DNA of 42,909 nucleotides, taken from IMG/VR virus record IMGVR_UViG_3300025446_000015, positions 1 to 42,909 of that record, one strand, 5' to 3'. This stretch comes from a virus. Under the pieces are notes generated by a model. It had not been told where the DNA came from and searched no databases. It was given only the letters and a program-made list of their open reading frames with translations. Positions 1 through 42,909 of the stretch are shown piece after piece; positions within the stretch are counted from its first letter, which is position 1; each line of letters starts with the position of its first letter. Both the position numbers and the translations under genes were made by a program.

Positions 1-267
1 ACCACGATCCCATGCCCAACGAGCTAAACCTCTCATATCTCGAATAGAAGTTAAATATTTTGAAGTCATAAGTAATCGAGATATTTGATTATAATCTTCA
101 TTTTCTCGAATAGTTACAATAACTCTCCCACCTTCATCTTTTAATTTACCAAAAAAATTAGAAATACCAGATGGATTATATTTACCTTGAATTTCAAAAG
201 TCCATTGGTGATGTTTCGCCTCAATTTTTTGTGCCGCCTTTTTTGTTTGGTTTTTCATGTGAAACAT
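1..267 (-). CDS. hypothetical protein, N-terminal part (runs off the window)
   Basis: An open frame reads leftwards to the window edge without a stop, giving about 89 residues. Two in-frame ATGs are possible, at 267 and 258. The second protein would begin MKNQTKKAAQKI. Neither has a good Shine-Dalgarno sequence, although the end of the upstream RNA ligase gene (AAGGAAG) lies about 20 bases before them. The peptide is Lys-rich at its N-terminus and then mixed, with WTFEIQGKYNPSGISNFFGK near residues 22-41. I do not recognise the family. It follows the RNA ligase gene by 15 bases and is probably co-transcribed with it. It is truncated by the window, so its length is unknown. Confidence 0.6.
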   Translation of the reverse strand, partial: MFHMKNQTKKAAQKIEAKHHQWTFEIQGKYNPSGISNFFGKLKDEGGRVIVTIRENEDYNQISRLLMTSKYLTSIRDMRGLARWAWDRG

Positions 268-282
268 TAAAGAAAAAACATG

Positions 283-1272
283 CTATTTCTTCCTTTTGTC
301 CTCCAAATAATCTATAGATACATATTTTAATATTAATCTTCCATGTAACCTTTCAGAATATCTTTCTTTAATACATTTAACTACACACCCCTCGCGGATA
401 TGTTTCGCGCCTTCTATTGTAGATAATCCATTTACATATTTTTGCATCACTTCTATAGAATATGGCCCGCGATATAACACTGGTACCAAAAAATCAGATT
501 TGGCACCACCGAGGGCATCGTCATAATCCAAAAATTGACCTGCGGCGAATACATCAAACGCTCTAAACTTATAAGGACATTCCTGAGTAACACCATAATT
601 AAATCCCTTCTGTACTGCACCAAAAATTTCTCCATATAAAATTACATCCGGATTAAGACGGCAAAATGCTTCTACCCAAGGACAATATTCTAATACATTC
701 CAATAAAGATTCTTTCCCTGTTCTGGTATTTTTTTCCATTGATAGTGCGATCCACAATACATTTTTCCATTTTGGAAAGTATACCGTGAATTTGCACCAT
801 GGATTTTTTCTGTAATTACAACTTCTTCACCTTCCACAAATTCATTCCGATATTTTTGCCATGGTTCAATATCATAAATTACACCATCAATTGGTGGAGG
901 ATCTTGAAATTCTCCTTGAGCCGAATTAATTTCTGCGGATAATTCTGGGTCATAATGTTTAATTCCAAGAATATCAGCAACATCATCACCAACTACCGAT
1001 CCTTCAGGCGCAGGTATGAGCATACCATAAGATTCTTCCCCGCGGAATCTCCTAGCCCTGATTTTTAAATGCCCTTCCAAAAATTTAAATTGTTCAGTAT
1101 TTGGAACAACTGAATCGGGTGGAAGATAAGCAGCCAAATCTCCTTTCTTCCAATCTTCTAAACGAACAACACATTGATATCCATCAAATACTTTACAAAT
1201 TCCGAGTAGGTCTGCGTTGGGGTGTTTTTCAATTTTTTCAATTCTAACCACTTCAACAATGAAATTACTCAT
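283..1272 (-). CDS. RNA ligase (Deinococcus Rnl5-like / Rnl2-related)
   Basis: A 329-residue nucleotidyltransferase likely to seal nicked RNA through a ligase-AMP intermediate. The motif I lysine is K156 in EKIHGAN (155-161). Further motifs are YGEIFG (213-218), EGCVVK (294-299, motif IV) and LKYVS (315-319, motif V). Residues 1-130 form a separate N-terminal domain (VVRIEKIEKHPNADLL...) like the OB-type domain of DraRnl, so the architecture fits that family better than T4 RnlA. In T4-like phages such enzymes repair tRNAs cut by host anticodon nucleases, but that role is inferred here. It has its own sigma70-like promoter at 1301-1329, and a Shine-Dalgarno AAAGGATAAATT precedes the ATG. Confidence 0.85.
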   Translation of the reverse strand: MSNFIVEVVRIEKIEKHPNADLLGICKVFDGYQCVVRLEDWKKGDLAAYLPPDSVVPNTEQFKFLEGHLKIRARRFRGEESYGMLIPAPEGSVVGDDVADILGIKHYDPELSAEINSAQGEFQDPPPIDGVIYDIEPWQKYRNEFVEGEEVVITEKIHGANSRYTFQNGKMYCGSHYQWKKIPEQGKNLYWNVLEYCPWVEAFCRLNPDVILYGEIFGAVQKGFNYGVTQECPYKFRAFDVFAAGQFLDYDDALGGAKSDFLVPVLYRGPYSIEVMQKYVNGLSTIEGAKHIREGCVVKCIKERYSERLHGRLILKYVSIDYLEDKRKK

Positions 1273-1300
1273 AATTTATCCTTTATTTTATGATACATCT

Positions 1301-1329
1301 ATCATAACATAAAATAAATGAAATGTCAA
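1301..1329 (-). promoter_or_regulatory. sigma70-type early promoter for the RNA ligase
   Basis: On the minus strand TTGACA (1329-1324), a 17-bp spacer and TATGAT (1306-1301) end 28 bases before the RNA ligase ATG at 1272. This is one of seven near-identical minus-strand promoters in the window. Confidence 0.85.
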
Positions 1330-1334
1330 GTGAA

Positions 1335-1342
1335 TATAAATA
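1335..1342 (+). promoter_or_regulatory. T4-type late promoter box for the plus-strand endonuclease
   Basis: An exact TATAAATA on the plus strand, 72 bases before the ATG of the GIY-YIG gene at 1415. It would let gp55/gp45-dependent late RNA polymerase transcribe this one gene against the direction of its neighbours. It nearly abuts the divergent early promoter of the RNA ligase. Confidence 0.7.
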
Positions 1343-1414
1343 TTATTATCGGGACCAAGTGGTGTTTAAGACCGCATTGGCCCCTGAACAAAGCATTAGA
1401 GGTAACTAACGCAA

Positions 1415-2035
1415 ATGTCTAAACCTATTTATTTAATATATAAACACACCAGTCCATCAGGAAAATCTTATATTGGATATACTTGTCAAACTATGAAAGA
1501 AAGATGGAAACAAGAAATTTCACATTCCAAAAATTTTAAACATGGACACAAATTAGATACTGCTATTAGAAAATATCCAAATGAGGATCAATGGACTTAT
1601 AAAATCCTAATATATAATATTCCAACTTTAGACGAAGCCAAGAATTTAGAAATCATTTGTATATTTTATTTTGATACAAATATTAATGGATATAATATGA
1701 CTCCTGGTGGAGATGGACATGGAAAACATTCTAAAGAAACTAAAAATAAAATAGGTATGAAAAATAAAGGAAAAATTTCTTGGCGTAAAGGTAAAATTAA
1801 TTTACCAAAACATTCTAAAGAAACTATATACAAAATGTCACAAATAAAATTAAATAAACATCCATCACAAAAAACTAAAAATAAAATATCTAAATCTTTA
1901 ACTAATCGGAAACTTTCCAAAGAACATATATTTAACAGGTCTAAATCTCAAACAGGATTAAAACGCTCACAAGAAACCAAAAGGAAAATACAAATAGCCA
2001 AATTAGGACAACATTACACAAAACAATGTGGATAG
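1415..2035 (+). CDS. GIY-YIG homing endonuclease with NUMOD3 repeats
   Basis: A 206-residue free-standing homing endonuclease, a mobile-gene product that cuts DNA at a target site to spread itself. The GIY-YIG core occupies about residues 1-100, with YLIY (6-9), SYIGYT (18-23) and the expected Arg in KERW (28-31). Residues 100-206 are a Lys-rich tail of about five NUMOD3-type DNA-binding repeats of the form HSKETKNKI. This is the T4 Seg arrangement. The gene is opposite in strand to its neighbours and has its own late promoter at 1335-1342. AGAGGT lies about 14 bases before the ATG. The target site cannot be seen from this sequence. Confidence 0.9.
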   Translation: MSKPIYLIYKHTSPSGKSYIGYTCQTMKERWKQEISHSKNFKHGHKLDTAIRKYPNEDQWTYKILIYNIPTLDEAKNLEIICIFYFDTNINGYNMTPGGDGHGKHSKETKNKIGMKNKGKISWRKGKINLPKHSKETIYKMSQIKLNKHPSQKTKNKISKSLTNRKLSKEHIFNRSKSQTGLKRSQETKRKIQIAKLGQHYTKQCG

Positions 2036-2075
2036 CAAATATTTATTTGATGGTTTCTTTAAAGGTTAAGAAAAG

Positions 2076-2207
2076 GTGCGGTATTACGCAGATTCAAGTA
2101 AAACAAAAATCCATGAATTTTATCTCATTCTAAATCAACAAGATAGAGCGATTGGAAATCATAAAAATGTGTTTTATAGGCCAAGAAGTGTGGTTTCGAT
2201 AGCTTGA
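2076..2207 (+). CDS. possible small protein downstream of the GIY-YIG gene
   Basis: A GTG-initiated 43-codon frame on the plus strand, with AAAGG about 10 bases upstream. It begins (M)RYYADSSKTKIHEF and has a protein-like composition. It overlaps the 3' end of the convergent gene at 2174-2386 by 34 bases. It could be a real cargo gene of the mobile endonuclease unit, the end of an interrupted gene, or chance. The remaining bases between 2036 and 2173 hold nothing else I recognise. Confidence 0.25.
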   Translation: MRYYADSSKTKIHEFYLILNQQDRAIGNHKNVFYRPRSVVSIA

Positions 2208-2386
2208 ACAAGCGATTCCAAATCATCATCCAAGCGGCCTATATCAATCAAGGACAATTGTGTATTACTTTCCAAAGTATATTCTCTCCGGATCTTTCCA
2301 AGTTCTGTTTTCAATAAGTAAAGAGTATCCGAATATAACTCATTCTCTCTTTCTAATTCCAACGTTTCGTTAATCTGTCTAGCCAT
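2174..2386 (-). CDS. hypothetical protein, 70 residues, predicted helical
   Basis: A small acidic protein rich in Glu, Leu and Asn. Residues 4-40 (QINETLELERENELYSDTLY...) have heptad-like spacing that suggests a coiled coil. The ATG overlaps the 3' end of the upstream gene by 8 bases, which implies translational coupling. No catalytic motif or family is recognised. It ends convergently with the plus-strand endonuclease unit. Confidence 0.6.
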   Translation of the reverse strand: MARQINETLELERENELYSDTLYLLKTELGKIRREYTLESNTQLSLIDIGRLDDDLESLVQAIETTLLGL

Positions 2387-3023
2387 TTAATTTCCACTCT
2401 GATGCTGGGAGGTAAGTTCTTATCCGAGCATACAATTTACTATTGGTTCCTTTTTGTAGATTTGGTGTTACATTTTTCTTTATTTCTTCTTTGGATAATT
2501 GGCGTTGATGGTAATTCTCCTGTATATAGATACCATCATCAACCTTAACACCATTATGATATATTGGATAAGTAGTTTCATTTTTTGTTATCCAATAAAC
2601 AAACCAACAACCTTTGATTTGTTTAAAGTCATATACATCACCAAAACCCAAATTTATTGGTAAAAATTTACTTTGAATATAATCAATTTCTAATTCATTT
2701 GTATGAGGTTGTTTCCAAGATCTACTCTTATATTTTCCTTTACAAAGAAAACCAGTATTTGGATCTACATAAAGATCTTCAATAGGATAAATTTTAGGAA
2801 AATGTGAATGTTGAGTATATGCTTCACCATTTAATATATAAACATTTTTTTCTACCATCCATAAAATACGATGACGAATTTCCTGTCCTATTTCAGTTTT
2901 ATCATCAGCAAAATGGCAAATTTCAGAATATACTTTATCCCAAAGTTGTCCAACTTTAGATTCTAAAAAACTATGCAAAACCGAATAATCAAAATAATCT
3001 TTAGCTTTCTTTTTATTCAACAT
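2379..3023 (-). CDS. hypothetical protein, 214 residues
   Basis: The N-terminal stretch KDYFDYSVLHSFLESKVGQ (8-26) followed by WDKVYSEI is a pattern I associate with an uncharacterised bacterial and phage protein family, but I cannot name a function. The middle is rich in Tyr and Trp (GCWFVYWITKNETTYPIY). There are no signal peptide or membrane segments. A perfect sigma70 promoter ends only 8 bases before the ATG at 3023 and no Shine-Dalgarno is visible, so an mRNA made from that promoter would be essentially leaderless. The following 70-residue gene overlaps its end. Confidence 0.65.
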   Translation of the reverse strand: MLNKKKAKDYFDYSVLHSFLESKVGQLWDKVYSEICHFADDKTEIGQEIRHRILWMVEKNVYILNGEAYTQHSHFPKIYPIEDLYVDPNTGFLCKGKYKSRSWKQPHTNELEIDYIQSKFLPINLGFGDVYDFKQIKGCWFVYWITKNETTYPIYHNGVKVDDGIYIQENYHQRQLSKEEIKKNVTPNLQKGTNSKLYARIRTYLPASEWKLNG

Positions 3024-3031
3024 AATACAAA

Positions 3032-3060
3032 ATTATATCATACCTCAATATTTTTGTCAA
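3032..3060 (-). promoter_or_regulatory. consensus sigma70 promoter, leaderless configuration
   Basis: TTGACA (3060-3055), a 17-bp spacer and TATAAT (3037-3032) match the consensus exactly. Only 8 bases separate the -10 box from the ATG at 3023, so the expected transcription start falls at or next to the start codon. Confidence 0.9.
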
Positions 3061-3063
3061 GAT

Positions 3064-3312
3064 TTATTTTTGCTTTTTCCACCCAGTAGAAATTTTAGAA
3101 TAACGCCGGTCTGACATTTCTACAATATTAGGATCTATTTGATTATTTAATGATTCTTGAGCCCGCTGACGGAGTAATTGAGATGTAGAAAGAGTTTTAG
3201 ATCTTTTTTCAACTATATCCTGCATCATTTCATTTACTTTGGGGCTTACTACATTATCAGGATTATTCTTTACTTGTTCCTTTAATTCAGAAATTTTTTG
3301 ATTATCAAACAT
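3064..3312 (-). CDS. hypothetical protein, 82 residues
   Basis: A small, charged, Gln/Asn/Ser-rich protein (MFDNQKISELKEQVKNN...) that ends in a basic tail STGWKKQK. Its ATG overlaps the regA stop codon (TAATG), so it is the next cistron in the 44-62-regA operon. In T4 the gene after regA is the DNA polymerase, 43. That gene is not here, and this small protein takes its place. No family is recognised. Low sequence complexity and many polar residues suggest an extended or helical structure. Confidence 0.6.
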   Translation of the reverse strand: MFDNQKISELKEQVKNNPDNVVSPKVNEMMQDIVEKRSKTLSTSQLLRQRAQESLNNQIDPNIVEMSDRRYSKISTGWKKQK

Positions 3313-3716
3313 TATATCACTCTTTTCGGTTTTCCAATATTATATTTTGGAACTAAAGTCCATCCTTCCTTTTCTTTGAAAGATAAAATTTTAATTAAAT
3401 TAATTGGTGTAATAGGTGATTTAGATTTTTCTGGATCCACCAATTTTACTAATCCCCATTCTGCCAAAAGATTTGCAATTGTATTACGGCGCCCTTTATC
3501 TTCTTCTGAAAAATTCGTTTGTTTTCCATCTAATGCAAAAAGTTCTTTAAAATGGAGAATTTTATAGTGACCTTGTTTATGTAATATATGTGCCGATTGA
3601 TATAATTTTGGTTCTTTACGTGAAGCTATTCCAATACGAGTTAAAGTTTCCTTAGTTTTTAAAAAATCATCCGGTGAGGATAAAGTGACTTCAATTCCAA
3701 TATCATCAAATAACAT
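3312..3716 (-). CDS. regA: RegA, translational repressor of early mRNAs
   Basis: A 134-residue protein that matches T4 RegA throughout: DDFLKTKETLTRIGIA near the N-terminus, LYQSAHILHKQGHYKILHFK in the middle, and WTLVPKYNIG at the end. T4 RegA binds AU-rich ribosome-binding sites of early mRNAs and blocks translation. I chose the ATG at 3716 because it has a good AAAAGGAAAAATT leader and fits the family length. An upstream extension to 3788 would sit almost on the late box at 3792-3799. The gene follows 62 as in T4 (44-62-regA). A TAATG overlap couples it to the next small gene. Confidence 0.92.
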   Translation of the reverse strand: MLFDDIGIEVTLSSPDDFLKTKETLTRIGIASRKEPKLYQSAHILHKQGHYKILHFKELFALDGKQTNFSEEDKGRRNTIANLLAEWGLVKLVDPEKSKSPITPINLIKILSFKEKEGWTLVPKYNIGKPKRVI

Positions 3717-3791
3717 AATTTTTCCTTTTATTTCTTTGTTGTTCAGATCTTGTGGCCCACCCAACATTACCAGGCTCATAATTTTCATTAT

Positions 3792-3799
3792 TATTTATA
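3792..3799 (-). promoter_or_regulatory. T4-type late promoter box upstream of regA
   Basis: An exact TATAAATA on the minus strand, 76 bases before the regA ATG at 3716, in the gap after gene 62. The expected start near 3786 gives a leader of about 70 bases. In T4, regA is an early and middle gene, so a late box here would be a difference in timing. Confidence 0.55.
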
Positions 3800-3833
3800 T
3801 GATCAATAGTCTTTAGATGGACCTGAAATATCT

Positions 3834-4253
3834 TTATAAAACATTTTTCTTTTTATTTATACCACCCTGATACATTCGAGATTTAATATATTCAAGATCC
3901 TTTTCAGTAAGGATTTTCAATGCTTCTCTAGCTTTTTTAGTAGAATAGGAATAATATTCTTTAACTAAATCTAAATTTTCAGGTTTTTCATCTTTTGTTC
4001 CTTTTGCAAAACGAGGACGCGCAGAAACACCATACAGATAAAAAAGATATTGAGGAGCACCATCTAAACTCGATCTTTTATTCATTTCTTGGGCATAATA
4101 AAGTGAATCAGGAAAACGAGCAAATATACGATTTATCACATACGCATACCGCTTATATTCTTTTTCAGTTATTTGAGGATCTGATTCAGAATCCTCAAGT
4201 AAATTTTTTTTCGTTTTATTAATTGAATCTAAAAACCTAAAAAAATCTGCCAT
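3834..4253 (-). CDS. 62: clamp loader small subunit (gp62)
   Basis: A 139-residue protein with the short-form gp62 pattern known from marine T4-like phages: MADFFRFLDSINKTKKNL at the start, RFPDSLYYAQEMNKRSSLDG in the middle, and ARPRFAKGTK with KKAREALKIL towards the end. With gp44 it loads the gp45 sliding clamp. I chose the ATG at 4253 because the related proteins begin MAD and because a TAA of a short upstream frame overlaps it (TAATG), implying coupling. The frame stays open to another ATG at 4340 that has a better Shine-Dalgarno, so a longer form is possible. Unlike in T4, a 294-residue gene separates it from 44. Confidence 0.85.
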   Translation of the reverse strand: MADFFRFLDSINKTKKNLLEDSESDPQITEKEYKRYAYVINRIFARFPDSLYYAQEMNKRSSLDGAPQYLFYLYGVSARPRFAKGTKDEKPENLDLVKEYYSYSTKKAREALKILTEKDLEYIKSRMYQGGINKKKNVL

Positions 4254-4340
4254 TACAGAATATATTCCCAAGTACCATCCGCATCTGATAGGATATCTCC
4301 CGATTGTCTTTTCATTTTTACTACTTTCTTTTCTGTCATA
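4253..4340 (-). other. leader region of gene 62 with a possibly frameshifted mini-gene
   Basis: The ATG at 4340 has an excellent Shine-Dalgarno (GAAGGATAATAAT). Its frame starts MTEKKVVKNEK and runs straight into gp62. A second frame, from the ATG at 4315, encodes MKRQSGDILSDADGTWEYIL and stops at a TAA overlapping the gp62 ATG. Removing one base near 4315-4320 would join the first eight codons to this second frame and give a tidy 28-residue coupled mini-gene. This could be a sequencing slip, real decay, or two overlapping leaders. Confidence 0.35.
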
Positions 4341-4343
4341 TTA

Positions 4344-5228
4344 TTATCCTTCTTTCAATAATTGTTCATGCATTGTTTTAAATGCTGCATAAAAATCTTC
4401 TGGATGAATTGAATAAGACCATAAATCACCATTCCCATCGGGAAAAGAAATTTCATAAAACCCAAAAAAGGTTCCACCGAAATGTGCTACTTGTTTTTCT
4501 TTTGGTGTATTTTCATTTTCAATTACATCTACCATACAATCTGCCAATTTAAATCTCATTGTCCCTTTAGTTTGTCCGGGATACCAATCTCTTTGAACTG
4601 GGACAGAAATTGTAGCCACTGGAACTCTTGGCTTTTTGACAACTGGATCCGGATCATTTTTGATTTCTTTTGGCTCTTTCTTTTTCTTTGCAATTTTCTT
4701 TTTCTTAACAGTTTTCTTTGGTACATATTTTTCCTCTACCAAATCTTCTGTCGGTGAATCTATTGAAGCATCAAATGCTTTATCGAGATTATCACCACTA
4801 ATAACAATACCATGGTCATCTAACCACCATTGCGGAAATGAATGATCTTTGTTATGGTCTTCCAAAATTATATTATGTAATTCTATACCCCCCTTTTCAA
4901 ACAATTCATCTATTTCATATTTTACATATACACGATAAGTATAATCTGAAACCACAAGTATCAAAGAATTAGGATTATTTTCAGCCCATTTAATCAAATA
5001 CCGTGAATTATCTTCCATCAATGAGGTTCCTGGCAGCATTCCACCAAAATCGTAAATAACTAAATCTGTACCTTCTTGAATACCACCCACGGAATGCGCC
5101 CGATATGCATCCAATTCACATGGAAAAATTAAAGCAGCAAATACTTTTTTATGAGTTTCTACTTCCTCTTCTGCTGTATGCATAGAGGTGCCCATAGGAT
5201 CTACAAGGATACAAGTTTTAATTTTCAT
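4344..5228 (-). CDS. hypothetical two-domain protein between genes 44 and 62
   Basis: A 294-residue protein inserted between the two clamp-loader genes. Residues 1-155 look alpha/beta (TCILVDPMGTS at 5-15, DLVIYDFGG at 55-63, SLILVVSDYTYRVYV at 88-102). Residues 168-200 are a Lys-rich linker (KKTVKKKKIAKKKKEPK). Residues 205-294 form a second small domain (WYPGQTKGTMRFKLADC, AHFGGTFFGFYEISF). I do not recognise either domain. Its ATG overlaps the gp44 stop (ATGA) and its TAA lies in the ribosome-binding site of the next frame, so it is firmly inside the loader operon. A replisome-related role is inferred from position only. Confidence 0.75.
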   Translation of the reverse strand: MKIKTCILVDPMGTSMHTAEEEVETHKKVFAALIFPCELDAYRAHSVGGIQEGTDLVIYDFGGMLPGTSLMEDNSRYLIKWAENNPNSLILVVSDYTYRVYVKYEIDELFEKGGIELHNIILEDHNKDHSFPQWWLDDHGIVISGDNLDKAFDASIDSPTEDLVEEKYVPKKTVKKKKIAKKKKEPKEIKNDPDPVVKKPRVPVATISVPVQRDWYPGQTKGTMRFKLADCMVDVIENENTPKEKQVAHFGGTFFGFYEISFPDGNGDLWSYSIHPEDFYAAFKTMHEQLLKEG

Positions 5229-6169
5229 ATAACTTCAAATCCTTCATCTGCCATTACAGTTGTTAAAAACGCAAGCAAACAAATTTCTTGATCCAAACTA
5301 CGTGATGCTTGATCCAGAAAATCACCCAAAATCAAAACAAATTGTGGAATGAATTCTGGCTTAAAATGAACATACATCACATCAAACAACTGCCGATATA
5401 TGCGCGTGGGTTCATTATCTGCGTTATTAGCTACCCACTTTCTCACTTTACCAAAATCTTTATCTTTCATTGCTGCTAAAAGTTCCTTAATCGGAACATC
5501 GGCCAACTGGCTTAAAATACCTGAATCAATCTTTCCTGTAATTGCATATCTTTGAATTACACCAATTGTCATACGAAAATCAGGAAAGAATTTCGAAATC
5601 AATTGCATTAAAACTGCATTTTCAAATGGGATCTTTTCTATCTTTAAGATTTCGGCAATCCGTTGATGCATTTGTTTGGCCATAGAAACTTTTTCTTCTT
5701 TTGTTGGTTTAAAATCAACAATAGGACAGCGAGAAAATAAAGCATCAATTACTTGATTCTTAAAATTGATAGTTAAAATAAAACTACAATTTCCAGAAAA
5801 TTCTTCCATGAAATTCCGTAATGCTTCTTGAGTTAACTTGGTAAGCCCATCAGCTTCATCCAAAATAACTACTTTACGTCCACCAGTCATAGATACTGTT
5901 GATGAAAAACCACGAATATCTGTTCTCAATGTATCAATATTACCATTTTCAGAACAATTGATAATTAAACTATCCGCATCCAACTCATCACATAGCGCAC
6001 GAGCAATAGTTGTTTTTCCAATTCCTGGAACACCATGTAAAGTTATATTAGGAATAATATTTTGATCTACATAAGATTGGAATATTATTCTGAGGTTTTC
6101 TGGAAGGACTGTATCTTTTACCGTACGTGGACGATATTTCTCTGCCCAAATAATTTCTTTACGAATCAT
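5225..6169 (-). CDS. 44: clamp loader large subunit, AAA+ ATPase (gp44)
   Basis: A 314-residue AAA+ ATPase. Walker A is GVPGIGKTT (46-54), Walker B is VVILDEADG (100-108), and the SRC arginine-finger motif is at 146-148. The N-terminal WAEKYRPRTV is typical of replication factor C-type loaders. With gp62 it opens and loads the gp45 sliding clamp using ATP, serving both replication and late transcription. The length is close to that of T4 gp44. It overlaps the following gene by four bases and the frameshifted zinc-ribbon gene upstream by about 10. Confidence 0.95.
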   Translation of the reverse strand: MIRKEIIWAEKYRPRTVKDTVLPENLRIIFQSYVDQNIIPNITLHGVPGIGKTTIARALCDELDADSLIINCSENGNIDTLRTDIRGFSSTVSMTGGRKVVILDEADGLTKLTQEALRNFMEEFSGNCSFILTINFKNQVIDALFSRCPIVDFKPTKEEKVSMAKQMHQRIAEILKIEKIPFENAVLMQLISKFFPDFRMTIGVIQRYAITGKIDSGILSQLADVPIKELLAAMKDKDFGKVRKWVANNADNEPTRIYRQLFDVMYVHFKPEFIPQFVLILGDFLDQASRSLDQEICLLAFLTTVMADEGFEVI

Positions 6170-6349
6170 GTAATACTTTTTCCTTTTCTTTTTTCAATTT
6201 AATTATTGTAGGATATTTAGGATCTCTACACCATCTACAAAGTAATGGTGCTCCTTTCATTTCACCCTCAAGAATTACAGCATCATAAAATAACCCGCGC
6301 GATCAGGAAATAATTGGTCACTCTCTCCACAAATTTTACATTTTTCCAT
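6159..6349 (-). pseudogene. small zinc-ribbon protein split by a 2-base frameshift
   Basis: The ATG at 6349 starts MEKCKICGESDQLFPDRA and stops after about 24 codons. If two bases are dropped from the CGCGCG run near 6296-6301, the frame continues as GLFYDAVILEGEMKGAP, LCRWCRDPKYPT and a Lys-rich tail, and stops at 6159 inside the gp44 start. The joined 62-residue product would have two CxxC pairs (CKIC and CRWC), a classic zinc ribbon. As written, the two pairs are in different frames. A second start at MKGAPLL has its own GAGGGTGAA ribosome-binding site, so the C-terminal half may still be made. Confidence 0.6.
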
Positions 6350-6630
6350 TATGTAACCACCACTTTCAATTTAGTTCCTTGATTTTGTCCTTGATAATAT
6401 GTAGGTTGTAAACATGCACTACAAACTCCTGCATAATATTTTGGTAATTTAACTACTTGATCTGATTGAATTAAATCAAGGAACTTCTTTACACTAAAGG
6501 GATATGTTTTACGTTTTTCTTTATTTTCTGGTTCACTGGTATCAATTGCCAAAAATTGAGCCATTTTACGTTTCTGACCACAAAATTGGCAATGTAAAGT
6601 TGTATTTTTTCTTTTAGTAGATTTAGCCAT
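6349..6630 (-). CDS. small zinc-ribbon protein
   Basis: About 93 residues with two CxxC pairs, CQFC near residue 14 and CSAC near residue 70, that could bind one zinc. The N-terminus is basic (MAKSTKRKN). The ATG at 6630 is chosen over a TTG at 6636. The stop codon overlaps the ATG of the next zinc-ribbon gene (TAATG) and the start overlaps the end of the preceding gene, so translation is probably coupled. It lies between genes 45 and 44. T4 has the RNA polymerase-binding protein RpbA near there, but I see no similarity I would defend. The function is unknown. Confidence 0.6.
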   Translation of the reverse strand: MAKSTKRKNTTLHCQFCGQKRKMAQFLAIDTSEPENKEKRKTYPFSVKKFLDLIQSDQVVKLPKYYAGVCSACLQPTYYQGQNQGTKLKVVVT

Positions 6631-6892
6631 TTTCAATAGTCAAGGTTGATTTTAATTCCTTGTATCCTTTAACTATAATATCCCATTCAGGACCTACATA
6701 TATAGAATTAAAAGGATGAAGTGATTTATCTAATTTAAAAACACCTTCACCAGCTAAAAGAAAAATTCCATTACCCAAACCATCAATATATCCAGAAAAT
6801 ACTGTTCCATATGTAATAGATCCTAAACGTCTAGATTCTTTTTTAACTTCTTTAGTTTTAATATTAATTTTCATTTGTGCCATAATTTCCAT
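6623..6892 (-). CDS. hypothetical protein, 89 residues, beta-rich
   Basis: A small protein with a basic N-terminus (KINIKTKEVKKESRR) and a Gly/aromatic beta-type pattern (YGTVFSGYIDGLGNGIFLLAGEGVFKL). The AAAAGGAAAA directly before the ATG at 6892 supports that start. It follows the tRNA and overlaps the zinc-ribbon gene. No family is recognised. Its place in the replication block suggests an early or middle accessory protein. Confidence 0.55.
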   Translation of the reverse strand: MEIMAQMKINIKTKEVKKESRRLGSITYGTVFSGYIDGLGNGIFLLAGEGVFKLDKSLHPFNSIYVGPEWDIIVKGYKELKSTLTIENG

Positions 6893-6933
6893 TTTTCCTT
6901 TTCACATTATTTGATTTATTATCCATAATATTT

Positions 6934-7009
6934 TGGTAGAGTTACCGAGGATTGAACTCGGATTTGTGGCGTGAAGGGCCACCTTCCTATCCATTTAGAA
7001 GATAACTCC
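6934..7009 (-). tRNA. tRNA-Glu (anticodon UUC)
   Basis: A complete 76-base cloverleaf. The acceptor is GGAGTTA/TAACTCT with a G1-U72 wobble, discriminator A and an encoded CCA. The D arm is TTCT/GGAA with A14 and G18-G19. The anticodon stem is GTGGC/GCCAC with loop CCTTCAC, and the T arm is CCGAG/CTCGG with loop TTCAATC. The anticodon TTC reads Glu codons. Position 33 is C instead of the near-universal U. The gene is 5 bases from the gp45 stop codon, so it is probably processed from the operon transcript. Confidence 0.9.
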
Positions 7010-7014
7010 ACATT

Positions 7015-7713
7015 TTAATTACCATATTGACTAGCATTTGCTTCTAATACAATATGATATGTAAGTGGTAAAGTCTCATGTTTAAAGCGGCTAATACCAT
7101 CTTTACATACTGCAACATCATAAGTGCCTGGAATTAATGTTAAATAATCAATTTTCCAAACAAATTTAAATGGAGGAATTTTAGCAGGTGCTTTACCAAT
7201 TTCAAGACTGGTTGTATTTGTACTGCTATTTTTACTATCTAATGTAGTTAGACTTAACTTTTTACCATCACTTTCAAGAGCCAATTCAGGCGTTCCTAAA
7301 GTTCTAGCCATATTTGTAATTGATCGAAATTGAGCTTCTGTTAATTTTAAGGTAACTTCAGTACTAGGTAAAGCTATTTTTTTCTTAGGATCTGGAATAT
7401 ATGCTAAAGCTTCATCTCCATAATGATATTTAACCGATAAACCACCAGATTCATCACTAATTTTAACATATTCATCAGCTTCATCAAAAATCAATGTTGG
7501 TTTTTCAAATTGTGTTGTTACTGATAAAAATTGAGTTAAATCATAAATTGTAAATCTTTTAGGAAATTTTTCTGTTATTTCTACTTCTGCAAAAGTATGT
7601 TTCTTTACAGAACGTGTTACCAAATTATTTCCTTTTGGAAACAATAATGTTTGATTAATAGTTGCAAAATTCTTTAAAATATCAGTTGTTATTGGTGTTA
7701 ATAATAGAGACAT
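7015..7713 (-). CDS. 45: sliding clamp, DNA polymerase processivity factor (gp45)
   Basis: A 232-residue protein matching T4 gp45 in length and pattern: LKNFATINQTLLF near residue 13, VTRSVKKHTFAEVEI, FTIYDLTQFLSV in the first half, and LPLTYHIVLEANASQYGN at the C-terminus (T4: YVIALEADSTHDF). It forms a trimeric ring that tethers the polymerase to DNA. In T4 it also activates late transcription with gp33 and gp55. It is loaded by gp44/62, coded just downstream. Its start overlaps the end of the MazG-like gene by 32 bases. Confidence 0.92.
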   Translation of the reverse strand: MSLLLTPITTDILKNFATINQTLLFPKGNNLVTRSVKKHTFAEVEITEKFPKRFTIYDLTQFLSVTTQFEKPTLIFDEADEYVKISDESGGLSVKYHYGDEALAYIPDPKKKIALPSTEVTLKLTEAQFRSITNMARTLGTPELALESDGKKLSLTTLDSKNSSTNTTSLEIGKAPAKIPPFKFVWKIDYLTLIPGTYDVAVCKDGISRFKHETLPLTYHIVLEANASQYGN

Positions 7714-8125
7714 TAGCTAATTCCTTTTTCATTTCAATTATAAATTTCAATCTTAATGTATTTTCCAATACCGATTTATAATGTTGCATTAAAACTAATT
7801 TATATGCTTCAGAATCTTTAGTAACTATTACGGTATCCATTGCTTCAAATAAAGCTTGGCGCATATATACTAAACTATCCAAATGTTCTTCATAAGCATC
7901 TTTTAATGCATCACGCCCATTGAATGGTTGAAGTCTTGTACCATACTTATGATATCCTGTACGGTCCCTTAATTTAATATCATCCATCAATTTTAATTGT
8001 GTTTTTTCTTGTATTGATCCTGGAGGAAATTTTTGTCTTGATAAATCACTTAATACAAGATCCCAAATAGCAGGTTTATTATTTACTATTGGAGGCGGTT
8101 CTTTTTTCCATAATTCTTCATTCAT
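7682..8125 (-). CDS. MazG-like nucleoside triphosphate pyrophosphohydrolase (probable)
   Basis: 147 residues, mostly helical. The core TGYHKYGTRLQPFNGRDALKDAYEEHLDSLVYMRQAL (57-93) resembles a phage family of all-alpha NTP pyrophosphatase-like proteins, with the ExxD-type metal-binding pattern in DAYEEHLD. Such enzymes remove pyrophosphate from (d)NTPs and are common in phages that reshape nucleotide pools. The identification rests on pattern memory alone. It overlaps gene 45 by 32 bases and has a consensus sigma70 promoter at 8171-8199, so it is the first gene of the replication operon. Confidence 0.6.
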   Translation of the reverse strand: MNEELWKKEPPPIVNNKPAIWDLVLSDLSRQKFPPGSIQEKTQLKLMDDIKLRDRTGYHKYGTRLQPFNGRDALKDAYEEHLDSLVYMRQALFEAMDTVIVTKDSEAYKLVLMQHYKSVLENTLRLKFIIEMKKELANVSIINTNNN

Positions 8126-8170
8126 TTTAAATATATCCCAAAATACTAAATTTTCTTTTTATCATTATTC

Positions 8171-8199
8171 ATTATAACATATTTCTATTTGGTTGTCAA
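8171..8199 (-). promoter_or_regulatory. consensus sigma70 promoter of the replication operon
   Basis: TTGACA (8199-8194), a 17-bp spacer and TATAAT (8176-8171) match the consensus exactly. It starts right after the stop of the AAA+ gene and reads into the MazG-like gene and 45, tRNA, 44, 62 and regA, with a leader of about 40 bases. Confidence 0.9.
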
Positions 8200-9129
8200 T
8201 TACCAAGTTTTCTTAATTGGCGGAGCAATAGGGTGTGAATTATCTTCATTTCCTATATCATCAGGTCCATCTTGTGCATTTGGATCTATTTTGGTATAAA
8301 CATCAAGGAAACTAGTTTGAGTATTTAAATCAAATCTAGCAATACTATCTCGAATAGCCTTAATTCTATTACGTTTAAAAATGGCATAAGCTTTCACAAT
8401 ATATACTAAACGACCAGTACTAATTGTTTCATCTACACCACCTTGATTATATGTTTGCCGTATATTTTCTGCCCATTGACACAAACAATCAATAAAATCA
8501 GGAGATTCAATACCATATATTGATAAATTCTTTTTAAGAATTTTGGCAGTTATTTTTGAATTTGGATATCCTTGTTCATACATTAAAGGAAATCTTTCCA
8601 ATAATGCTTCATTCATTACATTTGTTCCAATATATTTACCATCTTCACTACCTCGACCTTTTGTATTAGCTGTAGCTACAATATTGAAACCCTTACAAGG
8701 ATGCACCCAACGATTAATTTTTTTAATATAAATTCCACTACCTTCTAAAAGAGGTTGCATACATAAAAATTTGGAAGAACCTAAATCAATTTCATCTAAT
8801 AAAAGAAGTGCACCACTAGGATCTTCGGCTGCTTTAACTGCTGGTCCATCTTCCCAAATTGTATCTCCATTAATTAACTTATAACTTCCTAATAAATCAC
8901 TTTCATCCGTTTCAATCGTAATATTTACTCGATACAAATTTTTCTTATTTTCTGCACAAATCTGTAAAGGAATTAATGTCTTCCCAGATCTTGTGGGACC
9001 TGTAATATAAAATGGTAGAAAAATACCACTATCAATAATAGTTTTTACATCATTATAACAACCAAAAGGAACAAAGGTTGGGTCTTTTTCAGGAATAAAA
9101 TTATTTGAATTTTCAATTTTCTTCTTCAT
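8200..9129 (-). CDS. MoxR/CobS-like AAA+ ATPase
   Basis: A 309-residue AAA+ ATPase of the MoxR/CobS type. Walker A is GPTRSGKT (44-51), Walker B is LLLLDEID (108-115), the sensor is ATANT (152-156), and ERF (178-180) gives the arginine finger. The family members remodel or insert metal into client proteins together with VWA-domain partners. CobS-like genes are known in T4-like cyanophages. The expected partner, a VWA protein at 9612-11813, lies upstream with one small gene between. A true cobalt chelatase role is unlikely because no cobalamin genes are nearby, so a chaperone-like role is inferred. Confidence 0.88.
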   Translation of the reverse strand: MKKKIENSNNFIPEKDPTFVPFGCYNDVKTIIDSGIFLPFYITGPTRSGKTLIPLQICAENKKNLYRVNITIETDESDLLGSYKLINGDTIWEDGPAVKAAEDPSGALLLLDEIDLGSSKFLCMQPLLEGSGIYIKKINRWVHPCKGFNIVATANTKGRGSEDGKYIGTNVMNEALLERFPLMYEQGYPNSKITAKILKKNLSIYGIESPDFIDCLCQWAENIRQTYNQGGVDETISTGRLVYIVKAYAIFKRNRIKAIRDSIARFDLNTQTSFLDVYTKIDPNAQDGPDDIGNEDNSHPIAPPIKKTW

Positions 9130-9191
9130 AATGTATATTATCCAATTTTTTATTCTATTCCAAAAGGTTTCGCTTTTACATCATTTTCATC

Positions 9192-9518
9192 TTACCATAC
9201 TTCAGGTTCAACTGGCTCCTTTGGAACTTTCAATGGTTTCGTTTTAATTACTACATCTTTAAATGCCACAACTGGCAATTTTAAAAGAACAGTCAAATCA
9301 TATCGGGCCCGTTTATCTGGAATACGAACCTTTAAATTCTTACTAATCCATGATGGTGCAAATTTTAAACCATTAATCTCTTTTGTAGCTTTTAATAAAT
9401 CAGAACGTTTTACAAGATTTGCATTCTTTCCAAATTTTGCAATTAGTTGATCTAAAAATAATCTTTGGCTTGTTGTTAAACTTTTTGGTGAATTATTATC
9501 CACTTTTTTCTTGGACAT
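9192..9518 (-). CDS. hypothetical protein between the VWA and AAA+ genes
   Basis: A 108-residue basic protein. Residues 12-70 (LTTSQRLFLDQLIAKFG, SDLLKATKEINGL, SWISKNLKVRIP) look like a helical, possibly helix-turn-helix, domain. The C-terminus is Pro-, Lys- and Val-rich (KTKPLKVPKEPVEPEVW), resembling a docking tail. It has its own consensus sigma70 promoter and a strong ATAGGGGTTAG ribosome-binding site. Its position between the two halves of the AAA+/VWA pair suggests an adaptor or client, but that is inference. Confidence 0.6.
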   Translation of the reverse strand: MSKKKVDNNSPKSLTTSQRLFLDQLIAKFGKNANLVKRSDLLKATKEINGLKFAPSWISKNLKVRIPDKRARYDLTVLLKLPVVAFKDVVIKTKPLKVPKEPVEPEVW

Positions 9519-9536
9519 TTCTAACCCCTATCTTTA

Positions 9537-9565
9537 ATTATACTATATTTTCAATGAATTGTCAA
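9537..9565 (-). promoter_or_regulatory. consensus sigma70 promoter for the 108-residue gene and AAA+ gene
   Basis: TTGACA (9565-9560), a 17-bp spacer and TATAAT (9542-9537) match the consensus exactly, 18 bases before the ATG at 9518. Confidence 0.9.
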
Positions 9566-9611
9566 GTACCCTATTTAATGAATCTTGTTAAAAAACGCGG
9601 ACATTATAAAA

Positions 9612-11813
9612 TTAAGAAATCATCCGTATAAACCGAGTGAGAACTACGCGTTGTTTCCTCTGTTTCAATCCATGATCAGTCATTGCTGTTACCATTTGAC
9701 GATTACTCATTGGCATTGCTGGCGCAAACGGACTTGATGGTAAATGAATTTTCAATTCTTTTCCTCCAGGAATAATATAAAATTCATTATATCCCATATC
9801 ATCAGCCAAAATAAAACCATTTTTATTAAATTCACCTCTTAATTTATTTTGGCTATCTTCATCTATCCATCTTTTAGGACATAAAATTTCAAACGCATGA
9901 TTTTTTAATTCTTCAGAATCTCCCGAAATAAAAAATCCAATAGCATTAACTCCTGTACGATTACGGAAAATTTGTAAAAATTGTGAAGTATTTTCCATAG
10001 ATGATACCGAAATTGGATAATCTATATGAGTTATTGGATCTTTCAAAAATATATCATTTTTATTACAATCAATAGGTAATACATGTCCTTCTTCATTACC
10101 TACATAATAATGATCTGTTGTTGCTTCACCATCTGTAATAAAAATTGTATTTACTTTTTGATATTTCTTACAAAATGGTTTAACCATCTCTATCGCAGTT
10201 ACAATGGTTTCATTTAAAGGAGTACCTCCCATTAAATCTGTGGGTGGTAAAGAAAGTTGATTACTAGAAGCCATCATTAATAAATTAATACAAGCATCAT
10301 TAAAATCTGTGGCGGACATATTACTTGATAAAATTTGACGTAACTTAAATCCTGCAAAAAAAGCAAAATCATCTTTATGATGTATAAATTCATCCGCGTT
10401 TGCTTCTATTCCCAAAGAAAAAATATTTTGCTTACTATGTGTTGCATATGATCCAAAAGTATAAACATCAAATGGAATTTGTTCTTTTTTAGCAAATAAA
10501 ACCAAATTCAATAATTGATGAATAGCTCCCAACATATGTGGTTCCATGGAACCACTCCAATCAACAAAAATTTGTAAAATATGATTCTTACCTTCTGGTA
10601 TAGTGGCCACTTTCAACATAATATCATCTTCAAATTTATACCTATTTAATTTATGAAGATCGATAATTCCCATATTTGAAATTTGGGTTCTACGGTATGC
10701 ATCGGCCGCTTTATGTATTTCAAATTCTTTTTGTAACCATGCAACCACTGGTTTATTTTCTTCTTTAAATTTTTCAAATTCATTAGTATGAAGAGAAACC
10801 ATATTTGGTTTTTGATCATAAAATAATCTAATTTCAGAATGAACTACCCAATAAGGAATAATAATTTGATCTAATTTTGGAATAGGTATACCTAAATATT
10901 TAACATTTTTAGCCATAGAATCAATTAAATTTTCTTGAGATTTTTCCCAAGTTTTATCAGTTTCCGATTCTATAGGAATATCTAATTCCGATTCATTGTC
11001 CTTTTCGGTTTTAGTGGTTTCTTTGGATTTTTTGTCTTCATTGGTTTCTTTGGTTTCTTTGGAAGTATCTTTTTTAATTTCATTTTCTTCCTTTTCTGGT
11101 TCTACAGTATCTTCCTCATTATCAGATTCATCAATATCTGAATCGGGATCAATTACATCAGAATCTTCTTTTTGAGATACATTCTGTTCTTTTTGTTTCT
11201 CTTCTTGATTTTCTTCCTTTTGTGATTCTCTTTTTTTCTTTTGTTCCTCTTTAGCATACTTATATAAGTCAAAACAAATATCTATAACATCATTAAATAT
11301 TAATGCTTTTTCAATACGATCAACAAATTCATGTTCAATTGGAGAAAAAATAATTGAAGAATCTCTCGTTTTAAAATAAACATTAATACGGTCTATAATA
11401 TTGAATTCATTTATATTACGAGATTTCGTAGCAAAAAAATCTCTATCTACTAATTCTTTATATCCATTTAAAAATGCTTTTCGGCCACCAGGATATTTGA
11501 TCTTTATAAGTTTTTCAATACGGCAATCTTCTACAATATTGATAAGTCTTTTTGCAGCCCGAGGATGAATAGGATTAACATACATACATGCTTCAGTAAA
11601 TATATTTCCTCCTTGTGTAGAAAATAATGCATGTGATACTTCATGAAGGATAAAAAGATCATATATATCATTTGATATATCTTTCCAAATTGGAAGAGTT
11701 AATATTCTTCTTTTTGGATCGAAGGACGCAGTACAAATACCCGCATGTACTACTGTTAAATCTTCTTTAGCTAATAATTTTGCCAACATCTTTTTGGATT
11801 GAATGTTTATCAT
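9612..11813 (-). CDS. VWA-domain protein with an HExxH N-terminus (CobT/metallopeptidase-like)
   Basis: A 733-residue protein with three parts. Residues 1-180 hold a zincin-like motif HEVSH (57-61), then NIVEDCRIE (92-100), which could supply a third metal ligand. Residues 188-290 are a highly charged Glu/Lys/Asp linker. Residues 400-733 hold a VWA domain with the MIDAS motif DWSGS (418-422), a GGTP motif and FITDGEATTDH. CobT and MoxR-associated proteins have a VWA partner of an AAA+ ATPase, and such an ATPase is coded just downstream (8200-9129). Whether the HExxH part is an active protease is not known. The ATG at 11813 has TTTGGAG seven bases upstream. Confidence 0.85.
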   Translation of the reverse strand: MINIQSKKMLAKLLAKEDLTVVHAGICTASFDPKRRILTLPIWKDISNDIYDLFILHEVSHALFSTQGGNIFTEACMYVNPIHPRAAKRLINIVEDCRIEKLIKIKYPGGRKAFLNGYKELVDRDFFATKSRNINEFNIIDRINVYFKTRDSSIIFSPIEHEFVDRIEKALIFNDVIDICFDLYKYAKEEQKKKRESQKEENQEEKQKEQNVSQKEDSDVIDPDSDIDESDNEEDTVEPEKEENEIKKDTSKETKETNEDKKSKETTKTEKDNESELDIPIESETDKTWEKSQENLIDSMAKNVKYLGIPIPKLDQIIIPYWVVHSEIRLFYDQKPNMVSLHTNEFEKFKEENKPVVAWLQKEFEIHKAADAYRRTQISNMGIIDLHKLNRYKFEDDIMLKVATIPEGKNHILQIFVDWSGSMEPHMLGAIHQLLNLVLFAKKEQIPFDVYTFGSYATHSKQNIFSLGIEANADEFIHHKDDFAFFAGFKLRQILSSNMSATDFNDACINLLMMASSNQLSLPPTDLMGGTPLNETIVTAIEMVKPFCKKYQKVNTIFITDGEATTDHYYVGNEEGHVLPIDCNKNDIFLKDPITHIDYPISVSSMENTSQFLQIFRNRTGVNAIGFFISGDSEELKNHAFEILCPKRWIDEDSQNKLRGEFNKNGFILADDMGYNEFYIIPGGKELKIHLPSSPFAPAMPMSNRQMVTAMTDHGLKQRKQRVVLTRFIRMIS

Positions 11814-11837
11814 TTAATCTCCAAAGACTTCAAAATT

Positions 11838-12302
11838 TTATTTTGGATCATTCCCGCATGGCGCAAAAGTCTCTTTCTCTTCCACCTCGTACAGCCAAAC
11901 GTGATCGTCTTGGTGGCCTCTCGCCATCGGGATGATCCATCGAAGGTTTGGAACCACGTTGGGGAGGTCCGAAACTGGGAATATGCGCACCTCTTCGGAC
12001 TCCAGCGTGCGGCAAGCCTCCAGTTTTGTTGTGTCAAAGGCATGAAAGAACTCAACAGACCAATCCTTCCCAAAAAGTCTGAGAAATAGCGTCCAACCCA
12101 CGGCAACTCCAGCCTCTTCATTGAACTCGCGCCACATGGCCGCGCTGGCGCTTTCATCTGGCAACCCAGGCTCTCCGGATGTGCGCTTACCGCCGATGGC
12201 ATTCCAGTGCCCTACCACCGAAGCAGGCCCGTGGTTCTTGTGGATCAAGGCTACCTTGGAGCCGTCAGAACTGAAAAGAAAACCGGCAACGTACTTTGTC
12301 AT
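11838..12302 (-). CDS. Nudix hydrolase, GC-rich and probably acquired
   Basis: A 154-residue Nudix protein. The C-terminal half of the box, REFNEEAGV (58-66), is perfect, with the conserved Glu 8 residues before it (E50). The spacing from GG (37-38) to E50 is 11 residues instead of 5, a 6-residue insertion in the loop. Nudix enzymes hydrolyse nucleoside diphosphate-X compounds; the substrate here is unknown. The gene is visibly GC-rich, with codons such as GCC, CGC and GGC that neighbours avoid, which points to recent transfer. A strong GGGAGGT ribosome-binding site precedes the ATG. It follows the truncated mini-gene at 12325-12390 and uses that gene's promoter. Confidence 0.9.
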   Translation of the reverse strand: MTKYVAGFLFSSDGSKVALIHKNHGPASVVGHWNAIGGKRTSGEPGLPDESASAAMWREFNEEAGVAVGWTLFLRLFGKDWSVEFFHAFDTTKLEACRTLESEEVRIFPVSDLPNVVPNLRWIIPMARGHQDDHVWLYEVEEKETFAPCGNDPK

Positions 12303-12324
12303 TCGGCCCTACCTCCCGCTGTAG

Positions 12325-12390
12325 TCATGTTTTAGATGAATATACCAACTTCTTCTTACATTTTGGACAAATTCTACTATATTCATTCAT
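12325..12390 (-). pseudogene. truncated zinc-finger mini-gene cut off at the Nudix junction
   Basis: The ATG at 12390 begins MNEYSRICPKCKKKLVYS and stops at a TGA after 21 residues. CPKCKKKLVYSSK is the usual N-terminal zinc knuckle of small phage HNH or zinc-ribbon proteins, which normally continue for 50-150 residues. The GC-rich Nudix segment starts immediately after the stop, so the remainder was probably replaced. The promoter -10 box lies 7 bases before the ATG, so the start is leaderless. Confidence 0.55.
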
Positions 12391-12397
12391 AAATTTA

Positions 12398-12426
12398 ATT
12401 ATAACATGATTTATGTAATTTGTCAA
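12398..12426 (-). promoter_or_regulatory. consensus sigma70 promoter upstream of the Nudix gene
   Basis: TTGACA (12426-12421), a 17-bp spacer and TATAAT (12403-12398) match the consensus exactly. It overlaps the last bases of the IMPDH-like gene and sits 7 bases before the ATG of the truncated zinc-finger frame. Confidence 0.9.
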
Positions 12427-13439
12427 GCGCCATGAGCAGTACTTTCATGATAACCCGCGGCACTAATTTGAACAAATTCAGCATTCTTCCATAATTCTAC
12501 AATATTACGTGCACCATTATATGAAAAACCAGAACGAACACCTTCCATTAATTGAGTAAGAATTGTAGATACATGTCCTTTATATGGAACTAATGTTTCT
12601 TCACCTTCAATATATCCTTGTTTTTGAACTTCAAATTTTTGTCCAAACGATGCTGAACCGCGATATATTTTGAATAATTTTCCATCATCTTTAATCACAT
12701 TACCTGGAGTTTCTTTTGTCCCAGCAATCAAATGGCCTAACATAACTGAATTGGCTCCAGCGGCTAATGCTTTTACAATATCACCAGAATTCTTTATTCC
12801 TCCATCAGCAATTAAATTAATTTTAGGAAAAAATTTCCGAATTCTAAAAATACTTTCTAAAGTAGGAAGACCAGATCCTGTAACAATTCTTGTAGTACAT
12901 TGACTACCACTTCCAATCCCCACTTTAAATGATAAATCATATAATGGAAAATTACCTCCCAACCTTTTTAAAAGATTATCAATACCTTTAGGAGTTGCAT
13001 AATTACCTATAATCAATCTAGGTGTTGGAATAATTTTACTATAAATTTCTAAAATTGTATTTTCAACTTCAGGAGAATCAGCATGAGCCACATCAATACA
13101 ATATCCATAGGGATGATACTTTTCACACAATCTAATTCTTTCTAATGCTTCTTTATATTTCCCTTCAACCGAAACAAATACAGGTGGTTTTTCATATTTT
13201 GGAAGTAAATATAATTGTTCTTTAGGAGAACACATTCTATGTAATACTCCAACTCCACCAAATTTATACATTTCTATTGCCATATCGGTTTCTGTAATCG
13301 AAGACATATTAGCAGATAAAATGGGAAATTTTAATGGAATACCAGCAACCGAAGTAGCCAATGAAACTTGATCACGACTACCTCCAAATGTTCTTTGTGG
13401 AACTAATAAAACATCATCAAAACTATTTGCATATAACAT
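12423..13439 (-). CDS. IMP dehydrogenase / GMP reductase family enzyme
   Basis: A 338-residue TIM-barrel enzyme without CBS domains. Family motifs are DDVLLVP (8-14), LSANMSSIT (41-49), [12 protein letters not shown] (173-184, catalytic Cys181), [15 protein letters not shown] (about 212-226) and [10 protein letters not shown]. The C-terminal [15 protein letters not shown] resembles IMPDH, whereas the length without CBS domains resembles GMP reductase. IMPDH makes XMP from IMP and GMP reductase makes IMP from GMP; I cannot decide between them. With the MazG-like and Nudix genes it suggests purine-pool remodelling. An AGGAAGAAAC Shine-Dalgarno precedes the ATG. Confidence 0.88.
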
Positions 13440-13569
13440 GTTTCTTCCTTATGAGTGTTGTATTTCTCTACTATCCTTTCCCAAATTTGCGTAGTTTCTC
13501 AACATACGAAAATTTCCTTATCTTTAGAATCAATAACTTGAGATTTGCATTAAACGTGCAACTATAATA

Positions 13570-13607
13570 GTATGACAGTCATACTCGTTTTAACTGTATT
13601 TACAGTT
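13570..13607. repeat. two adjacent perfect inverted repeats (operator-like)
   Basis: GTATGACAGTCATAC (13570-13584) and AACTGTATTTACAGTT (13592-13607) are perfect palindromes with central spacers of 1 and 2 bases. They lie in the 184-bp gap between the 71-residue gene and the IMPDH-like gene. Neither is followed by a T-run, so they look more like protein-binding sites than terminators. The rest of the gap (13440-13569) holds the IMPDH ribosome-binding site and no clear sigma70 promoter. Confidence 0.45.
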
Positions 13608-13652
13608 TTTGTCCTCATTGATGCTATTCAGAGGAAACACCAGAAAAGCTAG
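13572..13652 (+). CDS. possible 26-residue membrane peptide, plus strand
   Basis: A short frame, MTVILVLTVFTVFVLIDAIQ plus a basic tail, which would make one transmembrane helix. A TATAAT lies only 3 bases before the ATG, with a poor TTGAGA at 19 bp and no Shine-Dalgarno. It covers both palindromes and overlaps the end of the minus-strand gene. It may be chance. Confidence 0.2.
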   Translation: MTVILVLTVFTVFVLIDAIQRKHQKS

Positions 13653-13839
13653 TTTTCTGGATATAACTTGGACGGAATGTCTTGACCGCATCAATAACAA
13701 TTTGTTGCCGTCTTCGCATTTCGTCCAAGTGAATTACACAAATTGAATTTGGATCTTCATGTTTCCCATAATTTTCAATTAAATCAATTATACTATCTAA
13801 TAGTTTATTAAATTCATCTAGGTTAACTTTAATTTCCAC
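13624..13839 (-). CDS. hypothetical protein, about 71 residues
   Basis: A small acidic helical protein ((M)EIKVNLDEFNKLLDSIIDLIENYG..., then DEMRRRQQIVIDAVKTF). I place the start at the GTG at 13839 because the methyltransferase TAA ends at 13841 and GGAAGAAAGA lies at the right distance. A longer ATG start at 13872 would overlap the upstream gene by 32 bases and lacks a ribosome-binding site. No family is recognised. It follows the DNA methyltransferase in the same operon. Confidence 0.55.
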   Translation of the reverse strand: MEIKVNLDEFNKLLDSIIDLIENYGKHEDPNSICVIHLDEMRRRQQIVIDAVKTFRPSYIQKTSFSGVSSE

Positions 13840-13840
13840 A

Positions 13841-15556
13841 TTATTCTTTCTTCCACACATAAACCGGCTCATATTTCCGGAATCGTCCTAATACTTTGAT
13901 ATAATTCTTACAAAGAGGGGTTCCATCTTCTCCAATGCGATTCGCACCCGGCATATTCATTAATACCATTTTTTCAACACCAACAAATTTCATTCCAAGT
14001 GATTTCAAAATCTCAGAACTGTCTTGTTCAATTGGCATACATTCTTTTCCATAAAAAACATCTGCTACATTCCAAAGTAAATATCGATTTTTCTTAAGAT
14101 AAGAAACCGCAGTTTCTAAAGTTGGACGTAAAAATCCTTCTCGCCATGCATCATATTGAGGGAATTTAATACATGATTGTGTTTCATCTTCACTATATTG
14201 TTCCTTTGAAAAATATGGAGGTGATGTAAAAACAAGGTCTAATTTTCCTTTATATTTTTTGAATTTCTTATCTTTTCCAATTACTTCAGACCCTAATTGA
14301 AATACTTCAAATGTATGTGGTTCATAACCCCAATGTTTCAATGAATTATTAATAAATCCTGCCAAATACTCGTAACGAGTTTTTCCAAGTTCATCAATAA
14401 AATTATCTGTATTTGGATCTGTTCCAATATAATGAATATGTCTATCATCTAATACAGTCATTGCACCCGCAATTCGGCCACCCCAACCCGCAGATGGGTC
14501 ATAAATGTTAATTACTGGTTGATCTTTAATATGGTCTGTATATTTTTCATAAAGATATTTGGCAACCATTGGTGGAAAATTTACTGCTACTTGAATATAA
14601 CCAATTTTAAATGCTGTAAATCCAAGTGGAAAAATTCGAGTTGAATTCTTAAAGAAACGGATATGGTATTGTTCTTCTTCTTTTAAATCCTGTTCCATTG
14701 CTTGAAAATATGGATCTAGATATATTTTTATCTTTTTATTTGAACCAAAAGGTTTAATGAAAGCTGGAGGAAGTTCTCCTAATAAATTAGTTAGGTGTTC
14801 TGGACCTATAATTCCTAATGTAAATAATTCAATAATATCAGCTTTAGAAAGCCATAAAAATTTTGAAGCATCAACTTGAGTATAACCACTACCTGTTTCA
14901 CCTTCTTTGGAAGGTTCAACACGACTCAACCAAAATCCATATTCACCAAATTTTACAAAATCTCTTTTGAATAATTGAACCCATTCTTTACCAGTAGCCG
15001 CTGGAACTAAACCCATATCACTATTAGCTAAAATTGAAATGGAATATTTGTAAAATGAATCTTTACGAAAATGTCTACGGCATCCTTTTTGCATCCTATT
15101 TCGGAATCTATTATCTTTGAATAAATCATAAACTGCATACCCATTAAATCCCTTTTCAGTCACTTTAGTTTGATAATTTATTTTAGCACGCATCATGGTT
15201 GGAAAAAATTGATTCACACATGATCCCATACATCCATCATTAATAATCACATTTTCTTTTCCATCTAATTCATCAACATAAGGTTTTGTAGATCCTGATT
15301 TAGGTTTATATCGTGAAAGAGTGATTCCAGGAGTTCCACTCATCTTACGGAATTCTTCTTCCATTTCAAATTCATTGGATCCAGCTAATGGTGGAACTCC
15401 ATATTCATCCCATACCTCAAGCACACGGGCGCGCATCTTATCAACCCACGTTTCGAATTCTTCATTATCCATTAGTAACAATTCTTTAAATGTTACATTG
15501 ATAGATTGATCTTCAAGAATATAATCATTTCTATCCCAATAATGTTTTTCCATCAT
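13841..15556 (-). CDS. DNA methyltransferase (N4-cytosine or N6-adenine type) with a large N-terminal domain
   Basis: 571 residues. The C-terminal 230 residues are an amino-methyltransferase: the SAM-binding motif DPSAGWGGR (353-361), an acidic GTDPNTD after the next strand, and the catalytic TSPPYF (444-449). Motif I precedes motif IV. Residues 1-340 form an additional domain I do not recognise, with aromatic-rich stretches (GYAVYDLFKD, HFRKDSFYKYSIS), perhaps for target recognition or assembly. A protective or epigenetic role on phage DNA is inferred. GGAGTAATT precedes the ATG and comes from the end of gene 46, so the genes are coupled. Confidence 0.85.
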   Translation of the reverse strand: MMEKHYWDRNDYILEDQSINVTFKELLLMDNEEFETWVDKMRARVLEVWDEYGVPPLAGSNEFEMEEEFRKMSGTPGITLSRYKPKSGSTKPYVDELDGKENVIINDGCMGSCVNQFFPTMMRAKINYQTKVTEKGFNGYAVYDLFKDNRFRNRMQKGCRRHFRKDSFYKYSISILANSDMGLVPAATGKEWVQLFKRDFVKFGEYGFWLSRVEPSKEGETGSGYTQVDASKFLWLSKADIIELFTLGIIGPEHLTNLLGELPPAFIKPFGSNKKIKIYLDPYFQAMEQDLKEEEQYHIRFFKNSTRIFPLGFTAFKIGYIQVAVNFPPMVAKYLYEKYTDHIKDQPVINIYDPSAGWGGRIAGAMTVLDDRHIHYIGTDPNTDNFIDELGKTRYEYLAGFINNSLKHWGYEPHTFEVFQLGSEVIGKDKKFKKYKGKLDLVFTSPPYFSKEQYSEDETQSCIKFPQYDAWREGFLRPTLETAVSYLKKNRYLLWNVADVFYGKECMPIEQDSSEILKSLGMKFVGVEKMVLMNMPGANRIGEDGTPLCKNYIKVLGRFRKYEPVYVWKKE

Positions 15557-15558
15557 AA

Positions 15559-17271
15559 TTACTCCAAAATGCTAAATCCCTTTTCTTCAATAAATTTCAA
15601 TGTATTATTAAACTTATCAATCAATAAATCACCTTGAGGACTAATAACAAAAATATTTACATCCTTACTTAATAACTGAATAATCTTTAAAAGATCATCC
15701 ACACCTGATGCATCCAAACTCTTTTCAAAAATTTCATCCATTATCAATAAATTCGTATTTGCGGAATTTTTTAATCTAGCAATTTCTCGCCATGTAAATA
15801 AAATTGCCAAATCAATACGAAGTTTTTGTCCTTCTGATAATTGATAATATGTTCTTTCTTTATTTCCACGAATATGAATCAATTCTTTAAAATTCTCATC
15901 AATTGTAAAATTAGCAAAGAAGTCCATAGCTGCCAAATATCGATTGACATATTTATTAATAATTGGAAGATATTGCCTAATAATTTTAGTTTTAATACCA
16001 GTATCTTTCAACATTACAGAAATTATATCCAAATAATGTTTTTTGGATGTTAATTCATCTCTTTGTTCCATCAATTTGGATAATTCTTTGTATAAATCTT
16101 TCAATTTATCTTCTTGTTCTTTAGTATCTCCACTTTTTTCCTGTAATTCATTAATATCTTCTTGTACCTTTTCAATAAAGTTATCAATTGCACGAATTGA
16201 ACTTTGTAACTTATTTACCTCTTTAGAATTTTCTTCAATTTCTAAAAGGATCTTTTTAATTCCATTTAACCTAGATTCAGATTCTGATAATTCTCCCTCC
16301 AATTTAATTAAAGCAGATTCAATTTCTTTAATTAAATCACCTTTTTCATTCAACATACTATTTCGAAAAATATCATCAATAGTTTGCTTACATGTTGGGC
16401 ATTTATCAGTCTTTTTATAAAATTCTTGTTCTTTTTCAGTTTTATTTTTATTAGTTCTAAGTTTATCTTCAGTTATTTCCAATTTTCTTATACGTTCCTG
16501 AAGATTTATTTGTTCAGAAGTTGTCATAATCAATTCAGTTATAGCTTGTTGAATATATTGGATTTTTTCGTCAACTTCTTTTCTTTGTTTTAAATTTTCA
16601 GATATCAAATTCTTTTTTTCAGTAATCGCATTAATATTATCTGATTGTAATTTTTTGAGATAACTTTTTACCAATGTTATCTTTTCATTTTGTAATTCAA
16701 TCGAATTACATAAAAGGATATATTCTTCTTTCATTTCTGCTATGCGTTGTTTAAGAACAATATTCATAGCTGAAAAAATTTGAATATCTAATAAATCTTC
16801 AATTAAATAACGCCGATCGGCAACTGATAATTGCATAAATGGTACAAATGAAGCCGATCCCAATACAACCACTTGCGTAAAACTTTTACGATTTAATTTA
16901 AGAATAGATTGTTCTAAATATTTTTGATAATCCCGAGATTTAGATTCTTGATCTACCATTACTTGATTAATATAAATTTCAAATATTCTTGGTTTTAAAC
17001 CTCTACGAATTTTATAATTAGTTCGACCAATTGAAAATTCAATTTCAACAATCATTTCCTCTTCATTTGTATCATTAATTAAATCTGGAATATTAACATT
17101 TCGAAAAGCTACTCCAAATAAACCAAAAATTAAAGCATCTAATACAGTTGATTTCCCTGTTCCATTAACACCATAAATTAATGTCGTAGGAGCTCCACGT
17201 AAATTTATTTCAGTAAAATTATCTCCTGTATTTAATAGGTTTTTCCATCTTACTTTTTTAAAATTTACCAT
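15559..17271 (-). CDS. 46: recombination exonuclease ATPase subunit (gp46, Rad50/SbcC-like)
   Basis: A 570-residue SMC-type ATPase. Walker A is GVNGTGKST near residue 34-42, and a long coiled coil is interrupted by the zinc hook CPTCKQ (about 291-296). The ABC signature LSEGQKLRIDLAI (near 490) and Walker B LLIMDEIFEKS (near 520) complete the ATPase. With gp47 it resects DNA ends for T4-type recombination-dependent replication. I use the ATG at 17271, which has GGAG at the right distance, rather than 17286. An HNH gene and a hypothetical separate it from 47, whereas in T4 the two are adjacent. Confidence 0.93.
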   Translation of the reverse strand: MVNFKKVRWKNLLNTGDNFTEINLRGAPTTLIYGVNGTGKSTVLDALIFGLFGVAFRNVNIPDLINDTNEEEMIVEIEFSIGRTNYKIRRGLKPRIFEIYINQVMVDQESKSRDYQKYLEQSILKLNRKSFTQVVVLGSASFVPFMQLSVADRRYLIEDLLDIQIFSAMNIVLKQRIAEMKEEYILLCNSIELQNEKITLVKSYLKKLQSDNINAITEKKNLISENLKQRKEVDEKIQYIQQAITELIMTTSEQINLQERIRKLEITEDKLRTNKNKTEKEQEFYKKTDKCPTCKQTIDDIFRNSMLNEKGDLIKEIESALIKLEGELSESESRLNGIKKILLEIEENSKEVNKLQSSIRAIDNFIEKVQEDINELQEKSGDTKEQEDKLKDLYKELSKLMEQRDELTSKKHYLDIISVMLKDTGIKTKIIRQYLPIINKYVNRYLAAMDFFANFTIDENFKELIHIRGNKERTYYQLSEGQKLRIDLAILFTWREIARLKNSANTNLLIMDEIFEKSLDASGVDDLLKIIQLLSKDVNIFVISPQGDLLIDKFNNTLKFIEEKGFSILE

Positions 17272-17557
17272 AATTTTTCTCCACATATTTAAAAGCTTGT
17301 AAAATTATTTTTGGATCATCTTGTAATAACCCTATTCCCCTATTACAATTACTACATAATAATCCCCTAATTTTTCCAGATTTATGTTGGTGATCTACAG
17401 CAAATTTTCTTCCTATTGGATCCTTATCAATTTTACATATAGCACATTTTCCTTTTTGTTTTTTTAATAAAATATTATATTCCTCTATAGTTATACGAGA
17501 CCATTTCCTAAATTTATCAGATCGTCTTTTTTTATTACAAATAGAACATATCTTCAT
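17258..17557 (-). CDS. endonuclease VII-like HNH nuclease
   Basis: A 99-residue protein of the recombination endonuclease VII / HNH family. It has an N-terminal CSIC, then CAIC (37-40), VDHQHKSGKIRGLLCSNCNRGIG (53-75 region) and LQDDPKI, giving two CxxC zinc pairs and the DHxH catalytic core. T4 gp49 resolves Holliday junctions, but small free-standing versions like this are often mobile endonucleases inserted between core genes. It lies between 47 and 46 and overlaps the start of gp46 by 14 bases. A homing role is more likely from the context. Confidence 0.85.
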   Translation of the reverse strand: MKICSICNKKRRSDKFRKWSRITIEEYNILLKKQKGKCAICKIDKDPIGRKFAVDHQHKSGKIRGLLCSNCNRGIGLLQDDPKIILQAFKYVEKNYGKF

Positions 17558-17572
17558 ATTTGATCCTATAAT

Positions 17573-17929
17573 TTAAGAATATTTTTCAATTTCTTCAGTA
17601 TTAGATAACATGATGGTCTTATCTGGGAAAACTACACTCATGCGCATCTGTTTACAAAAATGCAACAATTCACCCGCCAACATAAGTGCCTTCATTCTAA
17701 TATCTTGTTCCTCTGAAGGGAATCTTGGATAATTAATGAACCCAACAATCAACCCAGGTTCATTACCTTTCTTATATACAAATTGAGTCCTCGTAACAGT
17801 AACACAAATACTGATTCTATCCACCCATTCTTGGATAAATTTCTCAACTGATTCAAATGGCATTACTTCATTAGTATATCCTCTACGAAGACCTACATAA
17901 ATTGTTGCTGTAAAAGTTGGAACTGTCAT
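17573..17929 (-). CDS. hypothetical protein between genes 47 and 46
   Basis: 118 residues with an alpha/beta pattern: TFTATIYVGLRRGY near the N-terminus, VTRTQFVYKKGNEPGLIVGFINYPRF in the middle, and MALMLAGELLHFCKQ-like helix and VVFPDKTIML at the end. It looks like a small globular domain. The last base of the gp47 stop overlaps its ATG region, so it is in the 47-46 operon. I do not recognise a family or active site. Confidence 0.6.
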   Translation of the reverse strand: MTVPTFTATIYVGLRRGYTNEVMPFESVEKFIQEWVDRISICVTVTRTQFVYKKGNEPGLIVGFINYPRFPSEEQDIRMKALMLAGELLHFCKQMRMSVVFPDKTIMLSNTEEIEKYS

Positions 17930-18999
17930 TATCTATCCATTCCCTGAGCTTCAGTATAAAGGATTTTAATTTCTTCTTTAATTTTGTCTTTATTTGAATC
18001 TATTTCCAAATTATCAACATATTTATTCAAAATTGTTAAAGTATCTTCAGTCAAATCTACTTTCATATTTGCATCTTCCTCAGATAATTGTAAATCATCA
18101 TCAATTTTTACATCTGCTGGATTCATATTAAATAACTTTTCAATAAATTTATCAAAAAAGAGTGGATTTATCCTATTTTGAACTATCACTTTTATATAAG
18201 CACCTTGGTACTTATCATTAATCTTTTTCAATAAAAAATCTAAAGTTTTTTCTTTATCATCATAATATATCTTATAAAACATTCTATAAGGATTTTCATG
18301 GAATTCTAATTTCATAGTACCTGATTTCCATGTATGAAATCCTCGTGGATCATTCATATCATCAAATTTAATTTCATAAGGTGACCCCAAATATGATATA
18401 TTTCCTTCTTGAGATTTATGATGTAAATGACCGGACCAAACACCTTTAAATTTTTTAAAAATTTTGGCTTCCAATCCTTCTGCCAATCTTAAACTACGAT
18501 TTACCAAAAATCCTTTAATTTCTAAATGTCCCATAAGGATTTTAGCAGTTGTAGTTTTAATCATTTTCATTGAATGTTCATAATTTTCTTCATTAATCCA
18601 TGGGACAAATAATATTTTTGTTTTATCAAATGTCACTTCTGTAGCTGTATCAAAAATTTCAATATTAGGATACATTCCACACAATTCTTTAACAGCATTT
18701 ACTTTAGATGTATTTTTAAAATAAGTAGTATGATTTCCTAACATACTATAAAGTTTAATCTTTCGTTCCAATAATCGATCAAAATACATTTCCCTAGATC
18801 TTTGAAAAGATAAAAAATTAACAAATTTTCTACGATCAAATGTATCTCCCAAATCAATTATTTCAGTAATTTTATTTTTATCAATAAATGGGAAAAAAAT
18901 GTCATCATAAAATTTTTGGAAATAATCTAAGAAAATGGGGCTATCAGAACGAGCACCAAAATGTTGATCGGCAATAATTACTTTAATGGGATTTTTCAT
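17929..18999 (-). CDS. 47: recombination endonuclease subunit (gp47, Mre11/SbcD-like)
   Basis: A roughly 356-residue metallophosphoesterase. From the ATG at 18999, the metal-binding motifs are IIADQHFGA (DxH), DLGDTFDRR (GD), MLGNH (GNH), ILMGHLE and WSGHLHHKS. With gp46 it forms the nuclease that processes DNA ends. I prefer the start MKNPIKVIIADQHFG over 19029 because the family begins just before the DxH strand. The start overlaps the end of the FkbM gene by 17 bases. The C-terminal 100 residues include the acidic cap-like region ADVKIDDDLQLSEEDANM. Confidence 0.9.
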   Translation of the reverse strand: MKNPIKVIIADQHFGARSDSPIFLDYFQKFYDDIFFPFIDKNKITEIIDLGDTFDRRKFVNFLSFQRSREMYFDRLLERKIKLYSMLGNHTTYFKNTSKVNAVKELCGMYPNIEIFDTATEVTFDKTKILFVPWINEENYEHSMKMIKTTTAKILMGHLEIKGFLVNRSLRLAEGLEAKIFKKFKGVWSGHLHHKSQEGNISYLGSPYEIKFDDMNDPRGFHTWKSGTMKLEFHENPYRMFYKIYYDDKEKTLDFLLKKINDKYQGAYIKVIVQNRINPLFFDKFIEKLFNMNPADVKIDDDLQLSEEDANMKVDLTEDTLTILNKYVDNLEIDSNKDKIKEEIKILYTEAQGMDR

Positions 19000-19633
19000 T
19001 TTTCTTGATATATACATCTCCCCAATCAAAATTTTTACAATTAAAAGTATTTAACATCCAACTAATTTTACCATAATCTACCCAATCTTTAAAATGAAAA
19101 TTTGGTCCTTCTCCAATTACAACATTATATTCTCTGTCTTTATATCCTACATAATCCAAACAAGCAAATGTATTTTTCATCAATTCTGCCATAAATTCTA
19201 TAGAAATGATATCAATCTGTTTGGTAAGCCCTTGTAAAACCGATAATTCATATCCTTCTACATCAATCTTGATATAAAACGGTTTACCATATTTGGCAAT
19301 CATATTATCTAATGTATCGGTTTTAACATATTCTGGTTCTTTATTCCAAGAGTGTCCTTGAAATCTATGGCCAGTATGTCCTATGAATTCTTGTGACATT
19401 GAAGTAATTTGGTTTTCAGTTGCTCTCCAAATAGGCGCTGTACCTACTGAATTAGATAAAGCTACATTTTCAACTGTAATTCCTAATCGCTTTTCAGTAA
19501 ATTTTGCTAAATCTTCTTGCGGTTCAAATCCTATAACTTGAGCCCCCGCGGCCATATATTGTTCTGCTTTTCTCCCAACATTACAACCAACATCAAATAC
19601 AAATCTGTTTTTAAGTAAATCTGTTATCTGCAT
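18983..19633 (-). CDS. FkbM-family SAM-dependent methyltransferase
   Basis: 216 residues with the FkbM pattern: FDVGCNVGRKAEQYMAAG (13-30) binds SAM, VIGFEPQ ends the second strand, and VKTDTLDNM with FYIKIDVEGYE (the conserved D-EG-E) follows. FkbM enzymes O-methylate sugars or small polar groups. A second FkbM domain ends the giant glycosyltransferase fusion at 38141-42418, so two are coded in this window. It sits between genes 55 and 47, overlapping both, in a transcription unit with a sigma70 promoter. Sugar methylation is inferred from the family. Confidence 0.85.
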   Translation of the reverse strand: MQITDLLKNRFVFDVGCNVGRKAEQYMAAGAQVIGFEPQEDLAKFTEKRLGITVENVALSNSVGTAPIWRATENQITSMSQEFIGHTGHRFQGHSWNKEPEYVKTDTLDNMIAKYGKPFYIKIDVEGYELSVLQGLTKQIDIISIEFMAELMKNTFACLDYVGYKDREYNVVIGEGPNFHFKDWVDYGKISWMLNTFNCKNFDWGDVYIKKNEKSH

Positions 19634-20262
19634 ACCATAAATTTCTCTATACCAATAATTTTTTTGGGTTGTTTTTTAATAGGTTTCTTTTTCTTATTTT
19701 TATTTGCTTCAAATTTTTCAATGGTATCATTTTGCAATTCTCGCATAAATTTGATAAAAGTATTAGCATATTCCCCATTATCACCTTTTTGAGTAGCAAA
19801 AAAATCTACCATACTACGAATACTCATTTGTTTAATATACTTATGCTTTTCCTCTTTAGAAATTCTTCGATAAAAAGCATACGTCATAATTTGAGTAAAA
19901 TATGAAAAAGGATTTTTATATTTTCTAGGATTAAAATTTTCTAAACAAAGGACCGCATTTTCTAATGCATCTCCAATCATTTCTTCTCTATATGGCGTAG
20001 TACTAAAAAATCCCTTACGTGTGAGATGTTGTGCTATAAGCACTAAACATTCTCCAATATAATTATATTCAGGAGTTTGAGGTCTTTCAAATTTAGGTAA
20101 TTTACTCTTAGGTATTCCTTTTTTTAAAAGGACCTTACATTTCTGTTTATATTTTTTCCGTAAAGGTTTTACCTTAGGGAGATATTCTTGGAAAGCTTTT
20201 AAGAAAGTTTTATTGTCTACTGGCCAAACAACCTTTGGCCAAACCTTGATGGGTTTTTTCAA
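19624..20262 (-). CDS. 55: late-transcription sigma factor (gp55)
   Basis: A 212-residue sigma-like protein. The conserved core EYNYIGECLVLIAQHLTRKGFF and YREEMIGDALENAVLCLENF, then YKNPFSYFTQIMTYAFYRRI, matches T4 gp55 region 2. It directs RNA polymerase to TATAAATA late promoters, several of which appear in this window. The start is a TTG at 20262 with AGG 13 bases upstream; no ATG is available before the conserved core. It has its own consensus sigma70 promoter and overlaps the FkbM gene by 10 bases. Confidence 0.92.
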   Translation of the reverse strand: MKKPIKVWPKVVWPVDNKTFLKAFQEYLPKVKPLRKKYKQKCKVLLKKGIPKSKLPKFERPQTPEYNYIGECLVLIAQHLTRKGFFSTTPYREEMIGDALENAVLCLENFNPRKYKNPFSYFTQIMTYAFYRRISKEEKHKYIKQMSIRSMVDFFATQKGDNGEYANTFIKFMRELQNDTIEKFEANKNKKKKPIKKQPKKIIGIEKFMVCR

Positions 20263-20313
20263 ATTAAGTAACCTATTCCTGAAGATTTTTTTCTATTTCA
20301 TTAACGTTCTTTC

Positions 20314-20342
20314 ATTATAGCAAATTTTACTATAATTGTCAA
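20314..20342 (-). promoter_or_regulatory. consensus sigma70 promoter of gene 55
   Basis: TTGACA (20342-20337), a 17-bp spacer and TATAAT (20319-20314) match the consensus exactly. The predicted leader to the TTG at 20262 is about 45 bases. It is divergent from the plus-strand promoter 59 bp away. Confidence 0.9.
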
Positions 20343-20400
20343 GCCTTTGGTCTATATTTCTTTTAATACCAACAAGATCCAAATTATTTTCAAAAAACAC

Positions 20401-20429
20401 TTGACTTCCACAAAAAAACTTGCTATAAT
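20401..20429 (+). promoter_or_regulatory. sigma70 promoter for the plus-strand membrane-protein unit
   Basis: TTGACT (20401-20406), a 17-bp spacer and TATAAT (20424-20429). It is the only strong sigma70-type promoter seen on the plus strand and lies 26 bases before the first small ATG at 20456. Confidence 0.85.
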
Positions 20430-20455
20430 ATACATGTCGTTTAAAAAGAGGGGCC

Positions 20456-20536
20456 ATGGTATTAGTGGCCATTAATAGACATGATGATATTATGTGGAGA
20501 AGAGGACCATTAAGGCCAAAAGAGTGGATATTATGA
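20456..20536 (+). CDS. 26-residue leader-like peptide
   Basis: The ATG at 20456 has a strong AAAGAGGGG ribosome-binding site and encodes MVLVAINRHDDIMWRRGP... . It ends in a TGA that overlaps the next ATG (ATGA), the typical mark of translational coupling. It could be a real micro-protein or a leader controlling the membrane protein. Confidence 0.5.
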   Translation: MVLVAINRHDDIMWRRGPLRPKEWIL

Positions 20537-20724
20537 CAACATTATTTATAATGATATTGGCTATCTTAGCATTATTAGCTATAGGAAAATTTATCATAAT
20601 GGTAGCAATTTTAGCATTTAGATTGGTATATATTATTGTAGCAGCATTCTTAACTTTTATTATTGGATCCGCAATTATCATAACTATTTGGATTGCAATC
20701 CATGGGTGGGTCTTTTCAATCTAA
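20533..20724 (+). CDS. small membrane protein, plus strand
   Basis: 63 residues starting MTTLFIMILAILALLAIGKF. Almost all are hydrophobic, and I expect two transmembrane helices (about 2-30 and 33-55) around a single basic residue in AFRLVYI. The ATG at 20533 is coupled to the leader peptide; an in-frame GTG at 20494 is an alternative. It is transcribed from its own early promoter against all neighbours, and its 3' end overlaps the uvsW stop by 41 bases. Small phage membrane proteins of this type can act in superinfection exclusion, lysis control or toxicity, but no motif decides which. Confidence 0.6.
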   Translation: MTTLFIMILAILALLAIGKFIIMVAILAFRLVYIIVAAFLTFIIGSAIIITIWIAIHGWVFSI

Positions 20725-22246
20725 CTTTATATAACTTATAATCAAATTTTTCATTATTATAGATATTCATCCTAATTACAAAATGTTTCATGGTATGGTT
20801 TTTATGACTTTTATATTGGAGAATATCAGAAATATCATAAAAATTTAATATATCTTTGGAAGATGCTTTTCTTAAACCTCTTCCAATAGATTGAAGTAAA
20901 CGAATACAACTTTTAATAGGTGAAGCAATAATCAAATTATGTAAATTCCTAATATTCACACCTAAAGAAAATGTACCATAAGAAGCTACGATAATAGCAT
21001 CTCTTTCTTTTTCAGTAATTTGTCTAAATTTTTCTCTAATTTCCGCATCTACTTTACCAGAAATAAAAAATACTTTTCTTCCATCAATAACATTATTTTT
21101 AATAGATTCATAAAGAATTTTCCCATGACGATCAACTAAATTAAAAAGGACAAGAGTATTTCCTTTTAATGATATTGCAAGATTTCGGATAAATTTATTC
21201 CGCGCCTCATTTTCAACCAAAAATGTAATTTCTTGTTGATATTTGGCACCTTTCATTTTTTCACAAATTTCTTCTGGATAGTAAAGCATTAAACAATTAA
21301 CTAATATATTGGATAGAATTTCTCTCTCTATTAAAAGTTTAGTTGTAGTAACTTTATATACTCGTCCAAACAAACCTTCTAAAACTAATTTATGTGTTTT
21401 AGTTCCATCTAATGTTCCAGTTGTACCAAAACGATATTTCGCATTCATGGATTTGTTCATAATTTTTATAAGAGAAGCAGCTTTAAATAAATGAGCTTCA
21501 TCACCAATTATCACTTCAAATTGTTCAAAATATTCTTCAGGTAATTTATAAATGGATTCCCAAGTTGATATAACAATTTGTTTTTTGGTTCCTTTTTCTT
21601 TTCCTTGATAAATCATATGAGTTTCATCTCTAACATCCCATTTATCAGCATAAGAATATTCCCCAAAATCTGTAAACATTTGAGAAACCAAATTTACAGT
21701 AGGTACTATAATAAGAATTTTTCCTTTTATAAATTGTTGATAATATCGAATTAAAAGATAAATGATTAAAGATTTACCTGATGCTGTAGGGCATAATAAA
21801 ATAGATCTTGAAGATTGGACAGAATGACGAAAAGCATCTAATTGAAAATCGTGTGGTTCAATAGGAATAAAAATATCTTTTTCATTTTTATCTTCTCGTT
21901 TTACATGGATATTTAAAGATTTTGCAAATGCTAAAGCTTCTTTAACAGAAAATTCTTCTTCTACATCTAAATCTTGTCCATTTTCATATTCTATTACATA
22001 TTCATGTAACCTAGCATATTCTTTAATATGTTGTAAAAGACCAAGATAAATTTCTCCTGTATGCTTATTATAGAGTCGTATTTGTCCGTCCCAAAGTTTC
22101 ATTTTATATTTCTTCATAAACTTGTAACCAGGAACAAAGAAACAAAAGAAATCGGATAAAGAATTTACTATACTATCTGAAGCTAAAACTTCTAGGAAAA
22201 TTTCGTCTTTCTTTCGGATATAGAGTGTATTATCATTTAATGTCAT
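20684..22246 (-). CDS. uvsW: UvsW-type ATP-dependent DNA/RNA helicase
   Basis: A 520-residue superfamily 2 helicase. Walker A is PTASGKS (153-159), the DEAH box is at 249-252, GTTGTLDGT is motif III, and QSIGRGLRK is motif VI near residue 470. The N-terminal 120 residues (KMKLWDGQIRLYN near 48-60) match the UvsW substrate-recognition domain. In T4 it unwinds R-loops and branched DNA and moves the phage from origin- to recombination-dependent replication. It is flanked by uvsY and 55, as in other T4-like phages. The ATG overlaps the stop of a small upstream frame (ATGA). Confidence 0.93.
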   Translation of the reverse strand: MTLNDNTLYIRKKDEIFLEVLASDSIVNSLSDFFCFFVPGYKFMKKYKMKLWDGQIRLYNKHTGEIYLGLLQHIKEYARLHEYVIEYENGQDLDVEEEFSVKEALAFAKSLNIHVKREDKNEKDIFIPIEPHDFQLDAFRHSVQSSRSILLCPTASGKSLIIYLLIRYYQQFIKGKILIIVPTVNLVSQMFTDFGEYSYADKWDVRDETHMIYQGKEKGTKKQIVISTWESIYKLPEEYFEQFEVIIGDEAHLFKAASLIKIMNKSMNAKYRFGTTGTLDGTKTHKLVLEGLFGRVYKVTTTKLLIEREILSNILVNCLMLYYPEEICEKMKGAKYQQEITFLVENEARNKFIRNLAISLKGNTLVLFNLVDRHGKILYESIKNNVIDGRKVFFISGKVDAEIREKFRQITEKERDAIIVASYGTFSLGVNIRNLHNLIIASPIKSCIRLLQSIGRGLRKASSKDILNFYDISDILQYKSHKNHTMKHFVIRMNIYNNEKFDYKLYKVRLKRPTHGLQSK

Positions 22247-22360
22247 TTAAGAAACCACTTGTCATTGTGGCCGCGAATGTGATTCGGAGATGGTGAATGC
22301 ATGAAGCGTTTCTGAATCCATATTACAAAATTTTTGTGCATTTTCTTCCGTAAGTTTCAT
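22243..22360 (-). other. small gene upstream of uvsW, apparently frameshifted
   Basis: Two overlapping frames share this gap. The frame from 22360 starts MKLTEENAQKFCNMDSETL, overlaps the GNAT stop (ATGA) and ends at 22262. The frame from 22341 (after GGAAGAA) ends with PNHIRGHNDKWFLK and a TGA overlapping the uvsW ATG. The beginning of the first and the end of the second look like one protein joined by a one-base shift. T4 has small genes between uvsY and uvsW, so a real small gene is expected here. Confidence 0.4.
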
Positions 22361-22782
22361 TTTAAAAACTCCGTCCAAACTGAATATTCAATTATGCGAC
22401 CTACCTTTTTCGCGGCCTCTTGCATAGGTTTATTTTGTGAATATATACCACCAGAAATTCTTGGAAGACCTTGTTTAATTATTATTTTTTTCAATTTAGC
22501 ATACATCTTTTCATATAAATATTGGTGTCGGTGCGATTTTTCGACAAAAGTCATTCGAATCCAAGCATATTTTTCATCTGGGTGGCACGTAAATGTTATT
22601 AAAGCTACTGGTTTATTTTTATATTCCATCCAAATGACTTCATGATCTCCAATTGTATCTTCATTTAAAATTATTAAAGGATCTACATATTTAATTTTAA
22701 TTAATTCATTCCATCCTTCCATCATTAGAGGAAGACAGGGAGAATTGGAAAGTTTTTTATTATATTTTAATGAATAACTCAT
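22357..22782 (-). CDS. GNAT-like acetyltransferase (probable)
   Basis: 141 residues. The order of elements fits a GNAT fold: VIWMEYKNKPVALITFTCHP (strands 2-4), AWIRMTFVEKSHRHQYLYEKMYAKLKKI (strand 4 and the acetyl-CoA pyrophosphate-binding helix, where HRHQYLYEKM replaces the usual RGxGxG), then PRISGGIYSQNKPMQEAAKKVG, typical of GNAT strand 5 and helix 4. The target is unknown. The ATG overlaps the uvsY stop by four bases, so the two are coupled. The weak P-loop makes me moderately sure. Confidence 0.6.
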   Translation of the reverse strand: MSYSLKYNKKLSNSPCLPLMMEGWNELIKIKYVDPLIILNEDTIGDHEVIWMEYKNKPVALITFTCHPDEKYAWIRMTFVEKSHRHQYLYEKMYAKLKKIIIKQGLPRISGGIYSQNKPMQEAAKKVGRIIEYSVWTEFLK

Positions 22783-23207
22783 TTTTCATTTCCTAAATAC
22801 TTTAAATAATCTGTAACATTTTTCATAAGCCAAGTTCTTTGACCAATTTGATCCATTGTGCGTTTTAAAAGGTCAATTAATTCTTCTTTAGATTCTATTT
22901 GGGTTCTTAATTTTTGAAGATCTTCATCCGCTGCAAGATATAATTTAACATCGGTATCAGCAATTCTTTTTAATAAAGGTTTTTTGATATAGACTTCATC
23001 TGGAGCTTTTTTCCTAAAATATTCCCATCGTTCTAAATATAATTTATCCCAATCTCTTTCAAGTTTTTTTAATGCTAAACGTTCTAACATAAGCATTTTA
23101 TTATATTTATGATGTATTTTAGGAGTACGGACCGCCTCATAATTTAATTCGTCATGTTCAATTCGGAGATCTTGTAAAATTTCCGCTTGTAATTCAGATA
23201 AAGTCAT
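22779..23207 (-). CDS. uvsY: UvsY recombination mediator
   Basis: A 142-residue helical protein whose length and N-terminal pattern match T4 UvsY (MTLSELQAEILQDLRIEHDEL then LNYEAVRTPKIHHKYNKM). The rest is charged helix (LYLAADEDLQKLRTQIESKEEL). UvsY helps load the UvsX recombinase on gp32-coated single-stranded DNA. Its location directly before uvsW is as in T4. It lies one base after the gp19-like gene and is coupled to the GNAT gene downstream. Confidence 0.85.
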   Translation of the reverse strand: MTLSELQAEILQDLRIEHDELNYEAVRTPKIHHKYNKMLMLERLALKKLERDWDKLYLERWEYFRKKAPDEVYIKKPLLKRIADTDVKLYLAADEDLQKLRTQIESKEELIDLLKRTMDQIGQRTWLMKNVTDYLKYLGNEK

Positions 23208-23208
23208 T

Positions 23209-23805
23209 TTATGTTGTAGAATCGTCTGTTGTATCAGGTTGAGTTGGAGTTACACTTTCAAAATCATAATAACTATAAGCAAATCTTACAGTAGCTTCAA
23301 TAGCTATAGGTTCATTTACATCATTTGTTAAATGAAATCCACTTAAATAAATTGGAAAAGCATCACGAAAATAAAAAACAATATTAGGAACTGATTGGTT
23401 AGTTAAAAGTATCAATTGAGCATCTGAAGTTAAACCACCTTCTTCATGTGGTTGTAATTGTTCTAATTTCACAGTTTCATAATCAGCACTGGTTTTTACC
23501 ATATACATCAATAACATCCAATTTGCTAATTCGCTCCAATTATTCATATCTGCATCAACAATAAATGTTACTTCTAATTCTTCAAATTCAATATTTAATC
23601 CACTTCTTGGAATAGGATTTACACTTGTTACTTGTTTCCAATTACTTCCATTCATTGATGGAATATTACAACTATTACTAGATAAAGATAATTCTGGTAA
23701 TTTAGTTAAGAAAAAAATAAATTTATTGGGATATAATGGATTGACATTTTTTGGTTGTCGATTTAATGCACCATATAATTGAGATTGATCTGTTTTAGTT
23801 ATCAT
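23209..23805 (-). CDS. virion structural protein, tail-tube (gp19)-like
   Basis: 198 residues. NPLYPNKFIFFLTKLPELSL near the start, IEFEELEVTFIVDADMNNW in the middle and YLSGFHLTNDVNEPIAIEATVRFAYSYYDF at the end recall structural proteins of T4-like phages related to the tail-tube fold. I start at the ATG 23805 because the frame upstream runs through the promoter. The consensus sigma70 promoter ends 13 bases before this ATG and no Shine-Dalgarno is visible. An early-type promoter for a virion protein would be unusual; the promoter may instead serve uvsY and uvsW behind it. Confidence 0.65.
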   Translation of the reverse strand: MITKTDQSQLYGALNRQPKNVNPLYPNKFIFFLTKLPELSLSSNSCNIPSMNGSNWKQVTSVNPIPRSGLNIEFEELEVTFIVDADMNNWSELANWMLLMYMVKTSADYETVKLEQLQPHEEGGLTSDAQLILLTNQSVPNIVFYFRDAFPIYLSGFHLTNDVNEPIAIEATVRFAYSYYDFESVTPTQPDTTDDSTT

Positions 23806-23818
23806 AACACTATTATTT

Positions 23819-23847
23819 ATTATATCATATTTTAAAGGATTTGTCAA
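23819..23847 (-). promoter_or_regulatory. consensus sigma70 promoter for the gp19-like-uvsY-uvsW unit
   Basis: TTGACA (23847-23842), a 17-bp spacer and TATAAT (23824-23819) match the consensus exactly. It begins 4 bases after the T-run of the gene 23 terminator and ends 13 bases before an ATG without a Shine-Dalgarno. Confidence 0.9.
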
Positions 23848-23850
23848 GAC

Positions 23851-23892
23851 AAAAAAATGGGGAATTAAGGATTTTAAGGTCCCTAATTCCCC
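23851..23892 (-). terminator. rho-independent terminator after gene 23
   Basis: On the minus strand GGGGAATTAGG pairs with CCTTAATTCCCC (one bulge) around an 11-base loop, followed by A and seven Ts. It lies 26 bases after the gene 23 stop codon and separates the late head operon from the next promoter. Confidence 0.9.
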
Positions 23893-23918
23893 GGAATTTT
23901 AAAACCAGTGGCAATTGA

Positions 23919-25277
23919 TTATAGAAGATTGACCACTTTAATCATACGGTAATATGCACTTGAATTACCCTGGAGGGTAGCATTCGCGTCTGACCAGAAT
24001 GGATTTGGCGCCAAAGCATACCGAGTCTTAAAGGCAATCTTCGGTTGGAAGGTATGAGGATCTTGTGCTCTAAACAATTGTAGAGGTACATATGGACAAT
24101 AGAAAAGACCTGCATCATAAGCATTTGCACCCTTATAACCTACTAATACGAATTCTTCATTTGTTCCACTATTACCAAAATAAGGATCGATATATACACG
24201 ATAACGTCCATTTAATACACCAGTGAAAGTATTTCCAGTATCATCTACTGTTAAATCACTTTGTAATGCAGGTGTATAATCTAATTTTCCAGCCATTACT
24301 AACGCACTAGCAACGTCTGAAGAACAGATTATAACATTACCTCTTCCACGACGCGTCGCCTTGGCAATAGCATTAGCTTCACGTTCAACTTGGAAGATAA
24401 GACCCTTAAATTTTTCAACTGACCAACGACCATTGGCATCAATGTCAAGATCGAATGTTCCAGGAACAGTTGTTTGTGCTGCACCAGTTACAGATACATA
24501 GTAAATTGTTCTAATAACTTCACGGTTAATTTCAGTTAAGATTTCAGCCGAAAGGATATTAGCCAATTCTGTTTCAGCATCTAAACCATGGATAGCTTTT
24601 AAGTCTTGTGCAACTTCAACTGAATATTCAGCTTTTAATGCACGGGTTTTAGCTTCCACAGTAATTTTATCAATACTGAAAGCCATCTGATTAAAATCAG
24701 ATCCAACTCCATCACCTAAAGCTTCAGCTTGTGGTGTGGTCATAGGACGACCGATTGTATAACCAGATACACTTGATACTGGTGGGAATCCAGTTGATAC
24801 AGGATCTGTTCCAGATTGAGATGAAGCACCAGGAAAACTATTCGATCCAGTTTGTCCTAACCAATCTTGTCCAGAAGGTCCATTAGGATCTTGACCAGAA
24901 AATTGTGTTTGGGCTTCATTGAATAATGCTTCTGTTCCTTGTTTGCTAGTATAACGTGACTTCATGGCAAAAATTAAACCGGTAGGTCCAACCATAGGTT
25001 GCACACCACAAACATCGTATGCAATCAAGTTAGGCATAGCACGTCTTACCAATGAAATCAAAATAGGATCGAAATTAGCAATTCCGGCTCCTGTACTTAA
25101 TGTAGGTGCGGATTCTTTTAAAGTTTGGCTTTGTTTTTCAAAATCTTCACTTTGATTTTCCATTAATGTAGCAATTACACGCCGTTTGTGGCGATTAACA
25201 AGTTTGCCATAACTTGGATCATCAAGAATCGTTTCCCACTTTGTAACCAATTTATCAGTGGTCATATCGTCTCTCAT
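23919..25277 (-). CDS. 23: major capsid protein (gp23)
   Basis: A 452-residue T4-type major capsid protein. The N-terminal prosequence region ends before LSTGAGIANFDPILISLVRRAMPNLIAYDVCGVQPM (about 60-95), the best-conserved gp23 stretch, and GPTGLIFAMKSRYTS follows. FNEAQTQFSG and the C-terminal PNPFWSDANATLQGNSSAYYR are also typical. In T4, gp21 removes about 65 N-terminal residues during head maturation. A late box at 25320-25327 and AGGAG 11 bases before the ATG drive it. The first ATG at 25277 is used; 25265 is an alternative. A terminator follows. Confidence 0.96.
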   Translation of the reverse strand: MRDDMTTDKLVTKWETILDDPSYGKLVNRHKRRVIATLMENQSEDFEKQSQTLKESAPTLSTGAGIANFDPILISLVRRAMPNLIAYDVCGVQPMVGPTGLIFAMKSRYTSKQGTEALFNEAQTQFSGQDPNGPSGQDWLGQTGSNSFPGASSQSGTDPVSTGFPPVSSVSGYTIGRPMTTPQAEALGDGVGSDFNQMAFSIDKITVEAKTRALKAEYSVEVAQDLKAIHGLDAETELANILSAEILTEINREVIRTIYYVSVTGAAQTTVPGTFDLDIDANGRWSVEKFKGLIFQVEREANAIAKATRRGRGNVIICSSDVASALVMAGKLDYTPALQSDLTVDDTGNTFTGVLNGRYRVYIDPYFGNSGTNEEFVLVGYKGANAYDAGLFYCPYVPLQLFRAQDPHTFQPKIAFKTRYALAPNPFWSDANATLQGNSSAYYRMIKVVNLL

Positions 25278-25319
25278 GTTAATTAATTCTCCTTAATTCT
25301 TTAATACACTATTATGGAA

Positions 25320-25327
25320 TATTTATA
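25320..25327 (-). promoter_or_regulatory. T4-type late promoter box of gene 23
   Basis: An exact TATAAATA, 42 bases before the gp23 ATG, in the 55-bp gap after gene 22. The major capsid gene is expected to have a strong late promoter. Confidence 0.85.
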
Positions 25328-25332
25328 ATCCA

Positions 25333-26766
25333 TTAATTTTTAGCCATTTGGTGTAATGCTGCTTTAACTGATTCTACCATTGTTAAAGTAGTAGTTTTTG
25401 TATCAGTGGCATTATCCAGTAATGTCTGTTCTGCTAAGGTTTTTGGCTTAGGTGATTCTTTTGAACTAACTACATTGTCTCTTAAAGTTGCTAACGCAGT
25501 TTCAAATTTCTTCGGTGTAGTGAATTCAACACTTTCAGCCAAAGTTCTCAATTTTTCCACTTGTGTAGTTGCCAAACCTTTTGCTACCCGATCAAAAATT
25601 TCAGAACGTTCATGTTTTTTAACTTCTTTTTGTAAAGAAATATTAGTTTCGATTTGTTCATTTAATTTTTGTTCTAATTTACTTATACGATTTGCCATTT
25701 CAGAAACAACATCAACTTTTTCTTCTGGTAATTCAATATAATGTTCTTCGAAAAGTTGTTTTAATTCACCAATAAAAGATTCTACTAATTCAGATTTAAT
25801 TGCACTTTCCAAAGGTACTTCATTTTCTTTGACCCAACTTTCTACTACTAAGTCAAGAGAACCATTTACTACTTCTGCCAATTCTTGGCGGATTTCTTCA
25901 ACACGTTCATTAAGTTTTCTCGTATTACGTTCTTTTAATGTTTTACGATATTCCTTAATTCTATTAGAAAGAGTAGCTTCAAAAATAGTAGATGTTTTTT
26001 CTTTTAATACTTCAGAAATAGGATCTCCAGCAAAAAGAGCAGAAGTTGCTTCTTTTACAGCTTTCTTATCAGCTTTTTCATCTTCCTCTTCTTCTTTTTT
26101 CTCTTCTTTTAATTTCTTTTTCTTTTCTTCTTTTTCTTTTTCTGCTTTACTTTCTTTTTCGTCTTCTTCTTCTTTAATACCAGGATCTTTTTCGTGAGTT
26201 TTTTCACCTTCTTCATTATCATTTTCTTCCTTTAACCGATCAGCTTTTTCTCCAGATCCTTTAGCTTTATCGGTATAACCAGCACGTTTATTGGCATTAG
26301 AAGTTTCTTTTTCTTCTTCTTTTTCTTCTTTAACTTCTTTTTCTTTCTTTTTCTTCAAAAATGGAGGAAGATCTTTCTTTTCCTTCTCTTTTTCATCATC
26401 TTCTTCCTCATGAAGACCATAAACTTTTGGAGTAGGAGGAAGTTCCCGAGAACCAGGATCTTTATTATCTTTATCTACTCCACCCAATTGTTTACGGGGC
26501 AAATCTGCATTTGTAGGAAGATGTCCTGTAGGACCTTCAGTAGGTGAAACACCTGGAGTAGTTTTTAATGTATCAACGGCACCTGTAGGAATTGGTCCTG
26601 TAGCATCAATTTTACCGTGACCATCAATAACACCTTTAGTTACATCTTCACCTTTTTCAGGTTTTACTTGTGTAGGACTATTGGTACCATAACGTTCTTC
26701 TGATTCTGTCAATACGGTCTTTTTTTTGCTGAGGATCGCGTCCAATTTTTCGTTAAAGGATTTCAT
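25333..26766 (-). CDS. 22: prohead scaffolding core protein (gp22)
   Basis: 477 residues, much longer than T4 gp22 (about 270). Residues 1-110 are Pro/Gly/Thr-rich and include 'KPEKGEDVTKG'. Residues 110-240 are a very highly charged Glu/Lys low-complexity stretch. Residues 245-477 are coiled-coil and contain the gp22-like part (RIKEYRKTLKERNTRKLNE, EKVDVVSEMANRISKLEQKL), ending VESVKAALHQMAKN. It forms the core around which gp23 assembles and is later digested by gp21. It lies between 21 and 23 as in T4. AGGAGACATAGA precedes the ATG. Confidence 0.88.
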   Translation of the reverse strand: MKSFNEKLDAILSKKKTVLTESEERYGTNSPTQVKPEKGEDVTKGVIDGHGKIDATGPIPTGAVDTLKTTPGVSPTEGPTGHLPTNADLPRKQLGGVDKDNKDPGSRELPPTPKVYGLHEEEDDEKEKEKKDLPPFLKKKKEKEVKEEKEEEKETSNANKRAGYTDKAKGSGEKADRLKEENDNEEGEKTHEKDPGIKEEEDEKESKAEKEKEEKKKKLKEEKKEEEEDEKADKKAVKEATSALFAGDPISEVLKEKTSTIFEATLSNRIKEYRKTLKERNTRKLNERVEEIRQELAEVVNGSLDLVVESWVKENEVPLESAIKSELVESFIGELKQLFEEHYIELPEEKVDVVSEMANRISKLEQKLNEQIETNISLQKEVKKHERSEIFDRVAKGLATTQVEKLRTLAESVEFTTPKKFETALATLRDNVVSSKESPKPKTLAEQTLLDNATDTKTTTLTMVESVKAALHQMAKN

Positions 26767-26797
26767 TCTATGTCTCCTCGACTATTAATCAAAATTA

Positions 26798-26827
26798 ATG
26801 GATAAATATCTCTTATCCATATTTATA
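26798..26827 (-). promoter_or_regulatory. late promoter of gene 22 with an adjoining inverted repeat
   Basis: An exact TATAAATA (26827-26820) lies 54 bases before the gp22 ATG. It directly joins an 8-bp perfect inverted repeat (ATGGATAA at 26820-26813 and TTATCCAT at 26805-26798, minus strand). The expected start near 26814 falls at the end of the first arm, so the repeat acts mainly at the DNA level, if at all. Confidence 0.75.
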
Positions 26828-26832
26828 AAAAT

Positions 26833-27525
26833 CTATATCTTAAAACGGTCATCTATTTCCGTTAAGAATTCTTTATAAACTTGTAAACTAACTTCATGTA
26901 AAGAATTTTCTGAAGCTAATTTAATAGCTTTTTTCCATTTATCTAAATTTGCTTCTTGAATTAATCCATCAGCAAAAATGTATTCTTTATTTTCCATTAC
27001 ACCTCTAACAAATGCATCAGGTGCAGATGGATCCATAACAATATCTGCCGCAGTTGCTAAATGGAAATCACCTTGAACCATATCAATACCATTTGTACGC
27101 CGAAGTGTTCCAACTGCTCTTGAAGATACTCCAAAAAGGATTTCTTCTTCCAAAAAATTTTGAACAATTTTTCCAAATGGTGAATTAGAAATTCTTGCTT
27201 TTCCAATATAATTATCACCATCTTTTATAAGTGAAATAATTTTATGTGAAACTCTTTCAGGATTTACTGTAGGACCATCAGGATGTCCTAATTCTCCAAC
27301 TGCTCTATTTTTAAGAACCATTTCATTTACATAACGGATTACTTCTGGTTCCATAATCGATTTTGGATATTTACGTTTATTTTTATTAACTATTTCTTGT
27401 TGTAAAAATACACCTTCAATCATACGGTAGGTCTTACCATTAAGATCTTCTTTTATGAATTGAAATTCATCACATGCCTCAATTAGCATGTCCATTTCAA
27501 CACCATTTAAAATGATTTTAGACAT
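26833..27525 (-). CDS. 21: prohead core protease (gp21)
   Basis: A 230-residue serine protease of the T4 gp21 family (herpesvirus-protease-like fold). KRKYPKSIMEPEV (50-62) and AVGELGHPDGPTV (about 75-87), with the catalytic His, are followed by ILFGVSSRAVGTL (about 128-140), with the catalytic Ser. ATAADIVMDPSAPDAFV follows. It cleaves the scaffold and the gp23 N-terminus during head maturation. The gene lies just upstream of 22 and one base after the small 79-residue gene. Confidence 0.92.
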   Translation of the reverse strand: MSKIILNGVEMDMLIEACDEFQFIKEDLNGKTYRMIEGVFLQQEIVNKNKRKYPKSIMEPEVIRYVNEMVLKNRAVGELGHPDGPTVNPERVSHKIISLIKDGDNYIGKARISNSPFGKIVQNFLEEEILFGVSSRAVGTLRRTNGIDMVQGDFHLATAADIVMDPSAPDAFVRGVMENKEYIFADGLIQEANLDKWKKAIKLASENSLHEVSLQVYKEFLTEIDDRFKI

Positions 27526-27526
27526 A

Positions 27527-27766
27527 TTATTTTAATCCTACAATCGTACCGGCACTGGAAGATAATAGATACAGGATCTCAATAGGATAAATGAATCCAG
27601 GTTCAACAGTAAGTCCCGCAGTTTCCCCATAAATGGTTTGAATAACTATAACTCCACTTGTACCAGCCATAAATGCACTATATGCACCGGCTGATCCACC
27701 ACTAGCTAATCCGGAAGTACCGGCAGTAGTAACCGTTAAATTTACCACGTGAGTATAAGGATACAT
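27527..27766 (-). CDS. small hypothetical virion-block protein, 79 residues
   Basis: A Gly/Ser/Thr/Ala-rich protein (TTAGTSGLASGGSAGAYSAF, then hydrophobic VIVIQTIYGETAGL and IYPIEILYLL). It has no Lys-rich parts and is unlike its neighbours. It lies between the core protein gene and 21. The composition suggests a small beta-structured decoration or core component, but I know no family. The ATG overlaps the TAA of the upstream gene (TAATG). Confidence 0.55.
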   Translation of the reverse strand: MYPYTHVVNLTVTTAGTSGLASGGSAGAYSAFMAGTSGVIVIQTIYGETAGLTVEPGFIYPIEILYLLSSSAGTIVGLK

Positions 27767-28044
27767 TACTTACCCGCCTTCGCATCCTCGTGTTGCTCTT
27801 TATTTTCACCATGTTTTAGGTGCTTCATTTTATCTTTAAAAGCCTTGCGCCGAGATGCATTTAATTTTGCTTTTTCATCTGAACCTGGAAGAGTATCAAT
27901 TGCTTTCCAAGTTTTAGCAACTACTTGTTTCTTTTTCTCTTCTAAAATAACTCCAGCCTTTTGATACAATGACCGTTCTAATAATTCAGTAGATCTTAAA
28001 TAATCTTTATTTTCAATAGCTGTAATTATATCTGTTTTAACCAT
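27766..28044 (-). CDS. prohead core protein (gp67/68-like)
   Basis: 92 residues starting at the ATG at 28044, which has GGAGATCTAT directly before it. The pattern MVKTDIITAIENKDYLRSTE with LYQKAGVILEEKKKQV resembles the N-terminus of small core proteins of T4-like phages; the C-terminus is Lys/His-rich (KDKMKHLKHGENKEQH). The position between 20 and 21 is where T4 has 67 and 68. A role in shaping the prohead core is inferred from position and resemblance. Confidence 0.6.
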   Translation of the reverse strand: MVKTDIITAIENKDYLRSTELLERSLYQKAGVILEEKKKQVVAKTWKAIDTLPGSDEKAKLNASRRKAFKDKMKHLKHGENKEQHEDAKAGK

Positions 28045-28063
28045 ATAGATCTCCAATTAATAT

Positions 28064-28714
28064 TTAGTCATTTACCATTCTTTGGCAAAAGTCTACAGCT
28101 TTAAGGAAATGTGTTTTATCACCTGTTAAAAGGTCTACAAAATATTTTAAATTATCTTCTGTTAAATTTTCCATTACTGTATCTATTTTTTTAATTATAG
28201 ATTCATTTAAAACCATTCTATGTCCATCTTTAAGTACTAAAACTGATTCATAACGAACGCGTTTATTAGTATCTTCATCATCCCGTAAACCTTTTCCACT
28301 TTGTGAATCTTGGTCATTTGATTTAGTACTATCTACCCTAATTTCAGTTCTTGTTGTTTCTCCAAGAAAGGTGTTAAAATATTCTCTTAAAGATTCTTCT
28401 TTAATTCCATATTGTTTAGCAGCCATTTGGATAGTATTTTCTAATTCGAGATTATTTTCTAATACACTTTCCACAGTATAATCAATAGCTTCACGGACCT
28501 TAGGTTCATAAGATTCATATGGATCTTTATCTTTTTCAGGTTCCAATAATAATTTCTTTCCTTCTGTTAAAACTTTCGAATTTAATTCTCTCTTTTTCTT
28601 ATTGTAGGCTTTCGTTACTTTTTCAGTAAGAATTTCATCTACATTACTGATTAGAGAATACGGTGCCTGATTCTCGCAAGAGAGAACTATATTTTTAACG
28701 GATTTTGGTGTCAT
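28064..28714 (-). CDS. hypothetical protein in the prohead core region
   Basis: 216 residues from the ATG at 28714, which has GGAGAATAT upstream. It is charged and mostly helical: KVTKAYNKKKRELNSKVL near residue 30, an Asp/Glu-rich middle, then RVRYESVLVLKDGHRMVLNE and a C-terminal helix pair (YFVDLLTGDKTHFLKAVDF). It lies between 20 and the 67/68-like gene, a place that codes for core or scaffold proteins in T4-like phages. No clear homologue is recognised, so a scaffold role is only a guess. Confidence 0.6.
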   Translation of the reverse strand: MTPKSVKNIVLSCENQAPYSLISNVDEILTEKVTKAYNKKKRELNSKVLTEGKKLLLEPEKDKDPYESYEPKVREAIDYTVESVLENNLELENTIQMAAKQYGIKEESLREYFNTFLGETTRTEIRVDSTKSNDQDSQSGKGLRDDEDTNKRVRYESVLVLKDGHRMVLNESIIKKIDTVMENLTEDNLKYFVDLLTGDKTHFLKAVDFCQRMVND

Positions 28715-28722
28715 ATATTCTC

Positions 28723-28896
28723 CTATTCTAAATTCCAATTAATCTTTAGTATTTTCACTTCTTTTAAAATTTCGGGTATAATTTCCATTATATCAACTTC
28801 AGCTTCTAACCCATGAATTGTTTTATCCAATTCTTCTTGTGTATAATTTCTTTTGGCATGTAATTGCCCAAATGCCCCATAAATTTTTGTTTTCAT
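28723..28896 (-). CDS. small hypothetical protein after gene 20, 57 residues
   Basis: The ATG at 28896 overlaps the gene 20 stop (TAATG). It encodes MKTKIYGAFGQLHAKRNYTQ followed by an acidic helix (EELDKTIHGLEAEVDIMEII) and stops just before the next gene's ribosome-binding site. Tight packing on both sides supports a real gene. It could be a small core protein in the T4 gene 67 position. No family is recognised. Confidence 0.6.
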   Translation of the reverse strand: MKTKIYGAFGQLHAKRNYTQEELDKTIHGLEAEVDIMEIIPEILKEVKILKINWNLE

Positions 28897-30485
28897 TATT
28901 TATTTTTCTCCGATTTTGATTTTTTAGGTGCTGGTGGAGGTTCCTGTTCAAATACACCAGATTCTAAAGAAGCGATTCTTTCTTTTTCGTCATCAACTTC
29001 AGGTTTTTCATTTTTAATTTGGTCTTTCATAATTTCAATTTGATCTTCATCTAACATTAATACATTCTTGAATATCCATTCTCTTGAAAAATATCTATCA
29101 ACAGGAGATTCTGGGTCAATCATAGTTAATAATTGAAGTCTTTTTGTCCAAATTTCTTGTTCTTTAGCTTCAGTAAAGACCGAATCTTTTTGATAAGCAA
29201 TAGTTATATTATCTCTAAAATCTCCCCATTCATCTTTAGTAATAACTCCACATAATTCTAATTGAATTTTCAAAAGTTCTTTAATTAAATGATCGAATCT
29301 TTTACGAAGTTTTACAATAAATCTTGAAAATTTAACTTCATCTCTTGAAATTTCAGCTTCACGACCAACACCAAAACCACCATCAGATTTTAAACGTGAT
29401 TTAGGAACATGTAAAGCTTGATATAACCGTTCCTGGAAATACATAATATCTTCAATTTGTCCAAGATTAGTTCCAGCAGGTAAAGTTGTTACTTCAGTTC
29501 CTCGTCCACCTTCACGTCTTGGTAAGAAAAAATCCTCTTGCATCGATAAGAATTTATGGTCATCTCTAACATTTCCTGTATCAGAATCATATACTAATTT
29601 ATTACGGAAGTCATTCATAATAACTTTAATATAAGCTTCTGCTCGGTTAGTTGGCATATTACCAACATCAATATAAAATACTCTACGTTCAGCCGCACGA
29701 CTTAACCGATAAATAACATGAGCATCTTCCATTGCACGTAATTGATTGAGTGGTTTAATTGCTTTATGCAAATAACTTACAACCATATTCCGTGTACTAT
29801 CAATTAAACCAGAATGAACATAACAAATGGCATCAGGAGCAATTTTAACTCCAATTGCCGTTGTTGCTTCAACATTAACAATTCCACGTTCATTATAAAG
29901 GTAATATTCTAAAATAGAATCTACAATTTCAACTCCACCTTCACCTAATTTCTTTTTAATTTCACGGATTTTACGAACTCTTCTAGGATCTAAATATCTT
30001 AGTTCCTTAATACCTTCTTGTGGTGTATCTGGATCAACTAATATATGATAAAATAAACGTCCATCAACATACCACCGTCTAAAAATTTCCATACCATCTT
30101 CATTGAAATTCAAAAGTTTAAGAATTTCATCAAAAGCATCATGTATTTGCTTTTTGACACTTTCAGGTTGTTCTAATTGTTCTAAATTAATTGATAATGC
30201 AGGACGATTATCTTCTTGGACAACTGCATCAGTAATAATATCTTCTATTGCTTGGTCACACTCTGGTTGCATGGCCATGTCTCTATACCGAGTAATTAAT
30301 TCAGCTTCGTTTTTAGCTGTACCTTCTAAATCTACATAAGTTCCATAAATTCCACCAGAGGCAATTTGTGAGGCACCATCTACATTAGCTGGGATAGCAA
30401 ATGATTTGTATTTTTGGATAGGATTTTGAGTTCCTATCTGAAATCCCAATAACCGAAATGCCTCCATTAAATAATTTTTAGCCAT
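28896..30485 (-). CDS. 20: portal vertex protein (gp20)
   Basis: A 529-residue T4-type portal protein. ITRYRDMAMQPECDQAIEDI (65-84), AVVQEDNRPALSINL, RRWYVDGRLFYHILVDPD, ELRYLDPRRVRKI (around 165-177) and LPAGTNLGQIEDIMYFQERL with HVPKSRL are highly conserved in gp20 proteins. Twelve copies form the ring through which DNA is packaged and which starts prohead assembly. The C-terminus is Pro/Lys-rich (EQEPPPAPKKSKSEKNK). The start overlaps the end of the small 30-residue frame upstream (8 bases). Confidence 0.96.
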   Translation of the reverse strand: MAKNYLMEAFRLLGFQIGTQNPIQKYKSFAIPANVDGASQIASGGIYGTYVDLEGTAKNEAELITRYRDMAMQPECDQAIEDIITDAVVQEDNRPALSINLEQLEQPESVKKQIHDAFDEILKLLNFNEDGMEIFRRWYVDGRLFYHILVDPDTPQEGIKELRYLDPRRVRKIREIKKKLGEGGVEIVDSILEYYLYNERGIVNVEATTAIGVKIAPDAICYVHSGLIDSTRNMVVSYLHKAIKPLNQLRAMEDAHVIYRLSRAAERRVFYIDVGNMPTNRAEAYIKVIMNDFRNKLVYDSDTGNVRDDHKFLSMQEDFFLPRREGGRGTEVTTLPAGTNLGQIEDIMYFQERLYQALHVPKSRLKSDGGFGVGREAEISRDEVKFSRFIVKLRKRFDHLIKELLKIQLELCGVITKDEWGDFRDNITIAYQKDSVFTEAKEQEIWTKRLQLLTMIDPESPVDRYFSREWIFKNVLMLDEDQIEIMKDQIKNEKPEVDDEKERIASLESGVFEQEPPPAPKKSKSEKNK

Positions 30486-30570
30486 TATGATTCACACTTT
30501 CTAAATATTTTTTATGAGGGGCTTTCATTTTTAATTTTGTTTCTTCAGAATGGTGTTGATGTTTAGCCAT
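30478..30570 (-). CDS. 30-residue peptide with a NUMOD3-like motif before gene 20
   Basis: The ATG at 30570 has AGGATATC upstream. The peptide is MAKHQHHSEETKLKMKAPHK plus ten residues, and its stop overlaps the gene 20 start (ATGGCTAA). HSEETKLKMK is the NUMOD3 DNA-binding motif of homing endonucleases, also seen in the GIY-YIG protein of this window. It may be a small relic of an endonuclease gene, or a functional leader coupled to gp20. Confidence 0.5.
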   Translation of the reverse strand: MAKHQHHSEETKLKMKAPHKKYLESVNHNG

Positions 30571-30583
30571 GATATCCTATTTT

Positions 30584-30619
30584 GAGGGGAGATTAATCTC
30601 CCCTCTTTATCTATTTATT
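30584..30619 (-). promoter_or_regulatory. variant late box followed by a perfect 22-bp palindrome
   Basis: AATAAATA (30619-30612) differs from the late consensus by one base. If transcription starts six bases further on, near 30606, the RNA would begin almost exactly with GAGGGGAGATTAATCTCCCCTC (30605-30584), a perfect palindrome giving a 9-10 bp hairpin with a small AT loop. The minus-strand bases after it are AAAATAGG, so it is not a minus-strand terminator. It precedes the gene 20 operon. Confidence 0.5.
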
Positions 30620-30627
30620 CGGATTAA

Positions 30628-31212
30628 TTATCCGTTCAAAGGACCAGCATCTCCATCAGTTGTAGGACCATTAACAGATACAGCATCCCACCATTGGTAC
30701 CGAAATGTACATTGGAACTTTTCAATTGTGTTGTTTGTTCCCCAATCAAGTTCCATTGCACCTACTTCAGTTGGAAATGCTCCATTCATTTTATATTGTT
30801 TAATAGTAGGAACATCTAACTTTGAATATTGTTGAACATAAGCATCCACACAATAAGCCGCAGGAGTAGCCGCTGCATTACTACGAATGTTAGCAACATG
30901 GGCATTTAATGCACTTAACCAAAGTTCAAATGCATCTCTGATTAAGAAGTTTTCATCATTCATAATTGTTACTGTCCAAGGATCAAATTCACGATCACCA
31001 GGATAGTAAGTTTTACGACCCATATATGGTACTTCAATTTCACCTAATTTATCCGCTGGTAACGAACTTGTTTGGGCTAAAAGTGTAACTAATCCACTTG
31101 CAGCCCCCACTCCAGTAACTAAACTAGGAAATTGTAAAACGATTTGGAATAGATTGGGTCTGGTACCAGATCCGGTTAAGGCTGCTCGAAACCCTGTAAT
31201 ACTTCTTGCCAT
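30628..31212 (-). CDS. 19: tail tube protein (gp19)
   Basis: A 194-residue tail-tube subunit. RPNLFQIVLQFPSLV (18-32), SLPADKLGEIEVPYMGRKTYYPGDREFDPWTVTIMNDENFLIRDAFELWL (about 50-99) and the C-terminal GAFPTEVGAMELDWG are hallmarks of gp19. It polymerises into the inner tube of the contractile tail. It lies between 18 and 20, as in T4, 24 bases after the sheath gene. Nucleotides 30571-30627 after its stop hold the palindrome noted separately. Confidence 0.95.
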   Translation of the reverse strand: MARSITGFRAALTGSGTRPNLFQIVLQFPSLVTGVGAASGLVTLLAQTSSLPADKLGEIEVPYMGRKTYYPGDREFDPWTVTIMNDENFLIRDAFELWLSALNAHVANIRSNAAATPAAYCVDAYVQQYSKLDVPTIKQYKMNGAFPTEVGAMELDWGTNNTIEKFQCTFRYQWWDAVSVNGPTTDGDAGPLNG

Positions 31213-31236
31213 AATAGTATCTCCTTAAAACCTTTC

Positions 31237-33504
31237 TTAGAATTGACCAACAATCTCAGTGAAATCTACTCCAGTAGGAGTAGCAATGAAATTTAATTGA
31301 ATATAATTAATAGATTTAGCTGGTTGTAAATAAATATCAGCTTCGAATTGGTGTGCATCAATCATTTGTGGTGTATTATTTGTTGCATCACAAACAATTA
31401 GATAATTATATAAACCACGTCTACCTTCAATATCACGTAAAAATGGATCAATTAATCCACGGAATTGTGTCCGAGTAGTATCATCATTCAATTCGAATAA
31501 TGTATATTTTGCCGCTTGTGATATTGCTTGTTCAATATAAATGAATAAACGCCGAACATTAATACGATCAAAAGCTCCCGGTTTAGAAACAAATGTTTTA
31601 TCACCAAAAAGAACCGGTCCTTGACCTGCAAATGAAACTATGGGATTTATACTTGCTTGATATAAAACATCACGATATGCTTGTTTTGGATTCCATGCAA
31701 GAGAAACCACACCCTTTAAATTACCACGATTTAATCCAGCAGGAGAAAACCATGGATCACGTACTTGGTCAGTATAAACACATAATCCGGCTGTATCTCC
31801 ATTTCCTGGAACCCACCGATAAACATCATTATATTTATCATATTTCTGTGACCAATTACCATCCATAAATGCATAAGATGAATATGGTACAGTATTTGCA
31901 TAAGCAACAATATCTGTTGCTTCATTTCCTGCATTATAAACAACTGCATCTTGAGGAGGTGAAAAACAAACTACACAATCTTGTCTTTCTTCTGCAATTT
32001 CTGTAATCAAATATCCAACTACAGTTGCATCATAATTTGCAGTCAAAATTAAACCAAATGAAAAATCATCCACATTAAATAAATCATAACCTAACATTAA
32101 TTCTCCATCAGTTACAGTATTATTTCCATCATTTCCACCTTCAAGAAGAGTAACATATTGAATTGCATTTGATCCACTAGTTAATGGTGTATGACCTATT
32201 GCATAAACTGCACCAGTTCCACTACTTGTAACAATTGGGATAACTAATGCTGCCGCGGCAGGAACATTATTAATTGCACTTACAACTTGGTTTGCAGTAG
32301 TAATACCAGCAGTTCCTGAAGTTGAATTACCTAATGTAACATTAATAGCTGTACCAACTACAGATACACTAGCACTTGTTCCATTTGTACCAAGATTTGT
32401 ATATTGAATTGTAATATTATTTCCAGCACTTCCAACATTTCTAGCTGTATATAAAATTCCAGTAACACCAGCTTCTAATGTTGAAGTAGCAGCCGTTCCA
32501 GCTACATAAAGAGTATCAAAAACCGTATTCTTAGCTTTAGATCCCCAATTATTTAATGGAATTGTTGTCGGAAAATCTAACCAATAAACCCAACTTGATT
32601 TACTGAAAAGAACATTTGGATAATAGATACTATTCCCTTGAGAATCTTGAGCATCTGAAGCTTTAGAAACAAATGCATAAGATTCAATTACATCACCAGG
32701 GGTTCCTGTAATTGTTCCTAAAGTATCAACAAATACTAAATGAAGTTCATCATTTGATCCACCTAAGGCCGCAGTATATGCAGAAGTCCCTGGAGGATTA
32801 GAGAATAAGCCTTTATATTGCCATAATGCAAATTGTTCTGCACTATCACAAATCCAACATTGTATACCATTTCCTAAATCACCCGGATATCGGGCAGCAA
32901 ATTCACCACTATCTGTTTGTTGACCAGCAGCAAAATTGGTTGTATAGTCGTTTGAATTTTGAATTCTTAAACCAACAACTGGAGTTAAAACTGCTTCTTC
33001 AGTAATAATATCTCCACCTGTTGGAATAACTGTAATCGATGGAGGCGAATCAATACTTAATCCTTCTCCAGAACTTGTAACTATTACATCTACGATTTCT
33101 CCATTAGCAACAACTACTGTAGCTGCTGCTCCTGAAGAACCAGAAAATTGTAATGTAGGCACATGAACATATCCTGCACCTGGGACAGTAGGTTCTACAT
33201 ATGTTACACCATCATTAATAACCGCAGCATTTCTTGCATCTGCGGAAATTACTCTTACAACACTTAAATTATTTCCATATTGTAAGAAACTTGATGCTGT
33301 AAACCATGTAGCAGAAGTATCGTTATCAGGTTCACCAAAAGTGTTTTTTAAAGTAATTTCACTATCTACAAGCGTTTTTAAATTTGCAGGACCCCATGTA
33401 AAAGGACCAGCCAAAACACCACCAGTTTCAGCGGTTCCTACAACCGTTGTATCATCATCAATTTCACTAAATTGAACACCTGGACTTAATAAATTAAATG
33501 CCAT
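31237..33504 (-). CDS. 18: tail sheath protein (gp18)
   Basis: A 755-residue contractile sheath protein. The N-terminal NLLSPGVQFSEIDDDTTV, GVLAGPFTWGPANLKTLV and FLQYGNNLSVVRVI, and the C-terminal KPGAFDRINVRRLFIYIEQAI with FEADIYLQPAKSINYIQLNF, are family landmarks. It is about 95 residues longer than T4 gp18, with a Gly/Ser/Thr-rich insertion around 330-460 that probably forms an outer surface domain. AAGGAGATACAAG precedes the ATG. A late-box variant, AATAAATA at 33566-33573, lies 61 bases upstream. Confidence 0.95.
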   Translation of the reverse strand: MAFNLLSPGVQFSEIDDDTTVVGTAETGGVLAGPFTWGPANLKTLVDSEITLKNTFGEPDNDTSATWFTASSFLQYGNNLSVVRVISADARNAAVINDGVTYVEPTVPGAGYVHVPTLQFSGSSGAAATVVVANGEIVDVIVTSSGEGLSIDSPPSITVIPTGGDIITEEAVLTPVVGLRIQNSNDYTTNFAAGQQTDSGEFAARYPGDLGNGIQCWICDSAEQFALWQYKGLFSNPPGTSAYTAALGGSNDELHLVFVDTLGTITGTPGDVIESYAFVSKASDAQDSQGNSIYYPNVLFSKSSWVYWLDFPTTIPLNNWGSKAKNTVFDTLYVAGTAATSTLEAGVTGILYTARNVGSAGNNITIQYTNLGTNGTSASVSVVGTAINVTLGNSTSGTAGITTANQVVSAINNVPAAAALVIPIVTSSGTGAVYAIGHTPLTSGSNAIQYVTLLEGGNDGNNTVTDGELMLGYDLFNVDDFSFGLILTANYDATVVGYLITEIAEERQDCVVCFSPPQDAVVYNAGNEATDIVAYANTVPYSSYAFMDGNWSQKYDKYNDVYRWVPGNGDTAGLCVYTDQVRDPWFSPAGLNRGNLKGVVSLAWNPKQAYRDVLYQASINPIVSFAGQGPVLFGDKTFVSKPGAFDRINVRRLFIYIEQAISQAAKYTLFELNDDTTRTQFRGLIDPFLRDIEGRRGLYNYLIVCDATNNTPQMIDAHQFEADIYLQPAKSINYIQLNFIATPTGVDFTEIVGQF

Positions 33505-33565
33505 CTTGTATCTCCTTAATTCTTATAATCTTTTGCCAATTATGTTTTAATTCTAATTCATTAAA

Positions 33566-33573
33566 TATTTATT
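33566..33573 (-). promoter_or_regulatory. candidate late promoter variant of gene 18
   Basis: AATAAATA (one mismatch to TATAAATA), 61 bases before the gene 18 ATG in the gap after gene 17. The same variant in the same flank (ATAATAAATAT) precedes the glycosyltransferase fusion gene. Confidence 0.4.
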
Positions 33574-33585
33574 ATTTCCAAGACT

Positions 33586-35322
33586 TTAAGCCCATCCAAC
33601 TTCCTGTAATCTTTTAAGTCTATCCATATCAATAGATGCTTTCCTTTGTTCTCTTTTACAAAATTCATCCCAAATTTCACTTTGAGCACTTTTCCAAACA
33701 CATTCTTTAGTTAAAATTTCTTCTTCTTCTTCAATTCCAGTATCAACCCACCCATAAGGTGTTAAATCGTGTTCAAAATTTGGTGCATAATCTTCTTGTA
33801 AACTCTCACGAAGTTTAGCTTCTACCAAATCTCTAAAATGTTTTTGAGTTGTTAACCAAGAAAATACTACAAGTGTCATTACCAAATCATCTTTTTTACC
33901 TTCATCAGCTTGGTATTTGTCATTTTTTAAAACAAATGAAATCAATTCATCTTTAATATCTGCATCATAAAAAATTAATTTTTTATTTTCAATAAGAGTT
34001 TTTAAATTGGCGCATCCAGTTCTACGTACTGGTGTACTCATTTTAACACCGCGTTGAATATTTTTACCTACATTTCCAAATCCTGTTGCTAAAATTTGGC
34101 CAGATCTTCCTTTTGTAGCTACCATTAAAATATTTTCATACTCATGAATATGATGTAAATCATCTGCTACTTGATATCCTGGTCCATCCATTTCTAAAAG
34201 AATATAAGCATTATTATATCTTTTAGCTACAGGAACAATTTCATCAGCTAATAATACTGGTGGAATTGTATTAGACCAATATTTAGCTACTACTTCATAT
34301 GGAGAATCTGTTACATCAATGACTGTAAATGCTGAATTATCTAATTGTTTTCCACGGGCTGTATCTACACAAATTACATAAATATGAGGTTCATCTATAG
34401 TTGATGAAGGGTCTTTCCAAACATCAAAGAAATGTTGTGAATGTTTTGGAGGAAAAGTTTCTATTAATTTTAAGAAACGTCCTGAAATTAAAGTAGCACC
34501 AGATCCAATAAATTCGCATCCAAATTCTTGGTCAAATCTTTCTTGACCAATAATTGATATTGTTTGTTCTGCCCATTCTGGATTTTCATGTCCTGGAACT
34601 TCAGTATAATGAACTTCAAGAGCATGAAAATGATTCCACAAAGGATGGTCATGAGGAAAGTTTGCTTTAACCCATAAATCATGAAAAAGATTTACTCCAT
34701 TAGGTGTTGAAACAATAATAATTTTAGAAGTTGTTCCTTGAGAAATTACAGGATAAGTTGAAGTCCAGAATTTATCAGCTAATTTATTATCAATATGAGC
34801 AAACTCATCCAAAAAGATAACATTAAAAGTTTGTCCACGTACAGATGCGCCCGTAGTGGCATAAGCTGCAATAATACATCCATTTTCTAATTCAATACGA
34901 GTTTTATTCCAAACTTTAACACCTTGTTGAAGCCACATAGGTAATAATTCAAATGCTAATTGAATTTTTCCTAATAATTCAATGGCCGTTTCTCGCTTAT
35001 TTGCAAGAATTCCAATTTTTTTATATTTATTAAATAATACGTAATGTAAAAAATATGCAACCAATGTAGTTGATTTGCCTGATTGCCGAGGCATAACGGT
35101 AATTACAAACCGTTCTTCATGGACTGTTTTAACTAATTGGGCCTGGAAATCCCATAATTTAAAATCTGTAACACCTTCATCAATTGTAACAACTTGAATA
35201 TAATTTGTAATAAAAAAAACAGGATCTTCGGCACACTTTTGTAATTTTTCAAATAATTGAGGTGTCCATTTAACATGAACATTCGTATCTTTAAGAGATG
35301 GATTACCTAAATATGTACTCAT
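33586..35322 (-). CDS. 17: terminase large subunit, packaging motor (gp17)
   Basis: 578 residues from the ATG at 35322. The ATPase has MPRQSGKST (77-85; the RQSGKS form is typical of gp17), ASVRGQTF (159-166) and Walker B VIFLDEFAH (168-176), then the coupling motif IVSTPNG. The nuclease domain has ICVDTARGK (an acidic metal ligand), LEMDGPGYQVADDL and KDDLVMTL. It pumps DNA into the prohead and cuts the concatemer. The start is chosen because the previous gene's TAA overlaps the ATG (TAATG, with ATAGGA upstream) and because T4-like proteins begin there; an upstream extension to 35397 is not needed. Confidence 0.96.
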   Translation of the reverse strand: MSTYLGNPSLKDTNVHVKWTPQLFEKLQKCAEDPVFFITNYIQVVTIDEGVTDFKLWDFQAQLVKTVHEERFVITVMPRQSGKSTTLVAYFLHYVLFNKYKKIGILANKRETAIELLGKIQLAFELLPMWLQQGVKVWNKTRIELENGCIIAAYATTGASVRGQTFNVIFLDEFAHIDNKLADKFWTSTYPVISQGTTSKIIIVSTPNGVNLFHDLWVKANFPHDHPLWNHFHALEVHYTEVPGHENPEWAEQTISIIGQERFDQEFGCEFIGSGATLISGRFLKLIETFPPKHSQHFFDVWKDPSSTIDEPHIYVICVDTARGKQLDNSAFTVIDVTDSPYEVVAKYWSNTIPPVLLADEIVPVAKRYNNAYILLEMDGPGYQVADDLHHIHEYENILMVATKGRSGQILATGFGNVGKNIQRGVKMSTPVRRTGCANLKTLIENKKLIFYDADIKDELISFVLKNDKYQADEGKKDDLVMTLVVFSWLTTQKHFRDLVEAKLRESLQEDYAPNFEHDLTPYGWVDTGIEEEEEILTKECVWKSAQSEIWDEFCKREQRKASIDMDRLKRLQEVGWA

Positions 35323-36842
35323 TATCCTATAACTACATAATACCAATTGTAGGTAGTTAATGCAGCCAGAGCCACAGAATTTGATTCTAATACCCATCCA
35401 GAAGAACTTAAAGAAGTTACAAATGGAGTAGCAGTTGTTAAAGCGGCCGCCGCAGCATTTCCAGGTTCTAAAATGATTGCAGAAGGAGCGGCTGGTAAAT
35501 TAATACCAAAAATTACTGTAATAATTGGAGAAGCTGTATTTGGTGAAGATCCTGTTGTAATAGAAATTAATCCCGCAGCATCTTTACCAGTTATAGTTGC
35601 TGATCCACTTGTTCCTGCTCCTACTCCAAGTGAATAAGTTCCAGAGGTTCCACCAGCCACAATTCTTGCTGTTATATTTCTAGCCGCAAAATCTCCATTA
35701 GTATCTCTCCGAACTAAAGTAGATGGAGTATTAATATTTGTTGCTTGATTTCCGGCTGAAGTTGCAGAAGCAATATTAACCGCAGTTTGACCACCAACTG
35801 TAGCTACTGAAGGACTTGGATAATTTCCTGTTAAATCTCCACCTGCTGTACCAAATGTTACTAAAGTATTTGTTACAGAAACTACACGCCCATTACTATC
35901 AGATACAAATACTGGGATATGTGTTGTATCTCCATATGTACCTGCTGAGCCAACTAATATTAATGTTGGATTTGGATAATCACCTGTTAAATCTCCACCA
36001 GCACTTCCACCAGGAGCAGAACCTGTAATCTCAGCACTTGAAGCTGCAATTATTCTACCCTTTGAATCTACAGTAATTACAGCCACATGACCATTATCTC
36101 CAAAAGTTCCCGCAGTTCCTACAGAACCTAAAATTGGGTTTGGATAATTACCAGATAAATCACCACCAGCAACCAAAGCACCTGAAGTACCACTAGATAA
36201 ATTACCCCATACAACAAGATTTTTAACTCGGAAATCAAGATATGTTGAATTTGTTTTATCTTTAACTTCTAAACCTACCCCAACATCATTAAGTAATGGG
36301 CCATTTATACCAATTTGAAATGTATCTGAATCGGTTCCTGTATCTGTATTTTGTACATGAGCTTCTGAAGCCGCAGTTGCAATATCACCTGCGGAAGCTC
36401 CACCTACAGTTACGACTGTAGGATTTGGATAATTACCAGATAAATCACCACCGGCTGTACCTGATGTACCTATTACATTAGATAAATTAATTCCTAAAGA
36501 AGTTTCAATAGCTTTAATTTCGGCCGACCATTGATTTGCTAAATGACTAAAAAGATATCCATAACCAATTGTATTTTGTGCATGAGTTGCAGGTGTAGTT
36601 CCAAGTTGTCCACGAGAAACAACAAAACCACCTGTTCCTGAAGTTGCTGTAGCTAAAAGAATTTCATTATCTAAAGAAATATAACAAGGTAAATTAATAA
36701 ATGCTGATGGTGTTGAAAATGCTGCCGTACCAGAAGAACTTGTTAAAGCAATAGATAAATTTGAAAAGGCATCATCATTTGCAATTGGTAAAGTTGTATC
36801 TGTTGCTATATTTGTTGGAAATGCTGCCGTATTTGGATTCAT
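35322..36842 (-). CDS. fibre-like structural protein with GGDLSGNYPNP repeats
   Basis: 506 residues. The N-terminal 120 residues (CYISLDNEILLATATSGTGGFVVSRGQLGTTPATH) look like a virion-attachment domain. Four AGGDL(S/T)G(N/D)YP(N/S)P repeats lie at 130-141, 225-236, 281-292 and 333-344, and two copies of a GT(F/Y)GD...V-D-S-GR(I/V) unit follow repeats two and three. Such repeats build trimeric phage fibres. The C-terminal 100 residues (LISITTGSSPNTASPIITV, NLPAAPSAIILEPGNAAAAAL) are a small beta domain common in fibre tips. It sits between 16 and 17, which are adjacent in T4, and is coupled to gp17 by a TAATG overlap. Confidence 0.8.
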   Translation of the reverse strand: MNPNTAAFPTNIATDTTLPIANDDAFSNLSIALTSSSGTAAFSTPSAFINLPCYISLDNEILLATATSGTGGFVVSRGQLGTTPATHAQNTIGYGYLFSHLANQWSAEIKAIETSLGINLSNVIGTSGTAGGDLSGNYPNPTVVTVGGASAGDIATAASEAHVQNTDTGTDSDTFQIGINGPLLNDVGVGLEVKDKTNSTYLDFRVKNLVVWGNLSSGTSGALVAGGDLSGNYPNPILGSVGTAGTFGDNGHVAVITVDSKGRIIAASSAEITGSAPGGSAGGDLTGDYPNPTLILVGSAGTYGDTTHIPVFVSDSNGRVVSVTNTLVTFGTAGGDLTGNYPSPSVATVGGQTAVNIASATSAGNQATNINTPSTLVRRDTNGDFAARNITARIVAGGTSGTYSLGVGAGTSGSATITGKDAAGLISITTGSSPNTASPIITVIFGINLPAAPSAIILEPGNAAAAALTTATPFVTSLSSSGWVLESNSVALAALTTYNWYYVVIG

Positions 36843-36844
36843 AT

Positions 36845-37375
36845 TTAATTTCCTATTTCTTTACTTTTAAGTTTTTCGGCTTTATTCTTTCTAGCCTGTT
36901 CTAATAATTCCAATGCATCCATTGTTGTTCCTTCAAAAATGAATGTATTATCTCCTGGTTTTTCTGAAAGTATTTCAGGCATATTCGTAGTATTTTGTTG
37001 AACTTTCCGAATATCTTTTTGAAGTGTCATTAATTCATTAGTTCCTTCAAGTAAAACTTTTAAAAGAACACCAGCAACTTCAAAAGCTCTAGGATGTTCA
37101 TTATCTTTTGCAACATCCATTATACCATCTAAAACTTCATTTCCTTTTAATAATAATGAATGTAAATTACTTCGTGCAAAATCATAATCATCTGAAGCTT
37201 CTTTTGTAAGTCTTGGTGCTGGTTCTACAACAACTTCTGGTGAAGATATTGCAGGTACAATTTTCTCTTGTTCTTCAAATGGCATTAAATCATCTATTTC
37301 ATCTTGTGCCATATTTAATGCCTGTGTAATTTTGGTTGCAATGGGCTGTTTAGGTGGCCGTCCTCTATTTGCCAT
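36845..37375 (-). CDS. 16: terminase small subunit (gp16)
   Basis: 176 residues. The core YDFARSNLHSLLLKGNEVLDGIMDVAKDNEHPRAFEVAGVLLKVLLEGTNELM (about 64-116) matches the conserved gp16 oligomerisation helices of T4. The N-terminus is basic and Pro-rich (MANRGRPPKQPIATK), as expected for DNA recognition, and the C-terminus has FEGTTMDALELLEQARKNKAEK. It stimulates the gp17 ATPase and helps recognise the concatemer. Two bases separate it from the fibre-like gene. Confidence 0.92.
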   Translation of the reverse strand: MANRGRPPKQPIATKITQALNMAQDEIDDLMPFEEQEKIVPAISSPEVVVEPAPRLTKEASDDYDFARSNLHSLLLKGNEVLDGIMDVAKDNEHPRAFEVAGVLLKVLLEGTNELMTLQKDIRKVQQNTTNMPEILSEKPGDNTFIFEGTTMDALELLEQARKNKAEKLKSKEIGN

Positions 37376-37383
37376 AAAAATAT

Positions 37384-38130
37384 TTATTCTTCCGTAATAT
37401 CTATATTATAAGGATCTTCCAAATTCCCAGTATCTGGATTTGCTGTAACAATTACACTAGCTCCTGTATCTGTTAAATTTACAGTAGCATCTGTAATAAC
37501 AGGTTTTTGACGAATTGGAGGATATATATGTCCTTGTGCTTGGAAATCAAATTGCCATTCAATAATACGTTTATCTTGAAAATTTCCTTCATAAGAATCA
37601 TTATGAGAAGAATTTATCAAAGTTATTATAATATCTCTTTTAATACACATTTCTGGAATATCATCAATAGATACTACATAATCTGGTTTAAAAAATGGTA
37701 AAATTTGTTCTAAAATAGCATAAGAATCGCTTAAAGTACGTGCTTGCATATATAATGAAAAATCAAATAACATTGGTACTGGATTTAATTGTACTAATGC
37801 TGAAGGTCCATTTCCTGAAGAAGCCACCCGATAATAAATTGAACTTAATTTTCTTTTTCCATCAAAATGAGGTGCTTGTGTTAATTCAAATGCCATTCTA
37901 GGCAAAACAATTTCTACATGCTTTTGTAAAGGTTCATTTCCGGCATTTGGATCTTGTTCCATACGAATACCCCATTTTTCTTTAGCTGCTTGATTTAGAG
38001 GTACTTTAATGGTTTTAACTGCTTTTGTTTTAGGATCTATTCTTTGGATAGAAATATCGTCAAAAATATATCCAAATGCATTAGTAATTTTTTCGATAGT
38101 ATGAAAATTGAAAACTGGGTTACCTAGCAT
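37384..38130 (-). CDS. 15: tail completion and sheath-stabiliser protein (gp15)
   Basis: 248 residues matching T4 gp15: NAFGYIFDDISIQRIDPKTK near the N-terminus, IRVPLNQAAKEKW-like VPLNQAAKEKWG, LPRMAFELTQ, the NPVPMLFDFSLYMQARTLSDSYAILEQILPFFKPDY block (about 119-153), and IIEWQFDFQAQGHIYPP. It caps the sheath at the head-proximal end of the tail. It lies before 16 as in T4. AGGAGTAT precedes the ATG. The 3' part (DPDTGNLEDPYN) is acidic. Confidence 0.92.
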   Translation of the reverse strand: MLGNPVFNFHTIEKITNAFGYIFDDISIQRIDPKTKAVKTIKVPLNQAAKEKWGIRMEQDPNAGNEPLQKHVEIVLPRMAFELTQAPHFDGKRKLSSIYYRVASSGNGPSALVQLNPVPMLFDFSLYMQARTLSDSYAILEQILPFFKPDYVVSIDDIPEMCIKRDIIITLINSSHNDSYEGNFQDKRIIEWQFDFQAQGHIYPPIRQKPVITDATVNLTDTGASVIVTANPDTGNLEDPYNIDITEE

Positions 38131-38140
38131 ATACTCCTAT

Positions 38141-41100
38141 TTATCGTTTCCGTTGTAGCAATATATTAGAATCGGTAAATTCTCCCACCTTTTCAAAATC
38201 AGGAAGCATTTTTAATAATTCAGATCTAAGTATTTGTCCTTCATACATTTCATTTTCATAAGATTCGATAAAAATCCAATCTGTCTTTTTCAAAATTTCT
38301 TTTCCACCTTCGATTAGATTTTTTTCTGCTCCTTGGATATCTACAAATAAAAGATTAATATGGTCAATATTTTCTTTTTTAACTAAATCATCTAAAGTCA
38401 TACAAGGAACTTTGATTGTTTTATCAAATTTTACTTGTGGATGCATTTTCAAATGTTCTTTAGGTTTAAGAATAGAACTTGAATGGTCATTTATCCCATC
38501 ATCACTATTTGAAAGATTAAAATCAATTTCACCAGTATAATCTGCTATAGCAGTTTGTATAATTCTAGCTTGAGGAACATTACAAATTAATTGAAAAATA
38601 TGCCTAGGATCTGGTTCAACAGCAAAATATTTTGGTGTGCAAACACAAGCATCATAAATCCATTTTGTATCTGATCCATTATATGCTCCTAATTCTACAA
38701 CTATTGGATTTTTATAAGAATGTAATAATTGTTTAATATAAGATTTATCCATTGTCTCCGCTGGTTGGAATTTATATAAAATGGGTTGATGAACACCACG
38801 GACAGAAGTAAAATCCATAGCATTAATATTAATCCTCCATCCAGAAAGGAAAAATTTATTTAATTTTTCAACATCTCCATTTTCTGAACGATTCTCATAT
38901 TCATGTTGAACTATATTGTTTGGAATTCCAACTAAACAACTATGATTTGCATAAAGCAATTTTATTGGTGGTGTTTGTGATAATTTATCTTCAAGTTGAT
39001 TTGGAGTATTAAATTCAATAGATTGAATTCTAGGAAGTATATCTTCTGTTCTATAAATATTCCCATCAAGAGATAATGAATAATTAAAATCTAATTCACC
39101 TTCATTTTGTGCCTTATTTTGTGCATAACAATATGTACAATTTTTACCCAATCTAACAGAATATGTAGAATTATTTTCTAATTCTGGAATAAATGGCATT
39201 TGCCGGTAAAAAATATCATCATCAACTAACATCATCGTATATGGTTTAGAAGGATCTAAAGCCTGTAATAATAAAGGTTTTAATGATTTCGTTTCTGATT
39301 GATTAATAAAATTTGCTTTCGGATGAGATGTGGCAACAAGATAATAACCTTTAAAAAATTCTTCATTTGAATATTTACAAATAACAGATAAATTTTGAAT
39401 TCCTTTAGAATTTTGTTTGATACTTTCTAATAAAGCATCTAATTGTGCTGGTCTATCTTTAGAAAAAACTATAACATTAATTTTATCATTAAAATCTTTC
39501 ATTCTTTGTTCATGACGTAATTTAATACGTGCAATCCAAGTAGCTTCTTGTTCTAAAGAATATCTTGTATCACGATCTAAAGGACCGCGGCTTGTAAAAT
39601 GGAATAAAGGTAAATTAACAGATTCAATTTTCCATCCAGCTTCAACAACCCTTAACCATAAATCCCAATCTTCATAAGTTCCATTAACACAATTAAAAGA
39701 AGCCGCCTCACAATAACCACCTAATTGTTCTACAACCAATCGCCGTAACATCGAACAACTAAATAGTCTATTTCTATTTAATAAACGTTCTACGGTAAAT
39801 GGAGCATCACCATATGCTAAAGTACCATCATTAAATACTAATCCAGGTGTAACTACAGCTACATCATCTTTCATTTTTCCTAAACATTGTGCAATATAAT
39901 CCGGCTCAATCCAATCATCAGAATCAAGTGGTACTATAAATTCACATTCAGGTGGAGCGGCTGCAATACCTCTATTTTTAGCGGGTCCTTGATTTACATC
40001 TGGATTTTCAACCCAAGTTACACCTAAACGATTAACAATTTCTTTTGAATTATCAGTTGATCCACCATCTACAACAATGATAGCTTTTGGTTTTATTGTT
40101 TGTGCTTGAGCACTTAAAATTGCTCTTTCAAGAGTTTTCCCATAATTATAATTAGGAATCACCACGGCAACTGAAGGTAAATTAATGGGTTGAATATCAA
40201 CTAATTTATTTGGTTTTGGTTCTGGAGTAGAATAATAACTGGTTAATAAAGAATCACCTAAAGATGGAAACATATAACGAATTTTTTCAACCATATTACC
40301 AATATTATTTTCAATAAAAGTAATATTTTCTCCAGCGACATAAGAACCACAATATGTTTCTAAATTTCTCATCATAATTGGCATATTCCAAGATAATGCT
40401 TCTTTAATTACAATGGGAAATAATTCAAATTTAGAAGAAAAATAAAACAAATCACATGCCGCATAAAAATTTTCTGTATCATGACGTTCTCCCCAAATGA
40501 CACAATTTTCTGGTTTATTTTTCATTAATGGTTCCCAATAATCTTTAAAATTAGGAGCCTGATTACCTACAAAATGAAATTGAATGTCTGGAAGTTGCCG
40601 AGCAATTTCAAAAAGTTCTCCTTGATTTTTACCTGGTGTAAAAAGGCCAACATTTAAAACATGATATCTTCCAGGATCTAAACCCAATTTACCTAAAGCA
40701 GCTTCACGTGGAGGACGTATATGTGGTTCCGTTTTATATTCAGCAATACTTATAGGTACTCCTAAATGTTCATACATTTTAACATGCCACGGACTAACAA
40801 ATACAAAACGATCTGGTAAATATCTTTTTTGTTGAGGAGGGACAACACATGCTCCATGAGATGTTTCTAATATTTTATATTGCCGTTGAGAATTATAAAT
40901 CATACGAATAGTTTCATCTGGCATAAAATATTCAGGAAATTCTTCAATATGAATTATATTAGGTTCAAAATCTTGGATAATATTTTGTAATTGTTTATGG
41001 CGATCTCCATCCAATGAATAAAATTGGCAAATCTTCTTTATTTTTCGTTTTTGGACATCAAATATAGGAGCAATATCTTGCCATTCTACAACCACAACAT

Positions 41101-42418
41101 CACAACCAGAATATCTTAAATCTTTTACACAACCATATAGATATTGAGGTAATCCACCAGTTGACATATGAGGTGTAATAAATAATATTTTTTCTTTTCC
41201 AATTTTATTTACTGGAGTAATATTTAATTTTTTATCAGATACAGCACGCTCAAATGCTGAAATAACCATTTCTGGCGTAATTGCAGTAGAACATTCTAAA
41301 TTTTTATTACGAGGACATAATCTTCTATTACCACGATCAAAAGATGCATCTTTATCGCTCATACAACTATTACATACATTTAAATTAATAACTCGATAAC
41401 AATCTTTCATTTCTACAAAAGGAGCAGTTGGACCTGAAATAATAATTGTTGGAACATCAAGACCCCAAGCTAACCAAGAACAACCAGAAGATATTCCAAT
41501 AAAAAAATCAGCATGTTGAATATTATGGATTGTTTCTAAAAGATCTCGGTTATTGAATTTAATTATGTTTTGCAATTTAGATGGTTCTTTAGATACAGAT
41601 ACAACTTTATATCCTTGATCTGTTAAATAATTAACAATCTTTTGCCATCCGCCTGTATGTAACCATTCCTTACAATCAAATGTTGAAAATTCGGCAATAG
41701 CAACATATTTTTCTGGAATGGGTCTAGGATTTGTCGGCCGACAAATTTTAGGTTTAATTTCTTTGTAATCTAAACCAAGATAATCTGAAGCTACTTGTTG
41801 AAGAGGAATAGTTCTCCAATTATTTTTATTTTTACTATAATCATTATCAAATACTCCAATCATATATAATGCATAACACCCGGAAATATTAGATCCAGGA
41901 GTATAAAATTTCAAATTAGGATAAACTTTTTCAAAAATTTCATTATGAAAAGTTGCTACGTTAACATCACATTGATGTTTTTTACGAAATTCCTCTACAT
42001 AAGGAATCCATGCCAATGTATCTCCTAATGCATTACTACAAAATTGAATAAAAACTTTTTGTTTATTGGGATTAAAATAATAATCAATAACTGGTATATC
42101 ATCTTCTGTTAATAAAATTTTCCAATTTATAAAATATTTAATTGTTGATTGGCACCAATATACATTTGGTGTATTCTTATCTAAATCAACTTGATAAATT
42201 ATTGAATTAGTAATAGCATCTAAAAATGTGACATGATATTTTGCAAATTTATCACCTATAACCTCTAATTTAGCTCCGTCAAAAAATGATATACGAACTT
42301 CATTTCCTTTAAAAGTTTTAAGGGCAATTATAGTTGCATTTTGGATTTCAAAACGTTTGGGATCATTTGGTTTAGCATGTGTGCCTACATTATTTTTCAC
42401 TTCAATAGGTGTATCCAT
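38141..42418 (-). CDS. giant multidomain glycosyltransferase-FkbM methyltransferase fusion
   Basis: 1425 residues with five domains. Residues 25-400 resemble autotransporter O-heptosyltransferases (TibC/Aah type): an N-terminal beta domain with ISFFDGAKLEVIG, then LGDTLAWIPYVEEFRKKH (131-148), a GT9-type region (FIGISSGCSWLAWGL, 306-320) and a Cys cluster C349, C352, C368, C376 like that family's metal finger. Residues 408-720 are a GT4 enzyme (GGLPQYLYG; GLFTPGKNQGEL; FELFPIVIKEAL). Residues 748-950 are a GT2 enzyme (VVIPNYNYGKTLERA; LDSDDW). Residues 980-1210 are a second GT-A-like region (LVDDDIF). Residues 1236-1425 are FkbM (VELGAYNGSD; VDIQGAEKN). Probably it glycosylates and methylates a virion or host-surface target. 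AGGAG precedes the ATG. Confidence 0.85.
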   Translation of the reverse strand: MDTPIEVKNNVGTHAKPNDPKRFEIQNATIIALKTFKGNEVRISFFDGAKLEVIGDKFAKYHVTFLDAITNSIIYQVDLDKNTPNVYWCQSTIKYFINWKILLTEDDIPVIDYYFNPNKQKVFIQFCSNALGDTLAWIPYVEEFRKKHQCDVNVATFHNEIFEKVYPNLKFYTPGSNISGCYALYMIGVFDNDYSKNKNNWRTIPLQQVASDYLGLDYKEIKPKICRPTNPRPIPEKYVAIAEFSTFDCKEWLHTGGWQKIVNYLTDQGYKVVSVSKEPSKLQNIIKFNNRDLLETIHNIQHADFFIGISSGCSWLAWGLDVPTIIISGPTAPFVEMKDCYRVINLNVCNSCMSDKDASFDRGNRRLCPRNKNLECSTAITPEMVISAFERAVSDKKLNITPVNKIGKEKILFITPHMSTGGLPQYLYGCVKDLRYSGCDVVVVEWQDIAPIFDVQKRKIKKICQFYSLDGDRHKQLQNIIQDFEPNIIHIEEFPEYFMPDETIRMIYNSQRQYKILETSHGACVVPPQQKRYLPDRFVFVSPWHVKMYEHLGVPISIAEYKTEPHIRPPREAALGKLGLDPGRYHVLNVGLFTPGKNQGELFEIARQLPDIQFHFVGNQAPNFKDYWEPLMKNKPENCVIWGERHDTENFYAACDLFYFSSKFELFPIVIKEALSWNMPIMMRNLETYCGSYVAGENITFIENNIGNMVEKIRYMFPSLGDSLLTSYYSTPEPKPNKLVDIQPINLPSVAVVIPNYNYGKTLERAILSAQAQTIKPKAIIVVDGGSTDNSKEIVNRLGVTWVENPDVNQGPAKNRGIAAAPPECEFIVPLDSDDWIEPDYIAQCLGKMKDDVAVVTPGLVFNDGTLAYGDAPFTVERLLNRNRLFSCSMLRRLVVEQLGGYCEAASFNCVNGTYEDWDLWLRVVEAGWKIESVNLPLFHFTSRGPLDRDTRYSLEQEATWIARIKLRHEQRMKDFNDKINVIVFSKDRPAQLDALLESIKQNSKGIQNLSVICKYSNEEFFKGYYLVATSHPKANFINQSETKSLKPLLLQALDPSKPYTMMLVDDDIFYRQMPFIPELENNSTYSVRLGKNCTYCYAQNKAQNEGELDFNYSLSLDGNIYRTEDILPRIQSIEFNTPNQLEDKLSQTPPIKLLYANHSCLVGIPNNIVQHEYENRSENGDVEKLNKFFLSGWRININAMDFTSVRGVHQPILYKFQPAETMDKSYIKQLLHSYKNPIVVELGAYNGSDTKWIYDACVCTPKYFAVEPDPRHIFQLICNVPQARIIQTAIADYTGEIDFNLSNSDDGINDHSSSILKPKEHLKMHPQVKFDKTIKVPCMTLDDLVKKENIDHINLLFVDIQGAEKNLIEGGKEILKKTDWIFIESYENEMYEGQILRSELLKMLPDFEKVGEFTDSNILLQRKR

Positions 42419-42461
42419 TAAAAATTATCTCCTGATAATATTTGGGGTTTGTTTTCAAATA

Positions 42462-42551
42462 TATTTATTATGAGCAGTAATGACGGTCTCCAGCACAAAA
42501 CCCCAGGGGCTGTGATCAATTTATGCTAAACAAAGTGGTCGCCAAAGTCAA
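42462..42551 (-). promoter_or_regulatory. candidate promoters of the glycosyltransferase fusion gene
   Basis: Two candidates lie between the terminator and the ATG at 42418. A weak sigma70 match is TTGACT (42551-42546), 17 bp, TAGCAT (42528-42523). The other is a late-box variant AATAAATA (42469-42462), 44 bases before the ATG. Together with the terminator upstream they would make this gene the start of its own unit. Confidence 0.4.
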
Positions 42552-42563
42552 ATAAACTGCGTC

Positions 42564-42588
42564 AAAACCCCCTTTAATGGGGGGTTTT
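42564..42588. terminator. strong hairpin terminator, possibly bidirectional
   Basis: AAAACCCCC pairs with GGGGGTTTT around a short TTTAATG loop, so an A-tract or T-tract flanks the hairpin in both directions. On the minus strand it would end the transcript of the partial gene at 42770 and insulate the glycosyltransferase gene. Confidence 0.75.
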
Positions 42589-42769
42589 GTTACACAAAAA
42601 TCAACTATCGGCGCGCGCCTTTCACGCGCCCTTGGTGGGTCTTAATGTCTATTAAACGGCATCCTATAAGGCTTAAGTTGGATTCTATTTCTTCTATCGG
42701 CAAATTACTTTCAAGCGCTTAATCAACTTAACATCCATTTCCGACCAAAGTATATCGATAATACTCAAG
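42589..42769. other. intergenic region with a locally GC-rich segment
   Basis: About 180 bases between the terminator and the partial gene. It contains GGCGCGCGCC near 42610 and CGCGCCC just after, far more GC-rich than the surroundings. A minus-strand TTG frame (42605-42703) would encode LPIEEIESNLSLIGCRLIDI plus twelve residues, but has no good ribosome-binding site. It might be a structured RNA or a small foreign fragment; I see no tRNA. Confidence 0.3.
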
Positions 42770-42909
42770 TTAATAGTTCCCCCTTCGAACAATAGTTCCC
42801 CAATTACTCGTAAATGGTGGTTGTATTTGAAATCCAGCGCCTACACTTACCCATTGATTTGATGTACCTATAGTCCATGTTTCCCCACTACTTTGGGGAC
42901 CTGATGGAG
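42770..42909 (-). CDS. C-terminal end of an unknown protein, partial
   Basis: An open minus-strand frame enters the window at 42907 and stops at a TAA (42772-42770). It encodes about 45 residues, including SGETWTIGTSNQWVSVGAGF and ending TIVRRGNY. The Gly/Thr/Trp-rich beta pattern suggests the end of a virion structural or fibre protein. In T4, genes 13 and 14 precede 15, but I cannot match this tail to either. The rest lies outside the window. Confidence 0.5.
   Translation of the reverse strand, partial: PSGPQSSGETWTIGTSNQWVSVGAGFQIQPPFTSNWGTIVRRGNY

What the first reader, a model, noticed from the sequence alone, without database searches (positions are those of the whole stretch)
38141..42418. 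A five-part sugar-modifying megaenzyme in the tail gene cluster
One 1425-residue protein joins an autotransporter-type O-heptosyltransferase-like part (N-terminal beta domain, GT9-type core, four-Cys cluster at 349, 352, 368 and 376), a GT4, a GT2, a further GT-A-like region and an FkbM methyltransferase. Heptosyltransferases of the TibC/Aah family modify serines of bacterial adhesins. I know of no phage protein with this architecture. The gene has its own terminator and promoters and sits directly before gp15, so the simplest idea is that it builds and caps a glycan on a virion protein, perhaps the Ser/Thr-rich fibre-like protein coded next door (35322-36842) or the sheath insertion.
Basis: partly seen in the sequence, partly recalled or inferred. 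Interest (0 to 1): 0.85.

Follow-up and report, generated by a model that had tools for sequence, protein, structure and literature searches.

The report
Phage glycan megaenzyme, probably for fibres
An uncultured T4-like virus of bacteria carries one giant protein that joins several sugar-attaching enzymes and a methyl-adding enzyme, and relatives in other phages often sit near serine- and threonine-rich collagen-like tail fibres, so it probably builds a capped sugar chain on the virus's own fibre.

Summary
ORF 38141-42418 (-) encodes 1425 aa: a TibC/Aah-type O-heptosyltransferase domain (269 bits, cut-off 200; model matches solved TibC), GT4, GT2, a GT-A-like region and an FkbM methyltransferase. 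The catalytic Asp and four iron-finger Cys are kept. It lies 10 nt before a gp15-like gene.

New: (1) 592 viral stretches (capped scan) but 4 of 50,697 phage records encode such domains. They form a mostly viral clade, often fused to other transferases in shuffled order; a second species keeps the same five-domain protein. (2) A better acceptor: in a 99.9%-identical contig reaching past the window edge, a collagen-like fibre of (Gly-Ser/Thr-Ser/Thr)n repeats lies about 1 kb upstream. Contigs with Ser/Thr-rich collagen ORFs hold a TibC domain in 16 of 53 cases, other collagen contigs in 1 of 115. (3) A second FkbM gene (18983-19633) is 67% identical to one directly after the megaenzyme in the sister phage.

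Best reading: O-glycosylation of the phage's collagen-like fibre. Donor, acceptor and activity are inferred, not shown.

The parts
38141..42418 (-). Five-part glycan-assembly protein, 1425 aa
   Evidence: same five domains, same order in L460 and L462
41249..42304 (-). TibC/Aah-type (BAHT-related) O-glycosyltransferase domain, residues 39-390; D133, T246, K250, W315 and C349/C352/C368/C376 match TibC D110, T226, K230, W305 and the iron-finger Cys
40268..41194 (-). GT4 domain, residues 409-717, E-x7-E at 665-673 (motif meaning recalled); of 63 dereplicated loci found by this GT4, 57 also hold a TibC domain
39614..40177 (-). GT2 (GT-A) domain, residues 748-935, with DSD at 832-834
38738..39466 (-). 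GT-A-like region X, residues 985-1227, VDDD at 1065-1068; rare (9 loci found in viral contigs, 4 of them this phage)
38192..38737 (-). FkbM methyltransferase domain, residues 1228-1409
42428..42433 (-). AGGAGA, likely ribosome-binding site, 9 nt before the ATG
   Evidence: sequence read
42568..42584 (.). terminator-like hairpin between the upstream fibre genes and the megaenzyme gene
42770..42909 (-). 3' end of a 226-aa ORF that continues past the window edge (whole in L005:1491-2171); the collagen-like fibre L005:3-1490 ends directly before it, outside the window
18983..19633 (-). second FkbM methyltransferase, 216 aa; 67% identical to the ORF placed directly after the megaenzyme in sister phage L460
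37384..38130 (-). gp15-like tail sheath stabilizer, 10 nt after the megaenzyme gene; genomic context
35322..36842 (-).

Best explanation
The protein is a single-chain O-glycan assembly enzyme of a T4-like phage. Its TibC-type domain puts the first sugar (heptose or a near relative, from a nucleotide sugar) on Ser/Thr of the phage's collagen-like tail fibre, whose (Gly-Ser/Thr-Ser/Thr)n repeats offer regularly spaced hydroxyls. The GT4 domain, a frequent partner of TibC in phages, adds the second sugar; GT2 and possibly region X lengthen the chain; the FkbM domain, perhaps with the separate FkbM enzyme at 18983-19633, O-methylates the end. Shown by computation: domain identities, intact active-site residues, the TibC-like fold model, kinship to a mostly viral clade, the fibre next door, and the statistical link of TibC domains with Ser/Thr-type collagen ORFs. 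Inferred: that it is active, that the fibre is the acceptor, the order of transfer, the sugars, and any effect on fibre stability or adsorption.
For: TIGR04414 above cut-off and predicted TibC fold. D110, K230, W305 and the four Cys equivalents are identical in 132 of 132 distinct phage domains. In a contig 99.94% identical to the window over 8484 bp (L005), a Pfam Collagen ORF (5 stretches, E 1.1e-29) of GTSGTSGVSGSSG-type repeats ends about 1 kb before the gene. 49 of 119 dereplicated TibC loci hold an ORF with at least 8 consecutive GXY; with L005 added, 44 of 50 such ORFs have S/T at half or more of X/Y positions. TIGR04414 occurs in 14 of 49 contigs picked for S/T-type collagen and 1 of 50 picked for Pro-type collagen. 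In 10 of 14 contigs the S/T collagen lies in the stretch fetched around TibC, 3.6 expected at random. Of 63 dereplicated GT4-found loci 57 hold TibC; of 65 TibC-found loci 27 hold that GT4 in the stretch held. HldE-kinase-like ORFs (302-319 bits, below the equivalog cut-off 345) occur in 3 of 40 records behind TibC-, GT4- or collagen-found loci. No membrane segment is likely (best 19-residue hydropathy 1.23).
Against: No experiment. 37 of the 53 S/T-type collagen contigs show no TibC (many are fragments), and 70 of 119 TibC loci show no GXY ORF in the stretch held (flanks often cut; one of the 70 is this phage's own group, whose fibre is seen in L005). Six of the 50 GXY ORFs near TibC have S/T below one half. 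TibC and S/T collagen may both be markers of one kind of large phage; only contig length was controlled. The loci come from capped lists. The TibC domain here lacks the Arg286 equivalent and part of the thumb, so donor and oligomer may differ from TibC. No HldE-kinase match in the 74-kb contig of this phage, which is incomplete. The acceptors in the TibC paper are autotransporters with a beta-helix, not collagen. In 56 of 119 loci each the sheath and the tube gene lie a few ORFs after TibC, so a tail protein is also possible.
Confidence: 0.55

Rival explanations
1. It glycosylates another virion protein (506-aa fibre-like protein, the 226-aa protein, or sheath/tube) rather than the collagen-like fibre.
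For: Same gene cluster; in 56 of 119 loci each the sheath and the tube gene follow TibC closely; ORFs of the size of gp15, TerS, the 506-aa protein and TerL follow the megaenzyme in the sister contig L460 (by size only); the window sheath is larger, 755 aa against a median near 580 in relatives.
Against: Sheath, tube and terminase genes have fixed places in T4-like genomes whatever lies between (recalled); the 506-aa protein has 24% S/T and four GGDLSGNYPNP-like repeats and was not tested for linkage to TibC across other phages.
Confidence: 0.2
2. It changes the host surface (LPS/O-chain) to block superinfection, a usual reading of glycosyltransferases near tail fibres in aquatic phages.
For: This is the published reading for pelagimyophages (PMC7029224, passages) and one of two suggested for freshwater actinophages (PMC10202952, passages). 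GT4, GT2 and FkbM domains are common in polysaccharide loci (recalled).
Against: The lead domain is of a protein-O-glycosylating family; no likely membrane segment in the protein; the gene lies among virion genes.
Confidence: 0.13
3. It decorates phage DNA (hypermodified base glycosylation).
For: T4 itself glucosylates its DNA (recalled).
Against: A thymidylate synthase/hydroxymethylase-type ORF (PF00303) was found in 0 of 7 records searched, among them the 74-kb contig of this phage, though most are incomplete; I recall no DNA role for TibC-type or FkbM domains.
Confidence: 0.05
4. It modifies a host adhesin or autotransporter during infection, as TibC does in E. coli.
For: TIGR04414 is named for that role.
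Against: No autotransporter was seen among the neighbours annotated; the mostly viral clade is split from 15 cellular rows; location among structural genes.
Confidence: 0.05

Closest known systems
TibC and AAH, bacterial autotransporter heptosyltransferases (BAHT; eLife 2014, PMC4358343, passages)
   Same: Domain family, fold, catalytic Asp, Lys/Thr/Trp ligand residues, four-Cys iron finger
   Different: Fused to GT4, GT2, X and FkbM; Arg286 replaced by Thr; thumb region 16 residues against 26 in 27 of 35 cellular rows; a fibre gene, not an autotransporter, next door
Chlorovirus PBCV-1 A064R with A061L (PMC9614988, passages)
   Same: Virus-coded single chain with two glycosyltransferases and a methyltransferase that builds and methylates the end of a capsid glycan, plus a second separate methyltransferase
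   Different: N-glycan of a capsid protein in an algal virus; sequence kinship not tested
C. difficile BclA3 with SgtA, and Bacillus BclA (PMC7157674 and PMC10470788, abstract starts in a listing)
   Same: Collagen-like (BclA) or BclA-type surface glycoprotein; for BclA3 a glycosyltransferase, SgtA, is named
   Different: Spore proteins; SgtA was not compared with TibC here
Mimivirus L230 (PMC9614988, passages)
   Same: Viral enzyme shown to glycosylate peptides of a viral collagen-like protein
   Different: Acts on hydroxylysine with glucose; a lysyl hydroxylase fusion
Mycobacteriophage virion glycosylation (mostly recalled; PMC11256854 abstract start, suggests capsid glycosylation)
   Same: Phage-coded glycosyltransferases thought to act on virion proteins
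   Different: Enzymes and targets not compared here

Membership tests
BAHT (TibC/Aah, TIGR04414) | Curated model score over cut-off | tested here: met
   269.2 bits, cut-off 200
BAHT (TibC/Aah, TIGR04414) | TibC fold incl. N-terminal beta domain and GT-B core | tested here: met
   model pLDDT 81.4; Foldseek ranks 1-21 are all TibC chains, TM 0.78-0.82 by query, E down to 3e-34. Pfam TibC_1st alone is below cut-off
BAHT (TibC/Aah, TIGR04414) | Catalytic Asp110, Lys230, Thr226, Trp305 | tested here: met
   D133, K250, T246, W315
BAHT (TibC/Aah, TIGR04414) | Four-Cys iron finger | tested here: met
   C349, C352, C368, C376; iron itself not testable
BAHT (TibC/Aah, TIGR04414) | Arg286 that contacts the adenine of the donor | tested here: not met
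   T296 here; R in 78 of 132 phage rows and 32 of 35 cellular rows
BAHT (TibC/Aah, TIGR04414) | Beta-hairpin thumb needed for the dodecamer | tested here: not met
   region 16 residues here, 26 in 27 of 35 cellular rows; so filed as a related phage clade, not as a canonical BAHT
BAHT (TibC/Aah, TIGR04414) | Autotransporter substrate gene next door | tested here: not met
   collagen-like fibre, 226-aa ORF and gp15 are the neighbours
BAHT (TibC/Aah, TIGR04414) | Transfers heptose to Ser | not testable with these tools
   needs assay
GT4 / GT2 glycosyltransferases | Pfam score over gathering cut-off | tested here: met
   PF00534 43.2 (26.4), PF00535 80.2 (23.3)
FkbM methyltransferase | Pfam/NCBIfam score over cut-off | tested here: met
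   PF05050 71.6 (22.7), TIGR01444 67.9 (37.7)
GT-A fold (region X) | Rossmann-like GT-A core with acidic motif | tested here: inconclusive
   VDDD present; first half modelled at pLDDT mostly 55-89, much of the rest below 50; no Pfam family
A064R-type virion-glycan megaenzyme | Shown to build the virus's own glycan | not testable with these tools
   analogy only

The most novel reading that the evidence does not exclude
Many uncultured tailed phages carry a large, unrecognised system of protein O-glycosylation: a mostly viral clade of TibC-type enzymes primes Ser/Thr of Pro-poor (Gly-Ser/Thr-Ser/Thr)n collagen-like tail fibres, and shuffled single-chain 'assembly lines' of glycosyltransferase and methyltransferase modules then build strain-specific, methyl-capped glycans. 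The sugars may stabilise a triple helix that lacks proline/hydroxyproline and vary the receptor-binding surface of the fibre.
Probability: 0.35. Interest if true: 0.87.

Novelty: new variant of a known kind. Interest (0 to 1): 0.75.

Why it matters
In the two aquatic-phage papers I saw in passages (PMC7029224, PMC10202952), phage glycosyltransferases, in the first of them clustered with tail-fibre genes, are read as tools that alter host surface glycans or protect phage DNA. If such enzymes instead glycosylate the phage's own fibres, a common class of phage genes gains a substrate, and Ser/Thr-type collagen-like phage proteins gain a maturation step. As far as my searches show a phage use of the TibC/Aah protein-heptosylation family, known from bacterial adhesins, is not in print in the library held. 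A cultured system may allow a test: Microcystis phage Mel-JY01 has a fused TibC protein and a GTSGTSG fibre ORF two ORFs upstream.

Tried and rejected
Idea that fusion goes with loss of the oligomer thumb and Arg286: raw counts looked strong (of 63 fused phage rows 49 have a thumb region of 23 residues or less; of 69 lone rows 12), but the independent-pairs test on the tree gave only 5 pairs with almost no co-variation, so I drop it as possible shared ancestry.

T4 late promoter TATAAATA before the gene: none; 8 in the window against 10.2 by chance. Sigma-70-like sites not above chance.

Phage-coded ADP-heptose supply in this phage: HldE kinase family not found in the 74-kb contig; 3 of 40 records have a strong match, one more a weak split one, none over the equivalog cut-off. 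All 14 control genomes also ring with this family, 2 over the cut-off, so weak matches mean little. Mel-JY01 'cytidylyltransferase-like' protein: PF01467 at 21.1 bits (cut-off 21) and no NCBIfam hit, so not claimed as HldE.

DNA hypermodification: PF00303 in 0 of 7 records. The fibre L005:3-1490 found nothing in the phage collection by tblastn, perhaps because the low-complexity filter removes it. Pfam Collagen matched in 8 of 13 records of the megaenzyme's closer relatives and Mel-JY01, and not in the 74-kb contig, which starts 319 bases before the gene, nor in L460-L462 or L096. The VIA-align list tells little about X and nothing about FkbM, since GT2 fills the list. The window's two FkbM parts are not detectably alike by blastp.

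The first collagen test used loci picked by pattern (S/T-type or Pro-type); because that choice is itself compositional, a composition-blind scan was added: 120 stretches, 78 new loci, 69 with a GXY ORF. The partial L528 match (129 bits, contig edge) is counted as positive; a 20.9-bit match in the contig of L534 (S/T 0.26) is not; with it the pooled count is 16 of 53 against 2 of 115. The scans of the viral collection kept only part of the matches (80 or 120), and the order of the scans is not known to me. The habitat of the viral contigs was not shown by any search.
Full report
OBSERVATION. The open reading frame at 38141-42418 on the minus strand is real, 1425 aa, in a run of T4-like structural genes on the same strand: gp15-like sheath stabilizer 37384-38130, small terminase 36845-37375, a 506-aa fibre-like protein 35322-36842 (function not named by PHROGs), large terminase 33586-35397, sheath 31237-33504, tube 30628-31212, portal 28896-30485, protease 26833-27525. 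The best portal matches are Synechococcus phage ACG-2014d at 50%, so by that gene the phage is T4-like and nearest to cyanophages; the host is unknown.

DOMAINS. NCBIfam TIGR04414 hepto_Aah_TibC covers residues 39-390 (269.2 bits, cut-off 200); Pfam finds GT4 574-716, GT2 752-866 and FkbM 1243-1405 above cut-offs. phmmer against PDB finds TibC at E 3e-49. Using residues named in the TibC paper (PMC4358343, passages) and that alignment: Asp110, Thr226, Lys230, Trp305 and the iron-finger Cys 339/342/358/370 correspond to D133, T246, K250, W315 and C349/352/368/376; Arg286 is T296; the stereoselectivity position (Pro300 in TibC, Ser294 in AAH) is S310. An AlphaFold2 model of residues 1-405 from an alignment of 14 rows (pLDDT 81.4, pTM 0.83) has TibC chains as Foldseek ranks 1-21, TM about 0.8, before family-9 glycosyltransferases (3tov, heptosyltransferase II 1psw, WaaC). 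The model of 740-1425 (9 rows, pLDDT 68.7) matches two-domain GT-A enzymes (heparosan synthase 2, chondroitin polymerase) over about 400 columns, though with high rmsd; region X is modelled well only in its first part, which holds the VDDD motif. So the fourth part is GT-A-like in its first half, not proven as an enzyme. E-x7-E (GT4), DSD (GT2) and a SAM-motif-like sequence in FkbM are present (motif meanings recalled).

RELATIVES. By contrast 4 of 50,697 phage records match: Microcystis phage Mel-JY01 and three 'uncultured phage' records of 636-735 kb. Among loci held, 52 of 121 distinct TibC ORFs exceed 430 aa, a few of them cut by contig ends. Seven long proteins scanned with Pfam all hold GT4, four hold GT2 and five a methyltransferase of one of several families, in different orders. 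Two contigs of a sister species (L460, L462) encode a 1416-aa protein with the same five parts in the same order, 58-71% identical by part; in L460, the contig whose gene order was listed, ORFs of the sizes of gp15, TerS, the 506-aa protein and TerL follow (sizes only). L097 has FkbM-X-GT2-FkbM-TibC-GT4. The GT4 of this protein is linked to TibC: of 63 dereplicated loci found by GT4, 57 hold a TibC domain; the reverse is 27 of 65 in the stretches held. On a tree of 106 rows, 83 phage rows and 8 rows from metagenome-assembled cellular contigs separate from 15 cellular rows (SH-aLRT 100); those 8 may be virus contigs in the bins, not checked. The tree needs 7 changes between phage and cellular, so the viral clade is not pure.

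CONSERVATION. In 132 distinct phage domains Asp110, Lys230, Trp305 and the four Cys equivalents are identical in every row; in 35 cellular rows D 33, K 32, W 35. That argues for working enzymes. Arg286 is kept in 78 of 132 phage rows and the thumb region is often short. Fusion and short thumb look linked in raw counts but the tree test does not support it.

THE FIBRE. L005 overlaps the window at 99.94% over 8484 bp and runs 2031 bp past its right end. There it encodes a 495-aa (5'-truncated) Pfam Collagen protein with GTSGTSGVSGSSG-type repeats, a 226-aa ORF, a terminator-like hairpin, a likely ribosome-binding site and the megaenzyme gene. In relatives, 49 of 119 dereplicated TibC loci hold an ORF with at least 8 consecutive GXY, and of these plus L005, 44 of 50 have S/T in at least half of X/Y positions. 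In the largest group of relatives the usual order is fibre, GT4 protein, a 315-aa glycosyltransferase, TibC, then sheath and tube (clusters present in 26, 58, 53, 56 and 56 of 119 loci). Mel-JY01 has a GTSG ORF on the plus strand at 2-3052 where the record annotates two minus-strand genes and a shorter plus-strand one.

ASSOCIATION TEST. Contigs taken for S/T-type collagen: TIGR04414 in 14 of 49 (13 over cut-off). Contigs taken for Pro-type collagen: 1 of 50. Because those picks are by composition, a pattern blind to X and Y was scanned: 69 new contigs with GXY ORFs gave 2 of 7 for S/T at least 0.6 and 0 of 62 for the rest, leaving out one 20.9-bit hit. Pooled 16 of 53 against 1 of 115; within contigs of 40 kb or more 12 of 25 against 1 of 34; under 40 kb 4 of 28 against 0 of 81; permutation within length classes p 1e-4. 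Around the 14 TibC genes of the first set the S/T ORF lies in the fetched region in 10 (absent in L416, L419, L420, L422), against 3.6 expected for one random place per contig; tail genes cluster, so this expectation is too low to be taken at face value. The TibC rows of these contigs that entered the tree are spread over several subclades. Phage type and habitat were not controlled.

SECOND METHYLTRANSFERASE. The window's FkbM gene 18983-19633 is 67% identical over 211 aligned columns to the 216-aa ORF directly after the megaenzyme in L460 and shows no blastp likeness to the fused FkbM domain. A gene linked in one phage and unlinked in the other is fair evidence for a shared pathway, and recalls PBCV-1 A064R with A061L (PMC9614988, passages).

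MECHANISM. TibC-type domain primes Ser/Thr; GT4 adds the second sugar; GT2 and perhaps X extend; FkbM methylates. The protein has no likely membrane segment, as expected of a cytoplasmic enzyme acting on a fibre before assembly. The donor is open: ADP-heptose is TibC's donor, HldE-like kinases occur in 3 of 40 records behind TibC-, GT4- or collagen-found loci, but the Arg that contacts the adenine is absent here.

KNOWN OR NEW. Two papers seen in passages read phage glycosyltransferases as acting on the host surface or on phage DNA (PMC7029224, PMC10202952). Searches for phage with heptosyltransferase, with the family name, with collagen-like fibre glycosylation and with glycosylated virion proteins listed no report of a phage TibC-type enzyme by title or abstract start (the papers listed were not read through, save passages of two); subscription papers and preprints are mostly or wholly outside the library, and Mel-JY01 gave no paper. 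I rate it a new variant of a known kind: a phage clade related to the BAHTs, in modular fusions, with a predicted new substrate class.

Noticed in passing
window 31237-33504: Tail sheath is 755 aa, about 175 aa longer than the median sheath of TibC-bearing relatives (about 580 aa); the insertion was not identified.
   Followed up: no
window 12423-13439: IMP dehydrogenase/GMP reductase-like protein, the listed scores all below cut-offs.
   Followed up: no
window 283-1272 and 1415-2035: RNA ligase with an OB-fold domain next to a NUMOD3-containing ORF, perhaps a homing endonuclease.
   Followed up: no
L001 (Mel-JY01) 1-3052: A plus-strand GTSGTSG collagen-like ORF spans a stretch where the GenBank record annotates minus-strand hypothetical genes; the fibre gene is probably missed in the annotation.
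   Followed up: partly
L424, L425, L426, L428, L430, L437, L439: TibC domains of the mostly viral clade in contigs binned as Pacearchaeota, Thioalkalivibrio, Bacteroidetes and other MAGs; possible virus contigs in cellular bins.
   Followed up: no
window 42568-42584: Hairpin of C and G runs with T-rich tail between the fibre genes and the megaenzyme gene; may end the upstream transcript.
   Followed up: partly
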